NCBI RefSeq assembly: GCF_003355155.1 | Contig: NZ_CP031320.1 | Coordinates: forward strand, 542,359 to 606,358 | Length of the DNA: 64,000 bases | Source: Streptomyces armeniacus | GTDB lineage: Bacteria > Actinomycetota > Actinomycetes > Streptomycetales > Streptomycetaceae | Reading direction: 5' to 3' | In this document: piece by piece, positions 1 through 64,000 of the stretch | Layout of the letters: each line of letters opens with the position of its first letter | Numbering within the stretch: the first letter of the stretch is position 1 | Translations under genes and position numbers: made by a program | The notes under the pieces: model-generated | Databases searched by the model: none | Seen by the model: the letters and a program-made list of their open reading frames with translations, nothing else | What the model was told of the DNA's origin: nothing

Positions 1-1029
1 CCCCGTCGAGCCGCGCCGCACCAGCTCCGGTTCGAGCGTGTGCGTCCGCGCCCGCCCCCGCTCGCCGGAGATCCGCTCCAGCAGCAGCGCGGCGGCCCGG
101 CTGCCCATCTCGTAGACGGGCTGCCGTACGGCGCTCAGCCCCGGCTCCACGATCCGCATCCAGGTCAGGTCGTCGAACGAGACGACGGAGCAGTCCTCGG
201 GCACCGCGCACCCGCGGCGCTGGAGTTCCTGCCAGACGGCCTCGGCGACCACGTTGTTCGCCGCGAAGACCGCCGTGATGCCCGGGTTGGCGTCCAGGAA
301 GGCGGCGACGTCGCCCTGCGGGTCGGCCGGGCGCAGCCCGAGGTCCAGAACCAGGCGCCGGGACAGCGGCACCCCGGCCTCCCGGTGAGCCGCACGGTAT
401 CCCTTGAGGCGGCCCATGCCCGTGTCCCACATGGTCTCGTCGAGTACGACCGCGATGCGCCGGTGGCCGAGCTCCAGCAGGTGCGACACGGCCTCGCGCG
501 CGCCGCGTTCGCTGTCGATGGTCACCGCGTCGCAGCCCCGTACGCCGGACCGCCGGTCGACCTCGACGACCGGCGTGCCGTGCTCGACCAGCAGGCCGGT
601 CGCGCTCCGCCCCACCGGGGCGAGCAGCACGCCCGCGGCGCGCATGGACAGGAAGGCGCGCGCGCCCTCCAGCGCCTGCTTGTCGCTGCCGTGGTCGTCG
701 ACCAGCACCATCTGGTGGCCGGCGGCGGCGAGGGTCTGCTCCACACCGGCGGCGAGCAGGGCGTAGAACTGGTTGCGCAGGTCGGAGACGAGCAGCCCGA
801 CGAGCCCGCTGGAGCGGCCCTTGAGGCTGCGCGCGGAGACGTCCGGCACGTAGCCGAGCCGTACGGCGGCGGCCTCGACCTGCTCCTTGACACCCGCGGC
901 GACATAGCCGTGCCCCGCCAGCGCCCGCGAGGCCGTCGACCGGGAGGTCCCGGCCTCCTCCGCCACCTCGCGCAGCGTGACGCGGGGCCGTGCCCGCTTG
1001 CCCTTGCCGCCGTGCGCGTCCCTGCCCAT
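1..1029 (-). CDS. LacI-family transcriptional regulator (C-terminus cut by window edge)
   Basis: The visible 343 codons begin at ATG 1027-1029 and stay open to base 1. Residues about 18-70 form the LacI helix-turn-helix and hinge (TLREVAEEAGTSRSTASRAL, then VRLGYVPD), followed by a periplasmic-binding-protein-like sugar sensor domain (VGLLVSDLRNQFYALLAAGVE; later GVRGCDAVTIDSERG and a terminal VRRGSTG). The family represses sugar catabolic genes and releases DNA when a sugar binds. It lies 106 bases downstream of the glycoside hydrolase gene on the same strand. The two double operators at 3058-3087 and 5122-5151 have exactly the LacI-type 14-bp form, so this protein is the likely repressor of both neighbours (inference). 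Only the last few residues appear to be missing. Confidence 0.92.
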   Translation of the reverse strand, partial: MGRDAHGGKGKRARPRVTLREVAEEAGTSRSTASRALAGHGYVAAGVKEQVEAAAVRLGYVPDVSARSLKGRSSGLVGLLVSDLRNQFYALLAAGVEQTLAAAGHQMVLVDDHGSDKQALEGARAFLSMRAAGVLLAPVGRSATGLLVEHGTPVVEVDRRSGVRGCDAVTIDSERGAREAVSHLLELGHRRIAVVLDETMWDTGMGRLKGYRAAHREAGVPLSRRLVLDLGLRPADPQGDVAAFLDANPGITAVFAANNVVAEAVWQELQRRGCAVPEDCSVVSFDDLTWMRIVEPGLSAVRQPVYEMGSRAAALLLERISGERGRARTHTLEPELVRRGSTG

Positions 1030-1135
1030 CAACCCCGCTCTTTCCTCGGTGACAGCCTCAACGGTGACAGTTCGGCCGGTGCCGGTCTTACGGGTGACAT
1101 CCGGACCGGTGCCTGTCCGGCCGCCGACGGCGGCT

Positions 1136-2983
1136 TCACCGCGGGCGGCCCGCGCGCCAGCGGGCCCACTGCTCGCGCAGCGCCGCGTAGTCGCGCTCCT
1201 CGAGGGGCTCGCCCGTACGGTCGAGGTGCGTCGCCACGTACAGCGCCGGGATGCCCAGCTCCGTCTTCGCGGCGGCGTAGCCGCGCCACTGCTCGCGATC
1301 GGGCGCACACCAGTCGTCGGTGTCGACCGGCAGCTGCGGGCAGGAGGCCGCGGCGACGGCCGCGCGGTACCGCATCTGCGGTACGACGGGCGCGTACGGG
1401 TCCGGGTCGTCGAGTCGCAGCATGTCGTTCAGCCGGATCATGTCGGTCACCTCCGCGAAGGCCGGGTGCGGGGTGTGCGTGATGACCAGTGCGTCCGGCT
1501 TCGCCCCCTTCGCCGCGTCGTGGATCGTGGCCAACAGATCGTACAGGAGCGCGATGCCCCATGTGCTGCCGCGAGTTGACAGGGAGTAGCCCGAGGGCGT
1601 GTCGGCGGTGAAGTCGATTTTGAGGCCGTCGGCGCCGAGCCCGTCCGGGGCGAGCATCCGGGAGACGTTCGCGGCGAGCAGCGCGCGGGCCTCGGGGTTG
1701 CCGGGGTCGAGCGTGACGGGTGTGCCGTCGGGCGTACGGACGCACAGCTCGTCGGACACCCCCTCGGTGGCCCAGGCACGCCACCACAGCAGGACCTTCT
1801 GACCGCGCTCGTGGCGTGCGGCGATCCACTCCCGCAGGGCGGGCCACTTGTCCTCGTCGGGTTCCCAGGAGCCGTACGAGCGCTGCCACTTGTCGTCGAT
1901 GACCACGGTGCCGGGGACGAGCCCGTGCGCCTCCAGATGCGCAAGGTGCGCGTCGTACTCGGCGCGGGTGCTCAGCGCGGGCGCGGGGGTGCCGGTGTCA
2001 CGGGCCCGCGCCATCTGGGCGCCCCAGCCGCAGAACATGGGCTCGGACCACCAGGCGGGGTCTTCCGGGGCCCCGGCCTCGTCCGGCACCCGGGGCGCCC
2101 AGCCGTGGCCGGCCAGCCAGGCGCGGTGCGCGCGCAGTCCGGCGTACGGGTCGGGGTGACCGGGCGAGACCAGCACCGCGGGGGTGCGGAAGTCGCCGTC
2201 CACGGCGGTATGCCCCTCGTACGCGCAGCGCAGGTGCCAGCCGTGGTCGGAGGGGACGTACTCGAGCTGCGTGAACGTCTGCTCCCGTACGGGCGAGCCG
2301 AGCCCGACGGTCCACCAGCGCCGGGCCGCGGCGCCGTCCCCGGCGGGGTCCTCCGGCCCGGCGCCCGCGGGGTCCGCGGTGTCCGCCGGCGACCGCTCGG
2401 TGAGGGCGAGACAGAGCGGCGCAGGCGTGAAGAACCAGTGGCCGCGCCCCGGCCGCGCGTCACCGCACGCCCCGATCACCGCGCTCTCGCCCGCGCCGCG
2501 CAGCAGCCTGCGCGGCGGCCCGGGGTTGGGCGTGAAGAGGGTGTGCCAGGCGTGGCCGCTGGGCCGCAGCCCGCTGCCGCGGGCGCCGAGCGCGGAGCGG
2601 GTGGCGAGCAGCGCCACCGCGTCCAGCCTGCCGTGTCCGCGTACGCGCCAGCTCAGTTCGGGCCCGGCGGCGGTGCAGGCGATACGGGTCTCGGCGTGCT
2701 CCCAGGCGGTGCTGCGCCGGTCGACGGTGACGACGGGGACGGCAGCCGCCGTCTCCAGCCGGGGCGTCGCGACGGACAGGGTCTCGTCCGGCACACCGAT
2801 CTGGTCCAGCGCGCCGGGCAGCTGGAGTTCGACGGGGTGGCCGCCGCCCGCGGGACCGGCGGCGGCGAGGCGGGCGGTGGTGCCGTCGGCCGCCACGGTC
2901 AGCCGGTACGCGGGCGCGGTGACCTCGACCGCACCGTCGCCGAGCCGCCGTGCGGTGACGGCGGGCGCCGACGCGCCGCTCAT
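1136..2983 (-). CDS. Glycoside hydrolase, GH36/GH31-like TIM barrel (putative alpha-galactosidase type)
   Basis: 615 aa. The N-terminal half (about 1-260) is a beta-sandwich-like region rich in short strands. The C-terminal half is a TIM barrel with TVVIDDKWQRSYGSW, KVLLWWRAWATEG and GLKIDFTAD; the Asp in the last motif sits where clan GH-D/GH31 retaining enzymes carry the nucleophile. A candidate acid/base lies in IRLNDML or VDTDDW. No signal peptide is visible, so the substrate is probably a small imported sugar or glycoside. ATG 2981-2983 is chosen because the double LacI-type operator (3058-3087) lies 75 bases upstream; the ribosome binding site is weak. The exact family and substrate cannot be fixed by eye; alpha-galactosidase is the best guess. 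Confidence 0.75.
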   Translation of the reverse strand: MSGASAPAVTARRLGDGAVEVTAPAYRLTVAADGTTARLAAAGPAGGGHPVELQLPGALDQIGVPDETLSVATPRLETAAAVPVVTVDRRSTAWEHAETRIACTAAGPELSWRVRGHGRLDAVALLATRSALGARGSGLRPSGHAWHTLFTPNPGPPRRLLRGAGESAVIGACGDARPGRGHWFFTPAPLCLALTERSPADTADPAGAGPEDPAGDGAAARRWWTVGLGSPVREQTFTQLEYVPSDHGWHLRCAYEGHTAVDGDFRTPAVLVSPGHPDPYAGLRAHRAWLAGHGWAPRVPDEAGAPEDPAWWSEPMFCGWGAQMARARDTGTPAPALSTRAEYDAHLAHLEAHGLVPGTVVIDDKWQRSYGSWEPDEDKWPALREWIAARHERGQKVLLWWRAWATEGVSDELCVRTPDGTPVTLDPGNPEARALLAANVSRMLAPDGLGADGLKIDFTADTPSGYSLSTRGSTWGIALLYDLLATIHDAAKGAKPDALVITHTPHPAFAEVTDMIRLNDMLRLDDPDPYAPVVPQMRYRAAVAAASCPQLPVDTDDWCAPDREQWRGYAAAKTELGIPALYVATHLDRTGEPLEERDYAALREQWARWRAGRPR

Positions 2984-3057
2984 CGGACGACCACGGCGGC
3001 ACTGCCGCCGGTATCGGTGGACACGGCCGACTCCCGTCTGTAGCAGGTCACTGCATA

Positions 3058-3087
3058 TGGCATCGATCCCAGCTGGGAACGATGCCA
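3058..3087. promoter_or_regulatory. Tandem LacI-type operators upstream of the glycoside hydrolase
   Basis: Two 14-bp LacI-type sites are separated by GC: TGGCATCGATCCCA (3058-3071) and TGGGAACGATGCCA (3074-3087). Each is nearly palindromic around the central CG, and the two are also inverted copies of each other, so the whole 30 bp is a larger palindrome. An almost identical copy lies at 5122-5151. Position 75 bases upstream of the hydrolase start fits a repressor site. Confidence 0.85.
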
Positions 3088-3218
3088 GCCTGCCGCAGAC
3101 CCGTCAAGACCGCCCTTCGCCCAGGCCAGGCCGCGGGTCATGGCTGACACGGCCGTCCCGCGTGCAGACCGTGCGCGGACGAGTGCGAGCGGCACGCCTC
3201 CATGCCGCTGACGGCCCC

Positions 3219-5057
3219 TCAGCGCACGCTCACCAGCGCCTCCGCCTGCTGCCCGAACCGCATGCGCCCCACGGTGAGATCCGCCGCCACGCGGTGCCGC
3301 TCCACCGCCGGCGCGTCCGCGGGCACCCGTACGAGGAACGTCGTCACCGTCTCCGCGTGCCCGCCGATCCCGAACCGCGCCGTGTCCGGCTCGACCGCCC
3401 ATCCGGCCGGTACGGCCAGCCGCACCTCGGCGTTCTCGGGCCCCGGGAACGGGTTGAGCACCTCGACCTCCAGCCGCACCGTGCCGCCGGCCGTGACGGC
3501 GCTGCGGTACGGCGCGATGCGCGCGCCGAAGCCCTCGGCGCCGAAGTCGACGTCCCGGGGCAGCACTTCGCGGTGCAGCCGCGCCAGCCGCTCCCCCTCG
3601 GTCAGCAGCATGTCCAGATACGCGTCGGTGACCTCTAACGGCTGCCAGTGCCCGCTGATCATCAACTCGGGGCGCAAGTCGCGGTACAGCTCGGCGCTGC
3701 GCGTGAAGTCGTCGATGCGGAAGCGGTTGCGGTACTGGTAGTTGAGCAGTTCGGGCCGCAGCCCCGGCTCCCACTCGGTGCTCTGCTGGTCGCCGGTGGC
3801 GATGACGCGGCGGCCGTCGGCGGTGAAGGAGTAGGCGGCGGCGTAGAGCGTGTGGCCGGGCAGGTCGTGCACCCCGATCTCGTACTCGCGCCACCGCACG
3901 GGCGTGTCCAGCGGCAGTTCGCGGTCGACGGGGATCGGGTCGTACCACAGGCAGGGCAGGTCCCAGTGTGTCGGCGAGTGCAGTACGGGCGCGATGTGCG
4001 CGGGCGACCAGACGGAGGTGCCGTGCACCTCGCGGAGCAGGTTGAAGCCGGCGACGTGGTCGTCGTGGTAGTGCGTGGGCAGGGCCACCTCGACGCGGTC
4101 GACGCCGTGGTCGCGGCGCAGCGCCTCGACGGACGCGAGCAGCGGGCGGCGCGCGGAGCGGTCCTGTCCGCCGGCCAGGCCGGTGGTCAGGTCGTAGCCG
4201 AAGTCGAGGAGCAGCGCGGTGCCGTGGTCGGACAGCAGGGCGTACGAGTTGGCCATGGACGTGGTGTTGCGCAGCAGGTGCGGGGTCACCTCGCGCCACG
4301 GCCGGTGCAGCATGCGCTCGGGGTCCCAGGGTTCGCGGCGCCGGCTGTCGATCAGTTCCTGGAGGTGTGTGCGGAGCCGGTCGACGGCGCGCGGCGGGTC
4401 GGTCACGGGCTCGCCATGCGAGGGCAGCAGCAGCTCGGGCCGGTGCTCGTGTGCGAGGAGCTGCATGCAGGACAGTACGGTCGCCGCCACGCCCTCCCGG
4501 CCCGCGAGGTCGTGGAAGCCGGTGTACGCCCACTGGGTCGCGGCGAGCGACCACAGCCGGCCCTCGCCGTGCACCAGGTCGCCGACGAAGGCGAGGCGGC
4601 GGCCACCGTGCTCCACCAGATAGCTGACGGAGCCGACGGTGTGGCCGGGTGTCGGTAGCGTGTACACGTCGAGGGGCCCGTGCCGCCGGGTGCGGTACTC
4701 GGCGACGGTGCCGGTGACGGGCACCTGCTCGAGCAGGGAGTAGCGATCCTGGCGTACGTCGTAGTCGTTGTCGAACCGGCGGGTGCGCCAGTGCTCGTCG
4801 ACCTCGGCGATGAGGTCGTGCTCGACGGGCGGCACCCAGATCCTGATGCCGGCCGCGGCGGCGCGGGCCAGGCCCTGCACCTGGTCCCGGTGGTGGTGGG
4901 TGACGAGCACGTCGGTGACCTCGTCGACCTCGTAGTCGGCGAGGTGGTCGAGGACATCGCCGCTGCCGAAGTCGATCAGGACGGCCTGCCGGCCGGCCCG
5001 CAGCACGTAGACGTTGCAGGTGTCCCGGAAGAGGAACACGTCACTGCCGATGAGCAC
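3219..5057 (-). CDS. Two-domain metallo-beta-lactamase-fold hydrolase
   Basis: 612 aa from a GTG start (5055-5057) preceded by an AGGGGCGG-type ribosome binding site; the reading frame stays open further upstream but has no homologous-looking content there. Two MBL domains lie in tandem. The first (about 1-270) has THHHRDQ, where the final metal-binding His of HxHxDH is Gln, plus TPGHT and FVGD. The second (about 285-520) has a complete THYHDDH, LPGHT and ATGD set. A C-terminal beta domain (about 530-612) follows. Codon 474 (3636-3638) is TTA, so expression may depend on the bldA tRNA. It shares its operator with the glycoside hydrolase, which suggests a joint role in using a sugar-linked ester or lactone, but the substrate is unknown. 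Confidence 0.82.
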   Translation of the reverse strand: MLIGSDVFLFRDTCNVYVLRAGRQAVLIDFGSGDVLDHLADYEVDEVTDVLVTHHHRDQVQGLARAAAAGIRIWVPPVEHDLIAEVDEHWRTRRFDNDYDVRQDRYSLLEQVPVTGTVAEYRTRRHGPLDVYTLPTPGHTVGSVSYLVEHGGRRLAFVGDLVHGEGRLWSLAATQWAYTGFHDLAGREGVAATVLSCMQLLAHEHRPELLLPSHGEPVTDPPRAVDRLRTHLQELIDSRRREPWDPERMLHRPWREVTPHLLRNTTSMANSYALLSDHGTALLLDFGYDLTTGLAGGQDRSARRPLLASVEALRRDHGVDRVEVALPTHYHDDHVAGFNLLREVHGTSVWSPAHIAPVLHSPTHWDLPCLWYDPIPVDRELPLDTPVRWREYEIGVHDLPGHTLYAAAYSFTADGRRVIATGDQQSTEWEPGLRPELLNYQYRNRFRIDDFTRSAELYRDLRPELMISGHWQPLEVTDAYLDMLLTEGERLARLHREVLPRDVDFGAEGFGARIAPYRSAVTAGGTVRLEVEVLNPFPGPENAEVRLAVPAGWAVEPDTARFGIGGHAETVTTFLVRVPADAPAVERHRVAADLTVGRMRFGQQAEALVSVR

Positions 5058-5402
5058 TTCCCGCCCCTGTCCGCCCTGCCGCGGCGCTCCGTGGCACCCG
5101 TACGGGCACTGCGCCGCTCTATGGCATCGATCCCAGCTGGGAACGGTGCCAGGTGCCGTGGCCGGGGTCAAGACACGGCGCCCGCTCCCCCCGCCCGCGG
5201 GCCCGCGCACCACTCGGGGGTTTACCGCCGCAGCGCGGGGAACCCGGGCCGTCCGGGTGAGCGGCCCGCTGGAGAGAGGCCGCGGGCGCGGGGTTTCCGG
5301 GATGCCCGCGCCCGCGGCCGGCCGGCGTGGGCCGTACGGCGGGTGCCGCGGTTTGCTGCCGGCCCGGCGGTGGTACCTCGCGATGCACCTGACCCCGGCG
5401 AG
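5058..5402. other. Intergenic region between divergent MBL and DUF2267 genes
   Basis: 345 bases without a supportable gene. It holds the second LacI-type double operator near its left end and presumably the promoters for both divergent genes. I see no clear -10/-35 boxes, RNA gene or insertion sequence. Confidence 0.6.
5122..5151. promoter_or_regulatory. Tandem LacI-type operators upstream of the MBL gene
   Basis: TGGCATCGATCCCA (5122-5135), GC, then TGGGAACGGTGCCA (5138-5151). It differs from the copy at 3058-3087 by one base. It lies 65 bases upstream of the GTG start of the two-domain MBL protein, almost the same spacing as the other copy to the hydrolase start. Confidence 0.85.
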
Positions 5403-5804
5403 ATGAGCGAGTCCGATATGCCTTACGAAGCCTTCGTGGCCACCGTCCGCGAGCGCGGTTCGTACGAATCCGGGGAAGCGAAGGAGGTCGCCGAGGCGGT
5501 CATCGCCGCCCTCGGCCGCCGCCTGACCCCGGAGGCGGCCGAGCACCTGGGCGACCAGCTGCCCCCGCCCCTCGCGGAAGTCCTGGCCCAGGCCCCGGCC
5601 CGGTCGGAGACGTGGGGCGTGGAGGAGTTCTGCGCCCACATCGCCGCCCTGCTGGGCACGGACACGGAGACGGCCGAGGAGTACGCCCGTACGGTGCTGA
5701 CGGCCGTGGCCGACCAGGTCACCGGCGGTGAGCTGAACAAGGTGATCAGCCGCCTGCCCTCCGGCTACGCGGCCTTCTTCGGCCACCCCGAACTGGCCGA
5801 CTGA
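5403..5804 (+). CDS. DUF2267 family protein
   Basis: 133 aa, cytoplasmic, all-helical. The pattern (YEAFVATVRERG..., then AALGRRLTPEAAEHLGDQLPPPLAEVL and a second helical half ending GYAAFFGHPEL) is that of DUF2267 proteins, which are common in actinomycetes and have no established biochemical function. ATG 5403 is the first sensible start. The ribosome binding site is weak; an internal ATG at 5418 is an alternative. Confidence 0.75.
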   Translation: MSESDMPYEAFVATVRERGSYESGEAKEVAEAVIAALGRRLTPEAAEHLGDQLPPPLAEVLAQAPARSETWGVEEFCAHIAALLGTDTETAEEYARTVLTAVADQVTGGELNKVISRLPSGYAAFFGHPELAD

Positions 5805-5911
5805 ACCCCGCCCTCCTTCGGCGGCCGGTCGTACGCCGCGGCGCGCGGGCACCGCCGCACGCGGGTGCCCACTGCGCACCGCTTTAGGGGGTGCCGACGC
5901 GCACCGCCTAA

Positions 5912-7357
<1,446 letters not shown>

Positions 7358-7550
7358 TCCCGGCCTGAGCCTGATCCGAGCCCGGTCTGAGCCCGGTCTG
7401 ACGGTCCGGCGTACGGGCCGCGTACGCGCGTGCTCCGTACCGACCGCGGCCGCGGTGTGACGTACGCCTCCCCGCCCTCTCCGATGTCACATTCCGCGCT
7501 CCCGCCCGCCTCATGCACGTGTGAGAGCGGAACACGGGAGAGGGGCGACG

Positions 7551-9970
7551 ATGCTCGACCGACTGGCGAACCTGGTCATCAGCAGGGCCCGCGGGACCCT
7601 GCTGGCCGTGCTGGTCATCGTGCTCGGTGCGGGCACGCTGTCGATGGGTCTGAACGACCGGCTGACCATGGGCGGCTACGAGAGTCCGGACACGGAGGCG
7701 GCGCGGGCCGACGCCGTACTGGAGAAGGAGTTCGGGCAGGGGAAACCCAATCTGACCCTCCTGGTCAGGGCGCCCCGCGGGCTGGACGACCCGGCCACCG
7801 CCAGGGCCGGTACTCGGCTCACGGAGCGGCTGGCCGCCGAGGACACGGTGCGCAACGTGGTGTCGTACTGGTCGCTGGACAGGGCGCCCGCGCTCCGTTC
7901 CGGGAGCGGCGGCGAAGCGCTGGTCAGCGGCCGGGTCCTGGGCGACTTCGACGAGGTCAACGACCGGGTGGCGAAGCTGCGCGCGGAGTACACCGGCACG
8001 CTGTACGGCCTGGACGTCACCCTCGGCGGCAACGCGCTGATGAACCACGAGAGCGTGGAGCGCGCCGCAGACGACGCCGCGAAGGCGGAGACGCTCGTCT
8101 TCCCGCTCGTCCTGATCGTGCTGGTGCTGATCTTCGGCTCGGTGGTGGCGGCCATGGTGCCGCTCTCGGTCGCCCTGGCGACGATGCTGACGGTCTTCGG
8201 ACTGCTCTGGGGACTCACGCACTTCTTCGAGGCGAACAACCTCATCGTGAACATCTGCACGTTCCTCGGGCTCGGTCTCGCCATCGACTACAGCCTGCTG
8301 TTCGTCACCCGCTACCGCGAGCACACCGCGAAGGGCACGCCCGTTCCGGACGCGATCCGGGCCACGATGCGCACGGTCGGCCGCACCGTGACGTTCTCCG
8401 CGGTCACGCTCGCGGTGGCGTTCCTGTCGCTGGTCGCGATGCCGTTCGGGATGCTCCGCTCCATCGGCGTCGGCGGCACCGCGACGACGCTCGCGGCGGC
8501 AGCGGCGACGCTGGTCGTCGTACCCGCGATGCTCGCGTGGGCGGGCCCGCGGATCGACCGGCTGCGGCTCGTACGGAAGCGCGCGCCGGGCACCGTACGG
8601 GCGGCCCGGCCGGAGGGCCGGGCACGGCCGGAGGGCCGGGCACGGCCGGAGGGCCCGGCACGGCGCCGACAGCCGGGGCTGACACGGCAGAGGCGGGCGC
8701 GGACACCGCGGGCGGCCAGGGCGCGTGGCACCGGCTGGCCGTCACGGTGATGCGCAGGCCGGTGCCGCTGATGCTGGGCGTCCTCGCGCTCATGGGCGTC
8801 CTCGCGGCGCCCGCCCTCGACCTGAACATGCGGCTGCCGGACGAGCAGATGCTGCCGAAGTCCACGCAGTCGGCGCGGGTCGCGCAGGACGTACGGGCCG
8901 GGTTCGACAGCCGCGAGGCCCAGGCCATGCAGGTCGTGGCGCGCGGCATCGGCGACCCGGACGGCCGGCGGCGCGACCTCGACGCGTACGCGAAGCACCT
9001 CTCCGGCCTCGACGGGGTCGCCCGCGTCGACGGCCTGACCGGCAGCTACGCGGGCGGCGAGCGTACGGTGCCGCCCGGCCGCTTCGCCGCCCGGTACGCC
9101 TCCGCGGACAGCGCCTACCTCTCGGTGGTGCCCGCCGTGGACGGCCTGTCGTCCGAGGGCGGCGACGTGGTGGACCGCGTACGGGCGGCGGAGTCCCCGT
9201 TCGGCGGGGTGATCGTCGGCGGCCAGCCCGCCGTCTCCGTCGACACCTTCGACACGGTGGCGGAGAAGCTGCCGGTGTCGCTGGCGATCCTGGCGGTCGG
9301 CACGTACGTGCTGCTGTTCCTGCTCACGGGCAGCGTCATCCTGCCGCTCGTCGCGATGCTGCTGAGTGCCCTGAGCCTGTCGGCGACGTTCGGCGCGCTG
9401 GTCTTCGTCTTCCAGGACGGCCATCTGCGGTGGCTGGTCGGCGACTTCATCAACACCGGCGCGATCACCTGGTCCGTGCCCGTGATGGTGGCGGCGCTGG
9501 GCTTCGGGCTGTCGATGGACTACGCGGTGTTCATCCTGTCCCGGATCAAGGAGGAGTACGACCGCAGCGGCGACAGCCGGCTGTCCGTGGCGATCGGCCT
9601 GGAACGGGTCGGGAAGGTGATCACGTACGCGGCGGTCATCCTGTCCCTCGTCTTCATCGTCATGATCACCTCCGGGCTCAGCTACATGAAGGCGCTGGGC
9701 CTGGGCATGCCGCTCGCCATCCTGATGGACGCCACCCTGATCCGCGGCGTGCTGCTCCCCGCGTTCATGCGGCTGCTCGGCCGCGCGTGCTGGTGGGCGC
9801 CCGGTCCGCTGCGGCGGCTGCACGCCCGCTACGGCCTCAGCGAGCAGGCGGCGGCACCGGAGGAGCGGCGGGACGGTGCGGCCGTACGGGAGCCGGGGCC
9901 GGGGCCCGGGTCGCCCGGGTCCCGTACGGGCGGGTCCGAGCGCGAGCCGGCGCCGGGCCGGGTCCGGTAG
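7551..9970 (+). pseudogene. MMPL/RND-family transporter interrupted by a frameshift
   Basis: An MMPL membrane transporter split between two frames. The first half starts at ATG 7551 after GAGAGGGGCGACG, with one TM segment at about 12-32 and a TM cluster around 180-350 (LVLIVLVLIFGSVVAAMVPL, LGLGLAIDYSLLFVTRYREH, LAVAFLSLVAMPFGMLRSIG). That frame terminates at 8750. The second half (MRRPVPLMLGVLALMGVLAAPALDL; later LGFGLSMDYAVFILSRIKEEY) runs in another frame to 9970. The switch falls in or near a linker made of three 18-bp GC-rich repeats (8607-8660). One missing base would restore a protein of about 806 aa with the usual two-repeat MMPL topology. Either a real loss of function or a sequencing error in a difficult stretch; I cannot tell which. 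Confidence 0.8.
8607..8660. repeat. Three 18-bp tandem repeats in the MMPL linker
   Basis: Units CGGCCGGAGGGCCGGGCA at 8607-8624 and 8625-8642, then a copy with one change at 8643-8660. The unit length keeps phase, so copy number alone does not explain the frameshift. Confidence 0.9.
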
Positions 9971-10112
9971 GCGGCGCCCGCCGCCGTACGGCGCCTGAGG
10001 ATGGACCCCGGGGTGCGCCTGGGGACCTTTCTCAGGCGGCCGTTTGGGCGGGCGGAGGCGCGGTACCCGCCGGGCACTCGGACGCGGTCCGCCGCCGGAA
10101 GGAGGAACCGGA

Positions 10113-10862
10113 GTGAGCGTGTACGTCTACGGGGTCGCCCGGTCCGGTCATCCGGCGCTCCCCGAGCGGATGGACGGCGTCGGCGATCCGCCGCGCCCCG
10201 TACGGGCGCTGCGCGAGGGCCCCCTCGCGGCGCTCGTGAGCGACTGCCCGCCGGGGCTCCGGCCCGAACGGCACCACCTGATGGCCCATCAGCACGTGCT
10301 GTCGACGGCGGAGGCGGCGGAGGTGGTGCTGCCGCTGCGGTTCGGCAGCGTCTCGCGGGACGAGGACACCGTCCGGCACGCCCTGGCCGAGCACGCCGAG
10401 CACTATCTGGCCCAGCTGGACGAGCTGGAGGGCCGGGTCGAGTTCAATGTGAAGGCCGCACACCGGCAGGACGCCCTCCTCCACCAGGTGATCACCGAGG
10501 AGCCCGAGATCCACGCGCTGAGCAGCGCGAACCACGCCGCGGGCGGCGGCAGCCACCAGGACCGGCTGCGCCTCGGCACGATGATCGCCGAGGCCGTACG
10601 GGCCCGCGAGGACCGCGACGCCGCCCTCGTCGAGGAGGCCCTGTCGCCCTGCGCGGAACGGCACTGCCCCGGCCCGGAGAACGACTCCTCCCTCGTGAAC
10701 CTCTGCTTCCTGCTGCCGCGCGAGGGCTGCGACGCGCTGCGCTCCGCCGTACGGACGCTCCAGGAGCGCAACCCGCAGCTGAACCTGCGCGTGGCCGGGC
10801 CGCTGCCCCCGTACAGCTTCGTCACCTCCCCCGCGGCGGCCGCCCGGCACGCGGGCCGGTGA
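10113..10862 (+). CDS. GvpF/GvpL-family gas vesicle protein
   Basis: 249 aa from GTG 10113 with a strong GGAAGGAGGAA ribosome binding site. The sequence begins SVYVYGVAR and contains HHLMAHQHVLSTA, VVLPLRFGSV, a GRVEFNVKA strand and LNLCFLLPRE-type C-terminal strand (VNLCFLLPRE), the pattern of GvpF/GvpL. In gas-vesicle clusters these bind the major shell protein GvpA. No gvpA or other gvp gene is present in this window, so this copy is an orphan whose role may differ. Confidence 0.85.
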   Translation: MSVYVYGVARSGHPALPERMDGVGDPPRPVRALREGPLAALVSDCPPGLRPERHHLMAHQHVLSTAEAAEVVLPLRFGSVSRDEDTVRHALAEHAEHYLAQLDELEGRVEFNVKAAHRQDALLHQVITEEPEIHALSSANHAAGGGSHQDRLRLGTMIAEAVRAREDRDAALVEEALSPCAERHCPGPENDSSLVNLCFLLPREGCDALRSAVRTLQERNPQLNLRVAGPLPPYSFVTSPAAAARHAGR

Positions 10863-10959
10863 ACCCCGCGCCGCCGCCAGGCCGGACGCCGGGGGATGAT
10901 GGCCGGTACGGGCCGGAGCGGTCCCGTATGAACGGCCAGGCGGGAAAGGCGGAGCTGAC

Positions 10960-11946
10960 GTGAGCAATCTCGATACGCGTCCGGCGCGGGCGGAGTGCGG
11001 CGGACGCGAGGACGTCGCCGCACGTCCCGTACGGGAACTGCTGGAACCGCGCAGCGTGCCGCTCGGCGAGTCCACCGTCGTCCGCAGGCTGCTGCCGAAC
11101 CTCGGCCGCCGCATGGTCGGGGCCTGGTGCTTCGTGGACCACTACGGCCCCGACGACATCGCCGACGAGCCGGGCATGCAGGTGCCGCCGCATCCGCACA
11201 TCGGGCTGCAGACCGTCAGCTGGCTGCACGAGGGCGAGGTGCTGCACCGGGACAGCCTCGGCTCGCTGCAGACCGTACGGCCGCGGGAGCTCGGCCTGAT
11301 GACCTCCGGCCGCGCCATCGCGCACTCCGAGGAGTCGCCGCGCGAGCACGCCCGCTTCCTGCACGGCGCGCAGCTGTGGGTGGCGCTCCCGGACGCGCAC
11401 CGGCACACCGACCCGGCGTTCGAGCACCACGCCGCGCTGCCCGTGGTCGAGGGCGGCGGCGCGGGCGTACGGCACCCGGGGTTCAGCGCGACGGTCATCC
11501 TCGGCGAACTGGACGGCGCGGCCTCCCCCGGACGTACGTACTCCCCGCTGGTCGGCGCGGACATCTCGCTGGCGGCGGGCACGGACGTACGGCTGCCGGT
11601 GGAGCCGGACTTCGAGTACGCGGTGCTGACGATGTCCGGCCTCAGCGAGGTGGACGAGGTGCCGCTGGAGAGCGGCTCGATGCTGTATCTCGGCTGCGGA
11701 CGCCGCGAGTTGCGGATGCGCGCGGACCGCGACAGCGAACTGCTGCTGCTCGGCGGCGAACCGTTCGAGGAGAAGCTGATCATGTGGTGGAATTTCATCG
11801 GGCGCAGCACCGAGGACATCCAGCAGGCCCGCGAGGACTGGACGGCGGGCCGCCGCTTCGGCACGGTCGAGGGCTACGCCGGCCCGCCCCTGCCCGCCCC
11901 CACGCTGCCGGCCACACCCCTCAAGCCGCGGGGCCGCACGCGCTGA
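10960..11946 (+). CDS. Pirin-family protein
   Basis: 328 aa from GTG 10960. It shows the bicupin pirin pattern: HPHIGLQTVSWLHEGEVLHRDSLGS, RPRELGLMTSGRAIAHSE and QLWVALPD in the N-terminal cupin, with the conserved metal-binding His and Glu residues, and a C-terminal cupin containing FEYAVLTMSG and LLLLGGEPFEEKLIMWWNF. Bacterial pirins include quercetin dioxygenase-like enzymes and redox-sensing partners. The last 50 nucleotides, including the stop codon, recur at 25476-25527 with a two-base insertion, so the C-terminal TPLKPRGRTR is shared with an unrelated 34-aa peptide. Confidence 0.92.
   Translation: MSNLDTRPARAECGGREDVAARPVRELLEPRSVPLGESTVVRRLLPNLGRRMVGAWCFVDHYGPDDIADEPGMQVPPHPHIGLQTVSWLHEGEVLHRDSLGSLQTVRPRELGLMTSGRAIAHSEESPREHARFLHGAQLWVALPDAHRHTDPAFEHHAALPVVEGGGAGVRHPGFSATVILGELDGAASPGRTYSPLVGADISLAAGTDVRLPVEPDFEYAVLTMSGLSEVDEVPLESGSMLYLGCGRRELRMRADRDSELLLLGGEPFEEKLIMWWNFIGRSTEDIQQAREDWTAGRRFGTVEGYAGPPLPAPTLPATPLKPRGRTR
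11897..11946. repeat. Copy A of a 50-nt dispersed repeat (end of the pirin gene)
   Basis: 17 nt plus 33 nt identical to 25476-25527, which has two extra C residues between the two blocks. Identity ends exactly at the TGA stop. The last 21 bases can fold as an imperfect hairpin (AGC-GCG paired with CGCGCT). Confidence 0.85.
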
Positions 11947-11966
11947 TCTGCCACGACGGCCAACGC

Positions 11967-11994
11967 GCTGACGGCCGTGATGCTGGCTGTCAGC
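11967..11994 (+). terminator. Hairpin downstream of the pirin gene
   Basis: GCTGACGGCC (11967-11976) pairs with GGCTGTCAGC (11985-11994), allowing one G-T pair, around an 8-base loop, 21 bases after the pirin stop and between convergent genes. No U tract follows, as is usual in Streptomyces. Confidence 0.55.
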
Positions 11995-12158
11995 CTGCTG
12001 CGCCGGCACGAACGTGAAACACCTGAAAGGCCATTCGCCCAGGTCAGCCACCACCAGCCACTCATCGCGGCAGGTCACCGCGTTCACTGGTCTCTTCCGC
12101 GACAGCTGATGCGCGGGTGCCGCCGTGCCCCGCGTGACCCGTGCCCGTACGCGACCGC

Positions 12159-14099
12159 CTACCCTCCGCCCGGCCCGGTGCCCACTGAGCCGGGTGGCGG
12201 GGGCGTGACGGCCCCGTCCGCCCAGCGTTCTCCGCGCAGGGCACGGGCGGCCAGCTCCATGATCCGCCGCTGGTCGGCGAGTTCGGCGTTCCGGCTGGTG
12301 GTCTCGTGGCCACCGCTGAACCACTCCAGCGTGACGTCGCCGCCCGCGTTCTCCAGCGCCTCGGCATAGCGGTGCACCTGGCGGGGCGGCGTACGCGTGT
12401 CGTGGGTGCCCGTCTTGATCCAGACGGGGGCCCGTACGTGTTCGACGTAGCTGATCGGCGACGCGCGCCGGAAGACCCCGGGGTCCTCGTCGGGTGTGAT
12501 GCGGAAGAACGAGCGCCAGGCGGCGCGGAGCGCCGGGTTCATGTCGTCGTACGCCCCGGCCCAGTCGGCCATGGGGACGAACGCCATGGCGCCCGCGAAG
12601 AGTCCGGGCAGCCGGCCCACGGACAGCAGGGAGAGGTAGCCGCCGTAGGACGCTCCGGAGACGAACACCTTGTCCTTGTCGGCGATGCCCTCCGCGACCA
12701 GCCATTCGACGCTCGCGGCGAGGTCCTCGAGCTCCCGCTCGCCGATGGTGTGCCAGAAGCCCTCGCGGTAGCGGCGTCCGAAGGTCTGCGAGCCGCGGTA
12801 GTTGACCGCCGCGTAGGCGAACCCGTTCTCGAGCCAGGCCTGTGCCTCGGGCGTGTACCGGTCCACCGTGACCAGTTGGGGACCGCCGTGCACGCTCAGC
12901 AGGGTCGGCAGCGGCTCCCGGGTGCCGCGCGGGCGCCCGGCCCACAGCTGCACCGTCGTCCCGTCGAGGGACGTGACGGTGTGGGACGTCAGGGGTGTGC
13001 CCGGGTGGACGAGGGCGGGCGTCCACACGGGTGTGACGGTATGTGCGGCACGGTCGGCACGGAGCATGGACAGCGGGAGGTCGAAGCGCTGGTGGAGGAG
13101 CCGGGGTTGGCCGTCCGCCCCGTAGTGGGACGCCCAGTAGTTCGGGTGGGCGTCGGCGATGTCGGCCTCGAAGAAGGCGCCGGAGGGGTGTACGAGCGGA
13201 TCGAGGGCGCCCGTACGGACATTCCACTCCATGACGTGGTGAACGCCCCGGTCGACGTGGACGAGCAGGACGTACCGCGCGTCGTCCGACCAGTCGAGCG
13301 GCACCAGGTCGCCGTGGAGGTGGGAGGCGTCCAGGTCGGTGCGTGAACCGTCGGGGAAGTGCCACAGGCAGGGCCGGATGAATCCCGTCCGCTCGGTGGC
13401 GACGAGGATCCGGTCGTCGCCGGCCACGGGTGAGAAACGGATGCCGCGGACCGGCTCCGCCGGCCCGTCGGACAGCGTACGCGGGGCGGTGCCGCCTTCC
13501 GGGGCGCCCTGCTCGGGGCCGTCCGGGGTGTCGCCGCCGGCCGGGACGACGGTCACGGCGAAGCGCCGGATGCCCGGGTTGTGGTCCGTGGTGTCCAGGC
13601 AGGCCCAGCGGCCGTCCGCGGAGATGAGCCCGTTCCAGGCCTCTGCTTGCGAGCTGAACAGGCGCCGGGGCGGGCGCCGTTCGTCCCCCGTGCCGATCAG
13701 CCACAGGGCGAAGCCGTCCGCGGTGACCGCCGTGAGCACCGCGTACGTGCCCTCGCGGGCGACGTCGATGCCCCTGAGCGTGAACGGCGTCAGTCCGGGT
13801 GTGAGGTCGGTGGCGGGGGAACCGTCGACCGGAAGGGACCACACGTGGCCCACCTCCGAACCGTTGTCGTCGAGGAGGTTGAGGACGGCCCTCCCGTCGG
13901 CGGTCAGGACGGCGTTGCGCGGGTCTCCGTATTCGCCGAGCACGCGCCGGCCGGCGCCTTCCGCGGCGTTCCAGACCGTGAGCGTCGATCCGTCCGGCTC
14001 GTCGTGGACCATCAGTACGAGGTCGTCCGTCCTGCCGCGCCCCCGGCGGGCGGAGACGCACTGCCGGGCCTCGAAGAAGCGGCTCCAGTCCTGGGTCAC
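12159..14099 (-). CDS. S9 family (prolyl oligopeptidase-type) serine peptidase
   Basis: 646 aa, cytoplasmic. About 1-380 is a beta-propeller-like region (repeats such as VLTADGRAVLNLLDD and LISADGRWACLDT). About 390-646 is the alpha/beta-hydrolase catalytic domain, with LLSVHGGPQ, the nucleophile motif GASYGGYLS (Ser near 483), the Asp in TGTHDTRTP (near 565) and the His in SGGHETT (near 596). ATG 14097-14099 lies only 10 bases after the stop of the ABC ATPase gene, so it is the last gene of the peptide importer operon. It probably cleaves the imported peptides inside the cell. The C-terminus ends in a Pro/Gly-rich tail. Confidence 0.93.
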   Translation of the reverse strand: MTQDWSRFFEARQCVSARRGRGRTDDLVLMVHDEPDGSTLTVWNAAEGAGRRVLGEYGDPRNAVLTADGRAVLNLLDDNGSEVGHVWSLPVDGSPATDLTPGLTPFTLRGIDVAREGTYAVLTAVTADGFALWLIGTGDERRPPRRLFSSQAEAWNGLISADGRWACLDTTDHNPGIRRFAVTVVPAGGDTPDGPEQGAPEGGTAPRTLSDGPAEPVRGIRFSPVAGDDRILVATERTGFIRPCLWHFPDGSRTDLDASHLHGDLVPLDWSDDARYVLLVHVDRGVHHVMEWNVRTGALDPLVHPSGAFFEADIADAHPNYWASHYGADGQPRLLHQRFDLPLSMLRADRAAHTVTPVWTPALVHPGTPLTSHTVTSLDGTTVQLWAGRPRGTREPLPTLLSVHGGPQLVTVDRYTPEAQAWLENGFAYAAVNYRGSQTFGRRYREGFWHTIGERELEDLAASVEWLVAEGIADKDKVFVSGASYGGYLSLLSVGRLPGLFAGAMAFVPMADWAGAYDDMNPALRAAWRSFFRITPDEDPGVFRRASPISYVEHVRAPVWIKTGTHDTRTPPRQVHRYAEALENAGGDVTLEWFSGGHETTSRNAELADQRRIMELAARALRGERWADGAVTPPPPGSVGTGPGGG

Positions 14100-14109
14100 T
14101 GCTGACTCC

Positions 14110-15086
14110 TTACGGGAGGTTCGTGGGCTCCGGGAAGTGGCAGGCCACCCGGTGGCCGGTGGCGAGTTCCCGCGGGGGCGGGGCCGTTTCCGCGCAGATC
14201 TCCTGCGCCTTCCAGCAGCGCGTACGGAAGCGGCAGCCGGACGGCGGGTTGAGCGGACTCGGTGCGTCGCCCCGGAGGACGATGCGCTCGCGGCCCCGTT
14301 CCGCCCGCGGGTCCGGGATGGGGACCGCCGACAACAGGGCCTGTGTGTACGGGTGTTGCGGCGCGCCGTAGAGCGTGTCCGCGGGGGCGCTCTCCACGAG
14401 CCGGCCGAGGTACATCACCGCCACGTCGTCGCTGATCTGGCGTACGACGGACAGGTCGTGGGCGATGAAGAGATACGTGAGGCCGATCTCCTCCTGCAAG
14501 TCGTGCAGCAGGTTGAGCACGCCGGCCTGCACGCTGACGTCCAGGGCGCTCACCGGCTCGTCCAGCACGAGCACGCCCGGCTCGACCGCCAGGGCTCTGG
14601 CGATCCCGATGCGCTGGCGCTGGCCGCCGGAGAACTGGTGCGGAAAGCGGCGCGCGTGGTCGGGGTCGAGGCCGACCTGTTCCAGCAGTTCCCGGACGCG
14701 CTGTCCGCACCGCTCCCGGTGAAGGCCGTGGATGCGCAGGGGTTCGGCGAGGATCTCCGCCACGCTCATCCGGGGGTCGAGCGAGGAGTACGGGTCCTGG
14801 AAGACGAGCTGGATCTCCTTGCGGAGCCGCTGTACGGCCTTGCGGTCGGCGGCGGCGACGTCGATCCCGTTGACCAGCGCCTGTCCGCCGACGGGCGCCA
14901 GCAGCCGGACCAGGCAGCGGCCGAGGGTGCTCTTGCCGCAGCCGGTCTCCCCGACGAGGCCGAGGGTCCGGCCGCGGCCGATGCGGAAGTCCACGCCGGA
15001 CACCGCCTGCACGGCCGGGGAGCCGACCGTACGGCGGCGGGAGCGGTACTCGGCCACCAGCCCTCTGACGTCGACTGCCGGGGTGC

Positions 15087-15090
<4 letters not shown>
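14110..15090 (-). CDS. ABC transporter ATP-binding protein, OppF/DppF type
   Basis: 326 aa from ATG 15088-15090. Walker A is [12 protein letters not shown], the signature motif is [15 protein letters not shown] and Walker B is [13 protein letters not shown]; a switch His follows in FIAHDLSVV. The C-terminal oligopeptide-type extension contains [16 protein letters not shown], with the cysteine pattern of OppD/DppF. The start overlaps the stop of the upstream ATPase gene by four bases (ATGA). It works with the next gene product as the heterodimeric motor of the importer. Confidence 0.96.
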
Positions 15091-16117
<1,027 letters not shown>

Positions 16118-16121
<4 letters not shown>

Positions 16122-17032
16122 CGCTGCCTCCCCTGGTGGTCGAACGCGTCCCGCAGCCCGTCGCCGAGGAAGTTGACGGCGAGCACGGTGAGCAGGATGG
16201 CCCCGCCGGGTGCGTACAGCAGGTGGGACTTGGACGTGCCCACGAGCCCGGACGCCTGGTTGAGCATGTTGCCCCAGCTGGACTGGGGCGGCTGGATGCC
16301 GAAGCCCAGGAAGCTGAGGGTCGACTCGAGGATGATCGCGGTCGCCACGGCCAGCGAGACGTTGACGACGATCACGCTGAGGAGGTTCGGCAGCAGGTGC
16401 CGTACGACGATCCGGGTCTGCGACGCGCCGAGCACCCGCGCCGCGTCGACGAACTCCTTCTCCCGCAGGCTGACGACCTGCGAGCGCACCACGCGGGCGA
16501 TCACCGTCCAGCCGAGGCCGGCGAGCACCAGGACGATGGTCGCGGGCGAAGGGCTGAGGGCCTGCATCGCCAGGGCGAGGAGGGCGATCGCGGGGACGAT
16601 CAGGAACAGGTCGGTGACGCGCATGATCAGTTCCTCGGCCCAGCCGCCGAGCAGCCCCGCGACGGCGCCGGCGAGGGTGCCCACCGCCGTGGACAGCACG
16701 GCGACGCTCAGCCCCACGGTGAGCGAAACGCGGCCCGCGTAGAGGACTTCGCTCAGGTAGTCGCGGCCGAGATCGTCCGTCCCCAGCCAGTGTTCCGACG
16801 AGGGCGGGAGGGATCCGGTCAGGATGTTCTGGTCGTTGCGCGGATAGGGCGCGATCCACTCGGCGCCGTAGCAGCACACCATGACGGCCAGCAGCAGCAC
16901 GAGGCCGACGACGGCGATCCGGTGCCGCAGGAAGCCCTCGACGACGAGGCGGCGCCGGCTCTTGTCCGCCGTCACCGGCGTGGTGCCGGTGTCGCCGGCG
17001 GGCTTCGCGGACCGGAGGAAGGGGACGGTCAT
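16118..17032 (-). CDS. ABC transporter permease, OppC/DppC type
   Basis: 304 aa from ATG 17030-17032. The sequence has an N-terminal TM ([18 protein letters not shown]), the conserved [21 protein letters not shown] entry segment, about five further TM segments, and the EAA-type loop [21 protein letters not shown] that contacts the ATPases. It overlaps the stop of the upstream permease gene. Together with that protein it forms the membrane channel for peptide-like substrates. Confidence 0.95.
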
Positions 17033-18072
17033 CGCAGGGCCACCCTCGGGTCGAGCAGCGCGTAACCGAGGTCGGCTGCCAGATTGAACAGGACCATGGC
17101 CACCGCCACGATGAGCATCCACGGCAGCAGCACGTACACGTCGCCCGCCAGCAGCGAGTCGAGGAACAGCCGGCCCATGCCGGGGATCGCGTAGATCTGC
17201 TCGGTGACCACCAGGCCCCCGATGAGCAGCGCCGAGTCGGTGGCGACGACCGTGATGAACGGTGCCAGCGAGTTGCGCAGGGCGTGCCGGAAGAAGATCC
17301 GCCGCGGCGGCACGCCCTTGGCGCGTGCCGTCCGCACGTAGTCGCTGCCGAGCGCGTCGAGCATGGACGCCCTGCTGAAGCGCGACCAGCTGGCGATCAG
17401 ACTCACGGTCAGGGTGAGCACGGGGAGCGCCAGATGCCGGAAGTAGTCGGCGTTGACGCCGCTCTGGCCCGGCGAGTGGAGCCCGACGAAGTACAGCGGC
17501 GGCTGTGCCAGGCCGAACTGCTCCTTCGGCCACACGGCGAGCAGCTGGATGAGGATGAGCCCCAGCCAGAACGCGGGCATGGCCACCCCGAGGTACGAGA
17601 AGCCGGTGAGGACGTGGTCTCCGAGGGAGTACTTCCGTACCGCGGAGTACGTGCCGATGGCCAGCGCCAGGACCCCGGCGAACAGGACGCCCCAGAAGAC
17701 GAGTTGGACCGTCGTACCGAGCGCGGACGCGAGCATGCTCTGCGCCGAGTCGCCGGTCCTGGTGCTGACGCCCCAGTCCCCGGTGACGAACGCCTTCATC
17801 CACAGGAAGTACTGCTCCGCGACCGACCGGTCGAGGCCGAGCCGGGCGGCCTCGCGCCGGACGACCCCGGGGTCGCGGGCCTGCCGGAGCTTGGTCAGCG
17901 GGTCGAACGTGGCGCGGACCGCCCAGAAGAAGACGAACGACGCCAGAATGACGGCGGGCACCGAGTAGATCAGCCGGCGCAGCGCGTAGCCGAGCACCTG
18001 CCTGCCCTGGCCGCGGCGGGAGCGGAGGCCGCCCGTCGCCGGCCGTGCGGGCAGCCGTGGCAGCCCGCTCAC
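17029..18072 (-). CDS. ABC transporter permease, OppB/DppB type
   Basis: 347 aa. GTG 18070-18072 is chosen because it overlaps the TGA of the binding-protein gene (GTGA); the frame stays open further upstream but only through that gene. The first TM is LIYSVPAVILASFVFFWAV, followed by the periplasmic loop with YFLWMKAFVTGDWGVS, further TM segments and the EAA loop VRTARAKGVPPRRIFFRHALRN. The C-terminus ends [11 protein letters not shown], as is usual in DppB. Confidence 0.95.
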   Translation of the reverse strand: MSGLPRLPARPATGGLRSRRGQGRQVLGYALRRLIYSVPAVILASFVFFWAVRATFDPLTKLRQARDPGVVRREAARLGLDRSVAEQYFLWMKAFVTGDWGVSTRTGDSAQSMLASALGTTVQLVFWGVLFAGVLALAIGTYSAVRKYSLGDHVLTGFSYLGVAMPAFWLGLILIQLLAVWPKEQFGLAQPPLYFVGLHSPGQSGVNADYFRHLALPVLTLTVSLIASWSRFSRASMLDALGSDYVRTARAKGVPPRRIFFRHALRNSLAPFITVVATDSALLIGGLVVTEQIYAIPGMGRLFLDSLLAGDVYVLLPWMLIVAVAMVLFNLAADLGYALLDPRVALR

Positions 18073-19781
18073 TTGGCGACGCCCCACTCCTCGAGGTTCC
18101 ACCAGGGGCCCTCGCTCGGGTTGAGGCTGATACGGCCTCCCACGCGCTTGTTCCAGAGCAGGATGTTCGGCACGGTCCCGACGGGAATCGACGGAACGTT
18201 CTCGGCGATCACCTTGTCGGCCTTCAGCGAAGCGCTCGCGCGCCGCTTCTCGTCCAGCTCCCGGTCGACGTCGCGCAGCAGCGGGTCCAGTCCGTCCACC
18301 TTGGAGCGGATGAAGTTGAGCCCGGACTGGCCGTTCTCCTCGGTGGGAATCGAGACCTCGCTGAAGGTGTTGCTGAGCGCCGGGTTCGGGAACGTGTCGA
18401 TCAGTGTCCACAGGCCCATCTGGAAGTCACCGGAGGGCGCGCGCTTTCCGAAGAGTTCGGCGGCACTGGTGTTCTTGATGGCCGCGCGGAAACCGGCCTG
18501 CTTCAACTGGGTCTGCAGAATCTGCTCGGTGAGTTCGCGCCGCTTGTTCCCGGCCAGGGAGACAAGGGTGAAGGCCGCCGTACGTCCGTCCTTGGCCCAG
18601 AGGCCATCCTTGTCCTTACGCCATCCCGCGCCCTTCATCTCCTGGTCGACGGCCTTCAGATCGCGGGTGTACTTCGAGAAGTCGCTTCCGCCGTACTGTC
18701 CCACCATCGGTGTCACAAAGCTCTGGGAGGGCTTTTCCACGCCCAGGGAACCGTAGAGCTTCTTGACGATGGCGGCGCGGTCGACCGCGTAGGCCACGGC
18801 CTTTCTGACCGGCAGCGAGTCGAACGGGAACTCGTCGTTGTTCAGCCACAGCGCCTCGAGGTTCCCCGTGTCGGGGTCGACCAGCTTGTTGGTGCCGGAC
18901 ATTCCCTCGAGCTGTTCCATCACGTCGATCTGGGGCGTGGGGTAGAGGGCGTCGAGCTGTCCGCTCTTGAATGCCTGGAATGCGGCGGCGGTGTCCGCCG
19001 TGAACTGGAAGGTGACCTTGTCGAGTGTGGGTTTCCGGCCCCAGTACCGGTCGTTCGGCACCAGCGTGACGGAGCTGCCGCGCTTCCAGGACTGGATCTT
19101 CCAGGGGCCGCCGCTGAAGCGGTAGCCGTCCTTCATGATCTTGTGCCGGTCCTTGCCGCCGAGAAGATGCTCGGGGAGGACGCCGTAGTCGCCGCTGAAC
19201 AGCGTGCGCCACCCGGCGTAGGGCTCCTTCAGGGTCACCACGGCGGTCTTCGCGTCGGGCGTGCTTACCGACGCGATCTTGTCGTAGCCGGTCTTGTCGA
19301 AGATGTCCTTGCCGTCGCGGATCTGCAGCGCGGTGTACTTCAGATCTGCCGAGGTGATGGGCTTCCCGTCGGACCAGACGGCGTCCGGGTGCAGCTTGTA
19401 CGTGATCTTCTGCTGCCGACCGGGGGCCACGGCGGGCTCCTCGGCCATCATCTCGGAGGCCTTGGCCACCCAGTCCGGCCCCTTGCGCCGTACGTCGAAC
19501 ACCTTCGGGATCGTCTGCGTCTTCATCATGTACGTGCCCCAGATGGAGCCGCTGCAGACGGAGATCCAGTCGGCGCAGTCGGGCTCCGCCTCGGCGCCGA
19601 TGACCAGGTTCCCGCCCTTCTTCACCGGGACCGCGGAGTGGGACGCGGCGCCGGGCTCCGTCCCGTCCGACCCCGTGCATCCGGCGACGAGCACGGCCAG
19701 GGCCACCCCGCATACGACAGTGGCCTGCTTCGGTCCGGCGGGCTTCCGGGCGGGCTGTTCGGTGCGCTGGCTCATCGCCAT
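18069..19781 (-). CDS. Peptide ABC transporter substrate-binding lipoprotein (SBP family 5)
   Basis: 570 aa. A lipoprotein signal peptide ends in the lipobox LVAGC near residue 34, so the mature protein is anchored outside the membrane. Family-5 motifs follow: KITYKLHPDAVWSDGKPITSADLKYT and, near the end, NILLWNKRVGG. ATG 19779-19781 is preferred because AGGAAG lies seven bases upstream; GTG 19784 and ATG 19775 are alternatives. It is the first gene of the six-gene operon SBP-permease-permease-ATPase-ATPase-S9 peptidase. The inverted repeat at 19871-19887 upstream suggests control by the divergent TetR regulator. Confidence 0.95.
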   Translation of the reverse strand: MAMSQRTEQPARKPAGPKQATVVCGVALAVLVAGCTGSDGTEPGAASHSAVPVKKGGNLVIGAEAEPDCADWISVCSGSIWGTYMMKTQTIPKVFDVRRKGPDWVAKASEMMAEEPAVAPGRQQKITYKLHPDAVWSDGKPITSADLKYTALQIRDGKDIFDKTGYDKIASVSTPDAKTAVVTLKEPYAGWRTLFSGDYGVLPEHLLGGKDRHKIMKDGYRFSGGPWKIQSWKRGSSVTLVPNDRYWGRKPTLDKVTFQFTADTAAAFQAFKSGQLDALYPTPQIDVMEQLEGMSGTNKLVDPDTGNLEALWLNNDEFPFDSLPVRKAVAYAVDRAAIVKKLYGSLGVEKPSQSFVTPMVGQYGGSDFSKYTRDLKAVDQEMKGAGWRKDKDGLWAKDGRTAAFTLVSLAGNKRRELTEQILQTQLKQAGFRAAIKNTSAAELFGKRAPSGDFQMGLWTLIDTFPNPALSNTFSEVSIPTEENGQSGLNFIRSKVDGLDPLLRDVDRELDEKRRASASLKADKVIAENVPSIPVGTVPNILLWNKRVGGRISLNPSEGPWWNLEEWGVAK

Positions 19782-19870
19782 CACCTTTCTTCCTGGCGGC
19801 CCCGGGTGGTCGCGATGGAGGCATCGTATGGAGCGGGAACCCGGTTAGCAAGAGTCTTCGACAATTCGAT

Positions 19871-19887
19871 AGTCAATGGTGTTGACT
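19871..19887. promoter_or_regulatory. Inverted-repeat operator between importer and tetR
   Basis: AGTCAA-TGGTG-TTGACT is a perfect 6-5-6 palindrome in the 178-base gap between the divergent binding-protein and TetR genes. A close relative lies at 21921-21937 upstream of the M20 peptidase. This is the most likely TetR site (inference). Confidence 0.75.
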
Positions 19888-19959
19888 TGATTCGTGAGCG
19901 GGGTTTCCGGCAGGGTTCCCGAGTAACGAGACCGTCTCGCCGACCGAAAGAGAGTCTTG

Positions 19960-20682
19960 ATGAGCCCGAACCAGGACAGGAAGCCTCCGGCGGCGAAGAA
20001 CGCACGGGGAGGACGGCGGGCCCGGCACAGCCTGAGCCGGGAGATGATCGTGGAGGCGGCCGAGAAGATCGCCATGCGCGAAGGACTCGACGGGCTGACG
20101 TTCCAGGCCCTCGGCAAGGAACTGGAAGCGCACCCGACGTCGATCTACCGGCACTTCCGCGACAAGGACGAATTGGTGCTGGAACTGGTGGACACCCTAC
20201 GCTCCCGTTCTTACGGCGGGGAGCTGAAGGCCACCGAATCCTGGCGGGACGATCTGCGCACCCAGGCCCGCCACATCCACGACCACTACATGCGCTATCC
20301 ACAGCTCGCTCTCCAGATGGCCGCCAGAACGACCCGCCGCCCCATGGAGTTCTCAAACGTCGAATTCGCCCTGGACGCTTTCCTGCGCGCCGGTCTTCCG
20401 CCCGACGAGGCGGCCACGTGCATGCGCGTGTTCGGAAATGTGATCCGCTCGCTGTCCAGCATGGAATCCGGCTTGCACGCGCTGGACACCGAGGCCAGGA
20501 ACCGGGACGCGCTGGCCTGGGAAGTGGAGTACCGGAGCGTTTCCGCGGAGGAGTATCCGCGTATCGCTTCCATGGGCGACCACCTCACTTCCATCGGGGA
20601 CCCGCGGATCTTCGACAATGCCGTGGAGCTCTTTCTCGACGCGGTCGAGGTACGCGCGCGCCGGGCCGCCTCGGCCGGCTGA
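19960..20682 (+). CDS. TetR/AcrR-family transcriptional regulator
   Basis: 240 aa from ATG 19960 (TTG 19957 is possible). The helix-turn-helix covers about 28-75 (SREMIVEAAEKIAMREGLDG, then TFQALGKELEAHPTSIYRHF and RDKDELVLELVD). The rest is the helical ligand-binding domain. It is divergent from the peptide importer operon and convergent with the M20 peptidase gene. Its presumed operator occurs in front of both target transcripts, so it probably senses a peptide or amino acid derivative and controls uptake and hydrolysis together. Confidence 0.93.
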   Translation: MSPNQDRKPPAAKNARGGRRARHSLSREMIVEAAEKIAMREGLDGLTFQALGKELEAHPTSIYRHFRDKDELVLELVDTLRSRSYGGELKATESWRDDLRTQARHIHDHYMRYPQLALQMAARTTRRPMEFSNVEFALDAFLRAGLPPDEAATCMRVFGNVIRSLSSMESGLHALDTEARNRDALAWEVEYRSVSAEEYPRIASMGDHLTSIGDPRIFDNAVELFLDAVEVRARRAASAG

Positions 20683-20752
20683 GCGCCCTCTCCCGTCAAC
20701 TCCCGCCGCTCTTCCGGCCGGTCGGCCCGCCGACAGGAGGCGCGGCGGACAC

Positions 20753-21874
20753 TCAGCTCTCCGGAGGGGCGAGCGCGCGGACGAGTGCGGCGATGAGCGC
20801 GGTACGCCCCTCCAGTGACGCCGCGTCCACCCACTCGTCCCGCGCGTGCGCGCCACCGCCCGTGGGCCCCAGCCCGTCCAGGGTGGGCACGCCCAGGGCC
20901 GCGGTGAAGTTTCCGTCGGACGCGCCGCCCACCCTCGCCTCGCGTACGGGAGGCAGCCCCTCCGCCCGCGCCACGCGCCGCGCCGTGTCGAGCAGCCCGG
21001 CGGACATGCGGCGTTCCAGCGGCAGGCGGTTGACGCCGCCCGTGAGCTCGACTCCGGCCCCGGGTGTACGTGGCCGGAGCGAGCGCAGGTCCTTCTCGAC
21101 GCGCTCCAACTCGTCCCGGTCCCACGCCCGTACGTCGACCTCGATGTACGCCGACTCCGGAATGGTGTTACGCGTGCTGCCCGCCCGTGCAACCGTCGGG
21201 CTGACGGAGGTGCCGCGGTCGTCGTCGCCCAACTCGGTTATGGCGAGCACCTGGTGGGCGAGCTCGAGCAACGCGTTGACGCCGCGCTCCGGCTCCAGGC
21301 CGGCGTGCGCCGCCCGGCCCGTGACCTCCACGCGGTACATCGCTCCGCCCTTGCGCGCGGTCTTGAGCGCGCCGTCCAGGCCGGGTTCGAGGACGAGTAC
21401 GGCCGCGCAGTCCCGTGCCGCCTCCTCCACGAGCGCGCGCGAGGTGGTGGAGCCGACCTCCTCGTCGCCCGTGACCAGCAGCCGTACGTGGCCGGTGCGG
21501 CCGGCGGCCCGCAGGGCCTGGAGTGCCAGCACCAGGCCGGACTTCATGTCGAAGACTCCCGGGCCGGTGACCCGTTCGCCGTCGACGGCGAACGGCCACG
21601 CCGCGAGCGTTCCGAGCGGCCACACGGTGTCCATGTGCCCCAGCAGTAGTACGGGCCTGCCGGAGGCGGACGAGCGGTCCCGCTCCTCGCGGTACAGGTG
21701 CGGGACACCGTCGCGCACCTCCCGGTGGGCGGTGCCGAGGAAGCCGTCGGACCAGTCCGCCACGAGGTCGTAGCACGCCTGGAGTCCGGGCGCGTGGCCC
21801 GTGGGGGACTCGATGCTGACGAGTCGCGACAGCCGTTCGAGGGCCTGGCCGTCCGCACAGCCGGAGTCTGGCAT
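20753..21874 (-). CDS. M20 family metallopeptidase (carboxypeptidase G2/glutamate carboxypeptidase type)
   Basis: 373 aa from ATG 21872-21874, with GAAGGA nine bases upstream (GTG 21877 possible). Metal-binding motifs: LLGHMDTVW (His, Asp), TGDEEVGS (Glu-Glu) and GPTGGGAHARDEWV near the C-terminus. The dimerisation domain insert contains TGRAAHAGLEPERGVNAL. Enzymes of this group release C-terminal glutamate or other amino acids from N-acylated substrates. The operator copy at 21917-21941 lies about 43 bases upstream, linking it to the importer across the tetR gene. Confidence 0.93.
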   Translation of the reverse strand: MPDSGCADGQALERLSRLVSIESPTGHAPGLQACYDLVADWSDGFLGTAHREVRDGVPHLYREERDRSSASGRPVLLLGHMDTVWPLGTLAAWPFAVDGERVTGPGVFDMKSGLVLALQALRAAGRTGHVRLLVTGDEEVGSTTSRALVEEAARDCAAVLVLEPGLDGALKTARKGGAMYRVEVTGRAAHAGLEPERGVNALLELAHQVLAITELGDDDRGTSVSPTVARAGSTRNTIPESAYIEVDVRAWDRDELERVEKDLRSLRPRTPGAGVELTGGVNRLPLERRMSAGLLDTARRVARAEGLPPVREARVGGASDGNFTAALGVPTLDGLGPTGGGAHARDEWVDAASLEGRTALIAALVRALAPPES

Positions 21875-21916
21875 CACATCGCGTCCTTCACCTTGGCGTT
21901 CCCTCACTGTCGGGAT

Positions 21917-21941
21917 TCGTAGTCTATGGCGTTGACTACGA
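21917..21941. promoter_or_regulatory. Second copy of the TetR-type operator, upstream of the M20 peptidase
   Basis: The core AGTCTATGGCGTTGACT (21921-21937) matches the copy at 19871-19887 at 15 of 17 positions, and its outer arms TCGTAGTC/GACTACGA form a perfect palindrome. It sits between the end of the dehydrogenase gene and the start of the peptidase gene, so the peptidase is the target. Confidence 0.75.
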
Positions 21942-21947
21942 GGAAGG

Positions 21948-23003
21948 CTAGAGGTGCCGCAGCAGTGCCTCGGTGAACTCGACGGTGGTCGCGCTGCCGC
22001 CCAGGTCGGGCGTACGGACGTCGGTCCCGGCCAGTACGGCGGCGATGGCCCCGACGACTTCGGCGGCCGCCCGCGGGTGCCCGAGGTGGTCGAGCATCAT
22101 CGCCGCGGACCAGATCGCACCCAGCGGGTTCGCGGTCCCCCGCCCGGCGATGTCGGGCGCCGAGCCGTGCACGGGCTCGAACATCGACGGGTGCGCGCGC
22201 TCCGGGTTGAGGTTGGCGGCGGGCGCGATGCCGATGCTTCCCGCGACGGCCGCGGCGAGGTCGCTGAGGATGTCCCCGAACAGGTTGGAGGCCACGACGA
22301 CGTCGAAGCGGCCCGGTTCGAGCACGAACTTCGCGGCGAGCGCGTCGATGTGCTCCTGGTCCCAGCCGACGTCCGGGTGGCGTGCGCCGCACTCCGCCAC
22401 GAGCTCGTCCCAGAACGGCATGGTGTGGACGATGCCGTTCGACTTCGTCGCGGAGGTGACGCCGCCGCCGCGCTGCCGCGCGAGCCCGAAGGCGTACTCC
22501 AGGACCCGGGTCACCCCGGCCCGCGTGAAGACGGCTTCCTGTACGGCGAGTTCCTCCGGCGTACCCCGGTTCAGACGGCCGCCGATCTCGCCGTACTCGC
22601 CCTCGACGTTCTCGCGTACGACGACGAGGTCCACCTCGCCCGGCCGCGCGCCGGACAGCGGGCTGGGCACCCCGTCGAAGACGCGGATCGGGCGGAGGTT
22701 GACGTACTGGCGGAAGCCCCGGCGGATCGGGATGAGCAGGCCCCACAGGGAGACATGGTCGGGCACGCCCGGATAGCCGACCGCGCCGAGCAGGATGGCG
22801 TCCTTGTCCCGGAGTTGGTCGAGCCCGTCCTCGGGCATCATCGCCCCCTCGCGGAGGTACCGCTCGCAGGACCAGTCGTACGACGTCCAGGTGAAGTCGA
22901 CGCCGTACCGGCGGCCGACGTGCCGGAGGACCTGCTGGGCGGGCGGCAGGACTTCGGCGCCGATCCCGTCGCCGGGAATCAGTGCGATGTGGTGATGGAC
23001 CAT
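21948..23003 (-). CDS. Isopropylmalate/tartrate-type dehydrogenase
   Basis: 351 aa of the decarboxylating beta-hydroxyacid dehydrogenase family (isopropylmalate, isocitrate, tartrate/malate). N-terminus HHHIALIPGDGIGAEVLPP; then LLGAVGYP, RPIRVFDGVPSPL and VVVRENVEGEYGEIGG; the metal/NAD region FDVVVASNLFGDILSDLAA and EPVHGSAPDIAGRGTANP. The HHHIAxIPGDGIG start and the ENVEGEYGEIGG loop favour tartrate/D-malate dehydrogenase over LeuB. ATG 23001-23003 aligns with the family start; an in-frame ATG at 23054 adds 17 residues with no homology. A LysR-type box lies just upstream. Confidence 0.9.
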   Translation of the reverse strand: MVHHHIALIPGDGIGAEVLPPAQQVLRHVGRRYGVDFTWTSYDWSCERYLREGAMMPEDGLDQLRDKDAILLGAVGYPGVPDHVSLWGLLIPIRRGFRQYVNLRPIRVFDGVPSPLSGARPGEVDLVVVRENVEGEYGEIGGRLNRGTPEELAVQEAVFTRAGVTRVLEYAFGLARQRGGGVTSATKSNGIVHTMPFWDELVAECGARHPDVGWDQEHIDALAAKFVLEPGRFDVVVASNLFGDILSDLAAAVAGSIGIAPAANLNPERAHPSMFEPVHGSAPDIAGRGTANPLGAIWSAAMMLDHLGHPRAAAEVVGAIAAVLAGTDVRTPDLGGSATTVEFTEALLRHL

Positions 23004-23061
23004 GCCGGGATTCCAGCAACGGGCGGGCCGCCGCGTCCAAGACGCAGTTCCCATGCCCCTT

Positions 23062-23076
23062 ATAGCGGCTGCTTAT
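23062..23076. promoter_or_regulatory. Possible LysR-type box upstream of the dehydrogenase
   Basis: ATAGCGGCTGCTTAT has the T-N11-A form and resembles the better site at 24034-24048. It overlaps the stop codon of lysR and lies about 60 bases upstream of the dehydrogenase start. Confidence 0.45.
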
Positions 23077-24005
23077 CGGCGGTCCCGGTCCCGGGGCGCC
23101 TGATCCCGGGCCGTCTGGTCCCCGGCCGCCCGGTCCCGCGTCACCTCGTCCAGGAACGCGGCCGCCGCCGGAGTGAGCGCGGCGCGCCGGCTGATGAGCG
23201 AGATGCGCAGGCCGTCCTCCGGTTCCAGCTCCAGTACGAGCGCCCCGGCCCGTTCGGCCAGACCCCGCCAGGCCTCGGTGACGACAGCGACGCCGACCCC
23301 CTCGAGCACCAGCGGCAGGATCGCCACGCGGTGCTCGGTCTCCACCGCCAGCGTCACGTCGCAGCCCCGCGTACGCAGATCGTCCACGTAGCGGCGCATC
23401 CCCGTGCCGTGCTGGCCCACGATCAGCCGCTGCCCGGCGAGTTGCTCACTCCGTACGGCCCGCCGACCCCGGAAAGGGCCGTCCCGCGCGGCCAGCAGCA
23501 CGAACCGCTGCCGGCCCAGGTCGTGGACCTCCACGTTCGCCGCATCCACCGCGTCCGGCGACGCCACCAGGCCGAGCTCGCACCGCCCCGTACGCACCAT
23601 GTCGATCACGTCCGGAGGCGTGAACGCGGCCCGCACCACCATCGAGAGCTGCGGGTGCGAGGCGCTGAACCGGCGGATCATCCCGGTCAGCGGCTCGACC
23701 GCCTGGGACGGCATCGCGGCGATGTCCACCCGGCCGCTCCGCAGCTCGTGCACCGCCTCGACGCGCGCACGCGCCAGCTCCAGGCTGCGCGCCGCGCCCC
23801 GCGCCGGCTCGATCAGCGCCTGCCCCGCCTCGGTGAGCACCACCCGGCGGCCGATCCGGTGGAACAGCTCACTGCCGAGATCACGTTCGAGCGCCCGGAT
23901 CGCCTGGGACAGGGACGGCTGGGAGAGATACAGGGCCGCGGCGGCCTTGTTGAACCCGCCGTGGTCCACCACGGCCAGGAAGTACTCCAGCTGTCTCACG
24001 TCCAC
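23073..24005 (-). CDS. LysR-family transcriptional regulator
   Basis: 310 aa. The N-terminal winged helix is typical (MDVRQLEYFLAVVDHGGFNKAAAALYLSQPSLSQAIRALE, then LFHRIGRRVVLTEAG), followed by the effector-binding domain (VDIAAMPSQAVEPLTGMIRRF, GLVASPDAVDAANVEV). It lies between the dehydrogenase gene (same strand) and the divergent hydrolase gene. The palindrome at 24034-24048 is the likely autoregulatory and target site. The C-terminal tail is a low-complexity Asp/Arg/Ala/Gln stretch. Confidence 0.95.
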   Translation of the reverse strand: MDVRQLEYFLAVVDHGGFNKAAAALYLSQPSLSQAIRALERDLGSELFHRIGRRVVLTEAGQALIEPARGAARSLELARARVEAVHELRSGRVDIAAMPSQAVEPLTGMIRRFSASHPQLSMVVRAAFTPPDVIDMVRTGRCELGLVASPDAVDAANVEVHDLGRQRFVLLAARDGPFRGRRAVRSEQLAGQRLIVGQHGTGMRRYVDDLRTRGCDVTLAVETEHRVAILPLVLEGVGVAVVTEAWRGLAERAGALVLELEPEDGLRISLISRRAALTPAAAAFLDEVTRDRAAGDQTARDQAPRDRDRR

Positions 24006-24033
24006 GTTCCGAGCCTCTCACCGCGGGGCCCTG

Positions 24034-24048
24034 ATAGGTCACGCCTAT
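24034..24048. promoter_or_regulatory. LysR-type operator between lysR and the dehalogenase-like gene
   Basis: ATAGG-TCACG-CCTAT is a perfect 5-5-5 inverted repeat with the T-N11-A pattern, 29 bases upstream of the lysR start and 59 bases upstream of the hydrolase start. Confidence 0.7.
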
Positions 24049-24106
24049 AACCATTGTCGCCATCATCTCTTGGACGGGCACCGCGGGGGACTGCTCTGAT
24101 CGCTCC

Positions 24107-24997
24107 ATGAGCGATCTCCTGCCTGCCGCCTTCGCCCAGCACACCGTGGACGCCGACGGCGTACGGATCCACACCCGCGTCGCCGGAGAAGGCCCGCCGC
24201 TGCTCCTGCTGCACGGCTATCCGCAGACCCACCTCATCTGGCACCACGTGGCGCCCGCGCTCACGGCGCACCACACCGTGGTCCTCACCGACCTGCGCGG
24301 CTACGGAGACAGCGGCAAGCCGCCCTCCGACGGCGACCACGCCCCGTACGCCAAGCGCGCCATGGCCCGCGACCAGCTGCTGGTGATGCGGTCCCTGGGC
24401 TTCGACCGCTTCGCGGTCGCCGGCCACGACCGCGGCGCCCGGGTCGCACACCGGCTCACCCTCGACCACCCCGGGGCGGTGTCCGCCCTTGCGGTGCTGG
24501 ACGTGGTGCCCACCCGGCACGTCTACGAGCACGCCGACGCCGAATTCTCCCGCGCCTACTACCACTGGGGCTTCCTCACCGCGGGCAACGGCATCCCCGA
24601 GCACCTCATCGGGCAGGACCCCGGGTTCTGGGTACGGGCGCGGATGGACGCCCGGCACCAGGGGGGCACCCCGTTCGACGAGGCGGCCCAGGCCGAGTAC
24701 GTGCGCTGCTTCTCCGACCCGGCGGCGATCCACGCGTCCTGCGAGGACTACCGCGCCGCGGCCACGATCGACCTCGCCCACGACGCGGAGGACGCCGCGG
24801 CCGGCCGCACCGTCACCGCCCCGCTGCTCGCCCTCTGGGGCGAACTCGGCTTCGTCGGCCGCCATTACGACGTGCTGGGCGCGTGGCGCGAGTACGCCGC
24901 GGACGTACGGGGCACGGCCCTGCCGTGCGACCACTACGTGCCGGAGGAGGCGCCCGGGGAGACGGTGGCGCACCTGCGGGAGTTCTTCCGGGAATGA
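24107..24997 (+). CDS. Alpha/beta hydrolase, fluoroacetate (haloacetate) dehalogenase type
   Basis: 296 aa, close to the roughly 300 aa of fluoroacetate dehalogenases. Residues match the Rhodopseudomonas enzyme with a constant offset: nucleophile Asp108 with Arg109 and Arg112 (GHDRGARV), Asp132, His153-Trp154 (YYHWGF, the fluoride pocket), Tyr215 (CEDYRAAATID) and catalytic His276 (CDHYVPEEAP). The oxyanion motif is HGYPQ. The known reaction is hydrolysis of haloacetate to glycolate and halide through an Asp ester. It is divergent from lysR, with a LysR box between them. An epoxide hydrolase is the alternative, but it would need two acid Tyr residues and lacks reason for the conserved Arg pair and His-Trp. 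Confidence 0.85.
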   Translation: MSDLLPAAFAQHTVDADGVRIHTRVAGEGPPLLLLHGYPQTHLIWHHVAPALTAHHTVVLTDLRGYGDSGKPPSDGDHAPYAKRAMARDQLLVMRSLGFDRFAVAGHDRGARVAHRLTLDHPGAVSALAVLDVVPTRHVYEHADAEFSRAYYHWGFLTAGNGIPEHLIGQDPGFWVRARMDARHQGGTPFDEAAQAEYVRCFSDPAAIHASCEDYRAAATIDLAHDAEDAAAGRTVTAPLLALWGELGFVGRHYDVLGAWREYAADVRGTALPCDHYVPEEAPGETVAHLREFFRE

Positions 24998-25060
24998 GCT
25001 CCGGAGAGGGCACCCCTCCGGAGCGTACGTCCGTCCCCTCCGTCCCCTCCGTCCGCGCGG

Positions 25061-25327
25061 TCAGAGCGCGCCGCGCGCCGAGCCGAGCACCCGGCGGCCG
25101 AGCCCGCCCGTACGGTCGCCCACCACGACCAGCGCGGCCCCCCGGCCGCGCCGCGCGAGCACCCGCGTCGGGGTGCCGACGGCGGCCGTACCGCGGACCC
25201 GCAGTCCGGGGCAGCAGCGCCGGGCCCGCGCCACCGCGAGGGTCAGCACGGGCTGGGCCTCGTCCAGGTCGCGGACGGCGTAGACGACCTCCAGCGGGGC
25301 GCCGCGCCGAACGGCCCCGCCGTACGG
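25061..25327 (-). pseudogene. Remnant of a universal stress protein (Usp) domain
   Basis: Minus-strand reading gives about 87 codons ending at a TGA at 25061-25063: GAPLEVVYAVRDLDEAQPVL, then ARRCCPGLRVRGTAAVGTPTRVL and ALVVVGDRTGGLGRRVLGSA. This matches the middle and end of a Usp domain (strand, long helix, then the VVGxRGxGG nucleotide loop, here with one Gly lost). The N-terminal Usp strand, a start codon with a ribosome binding site and the last beta strand are absent. I take it as a decayed gene fragment; the rest of 24998-25422 holds nothing else I can support. Confidence 0.5.
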
Positions 25328-25422
25328 ACGGGTGGCCCTCCCGTGACGGCGCGCCGGACCGCACGATAACAGTGAGGTCCACGCCGTACGCCGCCCCCGT
25401 CCCGGAGAAGGAGGTCACCGTC

Positions 25423-25527
25423 ATGCCCACGACCATGAAGCCGCTCGGCGCACTGCCGGACGAGGTCCGCGAGCACCCCCACGCTGCCGGCCCCACACCC
25501 CTCAAGCCGCGGGGCCGCACGCGCTGA
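25423..25527 (+). CDS. 34-aa peptide of unknown function
   Basis: A short ORF with an unusually good ribosome binding site: AAGGAGGT eight bases before ATG 25423. The peptide begins MPTTMKPLGALPDEVREH and ends HAAGPTPLKPRGRTR, basic and proline-rich at the C-terminus. The last 52 nucleotides duplicate the end of the pirin gene (11897-11946) apart from a two-base insertion, so only the final ten residues are shared in frame. No family is recognised. The strong translation signal argues for a real product; it is too short to judge from codon bias. Confidence 0.5.
   Translation: MPTTMKPLGALPDEVREHPHAAGPTPLKPRGRTR
25476..25527. repeat. Copy B of the 50-nt dispersed repeat
   Basis: Same sequence as 11897-11946 except for two extra C residues at 25493-25494; ends at the stop codon of the 34-aa ORF. 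Both copies end genes on the plus strand. Confidence 0.85.
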
Positions 25528-25607
25528 GCCCGCGCCCCTGGCGCACGTCACACGTGACGCGTTGCGCTCGGAATACAGGCCACCCGACACCCTCTAGCAT
25601 GAGCTGC

Positions 25608-26039
25608 ATGGCGGAAAAGTCCTCAGGAAAGCCGCGGCTGCTGTCGGGCGGCAATCCGCAGATCCCGAAAGGCGACGGCGAAAAGCCCGTCCGGGCATTC
25701 ATCGACGCGATGCCGGGCTGGAAACACGAGGTCGGCCAGAGGCTGGACGACCTGATCGTACGCACCGTCCCCGGCCCCGGGCTGCGTAAGGCCGTCCGCT
25801 GGAACTCGCCGTTCTACGGCGTCGAGGGCAACGGGTGGTTCCTCAGCTTCCACTGCTTCGCCCGATACGTGAAGGTGACCTGGCTCAACGGCACGTCACT
25901 CGATCCGCTCCCGCCGGGCGAATCCAAGCACCCGCACGTGCGCTACCTCGACATCCACGAGGACGAGGAGCTCGACGAGGAGCTGGTGGCGAGCTGGCTC
26001 CGGCAGGCCGCCGACCTGCCCGGCGACGACCTCTTCTGA
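25608..26039 (+). CDS. DUF1801 domain protein
   Basis: 143 aa from ATG 25608 (ATG 25599 in frame adds three residues; neither has a clear ribosome binding site). The core SGGNPQIPKGDGEKPVRAFI, MPGWKHEVGQRLDDLIVRTV and KAVRWNSPFYG, then WFLSFHCFARYVKVTW, is the DUF1801 (YdhG-like) pattern. The domain has a known fold but no assigned reaction. A strong hairpin follows the stop. Confidence 0.85.
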   Translation: MAEKSSGKPRLLSGGNPQIPKGDGEKPVRAFIDAMPGWKHEVGQRLDDLIVRTVPGPGLRKAVRWNSPFYGVEGNGWFLSFHCFARYVKVTWLNGTSLDPLPPGESKHPHVRYLDIHEDEELDEELVASWLRQAADLPGDDLF

Positions 26040-26054
26040 ACGCTGCCACCGCGC

Positions 26055-26083
26055 GCTCCGGCTCGGCAGCGCCGAGGCGGAGC
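26055..26083. terminator. Strong hairpin between convergent DUF1801 and ccdA-like genes
   Basis: GCTCCG and CTCGGC pair with GCCGAG and CGGAGC around the loop AGC, with a single G/G mismatch in a 13-bp stem. It lies 16 bases after the DUF1801 stop and can serve both convergent transcripts. Confidence 0.75.
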
Positions 26084-26179
26084 AGGTATGCGGCGCTTCA
26101 CCCGCGGCGGCCCCGCACACCCGCGTCCCAGCGGCCTGGCGCCCGACCCGCAGCCCGGCCGTAAGACCGACCGGTCGAG

Positions 26180-27010
26180 TCAGTCCCGTACGGCGCGGCC
26201 CTTGCGTCTGCTGACCGCGACGATGACGGCGGCCACGGCCGTGACGGCGAGTATCAGCACGGTGTCCGGCACCGCGGACCCGATGTCCCGGGCGCGCTGT
26301 TCCCAGGCGAACTCCCTTTCCACCCCGACCGCGCCCGGCAGGGCGCTGGTGCCGTCGAAGGCCAGGAACACCGCCCCCAGCCCCACGAACAGTGCTCCGG
26401 AGAGCAGTTGCGTCGAGTGCAGCTCCAGCCGTCCGAGCCGGACCGGCCGCCCGCGCAGCCATCGCCGTCGGCCCAGGTCGAAGCGGTGCCAGGCCACGGC
26501 GAGGGCGAACAGCGGGGCCGCCATGCCCAGGGCGTAGAAGGCGAGCAGCACGCCTCCGTACGCGGCGTTGCCGCCCATCGTCGAGACCGTCAGCACGGAC
26601 CCCAGGATGGGCCCGGCGCAGAACCCCGCGAACCCGTACACCGCGCCCAGCGCGTACACGCTCAGTGCCTGCTCCGGCCGGATCCGCCCCGCGGCCTGCT
26701 GCATCCGCCGCGAGCCGAAACCGAACCCGAGCATCTGCGCCACGCCCAGCGCGATGATCGTCCAGCCGCCGATCGCGATGAGGAGATCGCGGTGCCCGTA
26801 GAAAAGCCTGCTGCTGAACGAGCCGGCCACGCCCAGCGGCACCAGCGTGGTGCACAGTCCGAGGTAGAAGATGCCGGTGCGGGCCAGGAGCCGGCCGGCG
26901 CCGCTGACGGAGTACGCGAAGAAGGACGGCAGGAGCAGTGCGCTGCACGGGCTGAGCAGGGCGAGCAGACCTCCGAGAAACGCCGCGAGATAGCCGATGT
27001 CCACACTCAT
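26180..27010 (-). CDS. CcdA/DsbD-like thiol-disulfide transporter (membrane protein)
   Basis: 276 aa with about six TM segments. The first TM carries LLALLSPCSALLLPSFFAY and the fourth carries YGFAGFCAGPILGSVL; the two Cys are in the positions used by CcdA to pass reducing power across the membrane. ATG 27008-27010 overlaps the stop of the DsbA-like gene. With that gene it forms a pair that would move electrons from cytoplasmic thioredoxin to an extracytoplasmic thiol protein. Confidence 0.87.
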   Translation of the reverse strand: MSVDIGYLAAFLGGLLALLSPCSALLLPSFFAYSVSGAGRLLARTGIFYLGLCTTLVPLGVAGSFSSRLFYGHRDLLIAIGGWTIIALGVAQMLGFGFGSRRMQQAAGRIRPEQALSVYALGAVYGFAGFCAGPILGSVLTVSTMGGNAAYGGVLLAFYALGMAAPLFALAVAWHRFDLGRRRWLRGRPVRLGRLELHSTQLLSGALFVGLGAVFLAFDGTSALPGAVGVEREFAWEQRARDIGSAVPDTVLILAVTAVAAVIVAVSRRKGRAVRD

Positions 27011-27783
27011 CCCGTCTTCCCGTCGTCGTCCGGCTTCTTGGCCGCGGCTGCCTTGCGGGCTCGGTCGATCGCTTCCTTGAAGACCGCGGTGGGCTGCGCG
27101 CCCAGCAGCGGGGTGCTGTTGATCAGGAAGGCGGGGGTGCTGGTCACCCCGAGGCCCTGGCCCTCGGTGGCGTCGCGGGCCACCGCCTGTCGCGCGGCCT
27201 GACTCTCCATGTCCCGCTTGAACTTGGCCAGGTCCTTCACCCCGGCCGCCTTCGCCATGGCGGTCAGTTTGCCGTCGGCGAACTCGCCGCTGTTCTTCTT
27301 CCGCTCCTTGCCGTAGGCCAGGTCGTGGAACTCCCAGAACCTGCCCTGCTCACCGGCGGCCCAGCCGGCCCGCGCGGCGGCCTGCGACTCGTCGCCGAAG
27401 ATCGGGAAGTGGCGCCATTCGAGCCGCAGCACGCCCGCGTCCACGTACTTCTCGACCAGTTCCGGCTTGGTGTCGCGCGCGAACTTGCCGCAGAACGGGC
27501 ATTGGAAGTCGGAATACTCGATGAGGACCACCGGCGCGTCCTTGTCGCCCATGGCCGCCGGGTCGCCCGCGGTTCGGCGCTGCAGAGCGAGCAACGCCCG
27601 TTCCTGTGCGGAGGTGGAGTCCCTCGCGTCGGTGCCGGTGTCGGTGTCGGCCGGTTTTCCACCGCTGTCGGAGTCGGAGTCAGCGCCGGCGAAGGCGGAG
27701 AGGCCGATGAGGCCGAGGGCGGCGACGAGGACCAGGGCGAGTACGAGGGTCGTCTTCGTACGGTTGTTCCTGCTGGCGTTCAT
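27007..27783 (-). CDS. DsbA-family membrane-anchored thiol:disulfide oxidoreductase
   Basis: 258 aa. One N-terminal TM anchor (LVLALVLVAALGLIGLSAFA, about 14-33), an Asp/Ser-rich linker, then a thioredoxin-fold domain with the active site DFQCPFCGKF and a cis-Pro loop in GVTSTPAFLIN. The helical insert between them is of DsbA/BdbD type. It lies 15 bases downstream of the CPVC membrane protein gene and overlaps the CcdA-like gene, so the three are one operon. Confidence 0.92.
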   Translation of the reverse strand: MNASRNNRTKTTLVLALVLVAALGLIGLSAFAGADSDSDSGGKPADTDTGTDARDSTSAQERALLALQRRTAGDPAAMGDKDAPVVLIEYSDFQCPFCGKFARDTKPELVEKYVDAGVLRLEWRHFPIFGDESQAAARAGWAAGEQGRFWEFHDLAYGKERKKNSGEFADGKLTAMAKAAGVKDLAKFKRDMESQAARQAVARDATEGQGLGVTSTPAFLINSTPLLGAQPTAVFKEAIDRARKAAAAKKPDDDGKTG

Positions 27784-27798
27784 ACGAGTGCTCCGGGT

Positions 27799-28317
27799 TC
27801 AGTTCGTCGGTGCGGTGGTCGATGCGCGAGGGGTCCCGTCGGCCGGGCAGGCCACCTCGCCCGCCAGGCGGCGTACGGCGGCCACCGCGAGCAGCGCCAG
27901 GGAGGCCGCACCGATCAGTGGTTGCAGCGGGGCCCAGTAGGACAGCGCACCGGAGGTGCCCAGGGCGATGAGGACGAGCTTGTTGCAGACCGGGCAGCCG
28001 ACCGCGAGGAACGACAGCACGCCGCCGGCCGCACCCAGACGCGAGACGCGCTGCGGGCCGTCCGGTACGGCCGGGCGGCGGACGTACGTGGTCAGCACCA
28101 CGCCGGCGAGGAGCGCGGTGGCGGCCAGCACCGGATAGCTCCACCACTCCGGCGCGATCTCGCGTCCGAAGACCGGACTGGGGATGAGGGCCGTCGGGAG
28201 GCCGACGGCCAGGGCGGTGGCCGCCGCGGCAACGGCCGCCGTGGCCCGGCGGGCGGCGCTCCACTGGGCGAGTGCTTGTGCGGCCAGGCGTAGCCGGCGA
28301 AGGGGGGAAGAAGGCAT
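27799..28317 (-). CDS. Four-TM membrane protein with a CPVC thiol motif
   Basis: 172 aa, four predicted TM segments (about 25-48, 60-84, 97-126 and 132-152). TM3 contains LSFLAVGCPVCNKLVLIALG, a CxxC placed inside or at the edge of the membrane. I do not recognise a named family; VKOR and DsbB have different cysteine arrangements. The operon with DsbA-like and CcdA-like genes makes a role as redox partner of the DsbA-like protein the most likely reading. First gene of the trio. Confidence 0.7.
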   Translation of the reverse strand: MPSSPLRRLRLAAQALAQWSAARRATAAVAAAATALAVGLPTALIPSPVFGREIAPEWWSYPVLAATALLAGVVLTTYVRRPAVPDGPQRVSRLGAAGGVLSFLAVGCPVCNKLVLIALGTSGALSYWAPLQPLIGAASLALLAVAAVRRLAGEVACPADGTPRASTTAPTN

Positions 28318-28593
28318 GGAGTGTCCTGGGATCGGGATCGGGTCCGAAACACTGAAGGGATGCGGGTACAGGCGGCCGCCAAGGCGGCCGGCACAGCGCC
28401 GTCCTGCCTACGAACCGGCAGCCCGGCGCCCTGTGGCACCGGCCGGTCACGGGGCGAGCCGGAGGCAGGGCGCCAGGCAGGGGCCACCGGACGAGGGCCG
28501 GCCGGGGGTCAGGCGGGCAGACGGCACCGAGGGCGCGTAGCGCGAGTCCGTCGTTGCGGGACCCCGGCTACGAGCGGCGCGTGAGGATGGCTG

Positions 28594-29040
28594 CTATAGG
28601 CGCAAGACGGAGAGTTGAGCCAGACTCGGGCCCGGCGGCCTGCGGTCCTCGGCCGTCACGCGGCCGAGGACCGGCGCCGTGGCCTGCCCCGACGTGCCGC
28701 GGCCCGCGACCGGGACGATTCCCGCGTCGCCGCCGGCACGGGTGCTCGGCACCACGTCCTGGGAAGCGCTGCCGGACTTGCCGCACCCCGGGGTGTCCCG
28801 CTCTTCCGGTGCCGTCGCCAGGGCAGGCGCCGCAGTGCGCTCAGCCGCGGAAGCAGAGGCGGATGCGGACGGTGCGCTCGCGACGCTACGGGCTTCCGCC
28901 GCCGTGGCTTTGGTGGCGCCCTGCGCCACCTGCGTGCCCGTCACCGCGACCAGGGCAGCCAGAGCCACCAGGAGCGCACGTGCGGCAACACGAAGCAAGG
29001 CGGCGGGCATTCTGATCCTCTGCATCCAGGAGGGCACCAT
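28594..29040 (-). CDS. Putative small secreted protein
   Basis: 148 aa. A signal-peptide-like N-terminus has Arg residues (MQRIRMPAALLRVAARALL) and a hydrophobic core ending near AQGA; the rest is low-complexity Ala/Ser with one Cys (DTPGCGKSG). ATG 29040 and an internal ATG (MQRIR) are both possible, each with only a weak ribosome binding site. No family is recognised. It is supported mainly by the signal peptide; an opposite-strand ORF of similar length covers the same bases but lacks features. The 276 bases between it and the redox operon hold nothing I can name. Confidence 0.45.
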   Translation of the reverse strand: MVPSWMQRIRMPAALLRVAARALLVALAALVAVTGTQVAQGATKATAAEARSVASAPSASASASAAERTAAPALATAPEERDTPGCGKSGSASQDVVPSTRAGGDAGIVPVAGRGTSGQATAPVLGRVTAEDRRPPGPSLAQLSVLRL

Positions 29041-29125
29041 TGAAACACAGCCGTTCCTGGCACCGGGGGCCGCGCTCTGCCGCCTGACGCGCCCGTCACC
29101 GGCGTCTGGACGACGCGCTCCTCAA

Positions 29126-29149
29126 GGCGGCGTGGCGCGTGAGGCCGCC
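29126..29149 (-). terminator. Possible hairpin after the NRPS gene
   Basis: On the minus strand GGCGGC pairs with GCCGCC around a 12-base loop, 14 bases after the NRPS stop. The stem is short, so this is tentative. Confidence 0.35.
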
Positions 29150-29162
29150 GTGCACGCGGCTG

Positions 29163-32100
29163 TCAGCTCCGATCGTCGAGGGAGTGCAGTTCGTCCGCCA
29201 CCACGACGCCGATCTCGGCGAGCGCTTCGGCACCGCCCATGTCGTTGTGCCGGAATCTGCTGGGCAGCACGCGGAAGTCACCTCCCACGTACGCGCTCCA
29301 GCCGGCCGCGGTCGACGTTTTGTCCGCTGTGGAGTCCTCGCCGGGGGGCTCCTGGCTGGCTTCCACGAAGAGGACATCGCCCGAGTAGCGGGCCGGCTGG
29401 TGGGCGGAGAGGAGCCGCACGTTGTTCTCGTAGACGGTCGCCATGCCGGTGAGGTCCTGTTCGCTGAGTTCGGCCAGCTGGCTGCCGTGCCGGTGCAGGA
29501 TCTCGAGGACCCGGCGTGCGGTGAGTTCGCTGTCTTCGGACTCCGGAGCGCGGATGCCCTCGTACTCCAGCAGCGCGTGATAGAGCCCCGTCCCCGCCCC
29601 GTGCGGTGCGTCCGGCGGCGGTGCGTCGACGGCGCCCGGGACGGCGTCCGCAGTGCCGTAGTAGCTGTCCAGCATGGCCAGGAAGGACACCGTCTGGCCC
29701 TGCCCCTCCAGCAGTACGGCCATCGCGTGGGCGATCACGCCGCCGAGGGACCAGCCGAGGAGCCGATAGGGGCCCTCGGGCCGTATGGCGCGGAGCTGTT
29801 CGACGTAGTCCGCGGCCATCTCCTCGACGCTGTCCGGCAGTTCGTCCCGGCCGTTGAGCCCTCGTGCCTGCAGTGCGTACAGCGGGACCTCGGCGTCGAG
29901 GTGGCGCACGAGCCCGGCGTACAGCCAGCCGATGCCGGTGCCGGGGTGCACGCAGAACAGCGGTGTACGGCTGCCGGACGAGCGCAGTGGCAGGAGCGGT
30001 TCGATGGCCGGGCGCTGCTCGCTCCGGCCGATGCGTTCGGCCAGTTCGGCGGGGGTGGGCGCGGCGAACAGGGTGGCCGTGTACAGCTCCACGCCGAGGA
30101 GGTGCTCGATGCGGCGGGCGAGGCGGGTGGCGAGAAGGGAGTGGCCGCCCAGGTCGAAGAAGTTGTCGTCGGCGCCGATCTCCTCCAGTCCGAGCATCTC
30201 GGCGAAGACGGCGCACAGTCGCGCTTCGGCCTCGTTCCGCGGTGCCCTTCCCGCCGTACGGCCCAGGGTGTCGGGGTCGGGCAGCGCGTTCTCGTCGATC
30301 TTCCCGTTCGGGGTACGCGGCAGCCGGGGCAGCAGGGTGATGGCCGAGGGCACGGCGTGGTCCGGCAGCACGGCACGGAGCTGCCGGAGAAGGGTTCCGG
30401 GAAGGCCCGCCACGGCGGCCGCGGACATCGGGTCGTGTACCAGGCTCCGCGCCGCCCCGTGAGCGGCGGCCGGCTCGTACAGGTCCCGGAACCGGCCGGT
30501 GCCGTACTCGGCGGCGGGGAGCAGCACCGCGTCGTAGATGCCGGGGGTCGTGGTGGGCACCGGCAGCGAGACGTAGCCCAGCTGCTCGGCGGTCCTGGCG
30601 AGCTGGTACGGGTCGATGGCGGACGGGGCGCGTTCCGGGGTGAGCCGCCCGAGGGTCGCTCCGGCAGCGGCGTCCTCCACGGCTCGCCACAGCGCGAGGT
30701 CGTCGGCGAGCCGGGCGTCCGGGACGCCCCGCAGCCGTACCGCCACCGGGGTGCCCGCCGCTCGCAGCAGGGCGGCCAGCTCCTCCGGGGTCCGGACGTC
30801 GCTGCCCCAGGCGAGGCTGCCGGCCGCGGTGACCGCGCGGGGTGCCGTGGTGTCCTTGTGGAGCACGGCGTCGTAGCGGTAGCGGGTGAGTTCGCTGTCC
30901 TGCCCTCCGGTCTTCAGGCGGAGGTCGCAGGGGACGTCGAGGGTGGCGAAGAAGTCCGGGTCGACGGCCAGCCGCTCGTCCACCAGGGTGCGGCGGCCGG
31001 CGGCGAGCCGGACCTGTGGCACCGCGGAGGACGGGGAGGCCGCGGCGCACTCGGCCGCCGTGTTCCGGCAGAGGTCCAGCCGGGGGTCGCGCAGGTCGCC
31101 GAGGAAGAGCGCGCCGCCGGGAGCCAGCAGTTCCAGCGCGCCGGTGAGCACTCTGCGCAGGTAGTCCTCCGAAGGGAAGTCCTGCACGACCGAGTTGAGG
31201 ATGACGGTGTCGAACTCGCCGGCCGCGAAGTCGTGGAAGTCGTGGGCCGGTTGCCGGCGTACCCGTATGTCGGCCCCGCCCGGCGGCGTGCGTTCCAGGT
31301 CCCGCCGGATGGCGTGGACCGCGGCCGAGGAGAGGTCCGTGGCCTGGTAGAGGTCGCAGTGCGGCGCGAGTTCGGCCAGGAGCAGTCCGTCACCGGCACC
31401 GATCTCCAGTACGCGGCGCGGCTGGAGTTCCCGCAGTCTTGCCACGGTCGCGTCCTGGTCCTGGTCCTGGTCCTGGTCCTGATCCTGATCCCGGTCCCGG
31501 TCCGCGCCGTCCCGGCTCTCGGCGGAGGCGAACACGAGGTCGTAGTACGCCCGCCACTCCTCCAGTTTCGCCTCCTCGAACGCCGCCAAGCCTGTTCCCT
31601 CCACCGGCTGCCGCGGCGAACCGGGGGCTTCGGGCAGGCAGGCCGGTTCTGGGCCGGGCACGACGTACGCGACGAGCCTGGTGATGCCGGAGCCATCGGC
31701 GTGGCCGCGTACGGCCGCCTCCGCTACGCCGTCCTGCCGCAGCAGTTCCGACTCGGTCTCTCCCGGTTCCAGACGGAACCCGCGCACCTTGAGCTGGCGG
31801 TCCGCCCGTCCGGCGAACTCCAGCTCGCCGTCCGGGTTCCAGCGGGCGAGGTCGCCCGTGCGGTACATCCTGGTCCCGTCTGCGGCGAACGGGTCCGGTA
31901 CGAAGCGGTGCGCGGTCAGCCCGGGTTGTCCCACGTAGCCGCGGGCGGTCGCCGGGCCCGCGAGGTAGGCCTCCCCGGTCTGTCCGGGGGCGACCGGACG
32001 CAGAGCGTCGTCCAGCAGGTGCACCGTGACGTTGGCGAGGGGCCGCCCGATCGGTGCCGCGGCCCCGGACAGGGGCGCCGTCGCGGTGCACATGACGGTG

Positions 32101-35100
32101 GCTTCGGTGGGCCCGTAGGAGTTGACCAGGGTGTGCCGGGCCGACCAGCGGCGCGCCAGTTCCGGCAGCAGGGTCTCGCCGATGACCCGTACGACCGTGG
32201 CGGCCGGCACCTCGTCCGGTTCGAGCACGGCCAGTGCCGAGGGGGTCAGGGTCAGTGCGGTGACCCGCTCCTGCCGCACGAGCTCCTCCAGCGCGCGGCC
32301 CGGCATCACGCGTTCCGCGGGCGCGAGCACCAGGGTGGCGCCGCAGGACAGGGTTTCCAGCACCTCGTACACGCCCACGTCGAAGGCAGGGGAGAGCAGG
32401 TGCGGCACCCTGCTCCCCTCGCCCAGCCCCATGGGGGAGGTCGTGGAGGCCAGCACGCCGGCCATTCCGGAGTGCTGTACGAGCACGCCCTTGGGGCGGC
32501 CGGTGCTACCCGAGGTGTAGATGGTGTACGCGACGTGGTCCGGCAGCAGCGGCGTGCCGCGGTCGGCGTCGGTGACGGCCGTCTCGGGGCGGGAGGCGAC
32601 GCGTTCGGCGGTCCGCTCCTCGTCGACGACCAGGAGGTCGGTACGTTCCCGCAGCAGCGGAAGGCCGGCGTGCTCGCTGTCGGTGAGGACGAGCCTCGGT
32701 CCGGCGTCCTCCAGGATCAGGCGGATCCGGTCCTCCGGGTAGCGCGGGTCCAGCGGTACGAAGGCGGCGCCGGCCTTGAGCACCCCGAGGAACGCGACGA
32801 CCTCCGCGACGGATCGCGGCAGCAGCACCGCGACGAGGTCCTCCGAGGCCACGCCCAGCGCGATCAGCTCGCGTGCCAGCTGGTTTACGCGTGCGTCGAG
32901 CCCTGCGTAGTCGATCTCTCGGGGCGGGCCGCCGGCCGTACGGAGCGCCACCGCCGCCGGGCTGCGCAGCGCCTGGGCCTCCAGCAGCGCCGGCAGGGTG
33001 GCCGGAGACACCCGCTCACGGCTGCTCCGGTATCCGGCCAGCCGCGCGTGCTCCTCCGTGTCGAGCAGGTCGAGCCGGGCGACCGAGAGGCCCGGGTCGG
33101 CGACGAACGTACGGATCAGCCGCAGCAGCCGGTCCATCAGCCGCTGGGCGCCCGGCTCGTCGAACACGTCCGTGCGGTACATCATGTCCAGCTCGATCCC
33201 GGACTGCTCGCCGCCCGGGAAGGCCAGCATCCCCAGCGGGTAGTGCCCGGCGGTCATGCCGCTCGCGCTGACGAGTTGGATGTCGCCGAGGTGCGCACGG
33301 GCTTCCGCGCCGGCCTGGGGGAAGTTCTCGAACGCGAAGGAGGTGTCGAAGAGTTCTCCCACCCCGGCGGCTCGCTGGATCTCCGCGAGTCCGACGTGCT
33401 GGTGCGGCAGCAGGGCGGCGCGCTCCCGCTGCACGCGTCGCAGCAGTTCGGCGAACGGTTCGTACGCGGAGAGCGTGACCCGCATCGGCAGCGTGTTGAT
33501 GAGCAGGCCGATGATGGACTCCACCGCGTCCAGGTCAGGTGAGCGGCCCGAGACGGTGACGCCGAAGAACACGTCCCACCGTCCGGTGTGCTCCGCCAGC
33601 ATCAGTGCCCAGCAGCACTGGAGCAGGGTGTTGACCGTGACGCCGTGGGCCGCGACCGCCGCGCTGACGGCAGCGGACTCCTCAAGTGTCAGGTGGTGGA
33701 CGATACGTGCCGGCCAGGGCGTGCTGAGGTGCTTGCCACGGGGCGCCACCAGCGTCGGCTCCACGGCGCCCGCCAGGCTGTCGCACCAGGCACGCAACGC
33801 GGCGTCCTTGTCCTGCCGTTGCAGCCAGCGCAGGTAGTCGGCGTACGGGGTGGGTTCGGGAAGCGAGTCGGGGTCCCCGTACAGCGCGAACAGCTCCGGC
33901 AGGAACAGGTGGTTGGACCAGCCGTCGAGCAGGATGTGGTGGGCCACCACCCGCAGTTGGAAGCTCTCCGGCCCCAGCCGCACCAGTGTGAAGCGGATCA
34001 GCGGAGGGTCTGCCGGATCGAACCGGATGGTCCTGCCCTCTGTGTCCAGCCGCGCGAGTTCGGCGTTCTGTTCCTCCGACGACAGGCCGGACAGGTCGAC
34101 TTCCCGGCACTCCAGGTCACGCCGGGGGTACACCTGCACGGAACGCCCCGAGGGGAGGACCACGAACCCGGCGCACAGATTGGGATGCCTCCGGCCGAGT
34201 TCACGTACCGCGTAGGACAGGCCGGCCGGGTCCAGGCGTCCGTTCAGCTTCAGGAAGAGCAGCATCACATAGGCGTCCTCGGTGTTCCGCTCGAACTGGC
34301 GGTGGAAGAGGAACCCCTCCTGCATCGGGGAAAGCGGCAGCACTGCCTTGAACGCGGGGTATTCGGACCTCAGCCACGAGCGTTCCGCGTCACTCAGCGG
34401 CGTCGGGAGCTGGTCGCCGGGCTGCTCGCGGCGGCGCACCGGCACGGCGGGCCCGCGTGGCTCGGCTGCTGTGCCGCCGGCGCGTTCCGCTCCGGCGTCC
34501 GCCCCCGGCAGGGGGGTCGCCACGGTGGCCAGCGCGAGCGGAGTGGGGTGCTCGAAGACGTCCTCGACCAGGATGCCGAGGCCCGCGGAGTGTGCCCTGC
34601 GGATGAGCTTGATGGAGTTGATGCTGTCGCCGCCGAGGGCGAAGAAGTTGTCCTCCGGGCCGACTTCGGCCAGCCCGAGCACTCCCGCGAAGATCCGACG
34701 GAGGGTGTCGGCCCTCTCCCGGCCCGGGCCCGCCGCGTCCGGCGTGGCCTCCGCGACGACCCGCGCCGGGCGGCGCGCCCACTCTTCCAGGGTCCGCCGG
34801 TCCGTCTTGCCGTTGGCGTCCTGCGGCAGCGCGTCCACGGTCTCGATCACCGTGGGCACCAGGGGTTCGGGCAGGTGGCGGCGCAACTGCGCACGGAGCT
34901 CCCCGGCGTCCGGCGACGTGCCTGCGGACGCCTCGATGTAGGCCGTCAGCCTGCGGTCCCCCGCGTTGTCCGGCACCGCGACGACAGCGGCCGCGGCGAC
35001 CTGCGGCAGGCTGGTGAGCCGTGCCTCGACCTCGCCGGGCTCCACGCGGATGCCCCGCACCTTGACCTGGTGATCGACGCGTCCGGCGAACTCCAGCGCG

Positions 35101-37646
35101 CCGTCGGGGTTCCAGCGCACGAGGTCGCCCGTGCGGTACATGCGCGCCCCGGGGCCGCCGAAGGGGTCCGCGACGAACCGCTCGGCGGTGAGGGCGAAGC
35201 GGTGTGCGTAGCCGCGTGCCAGGCACTCCCCCGCCAGGTACAGCTCGCCGTTACGGCCCGGCGGTACGGGGCGCAGCGCGGAGTCGAGGACGTGGCAGCG
35301 TACGTTCGCGATGGGCACGCCGATGGGCGGGTTCCCGGGCCGTTCCGCGTCGCAGCGCCACGAGGTGACGGTCACGGTCGCCTCGGTGGGGCCGTACGTG
35401 TTCGTGACCGCCTTCGCCGGGTCGCGGCGGAGGATCTCGCGCACCAGCTCGCCGGGCAGTGGCTCGCCGATGAAGAGGCAGTGCTCCGCCCTGTCGGCGA
35501 CCCACTCCGCCTCGGCGACGTGCCGGTAGAGCGAGGGCACGGTGTTGATGAGGCTGCCGGACCAGTCGGGCCGGTCCAGCAGGGAGACCAGATTGCGTAC
35601 GAAGTCGACGCTGCCGCCGCTCAGCAGCGGGATCAGGATCTCCTCCACGGACGGGTCGAAGCTGAGCGAGGTCGTGCACAGCACCCGCGAGAAGGCCGCC
35701 GCGCCGAACTCCTCGAGGGCCCAGTGAACGAGGTTGAGGACACTGCGGTGTGTCACGACGACGCCCTTGGGGCGGCCCGTCGATCCGGAGGTGTAGATGT
35801 GGTACGCGGCGTTGCCGCCGCCTGCGGCCACCGCGCCGGACGGCCCGGCCGCTTCCCGCGTCCAGGTGTCCTCGTCGTGCGGCCCGCCGGCAGGCTCCTG
35901 GCCGGTGATCTCGTCGAGCAGGATCGGCTCGGGGGCGTCCGGCGGCAGTTTCCCGGCCAGCTTCCTCGTGGTCAGCACCGTCATGGGGCGGGCGTCGCCG
36001 AAGAGGTGGGCGATGCGGCCGTCGGGGTATTCGGGGTCGACGGGCAGATAAGCGGCGCCCGACTTCAGCACCCCGATCATGCCGACTGCGATGGCCGTCG
36101 TACGGGGCAGCAGCAGCGCGACCACGTCCTCCGGCCCGGCGCCGCGCCGGGCCAGCAGCCCCGCGATCCGGCCGGCCCGCGCGTCCAGTTCGGCGTAGCT
36201 CAGCGCGCTGTCCGCGTCGCGTACGGCGATGTCTGCCGGGTGCTTGGCGACCTGTGCCTCGAAGGCGGCGGACAGGGTCTCCTCCGGGCCGCCGGCCGGG
36301 CGCTCGGTGCTGTTCCACCGCGCCAGAAGCCGAAGTTCCGCCTCGTTCGCGAGATCGAACCGGCCGACGGGCAGCTGTGGCCGGGCGGCCAGCTGCGTCA
36401 GCAGGCCGATCAGCCGGTGCGCTTCGGTCCTGTCGGCTCGTGGGCCGGCCAGATCCAGTGACCAGCCGTCCGCCGCCCGGTCGTCGAGACGCAGGCACAA
36501 GCCGGGGGTCTCGCCGTCCCAGGTGTGCTCGACGGTGGCCCAGGACGCGCCGAAGGGCACCCGGCCGGCGCTGTCGGCCGGCAGCACCACGGCGCCGTAG
36601 TCCTGTGCCGCGCCCCAGGGACAGTCCTCCTCCGGCACGTACGTGTGCCGGCGTGCCCGGCGCAGTGTCAGCCCGACCCGGCGCACCAGCTGAGCGAAGC
36701 TCGTACCGGGAGACACGCTGACGCGTACGGGCAGGACGCCGCGCCCGGAGCCGTAGCCGAGCAGCACCTCCCCCTCCCCGCTCAGCCGGTGCGCGTACAC
36801 GGCGAGTGCGGCGAGTACGACCGCTGCCGGGCCGGCGCCGCTCCGGCGCGCCAGCGCGGGGAGCGCCGCGCTCTCGTCGGGCACCGGCAGCCAGCCCTGG
36901 TTCCGCGGCGGCGGGCCGTGGCCCGCGCCGGGGTCCGTCGGCGTGCCGAGCTTCCGGTGGTCCGTCCACGGAGCGGGGGAACCGCTCAGTTGCTGCCGCC
37001 AGAAGTCGCGGTCTTCCGTGGTCGCGGCGTCCGCGCCGGGGCGCGCGCCTCCCCCGCCGGGTTCGGGGCCGGGTCCGGCCGGCGGCCAGGGTGCGGCGGT
37101 GGCGCCCGGGGAATCGTCCGGGGTGGCGGTGAGCTGCCCGTAGAGGTCGCCGGCACGGCGCAGCAGCGCGGTCAGGGCCGGAAGACCGTCACCGTCCGGC
37201 TGACCGGGCTGTGCGGTGGCCGCCGACCGCTGCCGGCAGAGCTGCTGATACCAGCCGATCCGGCCGTCGGCGCAACGCAGCAGCACGTGCCGCTGGCCCG
37301 CCGGGCCGCCTGCCGCGCCGGCCAGTTCACGCGCCGCCCATGCCTCGGGGTCGGCGTCGCCTGTCTCCAGCTCCTCCACCGTGGGCGCGGCAGCGCCGGA
37401 GCGAGGGAGCGACTGCTCGCGCAGGGCCCGGTTCACGGCCTCCCGCAGCGGCTCGAGGCGTACGGGTCCGCTGAAGCGGGCGTACTGCGCCACAACGCGG
37501 TCGCCCGCCGGCTCGCCGCTGCCGGTGCCTCCGCTGCCGGGGCGGCCGCCGGTGTCCGCGCTGGGCGTCCGGCCGGCCGCGGCCACCGCCGTACGCTGGT
37601 CGTTCCCGTGGCCGTGGTCCAGTCGGCCTGCGGCGTGAGTGGTCAT
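29163..37646 (-). CDS. NRPS: C*-A-T-C-A(N-MT)-T-TE
   Basis: 2827 aa from ATG 37644-37646 with GGAGGAAACCCG upstream; the start overlaps the previous stop (ATGA). Domains by residue: degenerate condensation domain without HHxxxDG (about 40-440); A1 (460-950; [22 protein letters not shown]10 NGKTD); T1 ([10 protein letters not shown] near 1005); C2 with intact HHILLDGWS (1105-1545); A2 (1555-2450; [21 protein letters not shown]10 TPNGKID); an N-methyltransferase inserted after A8 (2015-2265; [24 protein letters not shown]); T2 (DLGGHSLLA near 2500); thioesterase (GWSLGGV near 2633, with MLDSYYG and RHNDMGG). It adds two amino acids, the second N-methylated, and releases the product. My reading of the A1 pocket starts D-P-E, which I do not recognise. 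Confidence 0.95.
31451..31502. repeat. Hexanucleotide microsatellite encoding Asp-Gln repeats in the N-MT region
   Basis: About eight units of TGGTCC and close variants (TGATCC, CGGTCC). On the coding strand they give a run of six Asp-Gln pairs preceded by Asp-Arg, at about residue 2050 of the NRPS just before the SAM-binding motif. Any change by whole units keeps the frame. Confidence 0.9.
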
Positions 37647-40600
37647 CGGGTTTCCTCCGTGAGTGCCGCCGCGAGGGTGTCCGCCCCTGGTACGGGGGCC
37701 TCCGGCTGCAGATCGACGCGTTCCGCCAGCACGTCGTGCACTGGCAGGCCGGGCTCGTCGAGCAGCCCGTCCAGCAGTTCCCGCGTGGCCGTGAGCAGGG
37801 TGTTCGCTGTCGTGTGCGTGAACAGTGCGGAGGCGTAGTCGAGGCGGAGTGTCAGGGCGCCGTCCTCCTGTCGGTCCCAGGAGAACGCCAGCTCCGTCGC
37901 GTACGCGCCCGGCACCGACTCGCCGTCCCACGCCCCCGTGCAGCACACCCGCGGCAAGGGCCCGGCCGTGGTGCCGACTTGCCCGCCGGCTCCGGGCGCG
38001 GCGCCGCGCCCGGCCAGCCGCGTGAGAAGCGTGCCAAGGGTCGGATCGTCCTGGAAAGCGGCGCGCGCCGGCCCGCCGGGGGCTGCGACCGCGACCTCGT
38101 CCTGGCCGGTTACCCAGGACAGCAGCACCAGCCAGCAGGCCAGCAGTACGGTGGCCTGCTGGCCGCCGTGTCCGGCCGCGGTCAGCCGGTCGTACGTCCG
38201 CGGCTCCAGCGGCAGTGTCACCACGCGGTCGAGGACGACGGGTTGCTCCGGCCGCGGCCGGTCCGCCGGAACCAGCAGCTCCGGATGGTCCGGTGGCCGG
38301 ACGCTCGTACCGTCGCTCGCCGGCGGCTCCGCGGGGGCCGGCCCGGCCGGGTGCGGCGGGCCGTCAAGCAGCCGCGTCAGGGGACGCGAGCCGCTGCCGG
38401 CGGCCGCGATCCCGCCGAGCAGCCAGGTGTAGACGGCGGTCATCTCGGCGGCCGTGTCCTCGGTGAACAGGTCGGTGCTGTACTCCAGGCAGGCCGAGAT
38501 CCCGTCCTCGCCCTCCCGGTCTCCGGTGACCAGCGTCAGATCGAACTTCGCGGTGCCGGCCGGCAGGCCGCCGAAGAGGTTCTCCACCGCGTTCCGGTCG
38601 TCGAAACTGCCGAGCACGTGGCCGTCCACCCGCTGCAGCGGCGGCAGGTCCTGGTGCACGAACATCACGTCGAAGAGTGGCGCACGGCTCGGGTCCCGCT
38701 CTGTGACGAGGGCCTTCACCACGCGGTCGAAGGGGACGTTCTGGTTGTCCAGACCGGTGAGCACGCGTTCCCGGATGTGCGACACGAAGTCGTCCAGTGT
38801 CGGCTCCCCGGCCAGGCTGGCGCGCAGGGCAACGGTGCTGTTGAAGAAGCCGACGAGGCCCTGGAGTTCGGGGCGCGTACGGCCGGTTGTCGGGGTGCCG
38901 ACGACCAGGTCGCGCTGTCCGCTGTAGCGGGCGAGCAGCAGATACAGCGCGGCCAGGAGCACCACGAAGACCGAGGTGGACTGGCGCGCGGCCGCCTGCC
39001 TCAGCTCCACTGCCAGCGTGTCCGGGATGTCGAAGCGCAGCAGGTTGCCCCGGTAGCTCTTGCGGGCGGGCCTGGGGTGATCGGTGGGGAGGCGCAGTGG
39101 CTCCACTCCGGTCAACTCGGTGCGCCAGTAGGCCAGTTCACTGTCGAGCGCGGAGGTGGCGAGCAGGTCCCGCTGCCACTGTGCGTAGTCCCGGAACTGT
39201 AGGGGGAGCGGGTCGAGCCTTGGCGGCCGGCCCTCGCGGCGGGCGTCGTAGAGCTCCGGGAGCTCCCGCTCGAAGATCCGGGGAGAGGCACCGTCACTGA
39301 CCGCGTGATGCATGGTGACCTGTACCAGGAGTTCACGCGGAGCCAGCCGCACCACGAGCACCCGCAGCAGATCGTCCGCGGCCAGGTCGAACCGGTGGTC
39401 CGCGGCCTCGCGAATCAGCTCGCGGGCCGCGGGCAGCGGATCGTCGTGGCCGGAGAGGTCCTCGTACCGGAAGAAGTTCGTCAGTCCCGGACTGACGCGC
39501 AGCTCGGGAGCGCCGTCCACCTCGACGAAGCGCGACCGCAGCACCTCGTGGCGACCGGCAAGGTCCTCCCACATGCCACGCACGGCGTCGATGTCCAGGT
39601 CCGCACGAATGTGGTTGACGGACGGGAGGTTGTAGAGCGTGGTGCCCTCGTCGAGCTGGTGGTGGAACCACATCCGCTCCTGCCCGTAGGACAGCACCAG
39701 CTTCGGCTGCGGGCGTACCGGCGGCAGGTCCCCGGTGCCGGATGCGACGTGTGCGCTGATGTGCTTGGCGAAGTCCTCGACCCGTGAGTGGTCGTAGGTG
39801 TCGATGAGCTTCGGCCGGAAGTTGTAGCGTCCCTCCACCCGGTCGATGAGCTGCATGCCGATGATCGAGTTCCAGCCCAGGTCCAGATAGTCCGCGGCCG
39901 GCTCGACACGGCTCTCGGTGCGAAGCAGTTCCTCCAGCGTGCGGCAGAGCCACGCGGTGACATCCTCGACGGACTCGACCGACTCGACGGATACGCCGGA
40001 CTCAACGGACCCGCCTGACTGGCCGGTGCCAATGCCGGTGCCGGTGCCGACGCTGTCGCGTTCCGTCGCGGTGCCGTGGGAAGGCGGACCTCCCGGCAGA
40101 ACATCACCCGTGGTGGGCGCGGGCTGCCGCGTCTCCGGCGCCGCGGGCGGCGGAGCGTGGCTCTCCGGTTCAAGCCAGCAGTGCGTCCCCCGCACCGGGT
40201 GCCCGGGGAGCCGGAGCCGGAGCGGCTCGGCCGGAGGTGGCGAAACGGTGTGCCAGTCCACGTTCACCCCCAGTCCGTAGAGGACACAGAGGAGTTCCGG
40301 GAACCCGCCCGTACGCTCCGAAGCCGAGACGACCGCCCGCGTCGTGGACCCTTCGGCCGCCGCCACGTGACGGCGTGCCACCGTGCCGAGCGTGCTGTCC
40401 GGAGCCAGCTCCACGAACACCACCGGCCCGCCGTGCGCGAGTTCGCGTACGGACCTCTCAGCGTCCGCGTGGCCCTGCTCGGAGGCGTCGGGCTGCGAGG
40501 GCACTTCCTCAGCCGTCTTCCCTGCCGGGGCCGGCAGTTGAGCGGCCACCTTCCGGGACTCGCCCGTGCTGACGACGCCGGCGATCCGGACACCACAGCG

Positions 40601-42313
40601 GCGCAGCTCCTCGTACGCGGCCCGCTGTCGGGACAGCACCTCGGCGGTGTCCACCGCGGCGGAGCCGTCCCGCGAAGACGCCGGTGTCCGGTCGGCCTGC
40701 GGCACGGCGCCCGGCGGCACGGCGTCCGGCGACAGCAGCAGCACGACCTTCGGGGAACTCCGGCGGCCGGACGGCCGGTCCGGGGCCTCCCCCAGCCAGG
40801 TGGCCTGCGCGGCGAGCTGGGTGGCCAGCTCCCGGGTGTCCCGGGCCGTTACGGCCACCCGGTGTTCGTACGCCGCGCGCCCGTGGTTGAGCGTGAAGGC
40901 CACGTCGGCGAGATCCTCGGCGCCCTCCCGCAGGGCGCCGGCCAGGTCCGCGCACAGCTGCCGCAGAGCCGCGTGCGTACGCGCGGACACCGCGACCACC
41001 CGCGGCAGCCCGTCTCCGTGCGCGGGCGCCCGCCGTGGCGGCTCCGGCGGCTGCTGGACGACACAGTGCGCGTTGATGCCTCCCAGGCTGAACGAACTCA
41101 CGCCGGCCAGCCGGCCGGCACCCGCCCACGGCCGCGCGGCGGTGAGCACTTCCAGGCCGAGTTCGCCCAGATCGACGCCGCCGGTGGGCTTGCGGTAGTT
41201 CACGGTGGGATACAGCTCGCCGTGCCGCACGCTGAGTACGGCCCGGAGCAGCCCGGCCATCCCGGCAGCGGCGTCCAGGTGCCCGATGTTCGCCTTGACC
41301 GAGCCGATGGGCAGCGGCTCGGGGCGCGTGCCGAAGACGCTCGCCAGGCCCTCCAGTTCCACTGCGTCGCCCAGCGGCGTGCCCGAGCCGTGTCCCTCGA
41401 GGTACCCCGCCAGTACGGGGTCGAGACCCGCGGCCGCCCACGCCTTGGCCACCACTCTCGCCTGGGCACGCGCGCTCGGGGCGCTCATCGTGGCGCTCGC
41501 ACGTCCGCTGTGCAGGACCGCGCTGCCGCGTATGACCGCGTGCACCGGCGCGCCGTCGGCGAGTGCCCGGTCCACGGTCGTCAGCAGCAGCGCGGCGCCG
41601 CCCTCACCGCCGATCGCGCCGTCGGCGTCCGCGTCGTAGCTGCGGTACCGCACGTCACTGGCCGCTGTCTCCCGCAGGCCGTCCAGCGCCGAGGCCGGCA
41701 TGCCGCCGGCCTTGACGCTGACCCCGCCGGCCACCGCGTACTCCGCGTCCCCCACCAGGAGTTCACGGCAGGCGTGGTGTACGGCGACCAGCGAGCTGTT
41801 GCACCCGGAGTCCACCGCGTAGCACGGGCCGGTGAGCCCCAGCACGTGCGCGATACGCGACGGCAGGCCGAACGGCGCGTTGCCCAGTGCGCTGAGTGCC
41901 CCGGGTTCCCGCGCGGCCGCGTCGTAGGTCGACGCCGAGGAGCTGAAGACGACCGCGGTGTCCGCGCCGCGCAGTCCGGCCGACGCGTACCCGGCGTCCT
42001 CGAACGCCTGGTGCGCGAGGAGCAGCGCGAGCCGCTGCTGCGGGTCCATCACCGCCGCCTCGCGGCGCGAGAGCCCGAACAGCGTGGAGTCGAAGGTGTG
42101 GATGTCGTCCAGGTGCCCCATCGGCAGGTAATTCGCCGACGGGTCGAGGCCGGTGGCCGCGGCCCGTTCCGCGGGCATGGGGCGCACGCTGTCGCGTCCG
42201 GTCCGCATGTTGTGGCGGAACGCCTCGATGGTGTCCGCCTCCGGGAACCGGACGGCGATGCCGACGATGGCTATGTCCCTCTCGCCGGGCTCCGGCACGT
42301 GGCTGCTGTTCAC
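37643..42313 (-). CDS. Hybrid PKS-NRPS: KS-(AT remnant)-T-C-(partial C)
   Basis: 1556 aa from GTG 42311-42313, overlapping the upstream stop (GTGA), with GGGGGAG upstream. KS (about 13-430) has Cys171 (DSGCNSSL, normally TACSS), His308 (EGHGSGT) and His345 (KANIGHLD). About 430-720 corresponds to an acyltransferase position, but no GHSxG or substrate motif is present; only flanking linker-like pieces remain ([28 protein letters not shown]). A Ser/Val/Glu repeat linker leads to a carrier domain ([11 protein letters not shown] near 815). C (about 870-1300) has an intact HHAVSDGAS. The last 200 residues look like the C-terminal lobe of another C domain. It should extend an aminoacyl chain by one extender unit, then condense it with the next amino acid. 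Confidence 0.92.
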
Positions 42314-44295
42314 TGCTGCTCCCCCGGTGTTCCTGCGTCGTCGCCCGGCTCGGGCGTCCCTGTGGCGGCCCCCCGGGCAGGCGGGGCCGCCGGTTTCACG
42401 GCGGCCACCAGTTCGGCTTGGCTCTCCACCGTGTCCAGGTCGAAGAGCTGGCCCACGCGCACGGCACCCGGCCACTCCCGCTGGAGGCACAGATGCAGCT
42501 CGACCACCCGCCGGGAGTCCCCGCCCACGGTGAAAAAGCTGTCGTCCGCGGCGAAATCGTCGTGTCCGAGCACCCTGCTCCACAGCCTCGCGACAGCGCC
42601 CTGTGGCTCCGGCCAGCCGTGCCAGCCGTCCGGGCGGGCTTCGGGCGGGGGCTCCGCGGTGGCCGGGTCCGTACCGCAGACGTCCCCGGCCGCGGCGGTG
42701 TCCGTGCCCAGCAGCGCGCGCAGGGCGTCCTCGTCGGTCTTGCCGCTCGGTCCCAGCGGCATGCTGTCGACCAGGTGGAAGTTCCCCGGCACCGCCTGTC
42801 CCACCAGGCGCCCGGTGCAGAACTCCACCAGCTCCCGGGCCGTCGGCAGGATGCCGCCCGGCTCCGCGGGGGACCAGAACGCCACCAGCCGGGTGTCGCC
42901 GTGCCGATCGGGCACTCCCAGCACGGTGGCCTGGCCGACCGCCGGGTGGTCCTCCAGCGCCGCTTCGACGCCGTGCCGCTCCACCCGTACGCCCCGCACC
43001 TTGAGCTGGCCGTCGGCCCGGCCACGGAAGACGATCTCACCGCGTTCGTCGAGCACGACGAGATCTCCCGTGCGGTACATCCGCGCGCCCCTCCGGCGCG
43101 TGAACGGGTCGGCGACGAAATGCCGCGCGGTGTCACCGGGGCGAGCGGCGTAGCCCAGCGCGATCTGCCCGCCGCCGAGGTACAACTCGCCCAGCCGGCC
43201 CGGCTCCAGCGGCCGCAGCCGTTCGTCCAGCACGTACGCCGACTGGCCGCCCAGGGAACGGCCGATCGGCACGGCCTCCCGGTACGTGCCGGCCACGGGA
43301 TGCGCGAGCACGGTGATGGTCGCCTCCGTCGGACCGTACTCGTTGCGCAGCTGAGTGCGCGGCAGCACGGCACGGTGCTGGTCGAGCAGGCCGAGTGGGA
43401 ACACCTCGCCGGCGAGGATGACTTCCCTCAGGTGCGCGTCGGCACCCGCGAGGTGCGGCAGCATCAATCGGTAGTACGAGGGCGGCCCGCCCGCGTACAC
43501 CACCCGCCAGTGCAGCACCAGCGCGGCGGACTCGGCCGCGTCGGGCAGCTGCCGGTGGTCCGGCAGGACCGCGGTGCCGCCGGTGCACAGCGCGTGGAAG
43601 AGGAGCAGCAGCGAGCCGTCCCAACTGAGCCGGCAGGGTGAGAAGGTCACGCACCCCGGCTTCTCGGGGCGTGCCTCGATGACCCGGGCGAGATTGTCCC
43701 GGGTCACCACGACTGCCTTGGGTTCGCCCGTGGAACCAGCGGTGGTGATCACGTACGCCGGTGCCGCGCCGGATGTTTCAGCCGGAGCCGGTACGGCCTC
43801 GTACGCATCCGCGACATCCGTGCGCGCCCCCGGCCCCGCCGCGGGCTCCGTGGAGCACCGGTTTGCCAGCAGCGCCAGGGGACGGGGCGCGTCCTCGCGC
43901 AGGGCATTGAGTTCCGGTGGCGTGTACGGCTCGCCGGCGGCGTCCGTACCGCCGTGTACGACAGCGCCGCAGTCCACGTCGCGCACCAACGCCCGGAGGC
44001 GTTCTGGCGGTTGGCCGGGCTCGGCCACGCACCACGCGGCCCCCAGCCAGAGCGCCGCGACCATGCCGACGACGGTCTGCGCACTCTGCCGCTGGTACAG
44101 GACCACCGTCTGGCCACTGCGCACCCCTGCCGCGCTCAGCCGCCCGGCCAGGCCGGCGCTCGCGAGGACGAACTCGCGGTAGGTCAGCGTGGTCTCGCCG
44201 ACGACCAGGGCGACACCCGTCGGGTCCTGGGCGGCGTGCCGGCGGATCCGGGCCAGCACGTCCTGCGGAGTACGAGAGGCCGGCACCGCGTTCAC
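42310..44295 (-). CDS. NRPS loading/first module: adenylation plus carrier (A-T)
   Basis: 661 aa from GTG 44293-44295, overlapping the upstream stop (GTGA). The adenylation domain spans about 1-500 with ITTAGSTGEPKAVVV (A3), RNEYGPTEATITV (A5), MYRTGDLVV (A7), GEIVFRGRADGQLKVRGVRVE (A8) and PLGPSGKTDEDAL (A10). The carrier domain has DSFFTVGGDSRRVVEL with the phosphopantetheine Ser. It activates the amino acid that the downstream ketosynthase should extend. The pocket residues I read (starting D-G-L) do not match a code I recognise. No MbtH-like partner gene lies in the window. Confidence 0.93.
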   Translation of the reverse strand: MNAVPASRTPQDVLARIRRHAAQDPTGVALVVGETTLTYREFVLASAGLAGRLSAAGVRSGQTVVLYQRQSAQTVVGMVAALWLGAAWCVAEPGQPPERLRALVRDVDCGAVVHGGTDAAGEPYTPPELNALREDAPRPLALLANRCSTEPAAGPGARTDVADAYEAVPAPAETSGAAPAYVITTAGSTGEPKAVVVTRDNLARVIEARPEKPGCVTFSPCRLSWDGSLLLLFHALCTGGTAVLPDHRQLPDAAESAALVLHWRVVYAGGPPSYYRLMLPHLAGADAHLREVILAGEVFPLGLLDQHRAVLPRTQLRNEYGPTEATITVLAHPVAGTYREAVPIGRSLGGQSAYVLDERLRPLEPGRLGELYLGGGQIALGYAARPGDTARHFVADPFTRRRGARMYRTGDLVVLDERGEIVFRGRADGQLKVRGVRVERHGVEAALEDHPAVGQATVLGVPDRHGDTRLVAFWSPAEPGGILPTARELVEFCTGRLVGQAVPGNFHLVDSMPLGPSGKTDEDALRALLGTDTAAAGDVCGTDPATAEPPPEARPDGWHGWPEPQGAVARLWSRVLGHDDFAADDSFFTVGGDSRRVVELHLCLQREWPGAVRVGQLFDLDTVESQAELVAAVKPAAPPARGAATGTPEPGDDAGTPGEQQ

Positions 44296-45224
44296 CTCGC
44301 ACCGTAGCTGTGGAAGCCCCGGCCGCTCTTGCGCCCGTGGTGTCCCGCCTCGACGAGTTCCCGCAGCAGTTCGCAGGGTTCGTAGCGGCTGTCGCCGGTG
44401 GTCTCCCGCAGCACCACCAGGGTGTCGAGCACCGTGTCCAGGCCGATCAGGTCGGCGGTGCGCAGCGGGCCCATCGCGTGTCCGAAACAGTCGGTGAAGA
44501 TCAGGTCGACCGTCTCGGCGTCGGCGGTGCCCGACTGCACGCGTTCGGCCGCGTCGTTGACCATGGGCATCAGTACCCGGTTGGAGACGAAGCCCGGACC
44601 GTCGTTCACCACGTGCGGCCGCTTGCCCAGTCCGCGCAGCAGCTCCTGGACGGTCTCCAGCGTCTCGGCGCTGGTCTGCGGGCCACGGACCACCTCGACC
44701 GCGTCCTTCAGCGGTGCGGGGTTCATGAAGTGCGTGGCGAGGACGCGGTCCGGCCGCCCGGTGAACCCGGCGAGGGTGCTGACCGGAATGGCGGAGGTGC
44801 AGGAGGCAAGCACGGTCCGGGCCGCGCAGGCGCCGTCCAGCCCGGTCAGGATCTCCTTCTTGACCGCGATGCTCTCCGGCCCGCACTCGACCACGCACTC
44901 CGCCTGGGCCAGCCGGTTCACCTCGTGCGTCCAGTCGATGCGTGCCGCGATGTCGTCCATCGGCTCGGGGCTGGCGGGCTTGCGCAGCAGCCGCGCGGCA
45001 CGGAGACCGTTTCGCAGCAGCCGCCGGCCCGCGGCTGCCGCTTCCACCGAGGGGTCCAGGAGCACGACATGGTGGCCGGCGGTGGCGAAGCTCTGGGCAA
45101 CACCCACGCCCATGGTGCCCGCGCCGACCACACCGATCACGCCACGGCTCCCCCCGCACGGCGGTGCTCCCGGGTCCGCGCTCCGCCCGGCCGCCCGTCC
45201 GGCCTCTTCCCGTGCGCCGTTCAT
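44292..45224 (-). CDS. 3-hydroxyacyl-CoA dehydrogenase, FkbK-like (hydroxymalonyl-ACP pathway)
   Basis: 310 aa from ATG 45222-45224 with GGGGAG six bases upstream; overlaps both neighbours by four bases. Rossmann motif GVIGVVGAGTMGVGVAQSFATAGHHVVLLD, then ASCTSAIPVSTLAGFTGRPDRVLATHFMNPAP and VNDGPGFVSNRVLMPMVNDA, the hydroxybutyryl-CoA dehydrogenase pattern. In methoxymalonyl- and hydroxymalonyl-ACP pathways this member oxidises the glyceryl-ACP C3 hydroxyl. The neighbouring FkbH, FkbI and FkbJ homologues make this role far more likely than fatty acid metabolism. Confidence 0.93.
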   Translation of the reverse strand: MNGAREEAGRAAGRSADPGAPPCGGSRGVIGVVGAGTMGVGVAQSFATAGHHVVLLDPSVEAAAAGRRLLRNGLRAARLLRKPASPEPMDDIAARIDWTHEVNRLAQAECVVECGPESIAVKKEILTGLDGACAARTVLASCTSAIPVSTLAGFTGRPDRVLATHFMNPAPLKDAVEVVRGPQTSAETLETVQELLRGLGKRPHVVNDGPGFVSNRVLMPMVNDAAERVQSGTADAETVDLIFTDCFGHAMGPLRTADLIGLDTVLDTLVVLRETTGDSRYEPCELLRELVEAGHHGRKSGRGFHSYGAR

Positions 45225-46300
45225 GTGCCGCTCCCCGCTGCTGTGGACGTACTGCCGGTGATCCGGACGTGAGACGGCAGGGAGGGCGGTTGTCCGTCCG
45301 GTGGGAAGCCGAGCAGCAGCCGGCCTTCGGACTGCTCCAGCACCTCGAAGCCGGCGAACCGCAGGTTGACCAGCATTACCCGGTTGACCTCGGTGGGCAC
45401 GAACTCCGCCTCCGGGCGCATCCCCTCGGCCAGTGTCCGCCGGACGATGTGCCCGATCAGCGCCGGGCCGATCCCCCGGGACATCACCCGGCAGGACAGC
45501 AGCAGCAGCCGGAGCACACACCGTCCGCCGTCGCGTTCGACGACGGCCAGACCGATGACCCCGTAGCTCCCGAACCGGTCCGTGAGACCGGCCACCAGTA
45601 CCTCGTACCGCGGCGAGTCACACATCTCGCGCAGCTCCGCCATGCTGTAGCTGCGGCCCGTGGTGTTGAGCTGGTGGGTGCGCACCGTCAGTTCGTGTGC
45701 GCGGGCGAGGTCGTCCGGCGTCGCCGCGCGGACGGTCAGTTCCAGCTCGAGTGAGGCGAGGAACTGGGCCGGAGTGCCGTCGTACGCCTCCCGCGCCTGG
45801 TTCCGTGAGGCCTCCGCCCGGTACAGCCGCCGCCTGCCGCGGGCCTCCTGGGTCACCTCGCCGGCCGGGAACTCCTCCCTGGCCGGCAGTTCGGCCAGCT
45901 CCTCGGCGGCGTAGCAGCGTACCCGCGGGTGAGCCGACGCCACCTCGGCACGCTCCACCGGGTCGTTGTCGACGAACGCGAGCGTGTCGATGCCGATGCC
46001 GAGGGCCTCGCTGATCCGCCGTACGGACTCGGACTTGGCGCCCCAGCCCACTTCGAGCACGGTGAACAGCTCGGCCAGGCCGAGCTTGGTCAGATGGGCC
46101 GTGGCCGTCGCGTGGTCACCACGGCTCGCCACCGCGTGCAGCACGCCCCGTTCGTCCAGGGCGTGCAGCGTCGAGACGGCCGCCTCGGACGGGCGCGGGT
46201 CGTCGCCCTCGAGCACGGTGCCGCGCCACAGGGTGTCGTCCAGGTCCCACACGAGGCACTTGACGGGGGTGACCGCTTCGGTCCGCTCAGTGGCCGTCAT
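45221..46300 (-). CDS. FkbH-like HAD-superfamily glyceryl-ACP synthase
   Basis: 359 aa, the usual FkbH length. The N-terminal HAD domain shows VKCLVWDLDDTLWRGTV (catalytic DLDDT), VASRGDHATA and LAFVDNDPVERAEV; the C-terminal half is GNAT-like (SYGVIGLAVVERDGGRCVLRLLLLSCRVMSRGIG). FkbH proteins load a three-carbon acid from 1,3-bisphosphoglycerate onto an ACP as D-glyceryl-ACP. The start ATG 46298-46300 overlaps the acyl-CoA dehydrogenase stop. Confidence 0.94.
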   Translation of the reverse strand: MTATERTEAVTPVKCLVWDLDDTLWRGTVLEGDDPRPSEAAVSTLHALDERGVLHAVASRGDHATATAHLTKLGLAELFTVLEVGWGAKSESVRRISEALGIGIDTLAFVDNDPVERAEVASAHPRVRCYAAEELAELPAREEFPAGEVTQEARGRRRLYRAEASRNQAREAYDGTPAQFLASLELELTVRAATPDDLARAHELTVRTHQLNTTGRSYSMAELREMCDSPRYEVLVAGLTDRFGSYGVIGLAVVERDGGRCVLRLLLLSCRVMSRGIGPALIGHIVRRTLAEGMRPEAEFVPTEVNRVMLVNLRFAGFEVLEQSEGRLLLGFPPDGQPPSLPSHVRITGSTSTAAGSGT

Positions 46301-47538
46301 CGGGACTCCACCGGGCCGGGCCGTACGGGCTGTGCCGTGCTGCCGGCGGGAGGCCGGTGTTCGCGTAACAGACGTTCGGCTATGTGGAGTTCGGCCACGT
46401 GCTGCGCTCCTTCGATGATCTCCATCACCTTCCCGTCCCGGAAAAACCGCCCGGCCCTGCTGTCGGGTTCGCAGCCGGCAGAGCCGAGGAGTTGCACGGC
46501 GTCACGGCTGACGGAGGCCGCCGCTTCGGCCCCGGCGTACTTGGCGACGATCGTCTCCGTCACCCCCGCGGCGCCGATGGTCCCTGCCGCCCGCTGCCGG
46601 GCCGCCCGTACGGCGAGCTCCCTGGCTCCCGCCGTCTGCACGGCGGAGCGCGCCAACTGGGCCCGCACCAGCTGGTGTTCGCTCAGCTGCGTGCCCGCCT
46701 GGGTACGCGTGCTGACGTGCTCCACGGCATCTGCGAGGCAGGCCTCCGCCATGCCGACGCATCCCCAGGCGACGGTGTACCGTCCGTGATCCAGCGCGAT
46801 CGCCGCGACGTGGGACAGTCCGGCTCCGGGCGGAGCGACGAGGTTGCTCCGCGGGACCGACACGGCGTCGAACTCCACGTGTGCGATCCGTGCGGCCCGC
46901 ATGCCCAGCTGGTCGCTGACGGGCTGCCGGCGCACGCCCTCCCGGTCCCCCTCGACGAGCACCGCGACCGGGCGGCCGCGTGACTGCCCCAGGACGAGGA
47001 ACACATCGGCGCACTCCCCGAAGGTGATCCAGCGCTTACGGCCCGTCACCACCACACACGGGCCGCCCTCGTCCGCCGCCTGCTCTCCGGCATCGCCCTC
47101 CTCCGGGATCCGCACCTCGGTACGCACCCCCGCGAGCGCGCTGCCCGCCTCCGCCTCGGTGGCGGCGAAAGCGGCCGTCAATTCCCCGGAAGCGAACCGG
47201 GGCAGCCACCGGGCACGCTGCCCGGCCGTTCCCCAGCGCCGCACCGCGGCGGCCACCATGCCCTGCACGGTGACAAGCCCGCGCAGCGCGCTGCACACGC
47301 CGCCCAAGTGCGCACACGCCTCACCGACTTCCTCCCAGCCGGCGCCCTGGCCGCCGTACTCCTGAGGCAGGTCGGCGGCGAGCAGTCCGGCCTCGGCCGC
47401 CTGCTTGCGCACCGCGTCCGGAAGGCCGCCCCACCGGTCCCACTCGGCCGCCTGCCCGCGCGCCTCGGCAGCGAGCTGTCCGGCCGCTCGGACCAGGGGC
47501 GAGTCGTGGACAGCGGTGGGCCCCGGCACCACCGGCAT
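46297..47538 (-). CDS. Acyl-CoA dehydrogenase, FkbI-like (hydroxymalonyl-ACP pathway)
   Basis: 413 aa from ATG 47536-47538 (GTG 47541 is equally possible); both overlap the ACP stop. Flavoprotein motifs: GEACAHLGGVCSALRGLVTVQG, FAATEAEAGSALAGV, VVVTGRKRWITFGECAD and, near the end, AVQLLGSAGCEPDSRAGRFFRDGKVMEIIEGA, the last including the usual catalytic-Glu region. In FkbI/AsmB-type pathways this enzyme oxidises the intermediate on the ACP to hydroxymalonyl-ACP. The codon at 46366-46368 (ERLLREH near the C-terminus) is TTA, which puts translation of this operon gene under possible bldA control. Confidence 0.93.
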   Translation of the reverse strand: MPVVPGPTAVHDSPLVRAAGQLAAEARGQAAEWDRWGGLPDAVRKQAAEAGLLAADLPQEYGGQGAGWEEVGEACAHLGGVCSALRGLVTVQGMVAAAVRRWGTAGQRARWLPRFASGELTAAFAATEAEAGSALAGVRTEVRIPEEGDAGEQAADEGGPCVVVTGRKRWITFGECADVFLVLGQSRGRPVAVLVEGDREGVRRQPVSDQLGMRAARIAHVEFDAVSVPRSNLVAPPGAGLSHVAAIALDHGRYTVAWGCVGMAEACLADAVEHVSTRTQAGTQLSEHQLVRAQLARSAVQTAGARELAVRAARQRAAGTIGAAGVTETIVAKYAGAEAAASVSRDAVQLLGSAGCEPDSRAGRFFRDGKVMEIIEGAQHVAELHIAERLLREHRPPAGSTAQPVRPGPVESR

Positions 47539-47789
47539 CACTGCTCCACCACCGGCCGCACACCGGTCTTCCGCTCCACGAAACGCGTGATTCGGGCCGC
47601 CGAACGGAAACTGTCCAGGTCCAGGTCCTCGACTTCCACGGTGATCCGGAACCGCTCTTCGACGAAGGCGACGAGTTCCAGGGCGAAGAGCGAGTCGGCG
47701 AGCCCGAGCGCGAAGTAGTCGTCCTCCGGGTCGACCGCCTGACGCAGTGCCGCACTCAGAAAGTCGGTGATCTCCTCGGTGATGTTCAT
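47538..47789 (-). CDS. Free acyl carrier protein, FkbJ-like
   Basis: 83 aa from ATG 47787-47789, overlapping the KASIII-like stop. The phosphopantetheine site is FALGLADSLFALELVAFVEERF, with the attachment Ser in ADSLF. Acidic, four-helix pattern. It carries the glyceryl and then hydroxymalonyl group made by the FkbH, FkbI and FkbK homologues encoded directly downstream. Confidence 0.94.
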   Translation of the reverse strand: MNITEEITDFLSAALRQAVDPEDDYFALGLADSLFALELVAFVEERFRITVEVEDLDLDSFRSAARITRFVERKTGVRPVVEQ

Positions 47790-48814
47790 GGGGTCGCAGG
47801 CTCCTGAGGTCCTATCTCGACCAGCAGCAGGCTCCAGGCCGCCACCGGGCTGACATTGATGAGCACGACCCGGTCTCCCGGGCCCAGAGCACCTCGCTCC
47901 ATGGCGGTGCGGAGGTTCAGGAAGACGTCGTTGGGCCCGAGGTGGCCGTTCTCGCGAAGGTTCTCCCGGCACACCGGAAGCAGGGAAAGGCCAAGCGATT
48001 CCTCGGTGAAGGTCTGACTGCCCACGGAGAGGTTCTGGCTGACGAAGCCGCGTACGTCGTCCTGCGCCAGCCCGTTGCGTTCCAGCAGGCGGCGCAGGAG
48101 CGCGGCCAGCCGGTTGCGGGTCTCGATGGCGAGGCGGAAGGAGTAGCCGGGCGGATCCGTGCAGTCCTCGCGCCACAGCTCGCTTCGCACATCGCGATAG
48201 TCGACATGGAAGAGGTCCCAGTACGCGCCGTTCGTCTCCTGCACCGCGTCGAGCAGTCGCACCGGGCCGTCCCGGCCGATCAGGAGCGCCTGCCCGCTGT
48301 CCCCGTTCACGGTCACCGGATGCCGGTAACGGGCTTGGGGGGAAACGGGCTTGCTGCCGTGGGCGACCAGCACCTCGTCCAGCTCCGGATCGGCCGCCAG
48401 CAGCCCGCGCGCCGTCAGCAGCGCGGGGGTGACGGAGACACACCCCAGTCCGCCCACGGAGAACGTCAGGGCATGTTCGGCTTTGAGCAGGTGCTGCAGG
48501 TGGGTCGCCGCCGAACTGAGCAGCGTCCCGGGGACGCGCTGTTCGACGACGATCAGCGCGCCCAGCTCACCCGGATCCCTGCCGGCCTGCTCGAGCAGCC
48601 GCCCCGCCGCGCGTTCCGCCAGCGCGGTCGCGTCCATCCCGTCGTCGGCCCGTACGGAATCGATGCCCAGCGCGAGGCAGGCCCGCCGCTCGTCGTCGTC
48701 CAGCCGGTCCAGTTCGGGCAGTTCGGCCACGGGCAGCGTGGATTCCGGCAGATACGAAACCACCGCCCGCAGAGCGAACGGAGCGGCACCATCCCTACGA
48801 GCTGTATCCGGCAC
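47786..48814 (-). CDS. KASIII-like ketosynthase/acyltransferase
   Basis: 342 aa from GTG 48812-48814 behind AGGAGGCCGC; first gene of the biosynthetic operon. The thiolase-type nucleophile is Cys125 in FSVGGLGCVSVTPAL. The FabH catalytic His region (normally PHQAN) reads FVSQNLSVG, without His, and the Asn region (GNTSAAS) reads NGHLGPNDVFLN, with His291. The end (RVVLINVSPVAAWSLLLVEI) is typical of the family. Such departures occur in KASIII relatives that move acyl groups instead of making C-C bonds (for example ChlB3 and CerJ types). Here it may shift the hydroxymalonyl unit or prime the line; both are inference. Confidence 0.87.
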   Translation of the reverse strand: MPDTARRDGAAPFALRAVVSYLPESTLPVAELPELDRLDDDERRACLALGIDSVRADDGMDATALAERAAGRLLEQAGRDPGELGALIVVEQRVPGTLLSSAATHLQHLLKAEHALTFSVGGLGCVSVTPALLTARGLLAADPELDEVLVAHGSKPVSPQARYRHPVTVNGDSGQALLIGRDGPVRLLDAVQETNGAYWDLFHVDYRDVRSELWREDCTDPPGYSFRLAIETRNRLAALLRRLLERNGLAQDDVRGFVSQNLSVGSQTFTEESLGLSLLPVCRENLRENGHLGPNDVFLNLRTAMERGALGPGDRVVLINVSPVAAWSLLLVEIGPQEPATP

Positions 48815-49364
48815 GCGGCCTCCTGTTGATCGGAACAAATCCCACCGCGGATGTCCTGCCTCCGAGCCGGCTGATGGCCGGATCACTCCTCGTCGATACG
48901 GCGGGCGGGGACGGGCACGTATCATGGCCGCGGCAACTGGAACCGACGTTTCCACTTTTACCGAGACGGTCGGCACGCCGCATATCACATTCCCCCTCCC
49001 CCTGGCGACAATTAGTCGAGAGCGCAGCGCCGCACACGAATGGAAGCAATTACTCCGATTGCGCTGGGCCTTCCTCTCTGCGCGAGAATTCTCACCCCCG
49101 AAATGACGGGGTGTCATCGTCGACCCGCGTCAGGATCCTGCGTTGGCAGGTTTTTGCCGGGCCGCGTCAGGCAGGGTTCCCTGAAGTGCGTCTCTCCGGC
49201 CGGGAATTCGAGACCGGTTTTTCATTGCGCGACGGCGAGTTTCCCCGCGCCTGCACATGTGATGCCGACTTCACCCATGGCGATTTTGAGGAATGTGAAA
49301 CCATCCCCCGCTCGATTCCGGCCCGCCCGCCGGGCCCACGATTTCGGCAAGCGCGTGCAGCCGG
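48815..49364. other. 550-base non-coding leader of the biosynthetic operon
   Basis: No gene that I can support. The stretch is lower in GC than its surroundings and contains a hairpin at 49093-49113. Two in-frame or overlapping minus-strand ORFs run into the KASIII-like start (84 codons from 49049 to 48795, and an N-terminal extension from 49117) but neither shows domain content. This is the only place for the main operon promoter, and no pathway regulator is encoded nearby. Confidence 0.6.
49093..49113. terminator. Hairpin in the operon leader
   Basis: CACCCCCG (49093-49100) pairs with CGGGGTG (49107-49113), one base bulged, around loop AAATGA. It may end readthrough from the upstream hypothetical gene or act as a regulatory structure. 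Confidence 0.45.
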
Positions 49365-49910
49365 CTACTCCGGGGTGGGCGGCGGGGGCAGTTGGCGCGC
49401 GAACCGGTGCCAGTACGCGGCGGACCGGCTGGTCTCCTTCACCACGCGGTCGCGCTCCGGCGGACCCGGCCAGAACCGCAGCAGGTACGCGTCCAGCACC
49501 TGCTCGCCCTCGCTCCGTACGCCGTCGCGCGCCTCGTCCATGCCCCGGCAGTGGTAGCGGACCCGGTACGCGCCCGGGGGCAGGTCCAGGACCTGCCCTC
49601 CACCGTCCCATTCGATCAGCTCCGTGCCGTCCGAGGCCGTACGGAACGGCGTCTCGACGATGTCCTCCCAGCCGTCGGTGTCCAACGGCGGCTCCGTCTC
49701 GTGCAGTTCGACGGTGAGGGGGACGGCGCCGGTGTGCATGCCGGTCAGCAGGAAGAGGTGCCCGGGGACGGCCGCGCCGCAGAGTCCGGCACGCTGTCCC
49801 ATGAAGCACTCGTCGAGACCTGCCTCCGGTCCTTCGTCGGGGTCGGCGCGGCTGTCGACGTACAACTGGCCGTAGGCCACGCGGAATTCGCCGTGGAAGA
49901 GGGTGCGCAT
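49365..49910 (-). CDS. Conserved hypothetical protein
   Basis: 181 aa from ATG 49908-49910. The sequence starts MRTLFHGEFRVAYGQLYVDS, has beta-rich segments (GHLFLLTGMHTGAVPLTVELHE; LPPGAYRVRYHCRGMDEARDG; LDAYLLRFWPGPPERDRVVK) and ends Pro-rich. No signal peptide or TM. The pattern recalls small actinomycete proteins of unknown function, but I cannot name a family. It is 69 bases upstream-oriented from the MBL operon end and belongs to neither neighbouring operon clearly. Confidence 0.7.
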   Translation of the reverse strand: MRTLFHGEFRVAYGQLYVDSRADPDEGPEAGLDECFMGQRAGLCGAAVPGHLFLLTGMHTGAVPLTVELHETEPPLDTDGWEDIVETPFRTASDGTELIEWDGGGQVLDLPPGAYRVRYHCRGMDEARDGVRSEGEQVLDAYLLRFWPGPPERDRVVKETSRSAAYWHRFARQLPPPPTPE

Positions 49911-49979
49911 GTCACCAGCCTGCCCCCTAGGTCTGACAACGGCCGCCCCGAGCCGTCCCGGCCGCCGCCCGCGGCGGAG

Positions 49980-50768
49980 TCAGCCGAGCACCGTGGCGAA
50001 CTCCGCCGCCGGGCCCGCCAGGGCGGGGAAGCGGTCCCGGACCCTGGCGTCGTGGCCGGGGACGACCGTGGCGCCCCGTTCCGCGGCCAGCCGGTTGATC
50101 AGCGACAGCGCCGCGCGCATCTCCGGCAGGTCGGTGAAGGCGAAGAACGGCCACTCGTGCTCGATCTGCTCGTAGAAGTGCGCGGCGTCCGCGGCCAGGA
50201 TCACCGGCCCGTTCCTGGCCTCTGCGACCGTGAGCACCTCGCCGGGTGAATGCCCGCCGACCGGGCGGACCGTGATGCCGGGGCGGACCTCGGTCTCGCC
50301 GGTCACCAGCCGCAGCCGGCCCTCCCGTTCGGCGAGCCGTACGGCTTCGAGGTGCTCCGCGGTGGCGAACTCGCCCTCCAGTTCGCCGCGTTCCCACTTG
50401 CCGAACCAGTACGCGTGGTCCGCCGCGCCCGCCACGACCTGGGCGTTGCGGAAGAGACCCAGGTGCCCGATGTGGTCGTAGTGGAAGTGCGAGGTGATCA
50501 CGGTGGACACCTCCAGCGGGTCGATGTCCAGCAGCCGCAGCGCCTCCGGGGGTGCGATCACCGGGCGTTCGCCGAGCCAGTCCCGGGCGGCGATGTCGTA
50601 CCCGGTGTCCAGCAGCATCGTCTCGCCGCCGGTGCGCAGTACCCAGAAGTTGTAGTCCATCCGCAGGTCTTCGTCCGGCAGCCCGTACGAGGCGTAGTCG
50701 TGCAGCACCGCGCTTCTGCTGGTGACCCGCTCGCCGTAGCGGATCTGGATGATCTCCACTCCGCTCAT
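49980..50768 (-). CDS. AHL-lactonase-like metallo-beta-lactamase-fold hydrolase (last gene of catabolic operon)
   Basis: 262 aa from ATG 50766-50768, overlapping the upstream stop by one base. The dinuclear zinc motif TSHFHYDHIGHLG is complete; further ligands are in GGHSPGE, AADAAH and VPGHD. The N-terminal segment (SGVEIIQIRYGER, DYNFWVLRTGGETMLLDTGYD) is that of AttM/AiiA-type N-acyl homoserine lactonases. The substrate could be any lactone or ester; a related paralogue lies at 55187-56011 in the same operon. Confidence 0.9.
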   Translation of the reverse strand: MSGVEIIQIRYGERVTSRSAVLHDYASYGLPDEDLRMDYNFWVLRTGGETMLLDTGYDIAARDWLGERPVIAPPEALRLLDIDPLEVSTVITSHFHYDHIGHLGLFRNAQVVAGAADHAYWFGKWERGELEGEFATAEHLEAVRLAEREGRLRLVTGETEVRPGITVRPVGGHSPGEVLTVAEARNGPVILAADAAHFYEQIEHEWPFFAFTDLPEMRAALSLINRLAAERGATVVPGHDARVRDRFPALAGPAAEFATVLG

Positions 50769-51595
50769 CACGCCTCCCCGGCCCGTGCGGACTCCGCGGA
50801 CGGCGCGGACTCCGCCGACTCCGCGGATCCGGCGAACTCGGCGAGCTCCTCTACGAGGATCGGCGCGGCGACCGTCGCGGCGTGGATGCCGATCACGCTG
50901 ACGATCTCCAGCACCTCCATGATCTCCTCGCGCGTCGCCCCGTGCCGTACGGCGTTGCGCATGTGCTCCTTCAGGCCGGGCACGTAGAGATGGGTGGCGG
51001 ACGCGTCGAACGCGGTGTAGATCAGCTCCTTGACCTTGGGCTCCAGCACGCCCGTGCGCCACGGCACCGACGACAGCTCGGTGTACGCCTCGAAGAGTTC
51101 GGGGTCGACCTCCAGGAGTTCGTCCCAGAACGAGTGCCAGTAGCCGCGGGTCTCGGTGAACTCCGCCTTGAGCCGCTCCTGCCGCTCGGACAGCGGGGCG
51201 GGCCCGTCCCGCAGGCCCTCCTCCGTCAGCACCTCCATCAGCAGCGGGACGCCGATGTTGGAGGCGTGGATGCCGAGGGTGGAGGTCAGCTCGATCACCT
51301 CCATCAGCTCCTCCTTCGTGGCGCCGAAGGCGAGCGCGGCCCGGATGTGCTGCCGGATGCCGGGGGTGTAGAGGTGTGTCGCGGCCGCGTCGGCGGCGAT
51401 GTAGACGAACTCCTTGACCTTGTCCTCGAGATGGTTCTTCCGCCACGGCACGGCGGAGAACTCGAGGTACGCCGACAGGAAGCCGGGGTCGAGGCGGAGG
51501 ATGCTCTCCCACGCGTCGTTCCAGGTGCCGCGGACGCGGACGAACTCCGCCTTCAGTTCCTCCTGCGCCGGGGTCAGGCTCGTGCCCGTTGTCAT
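50768..51595 (-). CDS. Duplicated carboxymuconolactone decarboxylase-fold protein
   Basis: 275 aa from ATG 51593-51595. Two homologous halves (about 10-125 and 140-255): LEDKVKEFVYIAADAAATHLYTPGIRQHI against LEPKVKELIYTAFDASATHLYVPGLKEHM, each with the CMD helical pattern and GAT[KR]EE[LI]MEV. The CxxC of AhpD-type members is absent in both halves. The C-terminus is a Ser/Ala/Glu repeat tail. Function in the operon is unknown; proteins of this fold decarboxylate lactone-acids or act as thiol peroxidases, the latter excluded by the missing Cys. Confidence 0.87.
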   Translation of the reverse strand: MTTGTSLTPAQEELKAEFVRVRGTWNDAWESILRLDPGFLSAYLEFSAVPWRKNHLEDKVKEFVYIAADAAATHLYTPGIRQHIRAALAFGATKEELMEVIELTSTLGIHASNIGVPLLMEVLTEEGLRDGPAPLSERQERLKAEFTETRGYWHSFWDELLEVDPELFEAYTELSSVPWRTGVLEPKVKELIYTAFDASATHLYVPGLKEHMRNAVRHGATREEIMEVLEIVSVIGIHAATVAAPILVEELAEFAGSAESAESAPSAESARAGEA

Positions 51596-52500
51596 GTCAG
51601 TTCCTCTCCGGAGTGTGTCTTCTCCAGCCACCGCACGACTTCCGTGTGGTCGGCGTCCTGGGGCAGTTCGCCCGCCGCCTCGGCCCAGAGCGCGACTGCC
51701 GACTCGCCCAGCGCCGAGGGCCGTCCGGTCTCGCGGGCGAGGTCGACCGCGATCCGCATGTCCTTGAGCATCAGCCGCAGCCCGAACCCGGAGTCGTACG
51801 TGCCGGGCAGCACGTACGCGGGCCACTTCGTCTCGGTGGAACCGCTGCGCCCGCTGGAGCCATTGACGACCTCGAGCATCACGTCCGGGTCGAGGCCGAA
51901 CTCCCGGCCCGCGAGCAGCGCTTCCGAGCTGACCAGCAGATGGGTGGCGGACATCAGGTTGTTGAGCGCCTTGAGCGCGTGCCCGGCGCCGGTGGCGCCG
52001 ACGTGCGACACGGTGCCACCGAGGCATTCCAGCACCGGCCGTATCCGCGCCACGTCGTCCGCGGCACCGCCCGCCATGATCGTCAGCGTGCCGGCCTCGG
52101 CGCCGCCGACCCCGCCCGACACCGGCGCGTCCACCATCGGCACGCCGCGGTCCGCGGCCCGTCCGGCGACCGTACGGGTCGCGTGCGGGCGGGACGATCC
52201 CATGTCGACCAGTACGGTGCCCGCGCCGGCGGCGTCGAGCAGTCCGTCCTCGTACACGACCTGTTCGACGGTGTCGGAGTCCGGCAGCATCAGCAGGATC
52301 GCGTCCGCGCCCTCGACGGCCGCCGGCAGTCCTGCGGCCGGTTCCGCGCCCGCGGCGGCGGCCCGTTCGCGCGCCGCCGGGTCGGTGTCGAAGGCCCGTA
52401 CGGTGTAGCCCGCCTCGACGAGCCGCCGGACCATGGGCGTGCCCATGTTGCCGAGTCCGAGGAACGCGAGCACCGCGCCGGGGGCCAGCGGCGTGGTCAC
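51592..52500 (-). CDS. 3-hydroxyisobutyrate dehydrogenase-family NAD(P) oxidoreductase (copy 1)
   Basis: 302 aa from GTG 52498-52500. Rossmann start VLAFLGLGNMGTPMVRRLVEAGY, then ILLMLPDSDTVEQVV, VDAPVSGGVGGAEAGTLTIMAGG (substrate loop) and GHALKALNNLMSATHLLVSSEAL containing the catalytic Lys. These are the beta-hydroxyacid dehydrogenase signatures. It overlaps both neighbours by 4 bases. A second, divergent member of the family is encoded at 53302-54255. Confidence 0.93.
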   Translation of the reverse strand: MTTPLAPGAVLAFLGLGNMGTPMVRRLVEAGYTVRAFDTDPAARERAAAAGAEPAAGLPAAVEGADAILLMLPDSDTVEQVVYEDGLLDAAGAGTVLVDMGSSRPHATRTVAGRAADRGVPMVDAPVSGGVGGAEAGTLTIMAGGAADDVARIRPVLECLGGTVSHVGATGAGHALKALNNLMSATHLLVSSEALLAGREFGLDPDVMLEVVNGSSGRSGSTETKWPAYVLPGTYDSGFGLRLMLKDMRIAVDLARETGRPSALGESAVALWAEAAGELPQDADHTEVVRWLEKTHSGEELT

Positions 52501-52892
52501 GAGACCTCGGTCCCCTCGTCGCGGAGTTCGTTCAGCGTCCGTTCGGCGACGCGGAACGACTCCAGCGCGGCGGGCACTCCGCAGTACACCGCGGTCTGCA
52601 GCAGCGCCTCCTGGATCTCCGCCTCCGTGCAGCCGTTGCGCACCGCTCCCCTGACGTGCACCGCCAGTTCGTGCATCCGGTTGAGGGCGGTGAGCATCGC
52701 CAGGTTGAGGAGGCTGCGGGTCCTGCGGTCGAGGCCCTCGCGGGTCCAGACCTCGCCCCAGCAGTACTCGGTGACGAGCTCCTGTACGGGTCGGCTGAAG
52801 TCGGTCACCTTGGCGAGCGACCGTTCGACGTGGTCGGCGCCCAGCACTTCCCTGCGTGCCGCGAGACCCGCGTCGAAGCGTTGCGTGTCCAT
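52497..52892 (-). CDS. Carboxymuconolactone decarboxylase family protein, PcaC-like
   Basis: 131 aa from ATG 52890-52892. The whole length matches the PcaC pattern: WGEVWTREGLDRRTRSLLNLAMLTAL, HELAVHVRGAVRNGCTEAEIQEALLQTAVYCGVPAALESFR. Family members in aromatic catabolism decarboxylate gamma-carboxymuconolactone; other substrates are likely here because no protocatechuate genes are nearby. 20 bases separate it from the cupin gene. Confidence 0.92.
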   Translation of the reverse strand: MDTQRFDAGLAARREVLGADHVERSLAKVTDFSRPVQELVTEYCWGEVWTREGLDRRTRSLLNLAMLTALNRMHELAVHVRGAVRNGCTEAEIQEALLQTAVYCGVPAALESFRVAERTLNELRDEGTEVS

Positions 52893-52912
52893 GATCGTGC
52901 TCCGTTCGTCGT

Positions 52913-53305
52913 TCAGTCCTGTTGTGCGGCGAGGTAGTCGGCCTCGCTCACCGGGGACTCCCACCGCGTGGTGCCGAGGGAGACGGCCACGTGCGCCAGC
53001 GCGCTGCCCGTACTCGCGCCGTGCCAGTGGCGTTCGCCCGGCGGTACCCACACCACGTCGCCGGGGCCGAGCCGTTGCGGCGCCTCGCCCTCGCTGCACA
53101 CCCAGCCGCTGCCGGTGGTCACCTGGAGGATCTGGCCGTGCTCGTGCCGGTGCCAGTGGGTGCGGGAACCGGGGGTGAAGAACACGGAGTTGATGGTGAC
53201 GCCGTCGGTGGTGGGCAGTACGGGGTCGGCCCACACGGTGCCGTCGAACGTGGCACCCCGCTCCTCGGTCCCCGCCCTCTCGGGCCTGCCGTGGACGATC
53301 TTCAT
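52913..53305 (-). CDS. Small cupin-domain protein
   Basis: 130 aa from ATG 53303-53305. A single cupin: FFTPGSRTHWHRHEHGQILQVTTGSG (HxH..E-type metal site) and PGDVVWVPPGERHWHGAS. It resembles cupins found next to PcaC-like proteins, sometimes fused to them. Overlaps the upstream dehydrogenase stop. Confidence 0.92.
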   Translation of the reverse strand: MKIVHGRPERAGTEERGATFDGTVWADPVLPTTDGVTINSVFFTPGSRTHWHRHEHGQILQVTTGSGWVCSEGEAPQRLGPGDVVWVPPGERHWHGASTGSALAHVAVSLGTTRWESPVSEADYLAAQQD

Positions 53306-54255
53306 TCCGCCGCCTCCTCGTTGCCGTGCTCCTCGTTCCCGAGCTCCTCGTTCCCGTGCTCCTCCTTGTCGTGCAGCCGGATGCCGCCCGCCGCGTCGCC
53401 GATGGCGTCGACGACCCTGTTGCTGATCTGGTCGGCGTAGCCGAGCGATCCGGCCAGCGCGAAACTCGCCAGCGGGCCCGAGGCGTTGAGTACGGGCACG
53501 CCCAGCTCCCGCAGCCGGTCGACGTAGAGCACGATGTCCTTCGTCATCAGCGCGCCGGTGAGGCCGCCTTCGAGGTAGTCGCCGTCCACGATGTGCGGGA
53601 AGCGGTTGAGGGTGGCGAAGTTGACGCCGCTGCCGGCGTTGAACACCTCCAGCAGCCGGTGCATGTCCAGGCCCGCCTTGCGCCCGGCGACCAGCGCCTC
53701 GGCGGTGGCGGCGAGACTGACGGCGTTGAGGAAGTTGTTGAGAACCTTGGCGGTGTGCCCGGCGCCGGGGGCACCCATCGCGAACACCTCGGAGCTGAAC
53801 GGCTCCAGCGTCCGCTCCAGCGCCGCCAGCGCCGCGGGCGAACCGCCGGTCATCAGCGTCAGCGTGCCCTTGTCCGCGGCCGCCGCGCCGCCGGAGATGC
53901 CCGCGTCGACGTACTCGACGCCGCGCTCGGCGAGCGCCGCGTGCAGCCGCACGGTGGACGACGGGGCCGCGGTGCTGAAGTCCACCACGATCTGGCCGGC
54001 GCGGCAGTGCGCCAGCACACCGTCGTCGCCCAGCACCACTCCCTCGACCACGGTGCTGTCCGGGAGGGACAGCAGCAGGTGGTCGGCGGCGGCGACGGCC
54101 TCGGCGACCGACTCCGCGGGCGTGGCACCCGCCTCTTCGGCGCGGCCAGGGACCGGGTCGTAGCCGGTCACCGGCTGTCCGCCGGCGACGATGCGCCGGG
54201 TGATCCGGCCGCCCATGTTGCCGAGCCCGATCATTCCGATACGGGTGCCGCTCAT
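53302..54255 (-). CDS. 3-hydroxyisobutyrate dehydrogenase-family NAD(P) oxidoreductase (copy 2)
   Basis: 317 aa from ATG 54253-54255. RIGMIGLGNMGGRITRRIVAGG, LLLSLPDSTVVEGVV, VDAGISGGAAAADKGTLTLMTGG and AGHTAKVLNNFLNAVSLAATAEALVAG show the NAD fold, substrate loop and catalytic Lys region. The C-terminus ends in a 15-bp repeat (53313-53372) coding HGNEE/LGNEE units that run into the overlap with the cupin gene. Confidence 0.93.
   Translation of the reverse strand: MSGTRIGMIGLGNMGGRITRRIVAGGQPVTGYDPVPGRAEEAGATPAESVAEAVAAADHLLLSLPDSTVVEGVVLGDDGVLAHCRAGQIVVDFSTAAPSSTVRLHAALAERGVEYVDAGISGGAAAADKGTLTLMTGGSPAALAALERTLEPFSSEVFAMGAPGAGHTAKVLNNFLNAVSLAATAEALVAGRKAGLDMHRLLEVFNAGSGVNFATLNRFPHIVDGDYLEGGLTGALMTKDIVLYVDRLRELGVPVLNASGPLASFALAGSLGYADQISNRVVDAIGDAAGGIRLHDKEEHGNEELGNEEHGNEEAAE
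53313..53372. repeat. Four 15-bp repeats at the 3' end of the dehydrogenase gene
   Basis: Units such as GCTCCTCGTTCCCGA (53328-53342) and GCTCCTCGTTCCCGT (53343-53357), flanked by two degenerate copies; they encode an acidic five-residue repeat. Confidence 0.9.
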
Positions 54256-55190
54256 GCCTCCGCCCTCCTGTCGTCCGCCGTCCGGCCGCCACTTCCCGCC
54301 GGGCCGCCGCTTCCTGCCTGACCGCCGTTCCCCGCCCGACTGCCGTTCCCCGCCCGGCTGCCGTTCCCCGCCCGGCTGTCGACGGCCGCGGTGTCCCACG
54401 CGCCCGCGCCGCCCGACGGCCGTACGGTGCTGACGATCGCCGCGCCGCCGTCCACCGAGACGACCTCGCCGTGCACGTACGCGGCGTCGTCGCTGAGCAG
54501 GAACGCCACGACGGAAGCGATCTCGTCGGGGCTCCCGGTACGGCGCAGCGGGACCGTGGTGCCGCGCCGCGTCATGTCGTCCCCGCCGCCGGACTCGTCC
54601 CTGGCCGCGGTGAACAGGCCGGTCGGTACGAGGCCGGGGGCGACCGCGTTGACGCGTACGCCCAGCGGGCCGCCGTACATCGCAGCGCCGCGCATGACGC
54701 CGAGCGCGCCGTGCTTGGACGCCTGGTACGGCAGCAGGTCGTGGCTGCCGCGCAGGCTCGCGATGGAGGCGGTGAGCACGATCGCGCCTCCGCCGCCCTG
54801 CTCGCGGTACCGGCGGAAGGCCGCGCGTACGCCGAGGAACGGCCCGCGCAGGTTCACGCCGACGACGTGGTCGAAGTCGGCGGCGCTCATGTCCGGCAGT
54901 TCGGCGAACGGGCCGACGATGCCGGCGTTGAGGTGGTGCAGGTCCAGCCTGCCGTACGTCTCGACGGCGATCCGCGTGTACCGCTCGACGTCCTCCTCAC
55001 GGGAGACGTCGGCCGCGACGGCGACGGCGGGCCCCGGCAGTCCGGCCGCGACCTCCCGCGCGCCGTCGTGATCGAGGTCGACCACGACGACGCTCGCCCC
55101 CTCGTCCGAGAGGCGGCGCGCGCTCGCCGCCCCGATGCCGCCGGCGGCGCCGGTGACGACGGCCACCCTGCCTTCCAGCCTTCGCGTCAT
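54252..55190 (-). CDS. Short-chain dehydrogenase/reductase
   Basis: 312 aa from ATG 55188-55190. SDR signatures: VAVVTGAAGGIGAASARRL (cofactor), LNAGIVG, and the catalytic LTASIASLRGSHDLLPYQASKHG (Ser, Tyr-x3-Lys). GEVVSVDGGAAI closes the domain near residue 250. The last 50 residues are a Gly/Ala/Asn/Ser repeat tail from 18-bp units and are not part of the fold. Overlaps both neighbours by four bases. Confidence 0.94.
   Translation of the reverse strand: MTRRLEGRVAVVTGAAGGIGAASARRLSDEGASVVVVDLDHDGAREVAAGLPGPAVAVAADVSREEDVERYTRIAVETYGRLDLHHLNAGIVGPFAELPDMSAADFDHVVGVNLRGPFLGVRAAFRRYREQGGGGAIVLTASIASLRGSHDLLPYQASKHGALGVMRGAAMYGGPLGVRVNAVAPGLVPTGLFTAARDESGGGDDMTRRGTTVPLRRTGSPDEIASVVAFLLSDDAAYVHGEVVSVDGGAAIVSTVRPSGGAGAWDTAAVDSRAGNGSRAGNGSRAGNGGQAGSGGPAGSGGRTADDRRAEA
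54324..54377. repeat. Three 18-bp repeats at the 3' end of the SDR gene
   Basis: GCCGTTCCCCGCCCGACT (54324-54341) followed by two copies ending GGCT (54342-54359, 54360-54377), with more degenerate copies down to about 54282. They encode a six-residue Ser-Arg-Ala-Gly-Asn-Gly unit. Confidence 0.9.
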
Positions 55191-56011
55191 GAGCGCTTCC
55201 TTCCGGTGCTCGGGCCGACCCGCACGGCGAAGCCGGGGTCGGCGGGGTCGAGGGGCTCGAACCGCTCCAGTACGAGCGGGTCGTGGCCGGGCAGCAGCAC
55301 CGTGTCCGGCTCGGCGGCGAGCGCGGCGAGTTCGTCGAAGCCGCGGTACATCGCGGCGAGGTCGGCGACCACGAGGAACGGCCGGTCCAGCTCGAGTTCC
55401 TCGTAGTAGTGGACGGCGTCGGAGGCGAGTACGACCGTGCCGCCTTCGGTGCGTACGAGGGCGACGAGCTGGCCGGGGGTGTGCCCGCCGACCTCCCGCA
55501 GCTCGATTCCCGGCGCGGGCTCGTACCGTTCGGGCAGCCGGACCACCCGCCCCTCCCGCTCGGCCTCCGCGAGGTGCGCGAGGTCGGACGGCTCGGCGGA
55601 GTGCCCGAACTGGACGCGCCGGGCGTACGGGCCGGTCCAGAAGTCGAGTTCGCGCGCGGAGATCAGGATGCGCGCGTGGGGGAACAGGCCGACGTTGCCG
55701 GTGTGGTCGTAGTGCGCGTGCGTGATGACCAGCTGTCCGATCCCCGCCGGGTCGATGCCCAGCCGCGCCAGCGCTTCGGGCACGGGGCAGGTCGTCGTAC
55801 GTCCACGGCGGTCGCCGACCTCCGGGGTGAAGCCGGTGTCGACGACGAGGGTGCGCTCGTCGTTGCGGAGCACCCAGAAGAAGTAGTCCATCCCCAGGGG
55901 GCGGTCGGGCTCTCCGTAGACGTGGTGGTTGAGGTAGACCTGGCTCGCGACGGTCTGCCGGGTCGCGAAGCGCACGGCGAGCACCTCGTAGGTGCCGTCC
56001 TTGTTCGTCAT
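55187..56011 (-). CDS. AHL-lactonase-like metallo-beta-lactamase-fold hydrolase (copy 1)
   Basis: 274 aa from ATG 56009-56011. Zinc motif THAHYDHTGNVG, GGHTPGQL, ASDAVHYYEE and LPGHDP; N-terminus YEVLAVRFATRQTVASQVYL and MDYFFWVLRNDERTLVVDTGF as in the AttM-type lactonases. It is the second gene of the operon, directly after the transporter, and a paralogue of the last gene. Confidence 0.9.
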   Translation of the reverse strand: MTNKDGTYEVLAVRFATRQTVASQVYLNHHVYGEPDRPLGMDYFFWVLRNDERTLVVDTGFTPEVGDRRGRTTTCPVPEALARLGIDPAGIGQLVITHAHYDHTGNVGLFPHARILISARELDFWTGPYARRVQFGHSAEPSDLAHLAEAEREGRVVRLPERYEPAPGIELREVGGHTPGQLVALVRTEGGTVVLASDAVHYYEELELDRPFLVVADLAAMYRGFDELAALAAEPDTVLLPGHDPLVLERFEPLDPADPGFAVRVGPSTGRKRS

Positions 56012-57336
56012 CTGGCCTCCCCTACCAGGTCCGGCTCGGCCGGGCGGTCACCCGCGCCGATGTCCCGTCCGGCGGTTTCGGGCAGGTGCCTGGCCAGGAA
56101 GACCGTGGCGACCAGCGCGACCACGACCAGGTACGAGGCGGGCCACACGCTGCTGCCCGTGGCGCTGGCGATGGCGCTCGCCACGAACGGTCCCGGGCCC
56201 GCGACGAAGGCCAGCGCGATGTTGAAGCCGGTCGCGCTGCCGCTGGAGCGGGTCGCCGCGGGGAACAGCTCGACCAGCATGACCACGGTGGTGACGCTGA
56301 CCAGCGACTGCGGCACGATCAGCAGCAGCATCCCGAGCAGTACGGACGCCACGTCGCCCCGGCCCATCAGGACGAACGCGGGCAGCCCCAGCACGATGTA
56401 GCCGACGCTGCCGGCGAGGTTGACGCGGCGGCGGCCCAGCCGGTCGGAGACGGCGCCCGCCACCGGGCACAGTGCGGTGTAGACGAGCAGCCCGGCCGCG
56501 CTGAGCTGGAGCGAGGTGGTCCGGGACAGGTCGACGGTCTCGGACAGGTAGTTCACGACGTAGGTGGCCAGGTAGTAGAAGCCCAGCCCCTGTACGGCGG
56601 CGATGGCGAGGGTGAGCAGGACCGGTTTCAGGTCCTTCCGCCCCGCGCTGCGCAGCGGCTTGTCGGCGACCTTGCCCTGTGCCTTGAGCTCCTCGAACAC
56701 CGGCGTCTCGGCCAGCCGCAGCCGTACGTACAGGCCGGCGAGGGCGAGCGGCGCGGCGGCGAGGAACGGGATGCGCCAGCCCCACGAGACCAGGCTGTCG
56801 GCCCCGACCAGGGACTCCACCACCAGCGCGGAGAAGCTCCCGGCCACGGTGGCGAGCGCGGCGGTGGCGGAGATGACGCTGCCGTAGACGCCCCGGCGGT
56901 TGCCCGGCGTCATCTCCAGCAGGTACGCGGCGGAGCCGGTCCACTCGCCGCCCGCGGAGAACCCCTGGAGGCACCGCAGCACGACGAGCAGGACGGGGGC
57001 GAGCATGCCGGCGGTCTGGTAGCTGGGCAGCGCGGCGATGAGCGTCGTGGTGGCGCCCATCATCACCACCGAGACCGACAGGGCGAACCGCCTGCCGCGG
57101 CGGTCGCCGAGCGAGCCGAGGACGAGCCCGCCGATGGGGCGGAAGAAGAACGCGACGCCGAACACGGCGAGCGAGGACAGCAGTCCCACGGTGGCGCTGC
57201 TGTCGGGAAAGAAGACCTTGCCCATGGTGGGCGCGAAGAAGCCGTAGACGGCGAAATCGAACCACTCCATGAAATTGCCGACGCCCGCGGCGAGCGCCGC
57301 CCGGCGCCGTGTGCGGGCCGACCCGTACGAGGGCAC
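56008..57336 (-). CDS. MFS transporter, metabolite:H+ symporter (MHS) family
   Basis: 442 aa from GTG 57334-57336, chosen because AGGAGG lies eight bases upstream; an ATG at 57399 would place the IclR operator inside the gene. Motifs of the MHS group: AGVGNFMEWFDFAVYGFFAPTMG, FFRPIGGLVLGSLGDRRGRR (loop 2-3), GFSAGGEWTGSAAYLLEM and 12 TM segments. The family imports organic acids and aromatic acids. First gene of the nine-gene operon, so the operon probably degrades what this protein brings in. Confidence 0.94.
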   Translation of the reverse strand: MPSYGSARTRRRAALAAGVGNFMEWFDFAVYGFFAPTMGKVFFPDSSATVGLLSSLAVFGVAFFFRPIGGLVLGSLGDRRGRRFALSVSVVMMGATTTLIAALPSYQTAGMLAPVLLVVLRCLQGFSAGGEWTGSAAYLLEMTPGNRRGVYGSVISATAALATVAGSFSALVVESLVGADSLVSWGWRIPFLAAAPLALAGLYVRLRLAETPVFEELKAQGKVADKPLRSAGRKDLKPVLLTLAIAAVQGLGFYYLATYVVNYLSETVDLSRTTSLQLSAAGLLVYTALCPVAGAVSDRLGRRRVNLAGSVGYIVLGLPAFVLMGRGDVASVLLGMLLLIVPQSLVSVTTVVMLVELFPAATRSSGSATGFNIALAFVAGPGPFVASAIASATGSSVWPASYLVVVALVATVFLARHLPETAGRDIGAGDRPAEPDLVGEAR

Positions 57337-57376
57337 CGCCGTCACCTCCTGCCGATCAACCCTGATCACTAGGACT

Positions 57377-57391
57377 GTCCACTCAGTGGAC
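57377..57391. promoter_or_regulatory. Perfect palindrome, likely IclR operator
   Basis: GTCCACTCAGTGGAC, a 7-1-7 perfect inverted repeat, 41 bases upstream of the transporter start. Confidence 0.8.
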
Positions 57392-57403
57392 TTGTGCATC
57401 GTT

Positions 57404-57411
57404 GAGTGGAC
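57404..57411. promoter_or_regulatory. Half-site of the same IclR-type motif
   Basis: GAGTGGAC repeats the right arm of the palindrome at 57377-57391, 13 bases further toward iclR. Confidence 0.5.
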
Positions 57412-57474
57412 AGCGCGTCGGCAAAGCTAGGCTCGCGGACGAGGCGCTGTCAATGCTTCGGACCCGCGGCGAAC

Positions 57475-57489
57475 GTCCACTGAGTGATA
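57475..57489. promoter_or_regulatory. Second IclR-type palindrome at the iclR start
   Basis: GTCCACTGAGTGATA matches the palindrome at 57377-57391 at 11 of 15 positions and ends 12 bases before the iclR start, as expected for autoregulation. Confidence 0.7.
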
Positions 57490-57501
57490 AAGTGATCCGC
57501 C

Positions 57502-58287
57502 GTGCGAACAGATTCCGAACCTCCGAAGGGCACGGTCGCCCGGGTCATGGCGGTGTTCCGTGCCGTCGTCGAGGCGGGCGAGGACGTCGGCGTCGCCGCC
57601 GTCACCGAGGCCGTGGGACTCCCCCGCCCGACCGTGCACCGGCTGCTGGACCTGCTGGCCAAGGAGGACATGGTCGAGTACGTGCCGGAGACCCGCCGCT
57701 GGCGCCCGACCGCGGAGTGCCAGCGCCTCGGCGCGCTGCTGGCCGCCCGCCGCGACCTGGTGCGGCTGGCCCGGCCGGTGCTGGCGGAGGTCGTCCGGCG
57801 CAGCCAGGAAGCGTGCCTGCTCGGCGTCTACCTGCCCAACCGGCGCGAGATGATCTACGCCGCCGAGCACTCGTCGCCCAACCCGCTGTCCTACCGGATC
57901 GAGCTGAACGCCCCGGTGCCGGTCAACTGGGGCGCGTCCGGCCGCTCCATCCTCGCCTTCCTGACGGACGAGGAGATCGACGCCGTGCTCGCCGAGCGCG
58001 CGCCGGCCCCCGGCACGGGCGAGAAGCCGCCCGCCGCACAGGTGCTGCGCCGGGAGCTGGAGCTCGTACGGGAGCAGGGGTACGCGTTCTCGCGCGGGCA
58101 GAAGATCCCCGGCTCACGGGGCATCGCGGCCCCCATCCTCGGCGCGGACGGCATCGCCGTCGGCAGCCTGACGCTGACGATCCCCGAGATGCGGTTCCGC
58201 GAGGACGCGAAGGAGCAGCTCGCCGAGATGGTGATGAGCGGGGCGCGGGAGCTGAGTTCGACGCTCGGCCACCGGGTCACGGGCTGA
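57502..58287 (+). CDS. IclR-family transcriptional regulator
   Basis: 261 aa from GTG 57502. Winged helix at about 10-70 (VARVMAVFRAVVEAGEDVGVAAVTEAVGLPRPTVHRLLDLL) and the IclR effector domain (NAPVPVNWGASGRSILAFL, GYAFSRGQKIPGSRGIAAPI, GIAVGSLTLTIPEMRF). Divergent from the nine-gene catabolic operon with three motif copies in the 165-base gap, so it most likely controls that operon and itself. The effector is presumably the transported acid. Confidence 0.94.
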   Translation: MRTDSEPPKGTVARVMAVFRAVVEAGEDVGVAAVTEAVGLPRPTVHRLLDLLAKEDMVEYVPETRRWRPTAECQRLGALLAARRDLVRLARPVLAEVVRRSQEACLLGVYLPNRREMIYAAEHSSPNPLSYRIELNAPVPVNWGASGRSILAFLTDEEIDAVLAERAPAPGTGEKPPAAQVLRRELELVREQGYAFSRGQKIPGSRGIAAPILGADGIAVGSLTLTIPEMRFREDAKEQLAEMVMSGARELSSTLGHRVTG

Positions 58288-58371
58288 ACGCCCGCCCGTC
58301 CGCGGCGCGTTGGCGCGCTCCGGGCGCGGCGTGTCACCACGGCGCGGCCCGGAGCGTGCCGCGGTGGCGGG

Positions 58372-59379
58372 TCAGCCGAAGACGCCGCTGTACGCGTTGA
58401 GGGCGGGCTGGCCGCCGAGGTGGGCGTAGAGGACGTTCGAGTCCGCGGGGATGTCGCCGCCGCGTACGAGGTCGATGAGGCCGGCCATCGACTTCCCCTC
58501 GTACACCGGGTCGAGGATCACGCCTTCGAGACCGCCGGTGAGCGTGATGGCGTCGAGGGTGGACTGGACGGGGATGCCGTAGCGGTCGCCGGCCCAGCCG
58601 TCCAGGACGGTGATCTCGTCGTCGCGCAGATCGCGGCCCAGGCCGATGAGTTCGGCGGTGTTGCGGGCGATCTTCGCGACCTGCGCGCGTGTCGCGTCGA
58701 GGGTGGCGGACGCGTCGATGCCCAGGACGCGGCGGGGGCGGTCCTGGCCGGCGAACCCGGCGATCATGCCTGCGTGGGTGCTGCCGGTGACGCTGCACAC
58801 CACGATGGTGTCGAAGAAGACGCCGAGTTCGCGTTCCTGCTGCTCGACCTCGTACGCCCAGTTGGCGAAGCCGAGGCCGCCCAGGCGGTGGTCGGACGCG
58901 CCCGCGGGGATGGCGTACGGGGTGCCGCCTGCGGCGCGTACGTCGTCCAGCGCCTGGTTCCAGCTCTCCTTGAAGCCGATCCCGAAGCCGGCCCGCACCA
59001 GGCGGATGTCGGCGCCCATGACGCGGGACAGGAGGATGTTGCCGACCTTGTCGTTGACGGCGTCGGGCCAGTCGACCCAGCTCTCCTGTACGAGCACGGC
59101 CTTCATGCCGAGCCGGGCGGCGACGGCGGCGACCTGCCGGGTGTGGTTGGACTGGATGCCGCCGATGCTGACCAGGGTGTCGGCGCCCTGGGCGAGCGCG
59201 TCGGGGACGAGGTACTCGAGCTTGCGTGTCTTGTTGCCGCCGAAGGCGAGCCCGCTGTTGCAGTCCTCCCGCTTGGCCCAGATCCGCGCGCCGCCGAGAT
59301 GGTCGCTGAGCCGCTCCAGCGGATGCACCGGGCTGGGGCCGAACAGCAGGGGGAAACGCTCGAAACCGGCCAGGGACAT
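58372..59379 (-). CDS. acdS: 1-aminocyclopropane-1-carboxylate (ACC) deaminase
   Basis: 335 aa from ATG 59377-59379 with GAGGAG upstream. Pseudomonas ACC deaminase residues are present with an offset of one: PLP Lys50 ([10 protein letters not shown]), Ser77 ([13 protein letters not shown]), Tyr293-Glu294 ([10 protein letters not shown]) and Leu321 (LYAHLGG). The Glu and Leu separate true ACC deaminase from D-cysteine desulfhydrase. The enzyme opens ACC to 2-oxobutyrate and ammonia, which lowers ethylene in plant hosts. It is transcribed toward iclR and separate from the operon beyond. Confidence 0.94.
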
Positions 59380-59411
59380 GGTGACTCCTCGGGGCATCCC
59401 GTAAGGGCTGT

Positions 59412-59449
59412 GCCCCTGCGGCACGCCCGGGAAGGCGCGCCGCAGGGGC
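59412..59449 (-). terminator. Hairpin downstream of the D-Ala-D-Ala carboxypeptidase gene
   Basis: GCCCCTGCGGC (59412-59422) pairs perfectly with GCCGCAGGGGC (59439-59449), an 11-bp stem with a 16-base loop, 53 bases after the carboxypeptidase stop. Confidence 0.8.
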
Positions 59450-59502
59450 GGGGTGGCTCGTGTGCGGACGGGTCGGCCGCGGCGCTCGGCCGCGGCCGCG
59501 GA

Positions 59503-60264
59503 TCACATGCCGCAGTCGGGTGCCGACCAGAGGCTGCCGCCGCCCGCGAGGTGGGTGTGGTCGTCGTGACCAGGGTAGCCCGGGCCGAGGATCTCGGAGA
59601 AGCCGTGCTCGCGTGCCTGGAGGGCCAGCGCGCAGAAGCCCTGCGATCCGGCGCCCAGGTCCGCCGCGTCCCCGTACAGGTGGCGGCTGTTGGGGGCGCC
59701 GCCGACGCTGTCGTTGCAGGAGACGCTGCGGAAGCCGCCGTTGACGACGATGGGCGCGTCACCCATCGCGTGCCGCATGGCCTGCAGCTTCCACATGGTG
59801 ACGAGTGCGTTGGACTTGGCCGTGGCGGCGTCGACCTTGCCGCCGGACCAGTCGGAGTTGCAGTTGTTGAGCTCGCCGTATTCGAAGTTGGCCGGCGAGC
59901 AGTCGTCGTCCTGGAGCGCGTAGATCTTGTCGAAGGTGGCCGGGCCTGCCACGCCGTCGGCGCTCAGCCCGTACGCCTTCTGGAAGCGCTCCACGGCGGC
60001 CTTGGTGGCCGGGCCGAACTCGCCGTCTATCGCGAGCTCGTTACCGGACCCCGGGTAGCCGGCGACCCTGATCTGGAGCTGCCGTACGGCTTCACCGGAC
60101 GCGCCCTCCTTGAGGGTGCCGCTCCAGGAGTAGCAGGCGTCGGCGGGGGCCATGGAGGACGAGGTGGCGGTGCCGGGCGCGGCACTCGCGAACGTGGGGG
60201 CAGCGAACAGCAGCCCGACGCCCGCGGCCGCGGACACGATCGCTGCGGTGGTACGTGATCTCAT
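59503..60264 (-). CDS. Secreted zinc D-Ala-D-Ala carboxypeptidase (peptidoglycan-binding + peptidase M15)
   Basis: 253 aa. Signal peptide about 1-29 (AAAGVGLLFAAPTFASAAPG). A peptidoglycan-binding domain follows (about 45-115; GASGEAVRQLQIRVAGYPGS, IDGEFGPATKAAVERFQKAYGL). The catalytic domain (about 125-253) has the M15 zinc motif SRHLYGDAADL and HDDHTHLAGGG. Overall this matches the Streptomyces albus G DD-carboxypeptidase. It trims or remodels stem peptides in the wall. Transcribed alone, with a palindrome at 60360-60377 upstream and a strong terminator after it. Confidence 0.94.
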   Translation of the reverse strand: MRSRTTAAIVSAAAGVGLLFAAPTFASAAPGTATSSSMAPADACYSWSGTLKEGASGEAVRQLQIRVAGYPGSGNELAIDGEFGPATKAAVERFQKAYGLSADGVAGPATFDKIYALQDDDCSPANFEYGELNNCNSDWSGGKVDAATAKSNALVTMWKLQAMRHAMGDAPIVVNGGFRSVSCNDSVGGAPNSRHLYGDAADLGAGSQGFCALALQAREHGFSEILGPGYPGHDDHTHLAGGGSLWSAPDCGM

Positions 60265-60359
60265 GTGGGGGGACCTCTGTTCGGTCGATGTGCGTGGTCA
60301 AGCGGGAGCCTCGCGACCCTTCCACAGTTTGTCAATGCCCAGTCAAGGAACAGTAAATA

Positions 60360-60377
60360 CAGTCAAGTCGTTGACTG
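60360..60377. promoter_or_regulatory. Inverted repeat upstream of the carboxypeptidase gene
   Basis: CAGTCAAGTCGTTGACTG is a perfect 7-4-7 palindrome. Two more GTCAA elements lie at 60331-60335 and 60342-60346, in an AT-richer 174-base gap between the carboxypeptidase gene and the end of the ArsR gene. On the minus strand these give several TTGAC -35-like sequences. Confidence 0.6.
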
Positions 60378-60438
60378 GCCATATCCGTTGGCCGACCGCA
60401 CGCGGACGCATCCGGACGCACCCGCACACACCGTACGT

Positions 60439-61425
60439 TCAGTTTCCGAGCAGGTGGCGGCCCCTGCCGGTCAGTCTGTGCAGCACGTGCGCGCCCGCCC
60501 GCTCGCTGCGTACGAGGCCCGCGCCGCGCAGGACCTTCAGATGACCGCTGACGGTGGGCGCCGGCATGCCCAGGCGGGCGGCGAGGGAACCGGTGGTGAA
60601 CGTGGCGGTCAGTGCGGCGAGTACCCGCGCGCGGCCGGCGCCCAGCAGCGGGGCGAGCGCGGCCGGCGGGCGCGTGGCGGCGCCCGGCTCGGGCGGGTGG
60701 CTGCGGACGGGGCAGACCACGACCGGCGGCAGGCTGGGGTCGGCGATCGCCATCGGCCGGGTGTGGCAGAAGAACGACGGGATGAGCCGTACGCCGCGGC
60801 CACGCAGGTGCAGGTCGTAGTCCACCGGGTACGGGGCGGTGAGCACCGGATCGCGCCACACGAACGGCGACAGCGTGGCCAGCACCGCCTCCATGCCGTC
60901 CTCCAGTGCCTCCAGCCGCCACGCGCGGTCGGCGGCGATGGTGGCCTCGACCTCGCTCCAGTCCGGCACGATCAGCCGCTCGTGGAAGTGGCGTACGGCG
61001 TCCGCGACCCGCCCGAGCAGCGTACGGTCGCCGGCCGCCAGCTGCCGTGTCCAGGGCGGGAGCTGGCGGTAACGGGCGGCCTCCCGCAGCTCGCGGGCGA
61101 GCCGTACGGCCGGGGTCGCGCGGAGGGTCGACAGCGCCGCCGACATGCCCAGCTCGGACTCCGCCGGGGTGAGGAAGTCCGGGAAGTACGCGGCGTCCGC
61201 GGGCGCGAGGTCGCCCAGCAGCCGGCAGGCCGCGCGCAGTTCGCCGTCCCGCAGCCGCTCCCGCGCCCGCCGCCGCCACGGCCGCAGCTGCTCGGGCAGC
61301 CGCGCCGGCGGCGTCGTGAGCACGTGCAGCCCGAGGATCGCCTCCCACATGGGGTCCGCGGACCTGGCCAGCTGTACGTGCCGGAAGTCGCGGTCTTGGA
61401 AGTGGATGCGCAGGACTCCGGACAT
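60439..61425 (-). CDS. ArsR-type helix-turn-helix regulator
   Basis: 328 aa. The DNA-binding winged helix is at the C-terminus (about 255-328; LGAGRARVLAALTATFTTGSLAARLGMPAPTVSGHLKVLRGAGLVRSERAGAHVLHRLT). The N-terminal 240 residues are a DUF5937-like helical region (LRIHFQDRDFRHVQLA; MWEAILGLHVL). This layout is common in actinomycete ArsR-like proteins. It has no obvious ribosome binding site and may be leaderless. Target unknown; the divergent neighbour is the Tat esterase. Confidence 0.9.
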   Translation of the reverse strand: MSGVLRIHFQDRDFRHVQLARSADPMWEAILGLHVLTTPPARLPEQLRPWRRRARERLRDGELRAACRLLGDLAPADAAYFPDFLTPAESELGMSAALSTLRATPAVRLARELREAARYRQLPPWTRQLAAGDRTLLGRVADAVRHFHERLIVPDWSEVEATIAADRAWRLEALEDGMEAVLATLSPFVWRDPVLTAPYPVDYDLHLRGRGVRLIPSFFCHTRPMAIADPSLPPVVVCPVRSHPPEPGAATRPPAALAPLLGAGRARVLAALTATFTTGSLAARLGMPAPTVSGHLKVLRGAGLVRSERAGAHVLHRLTGRGRHLLGN

Positions 61426-61575
61426 GGGCCGAGGTTAACGGGCGCCTCCGCCTGGGGTTTTCGGGTGAGCGCGAATTGCCCGGCGGTCACGGCCGCACCG
61501 CCTCCGTACGCTGCGCCTCGTCGCAGCCCGGCTGCGCACATCCCCTCACAGGAACTCCCCGACCAGGAGGTCGTC

Positions 61576-62565
61576 TTGAGAGACCAGCACCCCACCCGCA
61601 GGCGCGTACTGAAGGCAGCCGGCGGCGTGACCGCCGCGGCGGCCCTCGGCGGCGCGTGGCTCATGACGGGGGCGCCCTCGGCCGGCGCCGCCGAGGACGG
61701 CTTCGGGCTGCACATCGTGGACCGCAAAGAGGACGATCCCCGCATGTGGTACTACCGCTTCGCGACCGACGCGGTCGGCTGGGACCCCGCCGTGAACATC
61801 CTGCTGCCGGAGGACTACCACGACAGCGGACGCACGTACCCCGTGCTGTACCTGCTCCACGGCGGCGGCACCGGCCAGGACTTCATGTCGTGGGACGGCG
61901 CGGGCATCCGCGATCTGGCCGCCGGCAAGCCGGTCATCGTCGTGATGCCCGACGGCGGGCACACCGGCTGGTACTCGGACCCGGTCAGCTCCAACTCCGG
62001 GCCCCGCAACTGGGAGACGTTCCACATCACCCAGCTGCTGCCGTGGATCGACGCGAACTTCCGCACGTACGCGGAGTTCGACGGCCGCGGCGTCGCCGGG
62101 TTCTCCATGGGCGGCTACGGCGCGCTGAAGTACGGGGCCAAGCACCCGGACCTGTTCGCCTCGGTCAGCTCCCACTCCGGGCCGGCCAGCGTGCGCCGCG
62201 ACGCCGGGCTGGTCGTCCACTGGGCCAACGTGTCCTCCGCCGCGCTGGATCTGGCCGGCGGCACCGTCTACGGCGCGCCGGCGTGGGACGAGGCCAAGGT
62301 GAGCGCCGACAACCCGGTGGAGCACGTCGACAGCTACCGCGGCAAGCGGGTCTTCCTGGTCGCGGGCACCAGCCCCGACCCGGTGAACTGGTTCGACACG
62401 ATCAACGAGACCCAGGTGCTCGCCGGCCAGCGGGAGTTCCGCGGTCTCCTCGACGGCGCGGGCATCCCGCACGAGTGGCACGAGGAGCCGGGCGGGCACA
62501 CGATCCGCGGCGACATGGTCCGCCGCGACCTCGACGGCGTCGTGGAGCGGCTCCGCAAGGCGTAG
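61576..62565 (+). CDS. Tat-exported esterase (antigen 85/esterase D-like alpha/beta hydrolase)
   Basis: 329 aa from TTG 61576, chosen because AGGAGG is five bases upstream; no ATG or GTG fits. A twin-arginine signal (TRRRVLKAAGGVTAAAALGG) ends near ASAGAA-like GAPSAGAAEDG. The hydrolase domain has PVLYLLHGGGTGQDFMSW, nucleophile GFSMGGYGALKYG, and the acid and His in AGTSPDPVNWF and EEPGGHTIRGD. Relatives hydrolyse acyl or feruloyl esters or transfer mycolates; substrate not predictable here. Confidence 0.92.
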   Translation: MRDQHPTRRRVLKAAGGVTAAAALGGAWLMTGAPSAGAAEDGFGLHIVDRKEDDPRMWYYRFATDAVGWDPAVNILLPEDYHDSGRTYPVLYLLHGGGTGQDFMSWDGAGIRDLAAGKPVIVVMPDGGHTGWYSDPVSSNSGPRNWETFHITQLLPWIDANFRTYAEFDGRGVAGFSMGGYGALKYGAKHPDLFASVSSHSGPASVRRDAGLVVHWANVSSAALDLAGGTVYGAPAWDEAKVSADNPVEHVDSYRGKRVFLVAGTSPDPVNWFDTINETQVLAGQREFRGLLDGAGIPHEWHEEPGGHTIRGDMVRRDLDGVVERLRKA

Positions 62566-62576
62566 CCGCCCGCCCG

Positions 62577-62616
62577 CAGGGCCTCCGCGGCGCGGAAGCG
62601 CCGGCCGGAGGCCCTG
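62577..62616. terminator. Bidirectional terminator between convergent esterase and decarboxylase genes
   Basis: CAGGGCCTCCG (62577-62587) pairs perfectly with CGGAGGCCCTG (62606-62616), stem 11 bp, 18-base loop, 11 bases after the esterase stop. Confidence 0.8.
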
Positions 62617-62683
62617 TCGGCCGACTCCGCACCTCGGTCGACGCCGAGGTTCACGCCGGGCGCGGTTCACCCCGGGCTGCGGT

Positions 62684-63889
62684 TCATCCCAAGAAGTGGA
62701 ACCCGGGGCGCGGGTGCATCAGGAACTCGTGGTGCGAGATGTTCCACGCGTACGCCCCGGCCAGCCCGAACGCCACCCGGTCCCCCGCCCGGAGCCCCGG
62801 CGCCGCGACACCGCGCGCGAGGACGTCCTTCGGGGTGCACAACTGCCCCGCGAAGGTGACCCGTTCGCCACGGAGCGACGGCCGCGGCCACGGATGCGGC
62901 CAGGGCGCGGAGCCGGGGACGACGGCGCAGGGCTGGTCGTGGCCCTTGGCCGCGGGCGTACGCAGGTGGTGGGTGCCGCCGCGGACGACGGCGAACTCCT
63001 CGCCGTGGCTCGGCTTCACGTCCAGCACCTCGGTGGCGTACCAGCCGCAGTACGCGGTCAGCGCGCGCCCCGGCTCGATCCGCAGCGTCGTGCCGGGGTG
63101 CGCCGCTGCCAGCCGGGCCAGGCCCGCGCCGTACGCCGTCCAGTCGAAGCGGCTGTCGGGCGCGGCATAGTCAACGGCCATGCCGCCGCCGAGGTTCACC
63201 TCGGTGAGGCGTGCGCCATGGCGTGCGGCCAGCGCGGCGGTCCAGGACAGCACGGACTCGGCGACGGCGAGGAGCCGGGGCGCGTCGAGGCCGCTGGCGA
63301 GGTGGGCGTGCACGCCGTGCAGCCGTAGCTGCGGGCAGCTGCCGTCGGTGAGGAGCCGTACGGCCTCGTCGGCCTGTGCGGGGTCGAGGCCGAACGGTGC
63401 GGGGCGGCCGCCCATGGCCAGCGCGCTGCCCGCCAGGGAGCGTTCGGGCACCGGGAGGTTGACCCGCAGCAGGATGCCGGTGGGGGTGCCGGGGGCGAGG
63501 CGGGCGGACAGGGCGGCGAGGAGCCGCAGTTCGTGGAGGCTCTCGACGTGGACGCGGTGCACGCCCTGTCCGAGGGCGGCGGCGAGTTCGTCCGGTGTCT
63601 TGCCGGGGCCGCCGAAGGCGAGGCGACGGGCGGGCACGGCGGTGGCGACGTGGGCGAGTTCGCCGCCGGAGGAGACCTCGTAGCCGTCGGCGTACGGTCC
63701 GAGCGCGCGGAGGATCTCCGGCTCCGGGTTGGCCTTGGCGGCGTAGTACAGCTCGACGGCCTCGGGGAGGGCGGCGCGCACCGCCGCCGCGTGCGCGCGC
63801 AGGGCCGTCAGGTCGTAGAGGTACGCGGGCAGTTCGCCGCCGGGGAGCGCGCGGAGACGGTCGCGGACGGCGGGGGTGGGGGCGGTCAT
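62684..63889 (-). CDS. PLP-dependent decarboxylase (fold type III; diaminopimelate/ornithine type)
   Basis: 401 aa from ATG 63887-63889. PLP Lys in LYYAAKANPEPEILRAL, then GVHAHLASGL, the phosphate loop TEVNLGGGMAVDY, EPGRALTAYCGWYATEV, and a second-subunit active-site region with QLCTPKDVLAR and GAYAWNISHHEFLMHPRP. This subgroup is common in siderophore and secondary-metabolite loci and acts on basic amino acids. The upstream region is missing because the window ends in adapter sequence from 63895. Confidence 0.92.
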   Translation of the reverse strand: MTAPTPAVRDRLRALPGGELPAYLYDLTALRAHAAAVRAALPEAVELYYAAKANPEPEILRALGPYADGYEVSSGGELAHVATAVPARRLAFGGPGKTPDELAAALGQGVHRVHVESLHELRLLAALSARLAPGTPTGILLRVNLPVPERSLAGSALAMGGRPAPFGLDPAQADEAVRLLTDGSCPQLRLHGVHAHLASGLDAPRLLAVAESVLSWTAALAARHGARLTEVNLGGGMAVDYAAPDSRFDWTAYGAGLARLAAAHPGTTLRIEPGRALTAYCGWYATEVLDVKPSHGEEFAVVRGGTHHLRTPAAKGHDQPCAVVPGSAPWPHPWPRPSLRGERVTFAGQLCTPKDVLARGVAAPGLRAGDRVAFGLAGAYAWNISHHEFLMHPRPGFHFLG

Positions 63890-63894
63890 CGGCC

Positions 63895-64000
63895 CTGGCT
63901 CTTATACACCTCTTACGCTGCCGACGCAGGCTTAGGTGTAGTGCCCGGTGGCCGCCGATTCCTTTAAAACAACAATGACCAGACACAGCACTACGACGGC
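63895..64000. other. Sequencing adapter contamination (Nextera-like) at the contig end
   Basis: CTGGCTCTTATACACCTCTT followed by ACGCTGCCGACGC matches the Nextera transposase end plus i5 adapter with a few errors. AGGCTTAG (63928-63935) equals the reverse complement of the i5 index CTAAGCCT, and GTGTAGTGCCCGGTGGCCGC resembles the P5 readthrough. The remaining A-rich bases look like readthrough noise. Not genomic. Confidence 0.85.

Follow-up and report, generated by a model that had tools for sequence, protein, structure and literature searches.

How does a KS module whose own AT has apparently died obtain its extender unit? The question is raised by a peptide-polyketide operon in Streptomyces armeniacus (genome of 8.08 Mb in one contig), which lies within the stretch analyzed here, referred to as the window: 64,000 nucleotides of contig NZ_CP031320.1. 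The operon occupies positions 48814 to 29163 of the minus strand and consists of eight genes, none with internal stops (Table 1), in the order KSIII-like protein, ACP, FkbI-like protein, FkbH, 3-hydroxyacyl-CoA dehydrogenase, and three synthetase genes. The original prediction of eight overlapping genes held up, each of the seven junctions being an overlap of exactly 4 bases (ATGA or GTGA), and an AGGAGG motif stands upstream of gene 1 with its last base four bases from the GTG start. Scans of the eight genes (for the three synthetase genes, against Pfam) gave no ketoreductase, MbtH, transporter, or regulator, the last three having been predicted to be absent. An MFS gene (56008) and an IclR gene (57502) lie outside the operon as part of another gene set. 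Both flanks appear unrelated to the operon: DsbD/thioredoxin genes downstream (26180-27783) and a catabolic-looking region upstream, with dehydrogenases, carboxymuconolactone-decarboxylase-like proteins, a lactamase-fold hydrolase, and the MFS and IclR genes. The original prediction was silent on the two most interesting parts of the operon, the KSIII-like gene 1 and the AT-less KS module.

Table 1. Features of the operon, in positions of the window.
Feature	Position	Strand	Evidence
Gene 1: KSIII-fold protein, proposed trans-acyltransferase	47786..48814	-	homology, fold, triad residues
Gene 2: stand-alone acyl carrier protein (FkbJ-like), proposed hydroxymalonyl carrier	47538..47789	-	PP-binding match
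Gene 3: acyl-CoA dehydrogenase (FkbI-like)	46297..47541	-	best solved relative 1r2j FkbI
Gene 4: FkbH-type glyceryl transferase/phosphatase	45221..46300	-	TIGR01686
Gene 5: 3-hydroxyacyl-CoA dehydrogenase (FkbK-like)	44292..45224	-	profile matches
Gene 6: A-T initiation module	42310..44295	-	Pfam domains
Gene 7: KS - AT relic - T - C, then truncated C-like tail	37643..42313	-	Pfam domains, alignment, motifs
KS domain, Cys171/His308/Lys340/His345 intact	41006..42280 (approximate borders)	-	alignment, motifs
AT relic: shrunken, GHSxG lost	40166..40768 (approximate borders)	-	alignment, AT profile, model
T domain of KS module, attachment Ser816	39728..39961	-	Pfam, motifs
C domain, HHAVSDG intact	38405..39700	-	Pfam, motif
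Gene 8: C* (motif lost) - A - T - C - A(MT) - T - TE	29163..37646	-	Pfam domains, motifs
Methyltransferase core in last A domain, LEIGAGDG	31107..31409	-	Pfam, motif
Thioesterase core, GWSLGG	29520..29963	-	Pfam, motif

The extender unit itself is the simpler half of the question. Profile and structural matches support the view, already taken in the original prediction from the homologues of FkbH, FkbI, FkbJ, and FkbK, that genes 2 to 5 are a sound FkbH/FkbI/ACP/dehydrogenase set predicted to make hydroxymalonyl-ACP. The FkbH domain of gene 4 scores 250.4 bits against TIGR01686 (curated cut-off 146.65), the best solved relative of gene 3 is FkbI itself (1r2j, E 2.7e-56), the gene 2 carrier protein reaches 24 bits against a cut-off of 20.8 in a scan made within a longer frame, and gene 5 is by its profile matches a clear hydroxyacyl dehydrogenase; the FkbI-like flavin dehydrogenase, the 3-hydroxyacyl dehydrogenase, and the free ACP are adjacent within the set. 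As predicted, a separate O-methyltransferase, which the methoxymalonyl route would use, is absent from the eight genes, the sole methyltransferase sitting inside an A domain. FkbH proteins are described as loading 1,3-bisphosphoglycerate and removing its phosphate (PMC8949500), and the published schemes for zwittermicin and butyrolactol lead from such a gene set to hydroxymalonyl-ACP (PMC4207774, PMC5355916).

The assembly line that would use this unit also reads from its domains much as first proposed. Pfam places A-T in gene 6 and KS-T-C in gene 7; in gene 8 it finds A, T, C, a second A into which a methyltransferase is inserted, T, and thioesterase. Intact motifs include DSGC, EGHGSGT, and KANIGH in the KS, HHxxxDG in two C domains, the SAM site LEIGAGDG, and GWSLGG in the TE. 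The C* that opens gene 8 is indeed degenerate, HHxxxDG being lost there, and by eye a further truncated C-like stretch ends gene 7. The A-domain specificity codes read by motif are DGLGIAEITK (gene 6), DPENLITVTK, and DVYLRISVMK, the second and third of which vary among relatives; we know of no code that any of the three matches. The predicted backbone is aminoacyl - C(=O)-CH(OH)-C(=O) - residue - N-methyl residue, possibly cyclized by the TE. The original prediction had allowed a beta-keto or a reduced unit, of which the reduced form is unlikely because the operon scans gave no ketoreductase.

What the line seems to lack is a means of loading the KS module. In a 24-row alignment, the type I KS catalytic residues are kept in every row and GHSxG is replaced (by eye), and a model can be superposed on KS-AT didomains along roughly 650-670 residues. 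On the stretch where the AT would lie, a profile of 38 cis-ATs finds weak pieces only (22 of the 24 rows, 0.6-9.8 bits), mapping near profile positions 67-145 or 217-299 and usually one to a row; the window's own row has the C-terminal piece alone, at 9.3 bits. GYSxG, the motif of ATs that take hydroxymalonyl-ACP (zwittermicin type), is absent from gene 7, and for 87 of 91 KS beside gene-1 relatives (duplicates included) the next 420 aa contain neither GHSxG nor GYSxG. The in-line AT of gene 7 thus appears, on motif and profile evidence, to be shrunken and dead. A replacement of the usual kind was not seen either: no AT-profile match at E <= 1 occurs in the window, and none of the 47 AT matches in the genome falls within it. 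Of the two features by which a trans-AT PKS is recognized, the cluster therefore has a KS module without a working cis-AT, and a FabD-type serine AT was not found in it.

Gene 1 has a KSIII (thiolase) fold, and its putative catalytic residues are Cys125 (48440-48442), His291 (47942-47944), and Asp296 (47927-47929). All three are invariant in the 120 listed matches (119 relatives and gene 1 itself, of 282 found), and they are present in 80, 79, and 79 of 80 named loci, one locus being gapped there and the set having been found by two patterns, one of which contains C125. The same triad has been described in the acyltransferase ChlB3 as Cys113/His296/Asp301, and also in CerJ (PMC9573744); the Cys nucleophile and His-x4-Asp spacing of gene 1 match C113/H296/D301 of ChlB3. 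The Cys-His-Asn triad of FabH was not found in gene 1, where Q260 takes the position of the His and His291 that of the Asn; among the 120 listed matches, the first position is Q in 88 and H in 32, and FabH's Asn is replaced by His. CerJ is among the Foldseek matches to gene 1, and absent from a further 50-row comparison list. The best reading of these residues is that gene 1 encodes a putative thiolase-fold acyltransferase of the ChlB3/CerJ type, from a broad and mainly actinobacterial family.

We propose, with a probability of roughly 0.6, that gene 1 is a trans-acyltransferase that carries hydroxymalonyl from the free gene-2 ACP to the KS module of gene 7, the unit being used once and followed by two residues. 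Gene content, the triad residues, the lost AT motif, and co-occurrence are what the sequences show; the chemistry that follows is our inference, as are the partners between which gene 1 would transfer, the residues incorporated, and the product. FkbH would load glyceryl from 1,3-bisphosphoglycerate onto the gene-2 ACP, and genes 5 and 3 would oxidize it to hydroxymalonyl-ACP, while the A-T module would offer an amino acid to the gene 7 KS. Gene 1 would take hydroxymalonyl onto Cys125, activated by His291-Asp296, and pass it to the gene 7 T domain; we assign extender transfer to gene 1 because the module's own AT has withered. The KS would then form an alpha-hydroxy-beta-keto unit, two further residues would be added, the last one N-methylated, and the TE would release the product.

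The co-occurrence of gene 1 with AT loss was examined from three anchors, in loci that are related, so that the counts are not independent. The first is gene 1 itself: among 80 named loci (the best 80 of 119 confirmed relatives), a KS is present in 67 and none is shown in 13. By motif, AT-less KS only are found in 64 of the 67, an AT is present in L126 and L134, and L111 has both kinds, its AT-bearing KS being on the opposite strand; in L074 and L086 the frame after the KS is only 279 and 233 residues long. By AT profile, 4 of 123 gene-1 loci (95 distinct gene-1 sequences) hold an AT, two of these (L126 and L171) being, by length, the same contig. The cis-ATs beside gene-1 homologues in L126/L171, L134, and L111 count against gene 1 as the loader.

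The second anchor is a profile of the relic, applied to 384 same-genus genomes with six candidates scored per genome. It gave 22 strong matches at 228-370 bits, followed by a gap to 128, and each of them has a same-strand gene-1 homologue at a distance of 3.4-9.7 kb; this anchor is not independent, because the profile derives from loci linked to gene 1 and some 11 of the 22 matches are its own rows (7 by sequence, 8 with the window, about 11 when contigs matching in length are counted). Seven weaker AT-relic modules, scoring 97-128 bits, show no gene 1 and no FkbH in the 20 kb retrieved, so an AT relic alone does not require gene 1; other AT-dead modules exist and must solve extender loading differently.

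The third anchor is FkbH, for which 97 loci, spread over 72 of the 150 genomes, were all fetched. An FkbI-like match above 250 bits is present in 29, and removing eight without a KS and one with a short discrete KS only (L216) leaves 20 to be judged. An AT-less KS occurs in 7/8 of the cassettes with gene 1 versus 1/12 of those without (Fisher p 0.0008, a value that overstates independence because the loci fall into few related families). The other 11 hydroxymalonyl cassettes without gene 1 have a normal AT, counting as AT-bearing one (L207) that the motif search flagged as AT-less and in which an AT carrying GSSQG can be read by eye; in the single exception (L208), the best gene-1-profile match of the genome is 45 bits. 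Tetronate clusters contain FkbH, an ACP, and a KSIII, which joins glyceryl-ACP to a beta-keto chain; KSIII matches near other FkbH loci reach 25-64 bits against the gene-1 profile, in a comparison that included no tetronate enzyme by name. We also considered, and rejected, the idea that gene 1 marks FkbH and nothing else, since two AT-less clusters of S. rimosus (L070 and L115) have a gene-1 homologue with FkbH elsewhere.

The same co-occurrence would fit a different division of labor, which we regard as possible but rather unlikely: the KS may use hydroxymalonyl for condensation while the unit is still on the free gene-2 ACP, with gene 1 moving the finished beta-keto chain to the in-line T domain. 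Free ACP and in-line T domain are both present, and ChlB3 is described as shifting an acyl group between carrier proteins (PMC9573744), but a free ACP would have to serve the KS as carrier of the extender, and we met no precedent for the route in the literature searched. It is improbable that the gene 7 T domain is loaded by a FabD-type AT, either a housekeeping enzyme or an unlinked one, while gene 1 places hydroxymalonyl on a peptide amine or hydroxyl, much as CerJ malonylates a sugar hydroxyl (PMC9573744); the 47 AT matches elsewhere in the genome, one in a 325-aa frame at 4147981, offer candidates, but the tracking of AT loss by gene 1 would be left unexplained. Least probable of all is that gene 1, with its KSIII fold and a second-position His kept in 32 of the 120 listed matches (as in DpsC, by our own reading of residue spacing in PMC9573744), is a true condensing KSIII joining aminoacyl and hydroxymalonyl, the type I KS being structural or otherwise used, as gene 1 itself has Gln for FabH's His and His for its Asn, and the type I KS residues are intact in 24/24 rows.

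The operon belongs to a widespread family. Among 392 genomes of the same genus, 32 contain a gene-1 homologue (E <= 1e-20), and the same gene order recurs, to the extent that the 10 kb flanks show it, in 2 of the 80 named loci, from Streptomyces sp. CB01580 (L064) and S. albidoflavus NRRL B-1271 (L075). Longer relatives have an extra C domain, with gene 5 at another place or outside the flank (for example L058-L063 and L065-L068), other NRPS-KS lines carry gene 1 downstream (such as L071-L073, L076, L077, L079, L081, L082, L084, and L093-L096), and in a more distant set (L125, L130, and L174) the AT-less KS module ends, by eye, in a reductase-like domain. A Crocinitomicaceae bin (L116) has all five supply and transfer genes and an AT-less KS. 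Where FkbH is missing from the flank of a gene-1 locus, it was found somewhere in all 17 genomes searched; in L102, it is on the same chromosome about 11 kb beyond the flank, and in several other loci coordinates suggest a similar position. In S. rimosus, three strong gene-1 homologues were found with a single FkbH (E <= 1e-30), on a third contig beside the third homologue; this suggests that several lines may share a supply set. The original prediction recognized no characterized pathway with this gene order, and none was found for the family in the open-access literature searched, but the order is not unique; its supply route and assembly line are supported at the level of sequence, with the reduced option unlikely.

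Two elements of the proposal are already known from published accounts, namely KSIII-fold acyltransferases and transferases for ACP-bound extenders (ZmaF, ZmaA-AT, and ClbG to ClbK). ZmaF is free-standing, and ClbG is a FabD-type serine AT serving ClbK, whose own AT is degenerate. In colibactin, a separate ClbG is described as transferring a pathway-made unit to ClbK, as we propose for gene 1, but the unit is aminomalonyl (PMC10924459). Zwittermicin A of Bacillus cereus shares with the operon the ACP-bound hydroxymalonyl extender and its supply scheme in a peptide-polyketide pathway, but is described as using GYSxG serine ATs for ACP-bound units (ZmaA-AT and ZmaF; PMC4207774), whereas the operon has an apparently dead in-line AT and no AT was found nearby. 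Butyrolactol A, from the actinomycete Streptomyces, shares the four-gene supply set without an O-methyltransferase but has a multimodular PKS and no NRPS among its listed genes; its table annotates no protein as KSIII, and includes a 408-aa hypothetical and an 868-aa ketoacyl-synthase-like protein known by table entry alone (PMC5355916). ChlB3, CerJ, and DpsC share the fold of gene 1, and ChlB3 and CerJ its Cys-His-Asp triad, but at only about 20% identity and with roles described as transfer of 6-methylsalicylyl to ACP and malonyl to sugar (PMC9573744). Foxicin, with FkbH in a Streptomyces PKS-NRPS cluster, was considered and dropped as a match, its FkbH being fused, its modules having ATs, and an FkbI/FkbK set not being seen in the published description (PMC5318452). 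Alpiniamide, with a KSIII beside a trans-AT PKS, was set aside because the KSIII is read in its description as a starter enzyme and the trans-AT is named. A KSIII-like enzyme loading an extender unit was not found in open-access literature at the top of PubMed Central listings.

We give an even chance to the broader view that Actinobacteria and one Bacteroidota bin hold a class of assembly lines in which a cysteine-based KSIII-fold enzyme, structurally unrelated to ATs, has replaced the extender AT, as a second, independent form of trans-acyl loading, with the old AT persisting as a shrunken scaffold. If true, AT function in modular PKSs would have been replaced by a non-homologous enzyme, the annotation of AT-less modules should change, and a new tool would be available for putting hydroxylated units into peptides. 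The signature of a gene-1 homologue with an AT-less KS, anchored in the 95 distinct gene-1 sequences, flags many clusters with one common testable step.

The border between genes 7 and 8 carries two degenerate condensation-like stretches (table below), and because several relatives have a second C-domain match in this region, a C domain may have decayed here or become divided over the border. The own genome holds a second FkbH gene, of another type than the operon's, with no FkbI-like or dehydrogenase matches within the 20 kb examined around it (L193). Upstream of the operon, a minus-strand set of catabolic-looking genes faces an IclR gene.

Coordinates of features in the window and in compared loci
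Feature	Position	Strand
Degenerate C-like stretch, start of gene 8	window 36300-37590	
Degenerate C-like stretch, end of gene 7	window 37643-38400	
Catabolic-looking set: AhpD/carboxymuconolactone-decarboxylase-like proteins, two 3-hydroxyisobutyrate-dehydrogenase-like proteins, SDR, lactamase-fold hydrolase, MFS	window 50768-57399	minus
IclR gene	window 57502	
Second FkbH gene, own genome	G000:C1:1560626-1561609	
Supply set with AT-less KS, Crocinitomicaceae bin (L116)	L116:4400-10400	

Seven further KS modules (L234-L240) have a dead acyltransferase in which GHSxG is replaced by GHGxG, GEGxG or GDGxG, and neither gene 1 nor FkbH was found within the 20 kb examined around each. At three other loci (L125, L130 and L174), the KS module lacking a working acyltransferase adjoins the supply set and a distant homologue of gene 1, the proposed trans-acyltransferase, and is followed by a thioester-reductase-like domain, read by eye; this domain order suggests hydroxylated peptide aldehydes or alcohols as predicted products. 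A Bacteroidota genome bin (Crocinitomicaceae) contains FkbH, the FkbI-like dehydrogenase, the ACP and the 3-hydroxyacyl-CoA dehydrogenase together with an AT-less KS and a gene-1 homologue of 36% identity, which may reflect either cross-phylum transfer or a binning error. S. rimosus (genome G392) has strong homologues of gene 1 at three places (L070, L115 and contig C52), but genome search found a single FkbH, and two AT-less lines there seem to depend on extender from a third cluster.
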